From an uncultured Ruminococcus sp. (GTDB taxonomy: Bacteria; Bacillota; Clostridia; Oscillospirales; Ruminococcaceae), in contig CADAGC010000047.1 in the NCBI GenBank assembly GCA_902787365.1, positions 1 through 33,061 of the forward strand: a stretch of DNA of 33,061 nucleotides, in the 5' to 3' direction. The notes below the pieces were generated by a model that was not told the origin of the DNA, made no database searches, and saw only the letters and a list, made by a program, of their open reading frames with translations. Positions 1-33,061 of this stretch are shown here, one piece after another (the first letter of the stretch is position 1; each line of letters starts with the position of its first letter). Position numbers and translations under genes: made by a program.

Positions 1-82
1 AAGCATTTTTTTCTTCATTGTTTCGCACGAATATAAAACAATCATCATCAAGCTCATGAACTGTAAAGATTTCGCTTTTCAT
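1..82 (-). CDS. Possible 5' part of an unknown ORF cut by the window edge
   Basis: Reading from an ATG at 82 toward the left edge gives an open frame of 27 codons beginning MKSEIFTVHELDDDC and running off the window. The same frame is open further upstream, to about position 150, without a start codon. The composition (charged and polar residues, ordinary codons) looks protein-like. There is no clear ribosome binding site before the ATG, so the true start may be elsewhere, or this may be the remnant of a longer gene. It lies in the same frame as the lipoprotein gene ending at 164, separated from it by several stop codons, so decay of one longer gene is possible. Function unknown. Confidence 0.25.
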   Translation of the reverse strand, partial: MKSEIFTVHELDDDCFIFVRNNEEKNA

Positions 83-163
83 GGACTCAGATAGCTTTTT
101 TCTGTTAGTAATATAAAATTTTTTTGTATATACATACAGAAAAAGAAACTATTTTTTTCACTT

Positions 164-640
164 TTAAACTCCTTTGCTTCCTATATTTTTATAATATGTG
201 TTGTTATATATACACACATAGTCTTTAGCTTTGAAAACATACTCGCCATTTTCATTTTTTGACAAGACTTCTTTATAGAATTCGTGAAGTGTTATATAAG
301 AACCCTTATCAGCCTTTGATATCGATACTTTTTTATACTCTTCTTCATCGGCCGGTACAATGTTATCCTCTGTTTCTCTTAGATCGACAATAACACCGTA
401 TTTTGAGTAATCAACGAGCAGTTGCTCTCCTTTGCTGATGATCTCTCCTTCCAAGCCATATATATCATAAAGTGTACGAGCTTTTAAGGTATTATTGTCA
501 TAGCATTCAATTACTTCAAGGTCGATATATTCTGGTAGTCCTGAATTGCCAATAATATCTTCAGATGAACCTTCTTCTTTGCTTGAACATGCAGTAAAGA
601 GTAATACAGTTATTAGAACAAACAATAAACATTTTTTCAT
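164..640 (-). CDS. Small putative lipoprotein, unknown function
   Basis: The protein has 158 residues. The N-terminus MKKCLLFVLITVLLFTACSS is a lipoprotein signal: a short positive region, a hydrophobic stretch and a lipobox LFTAC with Cys18 as the predicted lipidated residue. The mature part is polar and acidic and begins with a Ser/Glu/Gly-rich linker (KEEGSSED). It ends with an aromatic region around YVCIYNNTYY. I recognise no domain family. The start is the ATG at 640, preceded by an AAAGGA-like ribosome binding site. It is predicted to sit on the outer face of the cell membrane. This stretch is more AT-rich than the rest of the window, which would fit acquired or relaxed DNA at the left edge. 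Function unknown. Confidence 0.7.
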   Translation of the reverse strand: MKKCLLFVLITVLLFTACSSKEEGSSEDIIGNSGLPEYIDLEVIECYDNNTLKARTLYDIYGLEGEIISKGEQLLVDYSKYGVIVDLRETEDNIVPADEEEYKKVSISKADKGSYITLHEFYKEVLSKNENGEYVFKAKDYVCIYNNTYYKNIGSKGV

Positions 641-979
641 AATAACAAAATCCTTTCTTTTTGATTATTCTTCATAGAGTTAATTGTTATATTTTTAAAA
701 TATAAAAACGCCTTACACAACATATAACTATCCAAAGGGGGATATACAGATTGGTACAAATACTTGTCCAGACTTGAAAGCGTGCGTTCCATATTGCTGC
801 TCTTGGCTTCAAGTACCTCGTCTTGGTTACGGACTATGGCCTCACGCTTTTTGGCGCTGCTGAATAACGTCCACCACCTTTAAACATATATAAACACCCA
901 CCGCCCAAGGCCATACCTGACCTCGGGCGGTGTCTTGCTGTTCAAAAACCACAGTCCTGTTCTGCCGTGAAAGTATCAC
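641..979. other. Gene-free gap with a degenerate minus-strand open frame
   Basis: No intact gene is visible in these 339 bases. On the minus strand the frame from about 884 to 641 is open but has no start codon near its beginning. It reads a charged, helical-looking sequence (SSAKKREAIVRNQDEVLEAK, then SLDKYLYQ) that resembles the tail of a truncated coding sequence. The rest is AT-rich promoter-proximal DNA for the lipoprotein gene, plus the hairpin at 899-932. I do not recognise the parent gene of the possible remnant. Confidence 0.35.
899..932 (-). terminator. Hairpin terminator after the helical unknown gene
   Basis: Arms CACCGCCC (899-906) and GGGCGGTG (925-932) are perfectly complementary, and the inner AGG/CCT can extend the stem past one mismatch. 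On the minus strand it lies about 50 bases after the stop at 980 and is followed by a weak T-rich tract. It is a plausible rho-independent terminator of average quality. Confidence 0.5.
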
Positions 980-2299
980 TTACAGCGAGCCTAAACTTTT
1001 GAGGCTGTTTGTGTGAATGATGCTGTCGTCATCAATTATATCAGTCTTCTTGAATTCTGCCTGAATGTTTTTAAAGGAGTTGTTCATCTTTTCATTCTTT
1101 ATCTGATTGCTTGCCTTGAAGAATTTGTCCTTAATGATGCCCACGCCATGCTCTGCGGCCTGCTTGATATCGGCTATGCTGTTTGATTTGAGCATTTCCT
1201 TGAACGCAGGTGACTTCTTGATCGTAGACATATTTGAAGCGATCTCGCTGTCAAACTGTTCTCTGGTCATTCTGCCTTTGCCGATAGTTCTGGCGGCCTC
1301 TTTGTATTTGTCTCTCAGCGTTTCTACCGTCAGTATTCTTGCAAGCGAATTCTCAAATCTCTCCTTATCAGCAAGTGCATCATTTTTGAGCAGATACTTG
1401 TCGGGATTCCTAAAATCGCCTACTGCCTGTAAGTTCGTCAAAGACTCATCGCTCATGCTGTCTGCTATCTTATCGACTGATGCCTTGTAGTTTATTTCCA
1501 GCCTGTCTGCATCAAGCTTGGCTGTTTCCTCGGGATATAACGTTCTGATCGCCTCAACTATCTCCTTGGCGCCTTCCCACCTTTTCTCGCCCATTCCAGA
1601 GCCGGGCTTGAAGCTTTCCATCTGCTCATTGTCAAATGGGTCTTTGTCGGCACCTATCATTTTAAGGCTCATGTAATTCACAGCCGTCTTGTATGCTTCA
1701 AGAATATTCTTCCTTACCTCGGGAGAATCCTTCCTCTCGGGCATTCCATTAGCAACGTCCCAAGCCTTTTCTGTAGCGGAGCGCAGCTTTATTATCTCAT
1801 CTGTGTCACGGTGCCAGAACTGGTAAAAATCAGGCTCTGCATACAGCTTTTCACACGCACGTCTTATCTTGTTTATGCCCGTGTTGAACTCGAGCGCTTC
1901 TTTAGCCATTTTAGCTTGCACTTCGAGATCCTCATATTCGAGCAGTTTTTTCTGAAAGTTGGCAAAGCTCCTGACCGTTAAAATACTTGTCTCCAACATC
2001 GTCGAAAGTTTCATCGGCTTATTATCCACAGCGTAGAGCTTTTTGTTCTTTGCTACCTTGACAGGGTCTAAGATCTGTTTTGTAAGGTCATTGTATGTAC
2101 CCAGCGCATCGACATATTTACGCCCGTACTCCTCACATTTTTCCTGCGCTTTCTTATCATACTCAGAGCTTTCCATGCCCTTGTATGACGCATAAGCATT
2201 CAGCACCACCAGCTGATGAAACAGTTCTCTGTTCCTCTCAGGTGTATTCTTGTCGTTTATCTGGCCCTTGACCTGTGCTATCTTTTCTAAAAATGTCAT
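980..2299 (-). CDS. Unknown helical cytoplasmic protein
   Basis: The protein has 439 residues from the ATG at 2299, which sits 9 bases after AGAGG. A TTG two codons upstream is also possible but is too close to that site. There is no signal peptide, membrane segment or recognisable enzyme motif. The sequence is rich in Lys, Glu, Ala and Asn and looks almost entirely alpha-helical, with several possible coiled-coil stretches. It has isolated Cys residues but no metal-binding pairs. It lies downstream of the dockerin pair on the same strand, but the terminator at 2368-2397 separates it from them. I do not recognise the family. It could be a structural or phage/element-derived protein, but nothing in the sequence decides this. 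Confidence 0.7.
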   Translation of the reverse strand: MTFLEKIAQVKGQINDKNTPERNRELFHQLVVLNAYASYKGMESSEYDKKAQEKCEEYGRKYVDALGTYNDLTKQILDPVKVAKNKKLYAVDNKPMKLSTMLETSILTVRSFANFQKKLLEYEDLEVQAKMAKEALEFNTGINKIRRACEKLYAEPDFYQFWHRDTDEIIKLRSATEKAWDVANGMPERKDSPEVRKNILEAYKTAVNYMSLKMIGADKDPFDNEQMESFKPGSGMGEKRWEGAKEIVEAIRTLYPEETAKLDADRLEINYKASVDKIADSMSDESLTNLQAVGDFRNPDKYLLKNDALADKERFENSLARILTVETLRDKYKEAARTIGKGRMTREQFDSEIASNMSTIKKSPAFKEMLKSNSIADIKQAAEHGVGIIKDKFFKASNQIKNEKMNNSFKNIQAEFKKTDIIDDDSIIHTNSLKSLGSL

Positions 2300-2367
2300 A
2301 GTCAAAAACCTCTGTTTGATATTTTTTGATTCACATTGGTGTTATTGCATAATATGGGGCATGACAA

Positions 2368-2397
2368 AAAGCGGCCGAGTGTAAACTCAGCCGCTTT
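2368..2397 (-). terminator. Terminator of the two-gene dockerin unit
   Basis: On the minus strand a stem AAGCGGC-GAGT pairs with ACTC-GCCGCTT around a TTAC loop (one wobble) and is followed by TTTTTG. It starts a few bases after the stop codon at 2404. This is a typical rho-independent terminator. Confidence 0.8.
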
Positions 2398-2403
2398 AAT
2401 ATA

Positions 2404-3630
2404 TTATTCGAGTGTGACGTTCCATTTTGCAAGGTACTGCTTGAGCCTTGCAACGTCAGCTATGGTGTATTGTCCGTCGCCGTTGACGTCAAAGTTCGGC
2501 AGATAGATAAAGCTCACATTCCACTTTGCCAGATACTGCTTCATCAGGGCTACGTCCTTGATGTTCACTTCGCCGTCAAGGTTCACATCGCCGGGGTTTC
2601 TCTTCCTCGGGACTACTGTGTCAGCCATAGTTATCTCATGCTTGCCTTCGGGGTCTCTGAATATCTTGCCGCACCTCTTGCAGACGTAGTATTCAATGTT
2701 GCCCTCTTCAAGATATGTTGATTCTTTTGCGTTTTTCTTTTCAAGGTCATGCCCGAGCGGGTCGGTGTCAACTTCCTTGGTCTGCACCGTAAAGGCCTCA
2801 TTTTCAAACTCAGCGCTTGTGTATTTGCCCTTGCCCTTGCTTTCGCAGCCTGCGGCAGTTATTTCATTGTAGGTGGTTTTTACAGTTTCGGTCTCTTCCT
2901 TTTCGCAGCGTGTGCAGCCTCTTGTGGCTGTGACCTCGGTGTTGTCATCATTCCATACATACTCTGCCTCTTTCCAGTCGTGGCCGAGAGAGTCGGTATC
3001 TATTTCTGTAGTCTGTGCCTCAAAAGCCTCATTCTCAAAGCCAGCCGAGTAGTATTTCATCTTGCCTGTTTCCTCGCAGGTAGCTTCTTTTGTAACTTCG
3101 CTGCTTACTGTGTCGGCAGTCTCGGTCTCGGAATGCTCCTCGTCACGCTGGCAGACTCTCTTTGCCGTTACAGAGGTGTACTCCTCGTCCCACTCATACT
3201 CGGTGTCGCCCCAGTCGTGGCCGAGGGCGGGAAGTGTTTTGTAATTAGAATCTGTACCTGCCCAAGCAGATGAAAAATATGCTGTATATTTTTCTATACC
3301 CTTGGTTGTGCAAGTTGGCTGCGTAGTTACTCTACTTTTTATATTAGTTGTCGTTTCAGATTCACTCGTTAAAGTATAATCCTGAGCAGATGCATCCCAT
3401 TCCTTTTTTGTTGCAGTCGCCCGTGTGTATCCATTCCAGCTATAACTTGCAGTATCAGGGTAATCGCTGTCAGCTCGTGCATTCATAAGTGTCGATTGCG
3501 GCACTATGTAGAGAAACTTCGCTATCGTATCTCCCACAAGCTTGCTCAGCACTTCCTGCGGCACCGCCCCGAATGAAAGCATTCCCGCAAGTGCCAATGC
3601 CACCAGCTTTTTGCCAAAGCTTTTTTTCAT
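2404..3630 (-). CDS. Secreted dockerin protein with Cys-containing GHD repeats
   Basis: The protein has 408 residues. A signal peptide (MKKSFGKKLVALALAGMLSF) is followed by a poorly conserved region. Residues about 130-330 hold three related modules of roughly 65-70 residues, each marked by LGHDW or LGHDL, a Cys-pair segment (CTRCEKEETETV, CKRCGKIF) and a FENEAF-x-x-QT motif. Residues 345-408 are a type I dockerin: two calcium-loop/helix repeats, DVNLDGEVNIKD and DVNGDGQYTIAD, each followed by KQYLAKWNV. The dockerin should dock the protein to a cohesin outside the cell. The Cys pairs suggest a small metal-binding or disulfide-stabilised fold, which is inference. The ribosome binding site is GGAGGAGAGG. 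Only 30 bases separate it from the upstream dockerin gene, so the two are probably co-transcribed. No catalytic domain is seen. Confidence 0.85.
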   Translation of the reverse strand: MKKSFGKKLVALALAGMLSFGAVPQEVLSKLVGDTIAKFLYIVPQSTLMNARADSDYPDTASYSWNGYTRATATKKEWDASAQDYTLTSESETTTNIKSRVTTQPTCTTKGIEKYTAYFSSAWAGTDSNYKTLPALGHDWGDTEYEWDEEYTSVTAKRVCQRDEEHSETETADTVSSEVTKEATCEETGKMKYYSAGFENEAFEAQTTEIDTDSLGHDWKEAEYVWNDDNTEVTATRGCTRCEKEETETVKTTYNEITAAGCESKGKGKYTSAEFENEAFTVQTKEVDTDPLGHDLEKKNAKESTYLEEGNIEYYVCKRCGKIFRDPEGKHEITMADTVVPRKRNPGDVNLDGEVNIKDVALMKQYLAKWNVSFIYLPNFDVNGDGQYTIADVARLKQYLAKWNVTLE

Positions 3631-3660
3631 AGATCCTCTCCTCCTTATTATTTTGGTTTC

Positions 3661-6036
3661 TTATTTAAGAGTCACATTCCATTTTGCCAGGTACTGCTTG
3701 AGTATCGTCAGATCCTTAACAGTTACCGAGCCGTCGCCGTCAACATCTGCGTTTGAAGCGTTTATGCTCACATTCCACTTTGCAAGATACTGCTTAAGTA
3801 TTGTAACGTCCTTGACATCAACGCTGCCGTCGCCATTAACGTCGCCGGGCGTTCTTACTACTGTGCCCTGCTTAACAATAGTGTATGTCTTCTTGGCTGT
3901 GCCTGTGAAGTTGCCCTTGCCAGTCAGCGTGAGGGTGGCTGTGCCGGGGTTGACGTTTGCGGTGTATGCCACATTGTAGTCTGTGCCGACCTTGAGGGTC
4001 TTGCCACCAAACTTCACAGTAGGCACAGGTGTTATCGACGAGCCTGTGTAGGTGTAGCTGCTGTTAACGCCTGTGATAGTCGCAGAGCTTATATTTGCAG
4101 CCGAGATAGTGAAGGTGACACTCTTGCTGCCCGTGTAGTTGCCCTTGCCTGTTATGGTAACTGTTGCTGTGCCTGCGTTTGTGTTGTTGCTGTAAGATAC
4201 TGTGTAATCTGTGTTAAGCGTAAGCGTCTTGCCGCTGTATGTTACGGCGGGTGTCTGTGTTATGGCAGAGCCTGTGTAGGTCTTGTTGGATATGCCCGAC
4301 ACGCTTGCGCCGCTGAGATTAACTGCGGTTATTGTAAAGTTCGCACTCTTGCTACCTGTGTAGTTGCCCTTGCCCGTTATAGTCACGGTTGCTGTGCCGA
4401 CATTTGTATTGTTGCTGTAAGCTACTGTATAATCCGTGCCCTGTGTAAGCGCCTTGCCGCCGTAAGTCACGATAGGTGTCTGTGTTATAGCAGAGCCTGT
4501 GTAAGCCTTGCTTGTAAGCCCCGATATAGTCGCACCGCTGATATCGGTCTTTGTCGGGGTGCTGCCGCCTGTGATAGTAAATGTTACCTTCTTTGAGTTC
4601 TTGTAGTTGCCCTTGCCTGTTATGGTAACTGTAGCCGTGCCTGCGTTTACATTGTTGCTGTAGGCTACTGTATAATCGGTGTTAAGCGTAAGCGTCTTGC
4701 CGCCGAGGTCTACTGTAGGTGTGGGCTTTATCTCGCTGCCTGTGTAGCTGTAGCTGCTGTTTATGCCTGTTACATTTGCAGCGCTTATGTCAGATGCCGA
4801 GCCTGCAACGATAGAGAATGTCGCACTCTTCTCGCCCGAATAATTGCCCTTGCCTGTTACGACAACCATAGCATTGCTGCCGACGTCGAGGTTGTTGTAA
4901 TATGCCACCGTATAATCCGTGCTTGCACTAAGGGTCTTGCCGTCAAGCTTTACCGTCGGCACGGGAGATATCTTCTTGCCCGTGTATTCATATGATGACT
5001 GCGGAAGTGTCACCGTTGCATTTGCAAGATTGCCGAGTTTTATTACATCTGTGTAGTTCTGCTTTGTGGTGTAGGTGCATCTGGTACACTTGTATATGTC
5101 ATAACCCATTTCCGTCTGCGTGGGTGCAACGGTCTCTGAATACACCAGATCATGCCCGAGTGAAGGTATGTCTGTCTTGACTATTGATTCGCCGCAAGCG
5201 CAGGTGTATGTCGTCTGACCCTTTGTGGTGCAGGTCGCAGCCTTAGTCACCGTGGCTTTTGAATAGTTGTGCTGATGTGCGCCGGGATCGAGCAGTACGT
5301 AATTGTCAGGCGACAGATACTGCACGGCATAGTCATAGGCCGCTGTGTTGGAATAACATTTGAGAACGAAATCATCTATGCGTACCGTATCATTATTATC
5401 GTTACTTTCGACATATCTATAGCCGAAAGCGTAAGCGCCTATCTCTGTCACAGATTTGGGAACAGTAATTTCTTTTACATTGATACAATCATAAAACGCT
5501 TCCTCACCTATAGTTGTTACTCCATCGGGGATAGTTACCGAAGTAAGTGCTGAGCAGTTCATAAAGGCCTCTGCCCCGATAGTCTTAACACCGCTCGGTA
5601 TAGTTATTGTTGTAAGCGCTTTGCAATTGCTGAATGCCGAATCACCAATAGTGGTGAGTGTTAAGGGAAGTGATACCGTTTTCAACGCCTTGCAGAGAGA
5701 GAATGCATCGTCGCCGATTTTTGTCACACCCGATGGAATAGTAATAGCTGTAACAGACCTTCTCAATGAGGAGCCAAAAAGCTTATTACCATTTCCCACA
5801 GCATATACGCTACTTCCGCCCGCAGTTGATGGAAAAGTTACATTAGTACTGGATCCGCTATATCCATCTATTATTGCGCCCTTTGAATTAACGGTATATG
5901 TGAAACCGTTGCTGTCAATAGCAGCCTTCGCCACAATCCCGCTGCCAAAAAAGCTGTAGCCCTGCGGCAGCGCAGCCGCCGTGCCTAACATCATAGCAGC
6001 CGCAAGCGCACCTGCAAGTAGTCTCTTCGTCTTCAT
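3661..6036 (-). CDS. Secreted dockerin protein with LRR and five tandem Ig-like repeats
   Basis: I start this gene at the ATG at 6036 (MKTKRLLAG...), because GGAGG lies just upstream and a signal peptide follows. An upstream ATG at 6072 has neither. The protein has 791 residues. After the signal peptide, residues about 90-205 are BspA-type leucine-rich repeats (IPSGVTKIGDDAFSLC pattern). Residues about 255-335 form a Cys-rich GHD module (TYTCACG, SLGHDL, YKCTRC) like those in the downstream neighbour. Residues about 336-715 are five copies of a roughly 75-residue beta-sandwich repeat with YTG, TDYTVAYSNN and TGKGNY motifs. Residues 729-791 are a dockerin (DVNGDGSVDVKD, DVDGDGSVTVKD, each with KQYLAKWNV). 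It looks like an extended adhesive or structural stalk. No enzyme motif is visible. Confidence 0.88.
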   Translation of the reverse strand: MKTKRLLAGALAAAMMLGTAAALPQGYSFFGSGIVAKAAIDSNGFTYTVNSKGAIIDGYSGSSTNVTFPSTAGGSSVYAVGNGNKLFGSSLRRSVTAITIPSGVTKIGDDAFSLCKALKTVSLPLTLTTIGDSAFSNCKALTTITIPSGVKTIGAEAFMNCSALTSVTIPDGVTTIGEEAFYDCINVKEITVPKSVTEIGAYAFGYRYVESNDNNDTVRIDDFVLKCYSNTAAYDYAVQYLSPDNYVLLDPGAHQHNYSKATVTKAATCTTKGQTTYTCACGESIVKTDIPSLGHDLVYSETVAPTQTEMGYDIYKCTRCTYTTKQNYTDVIKLGNLANATVTLPQSSYEYTGKKISPVPTVKLDGKTLSASTDYTVAYYNNLDVGSNAMVVVTGKGNYSGEKSATFSIVAGSASDISAANVTGINSSYSYTGSEIKPTPTVDLGGKTLTLNTDYTVAYSNNVNAGTATVTITGKGNYKNSKKVTFTITGGSTPTKTDISGATISGLTSKAYTGSAITQTPIVTYGGKALTQGTDYTVAYSNNTNVGTATVTITGKGNYTGSKSANFTITAVNLSGASVSGISNKTYTGSAITQTPAVTYSGKTLTLNTDYTVSYSNNTNAGTATVTITGKGNYTGSKSVTFTISAANISSATITGVNSSYTYTGSSITPVPTVKFGGKTLKVGTDYNVAYTANVNPGTATLTLTGKGNFTGTAKKTYTIVKQGTVVRTPGDVNGDGSVDVKDVTILKQYLAKWNVSINASNADVDGDGSVTVKDLTILKQYLAKWNVTLK
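3880..5025 (-). repeat. Five tandem ~225-bp repeats inside the LRR/dockerin gene
   Basis: Five in-frame copies of about 75 codons each run from roughly 5025 down to 3880. Every copy carries YTGxxI, a TDYxVAY segment and TGKGNY or TGKGNF. The middle copies are the most alike, sharing SNNTNxGTATVTITGKGNYT, which suggests recent expansion or homogenisation. Copy number is likely to vary between strains. Confidence 0.85.
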
Positions 6037-6087
6037 TAAAAATTTCCTCCAATTATAAAAAAACACGTTCATAGACCTATATACTAT

Positions 6088-6116
6088 ATTATAACATTTT
6101 TAACAATGTTTCTCAA
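6088..6116 (-). promoter_or_regulatory. Promoter of the two-gene dockerin unit
   Basis: On the minus strand TTGAGA (6111-6116), 17 bases, then TATAAT (6088-6093), about 50 bases before the ATG at 6036. This is a near-consensus sigma-A promoter. It would drive both minus-strand dockerin genes. Confidence 0.75.
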
Positions 6117-6194
6117 TAAGCATATTAAACAAACAGATTTTTCATTTTTGGGCATATAGCCTACTTGTTTACAAAAAATTAACCCCGATACCGC

Positions 6195-6223
6195 TTGACA
6201 GATTATGTTTGATACGATATAAT
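6195..6223 (+). promoter_or_regulatory. Promoter of the glutathione peroxidase gene
   Basis: TTGACA (6195-6200), 17 bases, then TATAAT (6218-6223): a full consensus sigma-A promoter about 55 bases before the ATG at 6278. I saw no obvious PerR-type box overlapping it. Confidence 0.85.
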
Positions 6224-6277
6224 TTAATCATACCAATCAACAACCCACAGACACACTACAGAAAGGAATGACAGTTT

Positions 6278-6826
6278 ATGAGCAGATTTTATGATTTGAG
6301 CGTGCCCGATACAAAGGGCGGTCAGGTGCCTATGAGCGACTATGAGGGCAAGGTGGTGATCGTTGTGAACACCGCCACAGGCTGCGGCTTCACCCCACAT
6401 TATAAGCCACTTGAAGAGATGTATGAAGCGCTGCACGATAAGGGCTTAGAGATAATCGACGTTCCCTGCAACCAGTTCGCAGGGCAGACACCGGGCACAG
6501 ATGAAGAGATACATGAATTCTGTACGCTTAAGTATAACACCAAGTTCCCGCAGATGAAAAAGAGCGATGTAAACGGCGAGAACGAGATAGAGCTTTTCAC
6601 ATTCCTTAAATCGCAAAAGGGCTTTGAGGGCTTCGGCAAGGGTGCAAAGGCGCTTGCGATGTCGGCCTTGTGTAAGGCAAGGGATAAGGACTATAAGGAT
6701 AGCCCCGATATCAAGTGGAACTTCACTAAGTTCGTGATAGACAGACAGGGCAACGTGGCCGCACGCTTTGAGCCTACTGAGGATATGAAAAAGCTGCGTG
6801 AGTGCGTCGAAAAGCTGATAGGATAA
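6278..6826 (+). CDS. Glutathione peroxidase family, Cys-type peroxidase
   Basis: The protein has 182 residues, close to the usual length of the family. It should reduce hydrogen peroxide or organic and lipid hydroperoxides in the cytoplasm. The signature segments are present in order: the peroxidatic Cys36 in NTATGCGFT (Cys, not selenocysteine), PCNQFAGQ with Gln70, and a Trp-Asn in KWNFTKF near residue 150. An extra Cys82 in HEFCTLKYN lies where thioredoxin-dependent members keep their resolving Cys, so thioredoxin is the more likely reductant than glutathione (family knowledge plus inference). The start has a GAAAGGA site. The downstream OhrR-like regulator on the same strand suggests a peroxide-response pair. 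It has its own consensus promoter. Confidence 0.95.
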   Translation: MSRFYDLSVPDTKGGQVPMSDYEGKVVIVVNTATGCGFTPHYKPLEEMYEALHDKGLEIIDVPCNQFAGQTPGTDEEIHEFCTLKYNTKFPQMKKSDVNGENEIELFTFLKSQKGFEGFGKGAKALAMSALCKARDKDYKDSPDIKWNFTKFVIDRQGNVAARFEPTEDMKKLRECVEKLIG

Positions 6827-6847
6827 AACATAAGAAGGTTTTTTGTC

Positions 6848-6946
6848 AAACTTTTTTCCTCAAAAAAAGTTTGCGGGGTCGTACTCAATCGAGCTTGCTC
6901 GATTGAGTACAGGCAGAGCCTCTCCGCCGCAGGCGCTTAGGCGGCG
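6848..6946. repeat. Nested inverted repeats between gpx and the OhrR-like gene
   Basis: Three inverted repeats lie side by side. AAACTTTTTT/AAAAAAGTTT is at 6848-6872. A perfect 14-bp arm pair, GTACTCAATCGAGC and its complement with a TT loop, is at 6881-6910. CGCCGC/GCGGCG is at 6925-6946. The first may serve as the terminator of the peroxidase gene. The whole arrangement resembles an intergenic repeat of the kind common in Ruminococcus-type genomes, but I cannot count its copies here. Confidence 0.6.
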
Positions 6947-7074
6947 AACATAGTAAACTATACCGCACTACGTGTTGACACCAACAAAGCTATAATAAAC
7001 AAATCAAGCCGAGCGCAAGCGAGGCAAAACCCGCCTCAGCAGAAGCCCCGATACCATAACAAAGGAGAAAAAAT

Positions 7075-7530
7075 ATGAAATCCAAAAAGCCGACCGTGTG
7101 TGAACAGCTGAGACTTGAAAACCAACTGTGCTTTCCCCTCTATGCCGCCGCAAGACAGGTGGTGAATATGTATACCCCTTACCTTAAGCCGCTGGGGCTT
7201 ACATATACCCAGTATCTTGTTTTTCTTGTGCTGGGCGAATACGGCGAGATGAAAGTAAGCGAGATAGGCGGGGAACTCCTGCTTGATAACGGCACCCTCT
7301 CCCCTATGCTCAAAAAGCTTGAAAAAGAGGGCTTTATCGTGCGCACAAGAAGCAGCGAGGACGAAAGGATAGTTATGATTTCCCTCACCGATAAGGGCGC
7401 AGAGCTGTATGAATCGCTTGCCGATATCCCCGAAAAGGTCGGCTCTTGCGTGTGTATGGATAAGGAAAAGGCAGAAACTCTTTACACCCTGCTTTATGAG
7501 CTGCTTGACGCACAAAAGGCTAAGGAATAG
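7075..7530 (+). CDS. MarR-family regulator, OhrR-like organic peroxide sensor
   Basis: The protein has 151 residues and a MarR winged-helix fold. The N-terminal helix has LENQLCFPLYAAAR, which matches OhrR: Cys19 corresponds to the reactive Cys15 of Bacillus OhrR, and Tyr23 and Tyr33 match its Tyr19 and Tyr29. The recognition region reads LLLDNGTLSPMLKKLEKEGF, followed by the wing RTRSSEDERIVMISLT. Cys125 and Cys127 near the C-terminal dimer helix lie at the spacing of the second Cys in two-Cys OhrR proteins. It is therefore probably a repressor released by Cys oxidation. The start is preceded by AAAGGAG. The likely target is itself and the upstream peroxidase gene (inference). No ohr gene is in the window. 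Confidence 0.88.
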   Translation: MKSKKPTVCEQLRLENQLCFPLYAAARQVVNMYTPYLKPLGLTYTQYLVFLVLGEYGEMKVSEIGGELLLDNGTLSPMLKKLEKEGFIVRTRSSEDERIVMISLTDKGAELYESLADIPEKVGSCVCMDKEKAETLYTLLYELLDAQKAKE

Positions 7531-7623
7531 GCCATATCACGGTAAAAAGCCCCTATCACCGCATGAAAGGGGCTGCTTGCCTTGTGCAAGATACACAAAC
7601 TTTGCTTATGCGCCAAAAATGCC

Positions 7624-7652
7624 TTGACAAATAAATAATAGTATGATATAAT
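7624..7652 (+). promoter_or_regulatory. Promoter of the rplJL operon
   Basis: TTGACA (7624-7629), 17 bases, TATAAT (7647-7652), with TGA directly before the -10 forming an extended -10. This is an ideal strong sigma-A promoter, fitting a ribosomal-protein operon. Confidence 0.9.
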
Positions 7653-7667
7653 ATATCTCGCATTCGT

Positions 7668-7780
7668 ATCTAAAGACAACAGGCGGCTCGTAAAGAGTGG
7701 AAGTCCTGTCGAGGAGACAAAGGCACTAACAAATTGCTTTTTATCGTCCCTTTTTGTCTTTTGATGAAAAGGGGCTTTTG
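7668..7780 (+). ncRNA. Ribosomal protein L10 leader
   Basis: The transcript start region contains AAAGACAACAGGCGGC, then GTCCTGTCGAGGAGAC. ACAGG (7679-7683) pairs with CCTGT (7705-7709), and the flanking unpaired purines match the known L10 leader structure upstream of rplJ. Downstream, CCCTTTT (7748-7754) can pair with AAAAGGG (7767-7773) and is followed by a short T-run, which could act as an attenuator. In this family the L10(L12)4 complex binds the leader and represses its own operon. The attenuator role is inference. Confidence 0.8.
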
Positions 7781-7822
7781 ATGCGTTTGTAAAATTACAA
7801 ACAAACGAGGTGAAATCAGAAA

Positions 7823-8338
7823 ATGGCAAGTGAAAAGGTTTTAGCCGCTAAGAAGGAAAAGGTCGACAAGCTCACCGAAATGCTCAAGAACTCCGCTGCA
7901 GGCGTACTCGTTGATTACAAGGGTATCACAGTTGAGGAGGATACAAAGCTTCGTAAGGAGCTTCGTGAGGCAGGCGTCAGCTACTTCGTAGAGAAGAACT
8001 CGATCCTCCGCTTTGCATTCAAGAACGCAGGTCTTGAGGGCATCACCGACGTTCTTGAGGGCACAACTGCTATCGCTATCTCTAACGACGATCAGACAGC
8101 TCCCGCAAGAATACTCGGCAAGTTCGCTGAGAGCGTTAAGGAGAGAGAGATCTTCAACCTTAAGGCAGGTTACATCGGCGAGGAGATCTATGACGCTGCA
8201 GGCGTTCAGGCTCTTTCCAAGATACCTTCCAGAGAGACTCTTCTTGCACAGCTCGTTGGCTCGCTTCAGGGTCCTATCCAGAAGCTCGCAGCTACACTTC
8301 AGGCTGTTGCAGACAAGAAGGAAGGCGAAGCTGCTTAA
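7823..8338 (+). CDS. rplJ: 50S ribosomal protein L10
   Basis: The protein has 171 residues. L10 forms the base of the ribosomal stalk, binds 23S rRNA with its N-terminal part and carries L7/L12 dimers on its C-terminal helix. The sequence shows the typical N-terminus with a VDYKGITVEEDTKLRKELR segment, followed by VEKNSILRFAF, and a C-terminal helix ending in an Ala/Lys/Glu-rich tail. The start ATG follows GAGGTGA. It is the first gene of the rplJ-rplL pair, under the strong promoter and L10 leader upstream. The rest of the usual neighbourhood (rplK, rplA, rpoB) is absent, so the pair stands alone between unrelated genes. Confidence 0.97.
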   Translation: MASEKVLAAKKEKVDKLTEMLKNSAAGVLVDYKGITVEEDTKLRKELREAGVSYFVEKNSILRFAFKNAGLEGITDVLEGTTAIAISNDDQTAPARILGKFAESVKEREIFNLKAGYIGEEIYDAAGVQALSKIPSRETLLAQLVGSLQGPIQKLAATLQAVADKKEGEAA

Positions 8339-8351
8339 TTGCAGCATAGTT

Positions 8352-8371
8352 GCATAGGAAAAAGCCTATGC
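8352..8371 (+). other. Intercistronic hairpin between rplJ and rplL
   Basis: GCATAGG (8352-8358) and CCTATGC (8365-8371) form a perfect stem around a 6-base loop with no T-run after it. It may be an RNA stability or processing element helping the excess of L7/L12 over L10. That role is inference. Confidence 0.5.
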
Positions 8372-8413
8372 GCAGACAATTTATTATAATCTAATGAAAA
8401 GGAGTTAATTATC

Positions 8414-8782
8414 ATGGCATCTGAGAAGATCACAAATATCATTGAAGAAGTTAAAGCAATGTCCGTTCTCGAGCTCAAGGAGCTCGTAGACGCAATCCAG
8501 GAGGAGTTCGGTGTAACAGCTGCTATCGCTGCTGCTCCCGCTGCTGGCGGTGCTGCTGCTGCAGCTGAGAAGACTGAGTTCGACGTAATCCTCGCTTCCT
8601 TCGGTGACGCTAAGATGGGCGTTATCAAGGCTGTTAAGGAGATCTGCGGTCTTGGTCTTAAGGAAGCTAAGGAGCTCGTTGAGGGTGCTCCTAAGGCTAT
8701 CAAGGAAGGCGCTTCCAAGGCTGACGCTGAGGACATCAAGGCTAAGCTCGAGGCTGCCGGCGCTACAGTTGAGCTCAAGTAA
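8414..8782 (+). CDS. rplL: 50S ribosomal protein L7/L12
   Basis: The protein has 122 residues, the standard length. Two dimers or more of it form the flexible stalk that recruits and stimulates translation GTPases. The N-terminal dimerisation helix ([20 protein letters not shown]) is followed by an Ala/Gly-rich hinge at about residues 35-52. The conserved C-terminal domain contains [15 protein letters not shown], a [19 protein letters not shown] helix and the closing [16 protein letters not shown] precedes the ATG. It is followed by a strong terminator. Its codon use is very biased, as expected for a highly expressed gene. Confidence 0.98.
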
Positions 8783-8800
8783 TTTATATTACGCTTATTC

Positions 8801-8831
8801 AAAGGGCTGTCCGAAAGGGCAGCCTTTTTTT
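8801..8831 (+). terminator. Terminator of the rplJL operon
   Basis: A GC-rich stem (AAAGGGCTGTCC with GGGCAGCCTTT, GAAA loop, one wobble and a single-base bulge) is followed by a run of T. This is a classical rho-independent terminator about 20 bases after rplL. Confidence 0.9.
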
Positions 8832-8834
8832 GTA

Positions 8835-8863
8835 TTGACAAATCTTTGCTTTTATGATAAACT
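8835..8863 (+). promoter_or_regulatory. Promoter of the beta-helix/dockerin gene
   Basis: TTGACA (8835-8840), 17 bases, TAAACT (8858-8863), with TGA before the -10 (extended -10). It sits about 35 bases before the chosen ATG at 8899. Confidence 0.7.
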
Positions 8864-8898
8864 TAGTTAAAGTTCTGTTAATAAAGGAGAGGTGCTAT

Positions 8899-10332
8899 AT
8901 GAAAAGGCTTATATCCACAGTCACGGCATTTATGATGATATTTACTCTTGCTGTCTTTCTCCCCGAGGGGGCAATAAGGGCAGGGGCTATCTCGGGCACG
9001 GGAGCTAAGGCAAACCCATATATTGTAACAACATTTGATGAGCTGAAAAATATTTTGAGCCCGAGCGATACATCGGAGCATTCATTTACTAAGGATACAG
9101 ATATCTATGTCAGGCTCGGCAAGGATATATCTCAAAAAGACCTTTCTATGGATAATTATATCGAAACCTATTCAAATTCAGCCAAAACCGTTAATTATCA
9201 TTTAGACCTCGCAGGTCATACCTTATACAGAGAATCTGAATACTGCCGCTATCTGTTTATGATATCATCTAACTCGTGCCTGACTATAAATGACAGCGTA
9301 GGCAGCGGCAAGATAGAAACTAAGTTAGTGACCGATTTTATTCACCCCCATACGTTTTTTGTTATGGGCGGAGGAAATCTTGTGATAGAAAACGGAACAT
9401 TTACATCACTCAACACAAAAACGCAGGGATATATTGAGGAATATATCCTTAATATGGGCGGAGATGTTACAATAAACGGCGGAACATTTTCGTCATATGA
9501 CCGTGTTATAGAGCATGACAGCGGAACCGTCACCATAAATGACGGAACATTTATAATTCACGGAACACATCCCGAAAATGCCCCTAAATGGGGATTGAGT
9601 CTTTGCAAGGACGCAAAAATATATAACTGCACGCTGATAGGCACAGATGAAGTGGCATATATAGAAACCACCGGCTGTCTGATACCCGATATCCTGCCGG
9701 ACAACTACACCATAACGGCTGACGGAGAAAATAAGAAAGTGACGGATTTTGAACAGTTTTCGGGTGATAACAGCAAGCCGTACTGGATCTATGGCAGAGA
9801 GCTTATTATCAAATCGCCCGAAAAGATCGACAGAGTTGACCTGACCCTCACCGAGCCGAAGGCAGGTGAAAAGCCCGACAACACCGCGGCAGTCACAAAG
9901 GGCGAGGCAAAGGTCACATTGGTACAATGGACGGAAAACAATGTACTTGCCGACACCTTTGAGGAGGGCAAGACATATAATGCAAGGCTTTTGCTTTCAC
10001 CGCTTGAAGGCTATACCTTTACCGAAAACACAAAGGTGTATTTTAACGGCAAGCAGGCTGAAATATGGCCGCTGTCACAGATAATTGGCTTTAAAGGAAA
10101 TGTTGCTTATGACCTTGACTTTGACTGCAAGGGTGCGCGCATTCCGGGCGATGCAACTGATGACGGCGCTGTTGACATAAAGGACGTAACGGTGCTAAAG
10201 CAATACCTTGCAAAGTGGAACGTGATGATAAACACGGAGAACGCCGACGTTGACGGCGACAGAGAGGTCACGATAAAAGACCTTACTATCCTAAAGCAGT
10301 ACCTCGCAAAGTGGAAGGTCGAGCTTAAATAG
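8899..10332 (+). CDS. Secreted dockerin protein with beta-helix-like repeats
   Basis: I take the ATG at 8899, after AGGAGAGG, which gives 477 residues. An upstream ATG at 8854 overlaps the promoter. A signal peptide (KRLISTVTAFMMIFTLAVFL) leads into a region with right-handed beta-helix-like strands at about residues 140-225 (GNLVIENGTF, GGDVTINGGTF, GTVTINDGTF). Residues about 312-410 form a beta-sandwich module with FEEGKTYNARLLL and NTKVYFNG, shared with the next gene. Residues 415-477 are a dockerin whose first calcium loop is DATDDGAVDIKD (Thr instead of Asn at loop position 3) and whose second is DVDGDREVTIKD. Similar beta-helices occur in adhesins and in polysaccharide lyases, but I see no lyase catalytic residues. 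Confidence 0.85.
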   Translation: MKRLISTVTAFMMIFTLAVFLPEGAIRAGAISGTGAKANPYIVTTFDELKNILSPSDTSEHSFTKDTDIYVRLGKDISQKDLSMDNYIETYSNSAKTVNYHLDLAGHTLYRESEYCRYLFMISSNSCLTINDSVGSGKIETKLVTDFIHPHTFFVMGGGNLVIENGTFTSLNTKTQGYIEEYILNMGGDVTINGGTFSSYDRVIEHDSGTVTINDGTFIIHGTHPENAPKWGLSLCKDAKIYNCTLIGTDEVAYIETTGCLIPDILPDNYTITADGENKKVTDFEQFSGDNSKPYWIYGRELIIKSPEKIDRVDLTLTEPKAGEKPDNTAAVTKGEAKVTLVQWTENNVLADTFEEGKTYNARLLLSPLEGYTFTENTKVYFNGKQAEIWPLSQIIGFKGNVAYDLDFDCKGARIPGDATDDGAVDIKDVTVLKQYLAKWNVMINTENADVDGDREVTIKDLTILKQYLAKWKVELK

Positions 10333-10350
10333 TATTATAATAGTATATAA

Positions 10351-10377
10351 GAGCTGCCCTGCGGGGCGGCTCTTTTT
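10351..10377 (+). terminator. Terminator after the beta-helix/dockerin gene
   Basis: GAGCTGCCC (10351-10359) pairs with GGGCGGCTC (10364-10372), with one G-T pair, and TTTTT follows. It is a strong rho-independent terminator, so the gene is monocistronic. Confidence 0.9.
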
Positions 10378-10378
10378 A

Positions 10379-10407
10379 TTGACAAATCTCATACTTTGTG
10401 GTATGAT
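10379..10407 (+). promoter_or_regulatory. Promoter of the Fn3/dockerin gene
   Basis: TTGACA (10379-10384), 17 bases, TATGAT (10402-10407), 30 bases before the ATG at 10437. It starts directly after the preceding terminator. Confidence 0.8.
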
Positions 10408-10436
10408 TATAAAAACTAACGAAATGGGGGAAGAAA

Positions 10437-11960
10437 ATGAAAAAGATACTTTCATTACTCACAGTACTTGCGCTTGTGCTGGCACTCGGGGCGTTTTTGC
10501 CCGAAGGGGTGCTGAGGGCTAAGGCACTTGGCAGTATTACGGGGTTCGGTGCCAATTACCTGGGTGAAGATCGTCTTTACTGGAACGAATATGACGGCGC
10601 TGCCTATTACAAGGTAGAGGTCACAAGCCGTGTGCTCAACAAGACCTACAAGGTCACAGAGCCGGAATTCGTTTTTGAGGGTCTGTTCACGGAAAAGGGC
10701 ATTATCTATAACTGCGTGGTAACAGCCTATGACAGCAGCAACAATGCGCTGGCGGTTTCCAGGTCAGAAACGGTTTGTACCTCAGCAAAGCTCACAAATA
10801 TGAAGATAAATGACGACCTGACAATGACTTGGGACGAGTTTACGGGCGATTATGAAGAGATACACGTTAACATCAATCTTAACAGCTCGACAGGCTCAGT
10901 CGCAGGAACTACCACAGGCGCAGACCTTAAGCCCTATTTATCAGACCAGCCTACAGGCAGATACAAAATATGGGTGGTTGCTAAGGTAAAATATGATAAC
11001 ACGCTTTATTCCGACTATGTTTATTTAGACTATGAGAGTACGGCACTGTTTGTGACCTCAACAAAGGCGACCATTACTCAGCCGCAGGAGGGTATGACAC
11101 CTGCCGACACACAGGTCACAAGCCTTGTTCTCAATGACGGCGATATAAACGCAAGTGAAGCCGTAAAAAGGACTGTTCTCTCGTGGGAAGATGAGAGCGG
11201 CAGCGCTTTAGGCAATACAGACAAGTTTGAGTGCGGTAAAAAATATACCGCAACATTAAGAGTTGCACTTGTGGGCAGAATATATCTTGACTTTGATACA
11301 GGATACTACAAATATGTCACCTCGTCTGTAAACGGCATAGACACAGCTGTTGCACACACCTACGGAAACCAGATCTATGAGCTATGCGTCGAAATCACCG
11401 TTCCCAAAACAGTCAAGAACATAAGCATTGAAGTAGCCGACCCCAAAAAGGGCGAGGCTGTAAATGACAGCGCGGCTGTAACTGGCGAGGGTGCTGCTGT
11501 TATAAAATATATAAAAGGACCTACCAAGGATATACTCCGCACAGACCTTGTGACCTGGTATGACGGTCACAAGGCGCTTGACAGCAGCACGGTATTTGAA
11601 GCCGGCAAGACCTACTCGGTAAGGGCAACGCTGAAAGCAGACAGCGGATATGTCATCAACGCAAACACCAAAGTCACTATAAACGGAACGGAAGCAAAGC
11701 CTCTGTCTGACGAATACGGCGAGAGTGTAGTAGTATACAAAGCAGACCTTGTCTGCCCGCCCGACCGCATTCCCGGTGATGTTAACGGCGACGGCGAAGT
11801 TACAGTCAAGGACGTAACACTCTTAAAGCAATATCTTGCCAAGTGGAATGTGACTATAAACAAGTCAAACGCCGACGTTGACGGCGACAGAGAGGTCACG
11901 ATAAAAGACCTTACTATCTTAAAGCAGTATCTTGCAAAGTGGAAGGTCGAGCTTAAATAA
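10437..11960 (+). CDS. Secreted dockerin protein with Fn3-like and beta-sandwich modules
   Basis: The protein has 507 residues. The signal peptide is MKKILSLLTVLALVLALGAF. Residues about 30-120 look like a fibronectin-III-type fold (LYWNEYDGAAYYKVEVTS, then YNCVVTAYD). Residues about 208-320 and 322-440 are two copies of the beta-sandwich module also present in the preceding gene, recognised by F-x-x-GKxYxxxxxL and, in the second copy, NTKVTINGTEA. Residues 445-507 are a dockerin with loops DVNGDGEVTVKD and DVDGDREVTIKD, followed by KQYLAKWNV and KQYLAKWKV. Everything visible is binding or structural, with no catalytic signature. It has its own promoter and its own terminator. Confidence 0.87.
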   Translation: MKKILSLLTVLALVLALGAFLPEGVLRAKALGSITGFGANYLGEDRLYWNEYDGAAYYKVEVTSRVLNKTYKVTEPEFVFEGLFTEKGIIYNCVVTAYDSSNNALAVSRSETVCTSAKLTNMKINDDLTMTWDEFTGDYEEIHVNINLNSSTGSVAGTTTGADLKPYLSDQPTGRYKIWVVAKVKYDNTLYSDYVYLDYESTALFVTSTKATITQPQEGMTPADTQVTSLVLNDGDINASEAVKRTVLSWEDESGSALGNTDKFECGKKYTATLRVALVGRIYLDFDTGYYKYVTSSVNGIDTAVAHTYGNQIYELCVEITVPKTVKNISIEVADPKKGEAVNDSAAVTGEGAAVIKYIKGPTKDILRTDLVTWYDGHKALDSSTVFEAGKTYSVRATLKADSGYVINANTKVTINGTEAKPLSDEYGESVVVYKADLVCPPDRIPGDVNGDGEVTVKDVTLLKQYLAKWNVTINKSNADVDGDREVTIKDLTILKQYLAKWKVELK

Positions 11961-11966
11961 CAACAC

Positions 11967-11996
11967 AAAGACTGCTGCGTAAATGCGGCAGTCTTT
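11967..11996 (+). terminator. Terminator after the Fn3/dockerin gene
   Basis: AAAGACTGCTGC (11967-11978) pairs with GCGGCAGTCTTT (11985-11996), with one wobble and a 6-base loop. The T-run is short, but the stem is long and sits just after the stop codon. Confidence 0.8.
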
Positions 11997-12000
11997 ATGA

Positions 12001-12029
12001 TTGACAAAAACTGTTATAACTGGTATAAT
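12001..12029 (+). promoter_or_regulatory. Promoter of the LRR dockerin pair
   Basis: TTGACA (12001-12006), 17 bases, TATAAT (12024-12029), with TGG before the -10. A perfect consensus promoter about 40 bases before the ATG at 12067. Confidence 0.9.
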
Positions 12030-12066
12030 ATAGGCAAATAAACAAATCGGAAAGAGGTAGTTTTAT

Positions 12067-13167
12067 ATGAAAAAGACTATAGCCTGCATAGCGGCGGCAG
12101 CATTGGTTCTGGCAGGGGCACAGGCGCTCCCCTGCGGCGTGGAATGGTCGGGCACTACCATGATAGCACAAGCACTCTCGGAAAAGGGGTTTGAATACAC
12201 CCTGCTTGATGACGGCACAGCCGAAATAAGCGGCTACACGGGCAAAGAAACTTCACTCACAATACCCGAGACCCTCGGCGGCAAAAAGGTAACAAGCATA
12301 GGCGTAAATGCTTTCTATGAGAATACGTCTATAACATCTGTCACTTTCCCCGACAGCGTGAGCGCAATAAACAGCAACGCTTTCTGCGGCTGCGAAAAGC
12401 TCAAAAAAGTCACCCTGCCCTCAAAGCTTGAAACACTTGACACCTTTGCCTTTCAAAACTGCACAGCACTTGAAAGCATATCTATCCCCGCAACAGTAGG
12501 CAGGATAGGCGACTATGCCTTTATGGGCTGCACATCTCTTAAGGCAGTCAATATGAAAAAGGGGCTTGCAGAGATCGGCGACGGCTCGTTCTGGGGCTGC
12601 ACCTCGCTTGATAGTGTATACATTCCCAACACGGTAACGTACATCGGCAGCAGCTGCTTCTTTGGCTGCACCTCGCTCAAAGACGCCACCATATCGGGCG
12701 GAGTGGAAATAATAGGCGGCAGCTCGTTCAGCTGCTGCGGCCTTGAAGAGGTAGTGATAAACAAGGGTGTGAAAGAAATAGGCCCCTTTACATTTGATCT
12801 CTGCCAAGACCTTACCACGGTAACTATCCCCAAAACCGTAACCAGCATAGACGAAGATGCCTTTTACGGGTGCAGCAAGTTCAGCACGGTAAAGGGATAT
12901 AAAGGCTCGTATGCCGAAGAATACGCCAAAGAGAACGGTCTAAAGTTCATACCCATAGAGGAAGACGGCGGCCGCACCCCCGGCGACGTAAACGACGATG
13001 ACGTTGTTGACATCAAAGACGTAACAATTCTAAAGCAGTACCTTGCCAAGTGGAATGTGATGATAAACACGGAGAACGCCGACGTTGACGGCGACAGAGA
13101 TGTCACGATAAAAGACCTCACTATCTTAAAGCAGTATCTTGCAAAATGGAAGGTAGAGCTTAAATGA
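12067..13167 (+). CDS. Secreted BspA-type LRR protein with dockerin
   Basis: The protein has 366 residues. A signal peptide (MKKTIACIAAAALVLAGAQA) is followed by about nine BspA-like leucine-rich repeats from residue 60 to 275, each about 23 residues with the pattern IPxTVxxIGxxAFxxCTSL. Such repeats form a curved solenoid used for binding proteins or glycans in surface adhesins. Residues 304-366 are a dockerin with loops DVNDDDVVDIKD and DVDGDRDVTIKD; in the first, Asp replaces the usual Gly. The dockerin DNA is nearly identical to that of the two preceding genes. No terminator separates it from the next gene, 44 bases downstream, so the two likely form an operon. Confidence 0.9.
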   Translation: MKKTIACIAAAALVLAGAQALPCGVEWSGTTMIAQALSEKGFEYTLLDDGTAEISGYTGKETSLTIPETLGGKKVTSIGVNAFYENTSITSVTFPDSVSAINSNAFCGCEKLKKVTLPSKLETLDTFAFQNCTALESISIPATVGRIGDYAFMGCTSLKAVNMKKGLAEIGDGSFWGCTSLDSVYIPNTVTYIGSSCFFGCTSLKDATISGGVEIIGGSSFSCCGLEEVVINKGVKEIGPFTFDLCQDLTTVTIPKTVTSIDEDAFYGCSKFSTVKGYKGSYAEEYAKENGLKFIPIEEDGGRTPGDVNDDDVVDIKDVTILKQYLAKWNVMINTENADVDGDRDVTIKDLTILKQYLAKWKVELK

Positions 13168-13211
13168 TCACATATAAAATATAAGGAGAAAATTATCAGG
13201 AGGATAAAAAT

Positions 13212-15092
13212 ATGAAACGGCTCATATCAATACTGACAGCGGCGGGCATAATGCTAAGCCATGCGGCCTTTCTACCGAACACGGCAGGCACGGCGGCGGC
13301 TGCCGACTTCAAGCCCGTCAAGATAAACGCCACAAACTTCCCCGACCCGATGTTTCGGGCGGTGATTTCGGGCAGAGAGTATGACCTTGACGGCGACGGC
13401 ACGATAAACGAATATGAGATGATAAGGCTTCGCAATATTCATTGTGACGGCTTAGGGATAAAGAGCCTTAAGGGCATTGAGCTTTTCCCCGAGCTGCGTG
13501 GGCTTTACTGCACAAACAATGACCTGACGTCTTTAGACCTGAGCGGCAACAAGCTGCTCACAGGCGTCTGGTGCAGCGACAACCCGAACCTCGGCAAGAT
13601 AGATGTATCAATGCTGCCCGACCTTTTGTGGCTCTACTGCTTCAACTGCGGGCTTACATCGCTAAACATTGATGATAACCCGCATATGGCATATCTCGAA
13701 TGCAACGACAACGCTATTAAAAAGCTTAACTTAGAAAACAACACCGAGCTTGAACATCTTATATGCAACTACTGTGAGCTGTCATCACTTGATCTTAGCA
13801 ACAATCCCAACCTTGCCCACCTTGACGCCATAGGAAACAAATTTAAAAAGCTTGACGTCACCTGCTGCCCCAAGATGAAGCGTCTTGATATATGGGATAT
13901 GCCCGGACTCGGCAGCGTAGATATAAGCAAATGCGAGGGCTTGCAGTATTACTGCTGCGCAAACAATGGTGTTACAAAGCTTGACATAAGCCACAACCCC
14001 GAGCTTACCAAGATAAACTGCTCATACAACCAGATAGAGAAGCTTGACCTGTCAAACGCACCCAAGCTTTCGGTGCTTTACTGCAACGACAACCCGATAA
14101 AGACGCTCGATGTATCAAACTGCCCCAAGCTGCACTTTTTGCAGACGTTCAACAACGGCTTCACAAAGCTTGCCATAGGCGACTGCCCGTTCCTTGTAAA
14201 GACCTATCAGCAGGGCGTCAAGGACGATGTTATGGGCGTAGCGCACGAGTGGGTGCTGGATTTCGGCGGCGATGACTCAACGCAGGGCGACAGCAAGTAT
14301 TTCCTCTCATTTGATGACAAGGTAAAGCTTGACCTTAAGGCCACCAAGCCTGCGCAGGAGACATCGGTCTACCGTGAAGATGACAACACCGACGAGAAAT
14401 ACTTGGTCACAAGAGAGCAGGCAATAGTCACTCTTTACAAAATGGCAGGCAGCCCCAAGCCCACGCTGACCAAATCGAGGTTTACCGATGTAAAGAACGG
14501 CAAGGACTACACCGCAGCACTTCTCTGGGGCGAGCAGAACAACATCTGCACGGGCTTCCCCGACATATCGTCTGACACATTCGGCGTAGGCAAGTGGGTC
14601 ACAAGGCAGGATCTGGCGCTCATGCTTATGAGATACTCAGAGGCGGTAGGCTACAATAGGTCGATAGACTTCGGCAGGTCTGATGATTTCAGCGACTACT
14701 ATGACATTGACGCCTATGCGTGGGAGGCCATAACCTGGGCTGCCACCTGGAACATCATGATAGGCAAGGGCGACCCGAACGCCCCCAAGGAGCAGCGCAG
14801 GATAGACCCTCACGGCAAGGCGACAAAGGCCGAGTTCCGTGAAATGCTCATAAGAATGTTAGAGGTCAACAATGACACCGCCGACATCTTCATAGGCAGG
14901 CTGCCGGGCGACGTCAACGACGACGGCGAGGTGAACATCAAAGACATCACCCTGCTCAAACAATCCATCGCCAAGTGGAACGTTATCATAAACGCAAAAA
15001 ACGCCGATGTAAACGGCGACAACAAAGTGGATATCAAGGATATAACCATTCTAAAGCAATACCTTGCAAAGTGGAAGGTAACGCTCAGATAA
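13212..15092 (+). CDS. Secreted EF-hand/LRR/SLH protein with dockerin
   Basis: The protein has 626 residues and starts after AGGAGG. After the signal peptide comes an EF-hand-like loop at about residues 57-69 (DLDGDGTINEYE). Internalin-like leucine-rich repeats follow at about 75-320 (LDLSNNPNLAHLDAIGN pattern), many with a Cys in the C-N-x-N or YC-x-x-N position. Residues about 398-552 show three S-layer-homology-like motifs (TREQAIVTLYKMAG, TRQDLALMLMRYSEAVG, TKAEFREMLIRMLE, with FTDV and FSDY segments). Residues 564-626 are a dockerin (DVNDDGEVNIKD, DVNGDNKVDIKD). The first dockerin repeat reads KQSIAKW where the other dockerin repeats in the window have KQYLAKW. The protein combines a possible wall-binding region with a cohesin-binding one. 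Confidence 0.9.
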   Translation: MKRLISILTAAGIMLSHAAFLPNTAGTAAAADFKPVKINATNFPDPMFRAVISGREYDLDGDGTINEYEMIRLRNIHCDGLGIKSLKGIELFPELRGLYCTNNDLTSLDLSGNKLLTGVWCSDNPNLGKIDVSMLPDLLWLYCFNCGLTSLNIDDNPHMAYLECNDNAIKKLNLENNTELEHLICNYCELSSLDLSNNPNLAHLDAIGNKFKKLDVTCCPKMKRLDIWDMPGLGSVDISKCEGLQYYCCANNGVTKLDISHNPELTKINCSYNQIEKLDLSNAPKLSVLYCNDNPIKTLDVSNCPKLHFLQTFNNGFTKLAIGDCPFLVKTYQQGVKDDVMGVAHEWVLDFGGDDSTQGDSKYFLSFDDKVKLDLKATKPAQETSVYREDDNTDEKYLVTREQAIVTLYKMAGSPKPTLTKSRFTDVKNGKDYTAALLWGEQNNICTGFPDISSDTFGVGKWVTRQDLALMLMRYSEAVGYNRSIDFGRSDDFSDYYDIDAYAWEAITWAATWNIMIGKGDPNAPKEQRRIDPHGKATKAEFREMLIRMLEVNNDTADIFIGRLPGDVNDDGEVNIKDITLLKQSIAKWNVIINAKNADVNGDNKVDIKDITILKQYLAKWKVTLR

Positions 15093-15096
15093 TAAC

Positions 15097-15132
15097 AAAA
15101 GAGGCTTATGCACAGCGCATAGGCCTCTTTTT
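15097..15132. terminator. Bidirectional terminator between the SLH/dockerin gene and the Nudix gene
   Basis: AAAAGAGGC-TTATGC pairs with GCATA-GGCCTCTTTTT around ACAGC, giving A-runs and T-runs on both sides. It can stop transcription from the plus-strand dockerin unit and from the minus-strand Nudix gene that converge here. Confidence 0.85.
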
Positions 15133-15144
15133 CAAGATGTAAAG

Positions 15145-15549
15145 TTAGCGTATGAATTTCTTTGCCTTGTTGACAATGCTTCTGTCGTTGTCGTAGGCAA
15201 GCACACTGCCTGCACGGTCTATCTCCACCCACTTGATCTCAGCTATCTCGTCCTCCTGCGGAACATAGTCGGTATTCTTCGCCTTGGCGATAAAATACAC
15301 CACTATCTTCTGAGTGTCCTTCTTAGGGGAATAGCTGACAGTTTCTCTGAATGTGGGGTCAAGATTGACCTCGATGCCCGTTTCTTCGAGTATCTCACGC
15401 TTTGCAGTTTCTACTTCTGTTTCATCACCCTCGACATGGCCTTTGGGGAAAGACCAGTGGCCGCTGTTTACATGCTTGATCAGTAAAATTTCCGTGTTGC
15501 CGTGATACTTTCGATACACTATGGCGCCACAGGATTTTTCATGCAGCAT
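15145..15549 (-). CDS. Nudix hydrolase, Ap4A-hydrolase-like
   Basis: The protein has 134 residues, the normal size of a single-domain Nudix enzyme. The Nudix box is complete, from Gly in GHVEGDE through REILEETGI (GX5EX7REUXEEXGU), so magnesium-dependent cleavage of a nucleoside diphosphate-linked substrate is expected. The N-terminus MLHEKSCGAIVYR, followed by WSFPKGHVE, is typical of bis(5'-nucleosyl)-tetraphosphatase-like members. The exact substrate cannot be read from sequence. The gene stands alone with its own promoter and a terminator shared with the converging dockerin gene. AAAGGAAC precedes the ATG. Confidence 0.93.
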   Translation of the reverse strand: MLHEKSCGAIVYRKYHGNTEILLIKHVNSGHWSFPKGHVEGDETEVETAKREILEETGIEVNLDPTFRETVSYSPKKDTQKIVVYFIAKAKNTDYVPQEDEIAEIKWVEIDRAGSVLAYDNDRSIVNKAKKFIR

Positions 15550-15585
15550 ATAAAAGTTCCTTTCTTCATTAGTTGTATTGTATTA

Positions 15586-15614
15586 ATTATATCACATTTT
15601 TTGTCAGTTGTCTA
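15586..15614 (-). promoter_or_regulatory. Promoter of the Nudix gene
   Basis: On the minus strand TAGACA (15609-15614), 17 bases, TATAAT (15586-15591), with TGA before the -10. It lies about 37 bases before the ATG at 15549. Confidence 0.75.
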
Positions 15615-15658
15615 CACTCTAAAAAGAATTAATGGCGATTTTGTATATTTTGCACAAT

Positions 15659-15689
15659 AAAACTCCCACACATTGTTGTATGGGAGTTT
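15659..15689 (-). terminator. Terminator after the unknown dockerin gene
   Basis: On the minus strand AAACTCCCA pairs with TGGGAGTTT across a 12-base loop and TTTTATTG follows. It starts about seven bases after the stop codon at 15696. Confidence 0.8.
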
Positions 15690-15695
15690 GTGTGT

Positions 15696-17684
15696 TTATT
15701 TAAGCGTCACCTTCCACTTAGCCAGATACTGCTTTAAGAGGGTGAGATCTTTTACGTTGACCTCGCCGTCGCCCGTAACATCGGCGCTTGCCGTGTTGAT
15801 AGTGACGTTCCACTTTGCAAGATACTGCTTAAGCAAAGTCACGTCCTTGATGTCAACAACGCCGTCGGAGTTCACGTCGCCGGGGAGGTAATTGAACGGC
15901 GTGCCTGCAGGGGCGGAGCCGTCGTATATGTAGCCCTGACGAGGCAGCTTATTTGTGTTCTTGTCAACGCCGAGGGTCTTGACAACGTCCTCAGTCAGAC
16001 ACATAGCGCTCTGTACGCTCTCGTCAAGCAGACCCTTTTCAGTCATGGCGGCAACATCGTCATAGTAGCTGTAGCCCTTGTCGGAATAAACCGAGCTGTC
16101 GGCTTTCCATACCTTGCCCGTGCTGTTGTAGTAGAAAGGCACGGTCATTTTCTTATATGTCACCGATATATCGCTGTAATCGTAGATGTATTTTCCCTGC
16201 TCGCTGTCATAGCCCTTGTAGGTCTTCTTGTATGATACCAGCGGGAATGAATAGTCTTTGAGGATAAGGTTTGCTGTGGGGTGGTCTTCAAACTTCTCCC
16301 CGGGAACATAGCGCTCATATTTGTCAACATAGCGCCCGTCTACCCAGGTGTTCGAGGCATAGCCTAAGTTGCCGCCCCAGTATATCTCTGCGCCGTTTGT
16401 GCCTGCGGCTTCTTTGTAGAAATAACTGCCGTCGCCCTTTTGGTAAAGATATGAGTAGGTGTTTGATGAGCTGCCGTAGATGCTGTTTATGCCTATCATT
16501 CTTGTCCACGCACCGTCGCCGACCGTGTCCCACACCTGCTTCCAGGTAAGTGCGTCATCACGGGGCACGTCATCGGTCATCTCGACCTTTGCGTAGTCAA
16601 CAAGCAGCGCTTTTGCACTCGCTAATGTTATCTCGGCTTCATTATCGCCAAAGGTGAATTTCTTTATTATCTTGTCTTCGCTTATCTGCTGACCCTTGCC
16701 GTTGCCCTGCCCGCCGTAGGACTTTGTTTCGCCGTTGCAGGTAACGTTTATTATGTAGTGATTGTTGCTGTCCCACTCATATGTCGCTGAGGGGTCAAGC
16801 TTTTTGGCGACTGTTCCCATTACGCTCGGGAAGCCTAACGAGTCATAGCGGTAAGGGTATATCGCCGTAGCGAACAGGCTCTTGCCGCTTCTGCGTGAAT
16901 AGGGGCTTTGTATGTAGAATGTCTGGTCTGCGTGCGGCGAGGTAGACATCGCCCAGTTTTCCGACGCCTTGTAAAGCTCGCCCCTTATGCTCGAGCCGCT
17001 GTAAAGGCATATCGACGAAAAGCCCGACTGCACGGCTGTCATATTTTCAAAAAAGCTCTTGTCCTTTGATGAGTAAGTCGCAACAAGATAATCGGTGCTG
17101 TCATAAAGCTTTGGCAGGGTGATCTTCGTTTGGGTATCTACCCATTGATAGTAACCCACTATACGATAAGACTTCCAGCCCATATTACCGCCGCTCGATG
17201 AGCTTGTGGTCTCGGTTATCTGCCCTACATTAGCGCTCTCCCCCGAATTTATCAGCTTGTTGTACTCGGAATAGCTTATCTCCTTTTTATACTGCATCAA
17301 TACCTCGCCGCCGTCGGTATTCGAGCCTGTGAAGATATATCCGCCCTTGACCCTGCCCGTTTCCTTGTTCTCATAAACCACATCGGCGTAGAGGTTTATC
17401 TCCTCGTCCCACGAATCGTAATCGAGGCTGATAGAGCCGTAAGCACCCTCGTTGGCATACACCGTGCTCTTATCAACAAAGCGGATAGACTGCGGGTCGG
17501 GGTTTTCCGTCTTGACATAGAAATACTGATTGATAGGCGACAGCATAGGCGTTACCGCATAGCTGTAATCGGTCGCCGTTTTGTCGGCAGCCGTGGCGGT
17601 AACATCAGTAATGGCTGACACCTGCGGCAGCGCAGCCGTCATCAGCGCCGCTGTAAACAGCGCAAATAATCTTTTACACCTCAT
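15696..17684 (-). CDS. Secreted dockerin protein of unknown fold
   Basis: The start is the ATG at 17684, after GGAGGG; the longer frame to 17747 runs through the promoter. The protein has 662 residues. The signal peptide (MRCKRLFALFTAALMTAAL) is followed by about 580 residues that I cannot assign. They are rich in Tyr, Ser, Gly and Asp, almost without Cys, and look like beta-rich secreted material, with segments such as YFYVKTENPDP, GWKSYRIVGYYQW and WTRMIGINSIYG. Residues 600-662 are a dockerin with loops DVNSDGVVDIKD and DVTGDGEVNVKD (Thr at position 3), each followed by KQYLAKW. It is monocistronic, with its own promoter and terminator. It could be a carbohydrate-binding protein or an unrecognised enzyme; no catalytic motif is obvious. 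Confidence 0.85.
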   Translation of the reverse strand: MRCKRLFALFTAALMTAALPQVSAITDVTATAADKTATDYSYAVTPMLSPINQYFYVKTENPDPQSIRFVDKSTVYANEGAYGSISLDYDSWDEEINLYADVVYENKETGRVKGGYIFTGSNTDGGEVLMQYKKEISYSEYNKLINSGESANVGQITETTSSSSGGNMGWKSYRIVGYYQWVDTQTKITLPKLYDSTDYLVATYSSKDKSFFENMTAVQSGFSSICLYSGSSIRGELYKASENWAMSTSPHADQTFYIQSPYSRRSGKSLFATAIYPYRYDSLGFPSVMGTVAKKLDPSATYEWDSNNHYIINVTCNGETKSYGGQGNGKGQQISEDKIIKKFTFGDNEAEITLASAKALLVDYAKVEMTDDVPRDDALTWKQVWDTVGDGAWTRMIGINSIYGSSSNTYSYLYQKGDGSYFYKEAAGTNGAEIYWGGNLGYASNTWVDGRYVDKYERYVPGEKFEDHPTANLILKDYSFPLVSYKKTYKGYDSEQGKYIYDYSDISVTYKKMTVPFYYNSTGKVWKADSSVYSDKGYSYYDDVAAMTEKGLLDESVQSAMCLTEDVVKTLGVDKNTNKLPRQGYIYDGSAPAGTPFNYLPGDVNSDGVVDIKDVTLLKQYLAKWNVTINTASADVTGDGEVNVKDLTLLKQYLAKWKVTLK

Positions 17685-17718
17685 ATATTTCCCTCCATTA
17701 ACATATTTCATTACAATT

Positions 17719-17747
17719 AATATACCATACCTGCCCCACTTTGTCAA
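17719..17747 (-). promoter_or_regulatory. Promoter of the unknown-fold dockerin gene
   Basis: On the minus strand TTGACA (17742-17747), 17 bases, TATATT (17719-17724), about 35 bases before the ATG at 17684. Confidence 0.8.
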
Positions 17748-17784
17748 TGCATTTTTACGGACTGTTAAAGGGGTGCTGCGGAAA

Positions 17785-17810
17785 CAAAAAAATCGCCCCG
17801 AAAGGCGATT
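17785..17810 (-). terminator. Terminator of the fatty-acid synthesis operon
   Basis: On the minus strand AATCGCC pairs with GGCGATT (loop of six) and a run of T follows. It lies shortly after the acpP stop codon and ends the fab operon. Confidence 0.9.
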
Positions 17811-17827
17811 CTTTGTTTTAACTTAAA

Positions 17828-18058
17828 TTACTCAGCGTTAGCCTCGATGTACTTAACGATGTCACCGACAGTCTTCATGTTAGCTACCTCTTCATCGGGG
17901 ACTTCGATGTCGAACTCCTCCTCGATAGACATTACAAGGTCTACTACGTCAAGAGAATCTGCGCCGAGATCATCTGTAATAGAAGCGTCCTGTGTTACAT
18001 CGTTCTCATCAGCGTCAAGCTGGTCAACAATGATTTCCTTAACCTTGTCAAATATCAT
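17828..18058 (-). CDS. acpP: Acyl carrier protein
   Basis: The protein has 76 residues from the ATG at 18058. A TTG two codons upstream is possible but lies only 4 bases after GGAGG, while the ATG has 10. ACP carries the growing acyl chain on 4'-phosphopantetheine. The attachment site is Ser35 in [11 protein letters not shown], within the usual acidic four-helix protein. It is the last gene of the fab operon, after accA, rather than next to fabH or fabD as in many Firmicutes. A strong hairpin (18095-18121) lies in the 88-base gap before it and may let it be expressed differently from the upstream genes. Confidence 0.95.
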
Positions 18059-18094
18059 TTTCAAGCACCCTCCAATCCATAGGTTGTTTATATA

Positions 18095-18121
18095 TTAAGC
18101 AGGGGAAAGCCCCTGTCTTAA
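18095..18121 (-). other. Hairpin in the accA-acpP gap
   Basis: TTAAGCAGGGG (18095-18105) and CCCCTGTCTTAA (18110-18121) form an 11-bp stem with a single bulged base and a four-base loop. In the direction of transcription it is followed by TATATAAAC rather than a T-run, so it is a weak terminator at best. An RNA processing or stabilising element upstream of acpP is the likelier role (inference). Confidence 0.55.
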
Positions 18122-18146
18122 TCAAATCTTATAGGCCGCCCCGCCC

Positions 18147-18889
18147 TCAGACGGTGAACTCTCCGATTGCCCTAAACTTATTATAGCGTTCATTTAGCAA
18201 TTCGTCAAGCCCTTTTTGAAATTTTCTTTGTAAAGCGCCAAAAATATATTCACTTATGGCGTTTGCGGTGGCCTCGGCGTCGGTGTGAGCGCCCTCGGCA
18301 GGCTCGGGAATGATGTAGTCGCACACCTTAAGTGCCTTTAAATCCTCAGCAGTTATCTTCATAATGTCGGCCGCCTCTTTCTCACGGCTTGCGTCCTTCC
18401 AGAGGAGTGAAGCAAAGCCACGGGGCGAAATTACCGAATATATGCCTCGCCTAAGATTATCGAGATAACGGGGGTCTTAAGGGTCATAAACTCCATTATG
18501 TCTCTTGCTATGGCCTCGCCCTGACCTCTCTCCTCGGCCTCAACGCCGCAGAAAGCGCCTGCCGTGTCGATAAGGCATATCACAGGTCTGTGGAACTTCT
18601 CGGCCTGCCTTGCAAGACGAAGAGCCTTTCTGTAGCCCTCGGGATGGGGCATACCGAAGTTTGAAGCCTTGTTCTCGTTAAGGTCACGCCCCTTGACCTG
18701 CGCTATGACAGTCACGGGAACGCCCTTGAAATAGGCAACGCCGCCCTTTATAGCACCGTCGTCACCGTAGAGCCTGTCGCCGTGCATCTCAAAGAAATCA
18801 TCGAATATCAGGGGAATGTAGTCGTTGACGGTGGGTCTGCCCTTCATTCTTATTATATCAAGCCTTTTGCTTGCGGGTATGTCACTCAT
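18147..18889 (-). pseudogene. accA: Acetyl-CoA carboxylase carboxyltransferase alpha subunit, broken by an internal deletion
   Basis: Together with AccD this protein transfers carboxyl from biotin to acetyl-CoA. The first part is intact from the ATG at 18889 ([19 protein letters not shown]), which overlaps the accD stop, through [20 protein letters not shown] and [10 protein letters not shown]. The frame then reads AYIR and stops at 18431. One frame over, the protein resumes with [20 protein letters not shown] and continues to the normal end, EFTV, at 18147. Intact AccA proteins have about 21 residues between GE and IYSVISP, including the GGSGGA oxyanion segment. Here only two bases remain, so about 61 nt are missing (junction near 18443-18447). 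No other damage is seen. This is either a real recent deletion or an assembly error. Confidence 0.88.
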
Positions 18890-19760
18890 CAAAAGCCCCC
18901 CTGTTCTGCTCGTGAAGTGCAAGAAGGTGTGCAAGCGTCCTTCTTATTTTCTTTCGCTCGACTATCATATCAACAAAGCCGTTTTCGAGCATGAATTCGG
19001 CGCTCTGGAACTCGTCGGGCAGCTTCTGCCTGATCGTTCCCTCTATTACACGCCTGCCCGCAAAGCCTATGAGCACCTTCGGCTCTGCTATTATTATGTC
19101 GCCCAGTGACGCAAAGGAAGCCGTAACGCCGCCCGTCGTGGGGTCGGTCATAACTGTTATGTATAAAAGCCCTGCCTCGCTGTGACGGGCAACTGCGCCG
19201 CTCGTCTTTGCCATCTGCATAAGGGAAACTATGCCCTCCTGCATTCTTGCGCCTCCCGATGCGGTAAAGGCTATCACGGGGAGCTTATTCTCCGTCGCAT
19301 ACTCAAAAGCCCTTGTTATCTTCTCGCCCACTACCGAGCCCATTGACGCCATAAGGAAGTGCGAGTCCATAACTATTATAACTATGTCCCTGTTCCTTAT
19401 CTTGGCTGTGCCCGTTATAACAGCGTCCTTAAGGCCTGTGCGTGTTCTGAGCGCCTGCTGCTTTGCCTCGTAATCGGGGAAGTCTATGGGGTTTTTTGAC
19501 ACCATATCCTTGTCAAACTCCTGCAGGCTGCCCTTGTCAATGGTTATGTCGAGCCTCTCTTTTGCGCTTAAGCGTGAGTGGTAGTTGCAGCTGGGGCACA
19601 CCTTGCCGTTTAGGTTAAAATCCTCCGAGAAAGATACTGTGCCGCAGCGGGGGCATTTGAACATAAGGTCTTTGGGTATGTCGGGCTTTTTCGAGTCGTC
19701 ACGCTCGGGTGACGAGCTGCCCCACCTCTGCCTTACCACCGAGAAAATATCATCGAGCAT
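18882..19760 (-). CDS. accD: Acetyl-CoA carboxylase carboxyltransferase beta subunit
   Basis: The protein has 292 residues, the usual length. It pairs with AccA to form the carboxyltransferase that makes malonyl-CoA. A four-Cys zinc ribbon is present at Cys36, Cys39, Cys55 and Cys58 (CPRCG, CPSCN). The crotonase-fold core shows [12 protein letters not shown], where backbone amides form the oxyanion hole, then [13 protein letters not shown] and [14 protein letters not shown] precedes the ATG. It follows accC with a short gap and overlaps accA by 8 bases (ATGAGTGA), indicating translational coupling. Confidence 0.97.
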
Positions 19761-19781
19761 TATTATTTTCCTCCATATATA

Positions 19782-21134
19782 TTATACCAGCGGGTTTCTG
19801 TTAAGATAGCCGTTGTCATAGTCGCCTGCCTTGAAAGCATCTGTCGCTATGAGCTTAAGCTGGAAGTCGATATTGGTAGACACGCCGCCCACAACGAATT
19901 CCGAGAGCGCCCAGTTCATACGCTTTATAGCCTGCTCTCTCGTGTCGGCGTGAACTATCAGCTTTGCTATCATCGAGTCGTAATAGGGGGTTATCTCATA
20001 GCCCTGATAAGCTGCGCTGTCAACTCTCACGCCGAAGCCGCCGGGGGTGTGCAGCGAACTGATCACGCCGGGCGACGGGCGGAAGCCCTGCTCGGGGTTC
20101 TCGGCATTAATTCTGCACTCTATGGCGTGGCCTGTTATCTTTATATCGTCCTGAGTTATGTCAAGCTTCTCGTTTGCGGCTATGCGTATCTGACGGCTGA
20201 CGATGTCAATGCCCGTTACCTCTTCGGTTATCGGGTGCTCGACCTGAATTCGGGTGTTCATCTCCATAAAGAAGAAATCGCCGTTCTTGTCAAGCAGAAA
20301 CTCTATCGTACCTGCATTTGTATAGCCCGCAGCCTTAGCTGCCCTTACAGCCGCCTCGCCCATGCGCTTTCTTAAGTCGTCGCTCACCACGGGTGAGGGG
20401 GTCTCTTCAAGCACCTTCTGGTTCCTGCGCTGCATAGAGCAGTCACGCTCGCCCAAGTATACCACGTCGCCGAAGTTGTCGGCAAGAATCTGTATCTCTA
20501 TGTGCTTGGGGTTTTCTATGAATTTTTCTATGTAGACCTCGTCGTTGCCGAAGCAGGCAAGCGCCTCGGTCTTTGCCACCTTCATCTGCTCGTCAAGCTC
20601 GGCCTCTGAGTGTACTATGCGTATGCCCTTGCCGCCGCCTCCGGCAGATGCCTTTATCATAACGGGGTAGCCTATCCTCTTTGCAAGGTCGTGTGCGTAG
20701 AATTCATTCTTAACCGCACCGTCCGACCCTGTGATGACAGGCACGCCTGCGCTTTTCATAGTCTCCTTGGCCTGCGCCTTGTCGCCAAGCATCTCAATCG
20801 CCTGAGCACGGGGGCCTATAAAGGTTATGCCGCACTTTTCGCAGTATCTTGCAAACTGCGCATTCTCCGACAAAAAGCCGAAGCCCGGGTGTATCGCATC
20901 AGCGCCCGTCACCTCGCAGGCCGCAATAAGCGCCTTCATGTTGAGGTAGCTGTCCTTCGCAGGGGCTGCGCCTATGCACACCGCCTCGTCTGCTATCTGT
21001 GCGTGGAGTGCGCCCTTGTCAGCTGTCGAATACACCGCAACTGTGTGTATTCCAAGCTCTCTGCACGCACGGATTATGCGCACGGCTATCTCTCCACGGT
21101 TTGCTATCAGAACTTTTTTAAACATATTATCCAT
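19782..21134 (-). CDS. accC: Acetyl-CoA carboxylase biotin carboxylase subunit
   Basis: The protein has 450 residues, a normal length. It carboxylates the biotin on AccB using ATP and bicarbonate. The N-terminal [20 protein letters not shown], the ATP-grasp glycine loop [14 protein letters not shown] and the catalytic [16 protein letters not shown] are all present. The annotated ATG at 21134 lies 6 bases after the fabZ stop. The ATG three codons later ([11 protein letters not shown]) gives the family's usual N-terminus and is equally possible. It is part of the accB-fabZ-accC-accD-accA order typical of Firmicutes fab operons. Confidence 0.97.
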
Positions 21135-21140
21135 TCACCC

Positions 21141-21572
21141 TTATTTTATCGCAAACGTGATCTCCGCAGAAACGGCTTTCTGGCCGTCAACGGAAGCAAC
21201 TGCCTTGCCTACGCCGATAGGCCCCTTGACCTTGATTATCTCTACTTCGATGTCAAGCTTGTCGCCCGGCACTACCTGCCTGCGGAACTTGCAGTTGTTG
21301 ATGCCGCCGAAAAAGCCTATCTTGCCCTTGTTCTCCTCCATAGCGAGAAGCGCCACAGCACCTGCCTGTGCGCACATCTCGACCATGAGCACGCCCGGTG
21401 TCACGGGGTACTCGGGGAAGTGGCCTTTGAACCAGAAATCCTCTGCCTTTATGTATTTTGTGGCCTTAACCCTCTTGCCTACCTCAAGCTCGTTTACTTC
21501 GTCTATCAGTAAAAACGGGTCTCTGTGAGGGATTATCTCCTTTATCTGCTCTTTGTCAAGAACTACTGCCAT
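21141..21572 (-). CDS. fabZ: 3-hydroxyacyl-ACP dehydratase FabZ
   Basis: The protein has 143 residues. It removes water from 3-hydroxyacyl-ACP to give trans-2-enoyl-ACP, with a hot-dog fold. The family signature is clear: [14 protein letters not shown], then [21 protein letters not shown] with catalytic His and Glu, and [21 protein letters not shown] precedes the ATG. No fabA or fabM is present in the window, so the source of unsaturated acyl chains is not visible here. Confidence 0.97.
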
Positions 21573-21608
21573 AATATTTTCTCCTTATCATCGCCCGAAT
21601 GGGCATCT

Positions 21609-21647
21609 GTGCGGCACAGCCGCACTCCTCAATTGTGCATTATGCAC
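21609..21647. repeat. Two palindromes between accB and fabZ
   Basis: GTGCGGC-ACA-GCCGCAC (21609-21625) and GTGCAT-T-ATGCAC (21635-21647) are both perfect inverted repeats, placed in the 85-base gap of an otherwise tightly packed operon. They may be a small dispersed repeat or an RNA processing site. No T-run follows on the transcribed strand. Confidence 0.55.
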
Positions 21648-21657
21648 CCTGCATTGA

Positions 21658-22128
21658 TTATCCTATAATCATAATCGTCTGGTCAAACTCAACGCTGTCG
21701 CCGTTGTTTACAAGTATCTCCTTAACAACGCCGTCAAACTCAGAGGTTATCTCACTCATTACCTTCATGCTCTCGATGATGTAGATAACGTCGCCCTTCT
21801 TGACCTTGTCGCCTACCTGCACAAAGGGGGCTGAATCAGGTGAGGGGGCGCAGTAGAATGTGCCCACGATAGGCGATTTTACCTCGTTGCCTGCTGCCGT
21901 GGGGGCTGCCTGCTGTGCAGGAGCGGCACTTGCCTGTGCAGGAACTGCCGGGGCGGGGGGCATACCAAAGGGCGGCATAGGCGGCATGGGAACTGCCTTT
22001 TTGCCCTTAATGGTTATCTTTATGCCGTTCTCGTCCTCAATGGCTATCTCGGAAAGCTCCTTGCTGTTGACCATGTCGGCAAGTCTTCCTATATTCTCGA
22101 ATGTAAAATCAAAATCAAACTTTGACAT
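21658..22128 (-). CDS. accB: Biotin carboxyl carrier protein of acetyl-CoA carboxylase
   Basis: The protein has 156 residues. It carries biotin between AccC and the AccAD transferase. The N-terminal helical part is followed by a Pro/Ala-rich hinge at about residues 46-80. The C-terminal biotinyl domain has SPIVGTFY and the biotinylation motif ESMKVMSEI (Ser in place of the common Ala, Lys as acceptor). AAAGGAG precedes the ATG. It follows fabF in the operon. Confidence 0.96.
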   Translation of the reverse strand: MSKFDFDFTFENIGRLADMVNSKELSEIAIEDENGIKITIKGKKAVPMPPMPPFGMPPAPAVPAQASAAPAQQAAPTAAGNEVKSPIVGTFYCAPSPDSAPFVQVGDKVKKGDVIYIIESMKVMSEITSEFDGVVKEILVNNGDSVEFDQTIMIIG

Positions 22129-22160
22129 ATACCTTTTCTCCTTTTATATGTAAGAAAAAC

Positions 22161-23399
22161 TTATCCCTCAAATTTCTTTATGCATATAGTCGCATTATGC
22201 CCGCCGAAGCCGAGCGAATTTGAAAGCGCACCCTTGATGTCAACATTTCTGTTTGAATCTGTTGCATAGTCAAGGTCGCATTCGGGGTCGGGGGTCTTGT
22301 AGCCGATAGTCTTGTGAATAAAGCCCTCCTTGACGGAAAGTGCCGTAACTATCGCCTCAACGCCGCCTGCTGCACCGAGCAGATGGCCTATCATGCTCTT
22401 GGTGGAGTTGATGACCGTCTTTCTTGCGGCCTCTTCACCGAGAGCAAGCTTGATAGCTGTAGTTTCGTACTTGTCGTTAAGGCCTGTAGATGTGCCGTGA
22501 GCGTTGATGTAGTTTACCTCTTCGGGCTTTAAGCCTGCCTCTTCGTAAGCGCACTTCATAGCGTATGCAGCAGCTTCGCCTGTGGGTGAGGGGCTTGTCA
22601 TATGGTAAGCATCACCTGTAGCGCCGTAGCCTGCTATCTCTGCGATGATGTTTGCGCCCCTTGCCTTTGCGTGCTCGTATTCCTCCAAGCACAGAACGCC
22701 TGCGCCCTCGCCGAGCACAAAGCCCTGACGGTTGAGGTCAAAGGGAGTGGAAGCTTCTTCTAACTTCTCAGCACGGGAGAGTGCTTTCATATTGTTGAAG
22801 CCGCTTAAAGCAAAGCGTGATATGCAGGCCTCAGAGCCGCCGCAGAGGGCAACGTCCAAATAGCCGTCCTTTATCTTTCTGAAAGCCTCGCCTATTGCGT
22901 GGGTAGCTGATGCACAGGCAGTAGTAGTGCAGAAGTTGTCGCCCTTGAAGCCTGTCTGCATAGCGACTGTGCCTGCTGCCATATTGCCTATCATCATAGG
23001 AATGAAGAACACCGATACCTTGTCGGGCTTCTCGTTGAACTTTGTGACCTCGGCCTCGGTCATGTTAAGGCCGCCGATACCTACGCCGATTATAACGCCT
23101 GCTCTGAAAGGCACTATGTCGGAAAAATCGCTGCCTGCCATTTCAAGTGCCTGCTTTGCGGCAACTGTGGCAAACTGCGTGAAGCGGTCAAGCCTTTTTG
23201 CCTCTTTCTTGTCGATGTACTCTGACGGGTCAAAATCCTTGACTGCGCCTACTATCTTTACGGGGAAATCAGATACGTCGAACTGGTCGATATATGAAAC
23301 GCCCAGCTTGTTTGCCTTGATGTTCTCCCAGTATTCCTTAACGTTCTTGCCGAGCGGGTTTACCGTGCCCATGCCCGTTATAACTACTCGTCTGCTCAT
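22161..23399 (-). CDS. fabF: 3-oxoacyl-ACP synthase II (FabF)
   Basis: The protein has 412 residues. It condenses malonyl-ACP with acyl-ACP during chain elongation. The Cys-His-His triad is visible: TTACASATHAIG (Cys near residue 163), NAHGTSTGLND, and STKSMIGHLLGAAGG. The start VVITGMGTVNPLG is typical. AAGGAGC precedes the ATG. It sits between fabG and accB in the usual order. Confidence 0.97.
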   Translation of the reverse strand: MSRRVVITGMGTVNPLGKNVKEYWENIKANKLGVSYIDQFDVSDFPVKIVGAVKDFDPSEYIDKKEAKRLDRFTQFATVAAKQALEMAGSDFSDIVPFRAGVIIGVGIGGLNMTEAEVTKFNEKPDKVSVFFIPMMIGNMAAGTVAMQTGFKGDNFCTTTACASATHAIGEAFRKIKDGYLDVALCGGSEACISRFALSGFNNMKALSRAEKLEEASTPFDLNRQGFVLGEGAGVLCLEEYEHAKARGANIIAEIAGYGATGDAYHMTSPSPTGEAAAYAMKCAYEEAGLKPEEVNYINAHGTSTGLNDKYETTAIKLALGEEAARKTVINSTKSMIGHLLGAAGGVEAIVTALSVKEGFIHKTIGYKTPDPECDLDYATDSNRNVDIKGALSNSLGFGGHNATICIKKFEG

Positions 23400-23449
23400 A
23401 AAAAATGCTCCTTATCAAGTATTTATATATCCGTTTTTCGGGGAAAGTC

Positions 23450-24184
23450 TTACATCATTATGCCGCCCGATATCTCGATGACCTGGCCTGTGACGTATGC
23501 AGCGTCCTTAGATGCCAGGAACGAAACAACGCCTGCTATGTCATCTACCTCACCGAAGCGCTTCATAGCTATCTGGTTGAGCATAGCCGCTTTCTGCTCG
23601 TCTGTGAGCTTGTCGGTCATGGGGGTCTTTATAAAGCCGGGGGCTACTGCGTTGCAGGTGATGCCACGGGAGCCGAGCTCCTTTGCAACAGTCTTTGTCA
23701 TGCCGATGATAGCCGCCTTTGTTGCGGAATAGTTCATCTGCCCCGGGTTGCCGTAAAGGCCTGCAACGGAAGCAAGATTGATTATCCTGCCCGACTTCTG
23801 CCTCATCATAACTGCGCCTGCAAAGCGGCACATATTGAACACGCTCTTCTGGTTTACAGCTATTACCGTGTCATACTGCTCCTCGCTCATTCTTGCAAGC
23901 AGGCCGTCACGGGTGATGCCTGCGTTGTTTACGAGCACATCAATGCTGCCGAAGGTGTCCTTAACTTCCTTGACGGTCTTTTCGACCTGCTCGAAGTTCG
24001 ATACGTCGCAGATGAATATTTCGCACTTTACGCCCTGTGCCTCTATCTGCGCCTTGATGTCGTTGTTCTCAAAGCTCTTGTCGCTTATGTCGTTTAAGGC
24101 TATGTCGTAGCCGTCCTTTGCAAGTCTTAGCGCTATTGCTGCGCCTATGCCTCTTGCCGAGCCTGTGATAAGTGCTGTTGCCAT
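23450..24184 (-). CDS. fabG: 3-oxoacyl-ACP reductase FabG
   Basis: The protein has 244 residues and is a short-chain dehydrogenase. It reduces 3-oxoacyl-ACP with NADPH. TGSARGIG is the cofactor loop, NNAGITRDGLL the structural motif, with catalytic Ser in LASVAGLYG and the YSATK dyad. GGISGG-like ISGGIMM ends the protein. GGAGG precedes the ATG. It lies 16 bases after the esterase gene, in the place where fabG follows fabD in many Firmicutes; here fabD is absent. Confidence 0.96.
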   Translation of the reverse strand: MATALITGSARGIGAAIALRLAKDGYDIALNDISDKSFENNDIKAQIEAQGVKCEIFICDVSNFEQVEKTVKEVKDTFGSIDVLVNNAGITRDGLLARMSEEQYDTVIAVNQKSVFNMCRFAGAVMMRQKSGRIINLASVAGLYGNPGQMNYSATKAAIIGMTKTVAKELGSRGITCNAVAPGFIKTPMTDKLTDEQKAAMLNQIAMKRFGEVDDIAGVVSFLASKDAAYVTGQVIEISGGIMM

Positions 24185-24200
24185 ATTTTCTTTCCTCCGT

Positions 24201-25034
24201 TTATTCCTTTATATAGTCTGTTATAACGTCATACCAGAAGTCTGCAAGCTTTTTGTAGCCCTCTTCACTCGGGTGAACGCCGTCGTAGAGGTCGTCCTTT
24301 GTGAGTGCAGAGTGAACATCTGCAAGCAGAATGTTCTTGCCGTCTGCCTTTTTATCCTCGGCCACGGCCTTGACTGCATCGTTGTAATTTGCTATGCAGT
24401 TATCCATATACTCCACCGACATTGACTTGTCGATGTAGGTGTTATCTGTTGCGTCCATATCGGGGATAGTTGCCATTATGAGCACCGCACCCTCGGGCAT
24501 TTTCTCAAAGGCCTTGTCAACCAGTGCTGAGAGCCTGTCATACACCTTGTCAAGCTCATAATCCGAGAGAACGTCATTAGTGCCTATCATAAGCGTTACC
24601 ACGTCGGGCTGATATTTCTCTATCCTCTTGCCTATAACAGATGATATGCCCATTCGTGCGCCTGTTATTGAGTTGGGTATCCTGTCTATCGACCAGCCCG
24701 TGTAGCCCTCGTGCTCGTTGTCATAGCACTCGCCGCCTGTTTTCGAGCCTACAAAGTCAACATACTGCGATAAGCCGTTTTCCTCCAGCTTGTCGCACAG
24801 AAACTTTCTGTAGCCGCCCGAAAGCCAGAAGCCGTCGGTTATCGAGTCGCCGAATGTCATAAGCTTTATGCTCTTGTATGTGGGGGCTGTGTCCTGCTCG
24901 CTGCTTTCCTCCTGCGTGCTTGAAGCAGGGGTGCTGTCTGCCTTGCTGCTGTCTGACGAGCTGCCGCTGTCGCCGCAGCCTGCGAGCATAGCCACCGAAA
25001 GTATAGCTGCTGTTAATATGCTAAGTTTGTTCAT
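24201..25034 (-). CDS. SGNH/GDSL esterase lipoprotein, CE3-like
   Basis: The protein has 277 residues. The lipobox LAGC with a Ser/Asp linker predicts a lipid-anchored extracellular protein. The SGNH blocks are clear: FGDSITDG (catalytic Ser), GSKTGGECYDNEHEGYTGW, MIGTNDVL, and DGVHPSEEGY with Asp and His. The GGYR and HEGYTGW features are like carbohydrate esterase family 3 acetyl xylan esterases, so deacetylation of a polysaccharide or peptidoglycan is plausible (inference). AAGGAG precedes the ATG. An extracellular esterase inside the fatty-acid operon is unusual. A lipid-directed (lysophospholipase-type) role is the alternative. Confidence 0.88.
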   Translation of the reverse strand: MNKLSILTAAILSVAMLAGCGDSGSSSDSSKADSTPASSTQEESSEQDTAPTYKSIKLMTFGDSITDGFWLSGGYRKFLCDKLEENGLSQYVDFVGSKTGGECYDNEHEGYTGWSIDRIPNSITGARMGISSVIGKRIEKYQPDVVTLMIGTNDVLSDYELDKVYDRLSALVDKAFEKMPEGAVLIMATIPDMDATDNTYIDKSMSVEYMDNCIANYNDAVKAVAEDKKADGKNILLADVHSALTKDDLYDGVHPSEEGYKKLADFWYDVITDYIKE

Positions 25035-25051
25035 AGCTGTTCTCCTTTGTC

Positions 25052-25777
25052 TTATCCAAGTCGTGTTAAGAATATGGTATTGTTTTCTTTGTCTATTATC
25101 ACCGCTGAGGTGTGGGGGTGGTCAGCAGCAAGGTTGGTTTCGATCACATATATCTGCGCACTTTTGTCAAAGCGATACTCATCCACATTATGGCCTAAGT
25201 ATAGCCAGATCCAATTGAAATTACCTTTTTTATTATGGTCAAGGTCGGGTATGCGCCCGTCATAGATAAGCTCGTTTTCGTATTCGTTAAGAGTGAAGCT
25301 GTATTTTGCCTGCTTTGAAAACTTCTCATCATAGCGCTTCAGCGTGTCTTCATCAGTCTCAAAGTACACCGCATAATGCGCTGTGCCCTGCATAACGGTG
25401 GGCATATAGTTAAACTTGAATTCGCCCTTTACATCGTCTTCAAAGCCCTCAAAATAATCGGGCTCGTCATAGCCGTAAAGGCCGACATATGCCCGCTGTA
25501 TCGGGTATTTCCACAAAGAATCCGATTTTATTCCAAGGGGCGCTACGTCAAAGCCTATCCATAGCACTATGACAGTTGCCGATATCTTAAGTGCTGTCTT
25601 GCCCTTTTTGGAAAGGCCCCATAAGCATAACAGTATGATCGAAACCAATATCGCCCTTTTGTCGCCGAGCAGTATGCACCAGACCGCAGACAAAGCAGCC
25701 AGCACCGCAAGGGCTATGATATGCGCTTTGGTAAATCTTCTGCGTGGCTTTTCGGGCGCTTCGCCCTGCTGTGTCAT
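25052..25777 (-). CDS. Unknown membrane protein in the fab operon
   Basis: The protein has 241 residues. Its short charged N-terminus is followed by three hydrophobic segments, at about residues 19-40, 42-57 and 62-82, then a soluble domain of about 155 residues. The soluble part is rich in Tyr, Phe, Asp and Asn (YVGLYGYDEPDYFEGF, FNWIWLYLGHNVDEY) and probably faces the outside. I recognise no family. The ATG overlaps the fabK stop codon (ATGA), so translation is coupled to fabK. It is followed 17 bases later by the esterase lipoprotein. Function unknown. Confidence 0.8.
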   Translation of the reverse strand: MTQQGEAPEKPRRRFTKAHIIALAVLAALSAVWCILLGDKRAILVSIILLCLWGLSKKGKTALKISATVIVLWIGFDVAPLGIKSDSLWKYPIQRAYVGLYGYDEPDYFEGFEDDVKGEFKFNYMPTVMQGTAHYAVYFETDEDTLKRYDEKFSKQAKYSFTLNEYENELIYDGRIPDLDHNKKGNFNWIWLYLGHNVDEYRFDKSAQIYVIETNLAADHPHTSAVIIDKENNTIFLTRLG

Positions 25778-26712
25778 CTGCTGAGTATTTCCTGCGCCTG
25801 CGTGAACATTTCCTCTATCATGTCCTTTGCAGGCTCGGTCTTTTTAACAAGGCCTGCTATTGCGCCGCAGAGGAACGAGCCTTCTTCTAAGTTGCCGTCC
25901 TGAACGGCCTTTCTAAGTGAGCCGAGAGTGATCTTTTCAAACTCATCGGGTGTGAGTGTGCCGTTCATCTCGCCGCTTGCAAGCTTCTTTGAGAACTTGG
26001 TCTTTACGTTGCGGCAGGGGTGGCCTGTAGTTCTGCCTGTTACTATCGAGTCTGTATCTTTAGCGCCCACTACAAGTTCCTTGTAGGTGGGGTGTATCTG
26101 GCATTCGTCTGCTGCAAGGAAGCGTGTTCCAAGCTGCACGCCCTCAGCGCCCAGCATAAACGCTGCCGCAATACCTCTGCCGTCAGCTATGCCGCCTGCT
26201 GCGATAACGGGTATCTGCAAAGCATCAACCACCTGCGGAACAAGGCACATTGTGGTGTTCTCGCCTATGTGGCCGCCGCTCTCTGTGCCCTCTGCAACTA
26301 CCGCATCAGCGCCTGCTCTCTCCATTCTCTTTGCAAGAGCCACCGACGGGATAACGGGTATCACCTTGATGCCTGCTTCTTTCCACGCAGCCATGAACTT
26401 GCCGGGGTTGCCTGCACCTGTTGTGACAACGGGCACGCCCTCGTCAATAACAAGCTGTGCAAGGTCATCTGCATTGGGTGACATGAGCATTATGTTCACA
26501 CCGAAAGGCTTGTCACCTACTGCTGCCTTTGTAAGCCTTATCTGCTCACGAAGATAGTCTATCGGTGCGCTGCCGCCTGCGATAAGGCCGAGACCGCCTG
26601 CATTGGATACGGCAGAAGCAAGTGTGTGCTCTGCTATCCATGCCATACCGCCCTGTATTATGGGGTATTTTATTCCTAAAAGCTCGGTTATGCGTGTTGT
26701 CTGAATGTTCAT
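25774..26712 (-). CDS. fabK: Enoyl-ACP reductase II (FabK)
   Basis: The protein has 312 residues. It is an FMN-dependent TIM-barrel enzyme that reduces trans-2-enoyl-ACP to acyl-ACP, the last step of each cycle, and replaces FabI in this group. Seen: the N-terminus LLGIKYPIIQGGMAWIAEH, AVSNAGGLGLIAGG, GADAVVAEGTESGGHIGE, IAAGGIADGRGIAAAFMLGAEGVQLGTRF. It resembles 2-nitropropane dioxygenases, but the operon context fixes the assignment. AAGGAG for this gene lies inside the end of the preceding gene. Confidence 0.95.
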   Translation of the reverse strand: MNIQTTRITELLGIKYPIIQGGMAWIAEHTLASAVSNAGGLGLIAGGSAPIDYLREQIRLTKAAVGDKPFGVNIMLMSPNADDLAQLVIDEGVPVVTTGAGNPGKFMAAWKEAGIKVIPVIPSVALAKRMERAGADAVVAEGTESGGHIGENTTMCLVPQVVDALQIPVIAAGGIADGRGIAAAFMLGAEGVQLGTRFLAADECQIHPTYKELVVGAKDTDSIVTGRTTGHPCRNVKTKFSKKLASGEMNGTLTPDEFEKITLGSLRKAVQDGNLEEGSFLCGAIAGLVKKTEPAKDMIEEMFTQAQEILSR

Positions 26713-26716
26713 AGCG

Positions 26717-27400
26717 TCATTCTCCTTTTTTATCTTTTAAGCAGTTGTAATTCTCTATCGAATAATCATTTATCGTCAGGTGATGTCTGCCGTTTTCAAG
26801 GGCTTTGAGCTCACGCTCTATCACATCTGCGCATTCATTTATGTATTCATATATAAGCTCGCTTGTAAAGTGCCTGAGTTCCCCCTCGGGGTGCTCGGTA
26901 AGGTCGCTTTGCATATCTAAAAGCCACTCGCTCATATTATAATCAAAGCGCTTGAATATCGGCTCTTCCTCTATGCCGTTCGGCACATCGGGCATGGTGA
27001 TATGATAATGCTCGCAGAGCAGCGGATTTAGCAGATGATAATCGGCATAAAGCTCGTCGAGCAGTTCCTTTTGCCCACGCCTGTATAACAGCCCCACACG
27101 GTAGTAAAGATACTGCCTGAATATATTATCCTCTATCAGATGCACATAATAGCCGAGGTAGAGGGGGTCTTGAAGCTTATCGCTGTAATCATCATAAAAG
27201 CGCATAAAGTCATAGGTCTTGCGCCCGTTGTCAAGCAGGGTGTAGAAGTGGGTCTGCTTTTTGGTTCTTAAGCGGTATTCATACTCGCCCGTTATCATAT
27301 CGGGCAGAAGATGCCCGAAGAAAAAGCGCCCTGTATCTTTTATATCAAGCCTTGCCGCCAGCTCATAAGCCACAGCCAAGTGGATAACTCTTGATGCCAT
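26717..27400 (-). CDS. Zinc-dependent phospholipase C-like protein
   Basis: The protein has 227 residues and no signal peptide. Metal-ligand-type residues stand in the order expected for the zinc-dependent phospholipase C family: His7 in RVIHLAVAYELA, His30 and Asp34 in GHLLPDM, His51 in THFY, and His87 and Asp91 in YYVHLIEDN. The assignment rests on this pattern only. The lack of a signal peptide means a cytoplasmic role, unlike secreted bacterial PLC toxins. It begins 1 base after the unknown gene downstream of fabH and ends just before fabK, so it is within the operon. The substrate is unknown. Confidence 0.75.
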   Translation of the reverse strand: MASRVIHLAVAYELAARLDIKDTGRFFFGHLLPDMITGEYEYRLRTKKQTHFYTLLDNGRKTYDFMRFYDDYSDKLQDPLYLGYYVHLIEDNIFRQYLYYRVGLLYRRGQKELLDELYADYHLLNPLLCEHYHITMPDVPNGIEEEPIFKRFDYNMSEWLLDMQSDLTEHPEGELRHFTSELIYEYINECADVIERELKALENGRHHLTINDYSIENYNCLKDKKGE

Positions 27401-27401
27401 A

Positions 27402-27797
27402 CTATTTACCTAACATAACGTCAAAATGCCTTTTATAGCGCTTCGGGATAACTATATCGCCCGAAATGCCTATCTGTTCAAGGGCGGCCTTTGCTGTTTC
27501 CAGCCCGTCCTTGTAAAAGCGCTCTATGCGGCGCTGCTTGTCGCTGATGCCCTTGTAATCGGGCGGGCAGACAAACGTCCAGTCAGCGCCCTCGCCGTCC
27601 GCCACAAAGCGGAGGAATTTGTCAATATCCCTGCTGTCATACCCCGCTTTTGCAAGCAGTATATGGTGCTCGGCATATTCGTCAATATCGCCCACAAGTG
27701 CCGTCTTGCCCTCAAAGTCGATAAGCACCAGCACGGGGTCGTTAGCCGAAAGGAGCGCTTCAACACTCTCCTTATCGGGGAAATATCTTATATCCAT
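27402..27797 (-). CDS. Unknown small protein in the fab operon
   Basis: The protein has 131 residues from the ATG at 27797, just past the fabH stop. A TTG four codons upstream, overlapping fabH, is the alternative, and neither start has a clear ribosome binding site. It is soluble and mixed alpha/beta, with a hydrophobic strand VLVLIDFEGKTALVGD near the start and TFVCPPDYKG in the middle. I recognise no family. It is tightly packed between fabH and the phospholipase-like gene (1-base gap), so it is translated as part of the same message. Confidence 0.75.
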   Translation of the reverse strand: MDIRYFPDKESVEALLSANDPVLVLIDFEGKTALVGDIDEYAEHHILLAKAGYDSRDIDKFLRFVADGEGADWTFVCPPDYKGISDKQRRIERFYKDGLETAKAALEQIGISGDIVIPKRYKRHFDVMLGK

Positions 27798-27798
27798 A

Positions 27799-28809
27799 TC
27801 AGTATTCAAAAATCACAGCCGCATATGTAAGGCCGCCGCCGAAGCCGACAAAGCACACCTTGTCGCCTCTCTTTATCCTGCCCTCGGCCACCGCATCACA
27901 GAAAGCTATCGGTATAGATGCCGAGGAGGTGTTGCCGTAGCGGTCGATATACACTACCATTTTATCCATTGAAACGCCTAAGTTCTTGGCGGCTGTTTCG
28001 ATTATGCGCACGTTTGCCTGATGAGGAACTATGCAGTCAAGCTCGTCGGGGGTCATGCCCGCCTTTTCGCAGGCGTGAAGCACCGCATCGGGCAGAGCCT
28101 TAGTGGCGAACTTGTAGACCTCCTTGCCGTCCTGCGCAAAGAAATAATCCTTGGTCTGCGGCATAGCCATATCGAAATCCTCTTCCTTGGTGCGGAAGAC
28201 GTTCTCGCTCTTTAAAGCACGGGAAACGAGGAACTTAGCGCCGTTTCCGTCAGCGCCCAGGTATGATGACCAGAGGGTGCTATTGTTTCTCTCCAGCACG
28301 AAAGCCGCAGCGCCGTCGCCGAAGAGTATGCAGCTTGAACGGTCGGTGTAGTCAACGAACTTTGAAAGCTCCTCGGTGGCAACTAACAGCACTGTGTCAA
28401 CCCCGTCCTCACTCTGGAGGTATCTCTTAGCCATATCAAGGCCGTAGTCAAAGCCCGTGCAGGCGCAGTTGATGTCCATTACCATGCAGCCCGCAGCCCC
28501 GATCTCACGCTGAATGAGCGCAGCTTCAGAGGGGGTGTAGAAATCGGGCGTACAGGTAGAAACTATTATAAGGTCTATATCCCCTGCAGTGATGCCCGCA
28601 TCGGCTATGGCCTTTTTTGCAGCCTCAGCGCCTAAGTAGTAGTTCGGCTCACCGTTTGTTATATGGCGGGTCTTTATGCCCGTTCTCTGTGTTATCCACT
28701 CATCAGAGGTGTCTACTATTTTTGAGAACATCTCATTGTCTGCTATCAGCTCGGGCACGAAGCTTCCTATTCCCTTGATGTGTACCCCGTAAGTGTTTTT
28801 TGTCGGCAC
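27799..28809 (-). CDS. fabH: 3-oxoacyl-ACP synthase III (FabH)
   Basis: The protein has 336 residues. It starts chain synthesis by condensing acetyl-CoA or another short acyl-CoA with malonyl-ACP. The start is GTG at 28809, 9 bases after GGAGG. Seen: DEWITQRTGIKTRHI, the catalytic Cys in NCACTGFDYGL, His in VPHQANVRI, and Asn in YGNTSSASIP. It is the first gene of the fab operon, with the AT-rich promoter region upstream. The acyl-CoA choice (straight or branched) cannot be read from sequence. Confidence 0.96.
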   Translation of the reverse strand: MPTKNTYGVHIKGIGSFVPELIADNEMFSKIVDTSDEWITQRTGIKTRHITNGEPNYYLGAEAAKKAIADAGITAGDIDLIIVSTCTPDFYTPSEAALIQREIGAAGCMVMDINCACTGFDYGLDMAKRYLQSEDGVDTVLLVATEELSKFVDYTDRSSCILFGDGAAAFVLERNNSTLWSSYLGADGNGAKFLVSRALKSENVFRTKEEDFDMAMPQTKDYFFAQDGKEVYKFATKALPDAVLHACEKAGMTPDELDCIVPHQANVRIIETAAKNLGVSMDKMVVYIDRYGNTSSASIPIAFCDAVAEGRIKRGDKVCFVGFGGGLTYAAVIFEY

Positions 28810-28879
28810 TTTGCGCTTCCTCCATTACAGTTATTTCATTTTTTTCTTGTATTATTTATAATAGTGTGTTATAATGGTA

Positions 28880-28908
28880 TATATAAGACTTGCTGTTATA
28901 TATTGTAA
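28880..28908 (-). promoter_or_regulatory. Candidate promoter of the fab operon
   Basis: On the minus strand TTACAA (28903-28908), 17 bases, TATATA (28880-28885), about 70 bases before the GTG start. The region has several other TATAAT-like boxes, so this choice is tentative. Confidence 0.4.
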
Positions 28909-29120
28909 TATGATTTAACATTAAATTAGTTGTTTTTATCAAACATAACATTATAATTATAACCTCTAAAAACGGTTTCGTCAAGCGAAATTTGTGAACA
29001 TATTGAAATTATCCTCTTAAAAAACATTTCAGCCTAAAAAAGCGGCGGCTTTTTGGCTAAAAGTGACGAATTTGCTTGATTTGGGGCAATAGTTGAGGTT
29101 TGGCAAAATAAGGGCATTTC

Positions 29121-29135
29121 AGTTAACTGTTAACT
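29121..29135. promoter_or_regulatory. Palindrome before the polyphosphate kinase gene, possible operator
   Basis: AGTTAAC-T-GTTAACT is a perfect 7-bp inverted repeat, and TATAAA, a possible -10, begins at its last base (29135). Its place 30 bases before the start codon suits a repressor site. The regulator is unknown. Confidence 0.4.
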
Positions 29136-29164
29136 ATAAACTTTAAGAAAGAGGGGTAAATACC

Positions 29165-30646
29165 ATGCTTAAAAACGCAATGCACGCCGAAAAAGGCATC
29201 GACTACAAGGAGAGAGCAAAGGAACTTCGCGAGCAGCTGTCAGTTCTACAGCTGAAAATGAAAGAAAAAAGCCTGCCCGCTATCATCGTATTTGAGGGCT
29301 GGGGCGCATCGGGCAAGGGCACGCTGATAGCCGACACCATAAAAATGCTCGACCCGAGGTTTTTCAAGGTGGTATCTACCGTTGAGGCCACCGAGGCTGA
29401 AAAGCGCTATCCCCGAATGAAGCGGTATTTTGAGAACATTCCCGAATACGGCAAGCTCTCTGTTATGGACAGGAGCTGGTACCGTGAGCTTGCAGCGGCA
29501 CGTATTGAAGAGGGCATATCTGACAAGGAGTATGCAAGGCGCACAGCGTCGGTCAAGACCTTTGAGCGTCAGCTGACCGATGACGGGTATGTTATCATAA
29601 AGATATTTTTGCATATATCAAAGGACGAGCAGAAAAAGCGCTATGAGAAGCTTCAGGAGAGCGGCTCGACAAGCTGGCGTGTAACGCAGAAAGACATCAA
29701 GCAGAACAAGCACTATGACGACTACTTTGATGCCTTTGAGGATATGCTTTCGCAGACCAATACCGACAACGCCCCCTGGTATGTGATAGATGCCACCGAC
29801 AAGCAGTATGCCCGCTATGCGCTGTTTGAGCTTATGACAACAAGGCTCTCGCAGGCGCTTGACAGGGAGACTGTTTACCCGCCCGAGGAAGATGTTGCAA
29901 AGCTCTTTGATATGAAAAAGACCCCCAAGCTCTCGCAGGTAGAGCTTAGCGGCAAGACGGTCGAGCAGGAGGAATATGCCGCACGGCTCAAAGAGCTGCA
30001 AAAAGAGCTTGCCAAGCTGCACGGCAAGCTTTACAAGAAAAAGATACCCGTGATAATCGCCTTTGAGGGGTGGGACGCTGCGGGCAAGGGCGGCGCTATC
30101 AAGCGTGTAGGCTCGGCACTCGACCCGAGGGGCTATGAGGCTGTGCCGATAGCTGCACCCTCGGCAGCAGAAAAGGTTCGCCACTACCTCTGGCGCTTCT
30201 GGACAAGGCTGCCCAAAGACGGGCACATAACAATATTCGACCGCACCTGGTACGGGCGTGTTATGGTAGAGCGGTTAGAGGGCTTCACACCCGAAGCACG
30301 CTGCGCTATGGCATACAAGGAGATAGACGAGTTTGAAAAAGAGCTTTCAGACTGCGGCGTTATAATACTCAAATTCTGGATGCAGATCGACAAGGACGAG
30401 CAGCTAAGACGCTTTACCGACCGTATGAACACACCCGAAAAGCGCTGGAAGATAACCGACGAGGACTGGCGCAACCGTGAGAAATGGGATCTATACGAAG
30501 CGGCGATTGATGAGATGATACAAAAGACCTCCACCGAGTTCGCACCGTGGACGATAGTTGAGGGAAATGACAAGAAATACGCAAGGCTTAAGGTGCTCGA
30601 AACAGTTATAGAGCGCATAAAGGCCGAGCTTAAGAGCAGGAAATAA
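29165..30646 (+). CDS. Polyphosphate:AMP phosphotransferase, double PPK2 domain
   Basis: The protein has 493 residues and two PPK2 domains in tandem, the layout of class II polyphosphate kinase 2 enzymes that make ADP from AMP and polyphosphate. The second domain has a standard Walker A GWDAAGKGG near residues 301-308, and DRTWYGRVMVERLEGF. The first domain has GWGASGKGT at residues 45-52 (Asp replaced by Gly) and DRSWYRELAAARIEEG. The C-terminal domain is probably the catalytic one and the first regulatory or structural (inference from the family). GAGGGG precedes the ATG. It heads a tightly spaced three-gene unit. Confidence 0.92.
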   Translation: MLKNAMHAEKGIDYKERAKELREQLSVLQLKMKEKSLPAIIVFEGWGASGKGTLIADTIKMLDPRFFKVVSTVEATEAEKRYPRMKRYFENIPEYGKLSVMDRSWYRELAAARIEEGISDKEYARRTASVKTFERQLTDDGYVIIKIFLHISKDEQKKRYEKLQESGSTSWRVTQKDIKQNKHYDDYFDAFEDMLSQTNTDNAPWYVIDATDKQYARYALFELMTTRLSQALDRETVYPPEEDVAKLFDMKKTPKLSQVELSGKTVEQEEYAARLKELQKELAKLHGKLYKKKIPVIIAFEGWDAAGKGGAIKRVGSALDPRGYEAVPIAAPSAAEKVRHYLWRFWTRLPKDGHITIFDRTWYGRVMVERLEGFTPEARCAMAYKEIDEFEKELSDCGVIILKFWMQIDKDEQLRRFTDRMNTPEKRWKITDEDWRNREKWDLYEAAIDEMIQKTSTEFAPWTIVEGNDKKYARLKVLETVIERIKAELKSRK

Positions 30647-30651
30647 ACATT

Positions 30652-32025
30652 ATGAAAAGGAAAAGTGTGCTATTGCTTTTGTGCGTGTGTATGATGCTTG
30701 CCTCCTGCGGTGAGACTGACAGTTCATCGCAGAGGGCGGAGGTAACGCAGGAGTCTTCCATGTCGGCAAGCGACACGCAGGCGCAGACAGACTCCCCCGA
30801 GGAAACGACCACAACCGAGGCGACCTCGGAGGAGACTACCACCACCACTACTACAGCTAAAAAGACCACCACAAAGGCCACAACTAAAAAGCCCAAAAAG
30901 ACGACGACCAAGGCCGTGACCACCACCACCGAGGCGACCACTACCGCCGCCCCTGTGACAACAACCACGCCACCGCCGACAACTACGACCACTCCCCCGC
31001 CTGCGACTACGACAACCACAACGCAGGCGCAGACTACCACAACGACCACAAAGGCCACCACAACTACCACGACCACCAAGGCGGCAATGACCACCACGGC
31101 AAGCGTGACCGAGACAGCCGCCCCCGAAACGACGACTGCGCCGCAGACAACCACAAAGGCGGAAGTGACTACAACCACCAAGCAAAAAGAGCAAGCCCCC
31201 GTTGTCAAGGAGGTAAAAGCCCCCGCAAAGGTCAATGGGCTGCGTGTTGCGACCACCAACAAGAAGACAAAGCTGACCTGGCAGGCAGTCAAGGGTGCTG
31301 ACGGCTATGTGGTATGGGTAAAGAGAAGCAAGGACGGCAAGTGGGAGCGCCTGCTCGAAACTGCCAAGACCGCCTGCACCATAAAAGAGGGCAGGAACAA
31401 GAACAACTCATTCTGTGTCAAGGCATACAAGCTGAAAGCCGACAGCAAAAAGGTCTACAGCGAAAAGGGCACGGTGATGAACTTCCCCTATATGTATAAA
31501 GAGGGCGGCGTTACCTACGTTGACGGCGGCGTGCTGATAGTAAACAAGACCTACGCCCTGCCGTCAGACTACGGCAACGGGCTGACAGACACCACGCTAA
31601 ACGCATTCTACGATATGCAAAAGGCCGCAGCAGCCGACGGCATAAGCTTATGGATAACATCGGGCTTCCGCTCGTATGCGGTGCAGGACGCTACCTACTG
31701 GGGCTACGTCTACCGTGACGGCTCACAGTGGTCGGCAGACCAGTATTCAGCGAGGGCAGGCCACAGCGAGCACCAGTCGGGGCTGGCGTTTGACTTAAAC
31801 TTTGCAGGCATGGCCTTTAACGGCACGCCCGAGGCCAACTGGATAGCAAAGAACTGCTACAAGTTCGGCCTTATCATACGCTACCCCAGCGGCAAGGAAA
31901 GTATAACAGGCTATAACTACGAGAGCTGGCACTGCCGCTATGTAGGCAAGGAGCTTGCAAAGACCCTTACCGAAAAGGGGCTTACCTTAGAGGAATTCTA
32001 CGGGCTGACATCGAAATACAGCTAA
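30652..32025 (+). CDS. VanY-type D,D-carboxypeptidase lipoprotein with Thr-rich stalk
   Basis: The protein has 457 residues. The lipobox LASC with Cys19 predicts a lipid anchor. Residues about 45-180 are a long Thr-rich linker (runs of TTTTT and TTKATT) encoded by repetitive ACC/ACA codons, likely a wall-spanning stalk. Residues about 195-285 look like a Fn3-type domain (LTWQAVKGADGYVVWVKRS). The C-terminal part is a peptidase M15B/VanY domain: WITSGFRSYAVQ, the zinc motif SEHQSGLAFDL (His and Asp), and ESWHCRYVG (Glu and His). It should trim the terminal D-Ala from peptidoglycan stem peptides outside the membrane. The gene lies 5 bases after the polyphosphate enzyme with a weak ribosome binding site. 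Confidence 0.92.
   Translation: MKRKSVLLLLCVCMMLASCGETDSSSQRAEVTQESSMSASDTQAQTDSPEETTTTEATSEETTTTTTTAKKTTTKATTKKPKKTTTKAVTTTTEATTTAAPVTTTTPPPTTTTTPPPATTTTTTQAQTTTTTTKATTTTTTTKAAMTTTASVTETAAPETTTAPQTTTKAEVTTTTKQKEQAPVVKEVKAPAKVNGLRVATTNKKTKLTWQAVKGADGYVVWVKRSKDGKWERLLETAKTACTIKEGRNKNNSFCVKAYKLKADSKKVYSEKGTVMNFPYMYKEGGVTYVDGGVLIVNKTYALPSDYGNGLTDTTLNAFYDMQKAAAADGISLWITSGFRSYAVQDATYWGYVYRDGSQWSADQYSARAGHSEHQSGLAFDLNFAGMAFNGTPEANWIAKNCYKFGLIIRYPSGKESITGYNYESWHCRYVGKELAKTLTEKGLTLEEFYGLTSKYS
30800..31190 (+). repeat. Thr-codon low-complexity tract
   Basis: About 390 bases of ACN-rich sequence with short irregular repeats, including AAGGCCACNACN and ACCACCACN blocks, encode the Thr-rich stalk of the VanY-type lipoprotein. 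Length variation by slippage is likely. An open frame read from the opposite strand here is only the Val-rich shadow of these codons. Confidence 0.8.
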
Positions 32026-32037
32026 CAGGTGAAGATT

Positions 32038-32967
32038 ATGCATTTTGATATTATACTAAACCCCGCAGGCGGCTCGGGCAGCACAGCAAAGCTTTGGAAA
32101 AGCTGTGCGCCGCTCTTTAAAGAAAGCGGCTGCACCTGCACCGTTCACGAGTCAACAAGACGGCGGGGCATTGAAGCGATAGTAAGAAAGCTCACATCAA
32201 AGGGCAGATACACCCGCATTATCGTCATAGGCGGCGACGGCACGCTGAATGAAGCGGTAAACGGCATAAGTGATTTTGAGAACACGGCATTCGGCTTTAT
32301 ACCATGCGGCACGGGCAACGACATGGTGCGTGACATGGGGCTGCCGAAGTCAAAGAAAGAGCTTATACGCCTTATGCTCGACGGCGAGATAAAGCGTGAA
32401 GCCGATGTAGGCGAGCTGACGTTTTTCAAAGACGACGGAAGCTTTATAAAGCGCAGATTCAACATCTCAAGCGACATAGGTTTCGGCGCTGCCACCTGCG
32501 CTTATGCCGACCGCTCAAAGCTTAAGCCTCTGCTCAACCGCATAGGACTTGGGCGGCTGATATATCTTGTGCAGGCGGTGAAAGTCTGCTTTACTGCAAA
32601 GCCTGCAAATATGGTGATACGCTGCGACGGCAAGGGTGTAAGATACCGCAAGTGCTTAAGTGCAATCGCTATGAACCATTGTCACGAGGGCGGCGGCTTC
32701 AAGTTCTGCCCCAAGGCCGAATTTGACGACGGGCTGCTTGATGTGGTTGTGGGAACGGGGCTGTCAAAGCCCGCCTTCCTGCGAATGCTGCCGCTTGCCT
32801 ACAAGGGAAAACATCTCAGCGTCAAGGGCATTCACTACCACAAGGCTAAGGAAATAGAAATGCTCTCCGACACTCCCCTCTGGGCACACACCGACGGCGA
32901 GGTGCTGGGGCAGACAAAGCACGTTATAATGCGTGTGACGGGGGAGAGATTAAGGCTGATGCTTTAA
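32038..32967 (+). CDS. Diacylglycerol kinase-family lipid kinase
   Basis: The protein has 309 residues from the ATG at 32038, preceded by AGGTGA 5 bases away. A GTG three codons upstream falls inside that site and is unlikely. It belongs to the DAGK catalytic family (YegS/DgkB-like), which phosphorylates diacylglycerol or a related lipid. Seen: LNPAGGSGS at the N-terminus, the ATP-binding GGDGTLNEAVNG, and IPCGTGNDMVRDMGLP. A DVGE-type segment and C-terminal WAHTDGE (acidic metal or active-site region) are also present. It closes the likely operon with the carboxypeptidase and may recycle diacylglycerol from cell-envelope polymer synthesis (inference). Confidence 0.9.
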   Translation: MHFDIILNPAGGSGSTAKLWKSCAPLFKESGCTCTVHESTRRRGIEAIVRKLTSKGRYTRIIVIGGDGTLNEAVNGISDFENTAFGFIPCGTGNDMVRDMGLPKSKKELIRLMLDGEIKREADVGELTFFKDDGSFIKRRFNISSDIGFGAATCAYADRSKLKPLLNRIGLGRLIYLVQAVKVCFTAKPANMVIRCDGKGVRYRKCLSAIAMNHCHEGGGFKFCPKAEFDDGLLDVVVGTGLSKPAFLRMLPLAYKGKHLSVKGIHYHKAKEIEMLSDTPLWAHTDGEVLGQTKHVIMRVTGERLRLML

Positions 32968-33061
32968 GGCAACACCGCACAACCAACGGCTTACGCCTTT
33001 GTATGCCATATGCTTGAAAATTTTCCGTCATATCGCCCAAATCCACCTTGTCTTACGCCAG
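32968..33061. other. Gene-free right edge, possible dispersed repeat
   Basis: No coding frame is supported here. The sequence GGCAACACCGCACAA, followed by two similar short words (CGGCTTACGCC, TGTCTTACGCC), looks like the edge of a dispersed intergenic repeat or IS end, but the copies needed to prove it lie outside the window. Confidence 0.25.

Follow-up and report, generated by a model that had tools for sequence, protein, structure and literature searches.

The gene for the carboxyltransferase alpha subunit of acetyl-CoA carboxylase, accA, is found at 18147–18889 on the minus strand of the window, split across two frames amid intact genes of fatty-acid synthesis. Does this bacterium lack a working accA, or is part of the gene missing only from its assembled sequence? 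The window, the whole stretch of 33,061 nucleotides analysed here, is an entire contig (C47) of a draft genome of 2.9 Mb and 137 contigs (hereafter G000), which is 93.75% complete and 0.21% contaminated and whose closest named records are metagenome-assembled genomes of Ruminococcus, recovered from the rumen, the omasum and other gut samples. The features of the locus are as follows.

17828–18064, minus strand: acpP (acyl carrier protein), intact frame, named from its sequence and position; tblastn match in 78 of 81 loci
18147–18443, minus strand: accA C-terminal piece, in the −1 frame to the normal stop; PF03255 positions 213–310, NF004344 match of 18147–18362
18180–18208, minus strand: sigma-70-like promoter match, TTGACG-17 nt-TATAAT, 11 of 12 positions, inside the accA 3′ end and upstream of acpP
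18431–18889, minus strand: accA N-terminal piece, 152 codons, premature stop at 18431–18433; TIGR00513/NF004344 match, PF03255 positions 49–196
18444–18446, minus strand: junction, lacking 61 nt that all usable relatives have; placement uncertain to about 2 nt
18882–19760, minus strand: accD, intact, overlapping the accA start; TIGR00515
19782–21134, minus strand: accC, intact; NF004085/TIGR00514
21141–21572, minus strand: fabZ, intact; NF000582
21658–22128, minus strand: accB (biotin carboxyl carrier protein), intact; TIGR00531
22161–23399, minus strand: fabF, intact; TIGR03150
23450–24184, minus strand: fabG, intact; TIGR01830
25774–26712, minus strand: fabK, intact; TIGR03151
27799–28809, minus strand: fabH, intact; NF006829/TIGR00747

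Structure of the split gene

The N-terminal piece starts with an ATG at 18889, inside the 3′ end of accD (which reaches 18882), and runs to the residues ILGEAYIR before its stop, and the C-terminal frame restarts at 18443, one frame over. In 79 of 80 loci from other genomes, 48 nt separate the two pieces (the 80th, L067, reaches a contig edge before the C-terminal piece), as they do at L005 of the congener G001; five of the remaining congener loci are the same contigs as L014–L018. For the window the corresponding value is −13 nt, which puts the loss at exactly 61 nt. Among the codons that face this gap in the aligned relatives is the GGSGGA stretch, which we take to be a conserved region of the transferase. 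The preliminary description had reported a frameshifted accA lacking about 61 nt, with a first frame ending in AYIR and a stop and with the GGSGGA region lost; the comparison with relatives bears out this picture.

The best E-values of the two pieces against accA equivalog models, 6e-63 and 1.2e-15, show that the identity of the gene is not a chance resemblance, with each piece by itself scoring below the equivalog cut-off. Both ends thus match the equivalog or family model of AccA (TIGR00513, PF03255), and the position beside accD in an acc/fab cluster is shared by loci from other genomes; a single continuous frame with the GGSGGA stretch is absent from the window sequence, in which 61 nt are missing and the frame is changed. 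A literature search on the oxyanion hole of AccA gave no match, and the passages of PMC5534430 treat a related fold, not AccA itself.

The intact accA of Ruminococcus sp. RGIG7024 (L014/L007, genome G004) occupies the same operon place after accD, at about 90–92% DNA identity to the window over the flanks. The two window pieces share 96% (N-terminal) and 93% (C-terminal) protein identity with this gene, which is a single frame of 267 codons from its ATG and contains the 61 nt that the window lacks.

Genomic context

The accA gene had also been described as the one broken member of an otherwise complete fab operon. This holds for the other acc and fab genes of the window, but not for fabD, which is absent from the window and lies intact on another contig (G000:C9:205–1050). 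A fatty-acid auxotroph would be expected to lack type II fatty-acid synthesis (FASII) beyond accA; here fabD, fabF, fabG, fabH, fabK, fabZ, accB, accC and accD are all intact.

The promoter match inside the accA 3′ end may drive acpP as a putative internal promoter, with part of its conservation forced by the protein sequence. Its motif occurs in the accA 3′ end of 27 of 78 loci in a strict form and of 60 of 78 in a loose form. In the promoter-match region, the six closest loci keep the codons of the window in 111 of 120 cases at codons 72–91 of the C-terminal piece, versus 36 of 66 at codons 61–71. Elsewhere in the window, dockerin-like repeats (LPGDVNGDG...LLKQYLAKW) close many of the proteins encoded on either strand at 2404–17747, and one of these proteins has leucine-rich repeats; Pfam confirmed the dockerin for 13212–15092 only.

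Evolution of the two pieces

Between the window and L014, dN/dS is 0.047 for the N-terminal piece and 0.095 for the C-terminal piece, next to 0.046 for accD and 0.007 for accC. The earlier statement that both flanks of the lesion are preserved holds. When changes were polarised with L005, the window branch carried 18 synonymous and 1 non-synonymous change in accA, and the L014 branch 21 and 5. At neutral proportions, assuming that 75% of changes are non-synonymous, the probability of at most 1 non-synonymous change among 19 is 2e-10. Both pieces have evolved under strong purifying selection on the window branch, and the 18:1 excess of synonymous changes implies that the lesion is either very young or not real. 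The relaxed selection expected of the remains of an evolutionary pseudogene is not seen, although a very recent loss would look alike.

Substitutes for AccA and losses in relatives

The preliminary description had offered a second accA copy, fatty-acid uptake or a wrong assembly as possible causes. A search of G000, at its completeness of 93.75%, with PF03255 returned the two window pieces as sole matches and no second accA, which speaks against the first of these. Matches to PF01039 were AccD, the N-terminal piece of accA and one 465-aa protein on contig C52; the last of these would be at most a hypothetical acetyl-CoA carboxyltransferase and was rejected as a substitute.

For uptake, the genes are there and the process itself is only possible: G000 has a FakA-like gene (a 559-aa open frame on C35) and a DegV/FakB-like gene on C80. 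A match on C5, considered as a broken second FakA-like gene, sits in a short frame of its own (88 aa) and was rejected, having the look of an independent small gene. Auxotrophs that bypass FASII with exogenous fatty acids are described, for example, in S. aureus (PMC5059476, PMC7240157). Like these, G000 has fatty-acid kinase-like genes; unlike them, it has otherwise kept the pathway and its sequence bears no sign of auxotrophy.

Natural loss of accA does occur in the family. At an E-value of 1e-3 or better, PF03255 matched 345 of 396 family genomes and 257 of 283 good genomes (some, being weak, could stem from other carboxyltransferases), leaving 26 good genomes, and 51 genomes overall, with no match. 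In ten tested accA-less relatives, all at least 94% complete (G035, G050, G074, G087, G093, G108, G111, G153, G159 and G165), there was no match to fabF either, and fabF is present in G000, G001 and G006. These ten genomes look as if the fatty-acid pathway were absent, and from these ten of the 51 matchless genomes, natural loss of accA seems to accompany loss of the whole pathway. G000, whose lesion is confined to accA and whose pathway is otherwise intact, departs from this pattern.

Deletions and gaps across the assembly

The comparison set sixty 20-kb stretches of G000, plus the window, against eighty of equal length from G001, with 208 genes aligned at the DNA level. Three of these genes carry a clean, internal, frame-breaking deletion with good flanks in G000.

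Window: accA, −61 nt
L110 near 4186 (G000:C13): carbamoyl-phosphate synthase large subunit gene, −88 nt versus G001
L233 near 10603 (G000:C18): 639-aa MORN-repeat gene, −110 nt versus G001

A second full copy of the carbamoyl-phosphate synthase large subunit is present in G000 on C87, and we know of no essential role for the MORN-repeat gene, so these two deletions could be real. The MORN-repeat gene has 99.1% DNA identity to G001, far above most compared genes, and was perhaps recently transferred. Ordinary gene decay also yields one-base indels and stop codons; the three lesions here are of 61–110 nt. Neither GC content nor folding gave a visible shared cause: the accA stretch of relatives ranks 13th of 107 in GC and 9th of 107 in folding energy, and the other two genes are unremarkable. 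At the joins, microhomology is at most about 2 nt, as judged from the letters of relatives.

As a control, 680 copies of ten fab-cluster genes in the 80 other loci were examined; none was split between frames and 2 had an in-frame stop. These single stops interrupt genes that are well conserved in all else, in two further assemblies (accA of L062 and accD of L067). Against the 616 control copies covered over at least 85% of their length, the excess of deletions in G000 had a Fisher p of 0.016 with accA and 0.063 without the already known accA. Similar unexplained lesions are thus found elsewhere in the assembly, with an excess that is borderline when accA is left out.

The three counted deletions come from 52 gap events retained by the flank filter, of which 14 have a length not divisible by 3. 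The other 11 frame-changing events (−97, −23, −20, −17, −14, −13, −11, −8, −2, +1 and +1) were left uncounted. The −97 event (L100) lies at a contig start, in a pair of 84% protein and 79% DNA identity with many compensating gaps. For events in L098–L117 and L160–L179 the protein screen reported no broken frame, save for the −2 event (L113/L217), which the reverse protein screen flagged on the G001 side; there, near position 10925 of L217 (G001:C2), the frame change lies in the G001 gene, and the G000 gene is open (L113:8411–10384, 98.6% identical). Events in L234, L235, L236 and L239 were taken for alignment noise, and a −22 event near window position 32028, in a 60%-identical pair of the protein screen, for a spurious pairing. 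Searching G000 with the DNA of a single G001 stretch, to look for more deletions, gave matches too scattered for use.

Runs of N offer a separate view of how the assembly was joined. The sixty G000 stretches (1.2 Mb) contain four, of 36, 5, 13 and 5 letters. One run of 5 N, in L178, takes the place of about 23 nt in G001, and the run of 36 N, in L101, that of about 41 nt in the copies of a repeated element. The lengths of these runs, seen to disagree with other sequences only at the unique site in L178 and the repeated element in L101, imply that the G000 assembly contains joins of poorly known gap length.

Origin of the lesion

We consider it probable that the 61-nt loss is an assembly artefact and that the bacterium's own accA is ordinary and intact. 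Two sequence pieces flanking a short unassembled stretch would have been joined directly, with the intervening 61 nt left out; we infer that the loss was computational rather than biological, as well as the step, contig joining or gap closing. Selection on both pieces, the other clean deletions, the scaffolding with N gaps and the intactness of the rest of the pathway argue for this reading, as does a microhomology at the join of no more than about 2 nt. Assembly-made pseudogenes are documented: in its passages, the study of Cooley and Wright (PMC11017572) traces many putative pseudogenes in public genomes to assembly. The spurious pseudogenes of those passages are frameshifts and internal stops in general, with none on blunt losses of 60–110 nt, whereas the accA case is a blunt 61-nt loss whose cause we infer; a literature search on scaffolds and frameshifts in metagenome-assembled genomes gave no match. 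Weighing against an artefact are the other two deletions, which could be real, the small number of N gaps and the borderline excess once accA is set aside. A wrong assembly is nevertheless the best supported of the three causes first offered, given the selection, the other deletions, the N gaps, the control loci and the lack of fabF in the accA-less relatives.

A real and very recent 61-nt deletion would inactivate accA and leave the cell without malonyl-CoA, living on outside fatty acids through FakA and FakB. The FakA-like and DegV/FakB-like genes fit such a life, no second accA was found in G000, and accA loss is not rare in the family (26 of the 283 good genomes); we nonetheless think it unlikely, given that the ten tested accA-less relatives lack fabF too, that the other pathway genes here are intact, that both pieces are under purifying selection and that two more deletions of like kind lie in the same assembly. 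A mixed population is much less probable still, in which intact and deleted cells occur together and the assembler took the deleted path. Mixed strains are usual in metagenome-derived genomes, and the record titles show the relatives to be mostly metagenome-derived, but G000 has no other copy of the accA locus and nothing else favours this account. That the two pieces work through ribosomal frameshifting or as a split enzyme is hardly credible: both keep good codons, but the lost codons include the GGSGGA stretch of relatives, which a frameshift could not restore, and inspection by eye found no X-XXY-YYZ slippery heptamer at the overlap.

If, as we favour, the 61 nt were lost in assembly, the locus is a caution that draft genomes can mimic metabolic loss when an essential gene is interrupted by a clean, frame-breaking gap. 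There is a small chance that the deletion is real and was caught just after the event, in a rumen Ruminococcus that lives on outside fatty acids and whose fatty-acid pathway is otherwise still intact. In that case, accA would be a first gene to fall toward the pathway-less state of the tested relatives, and the locus would show gut bacteria of the Ruminococcaceae type at an early point in losing fatty-acid synthesis.
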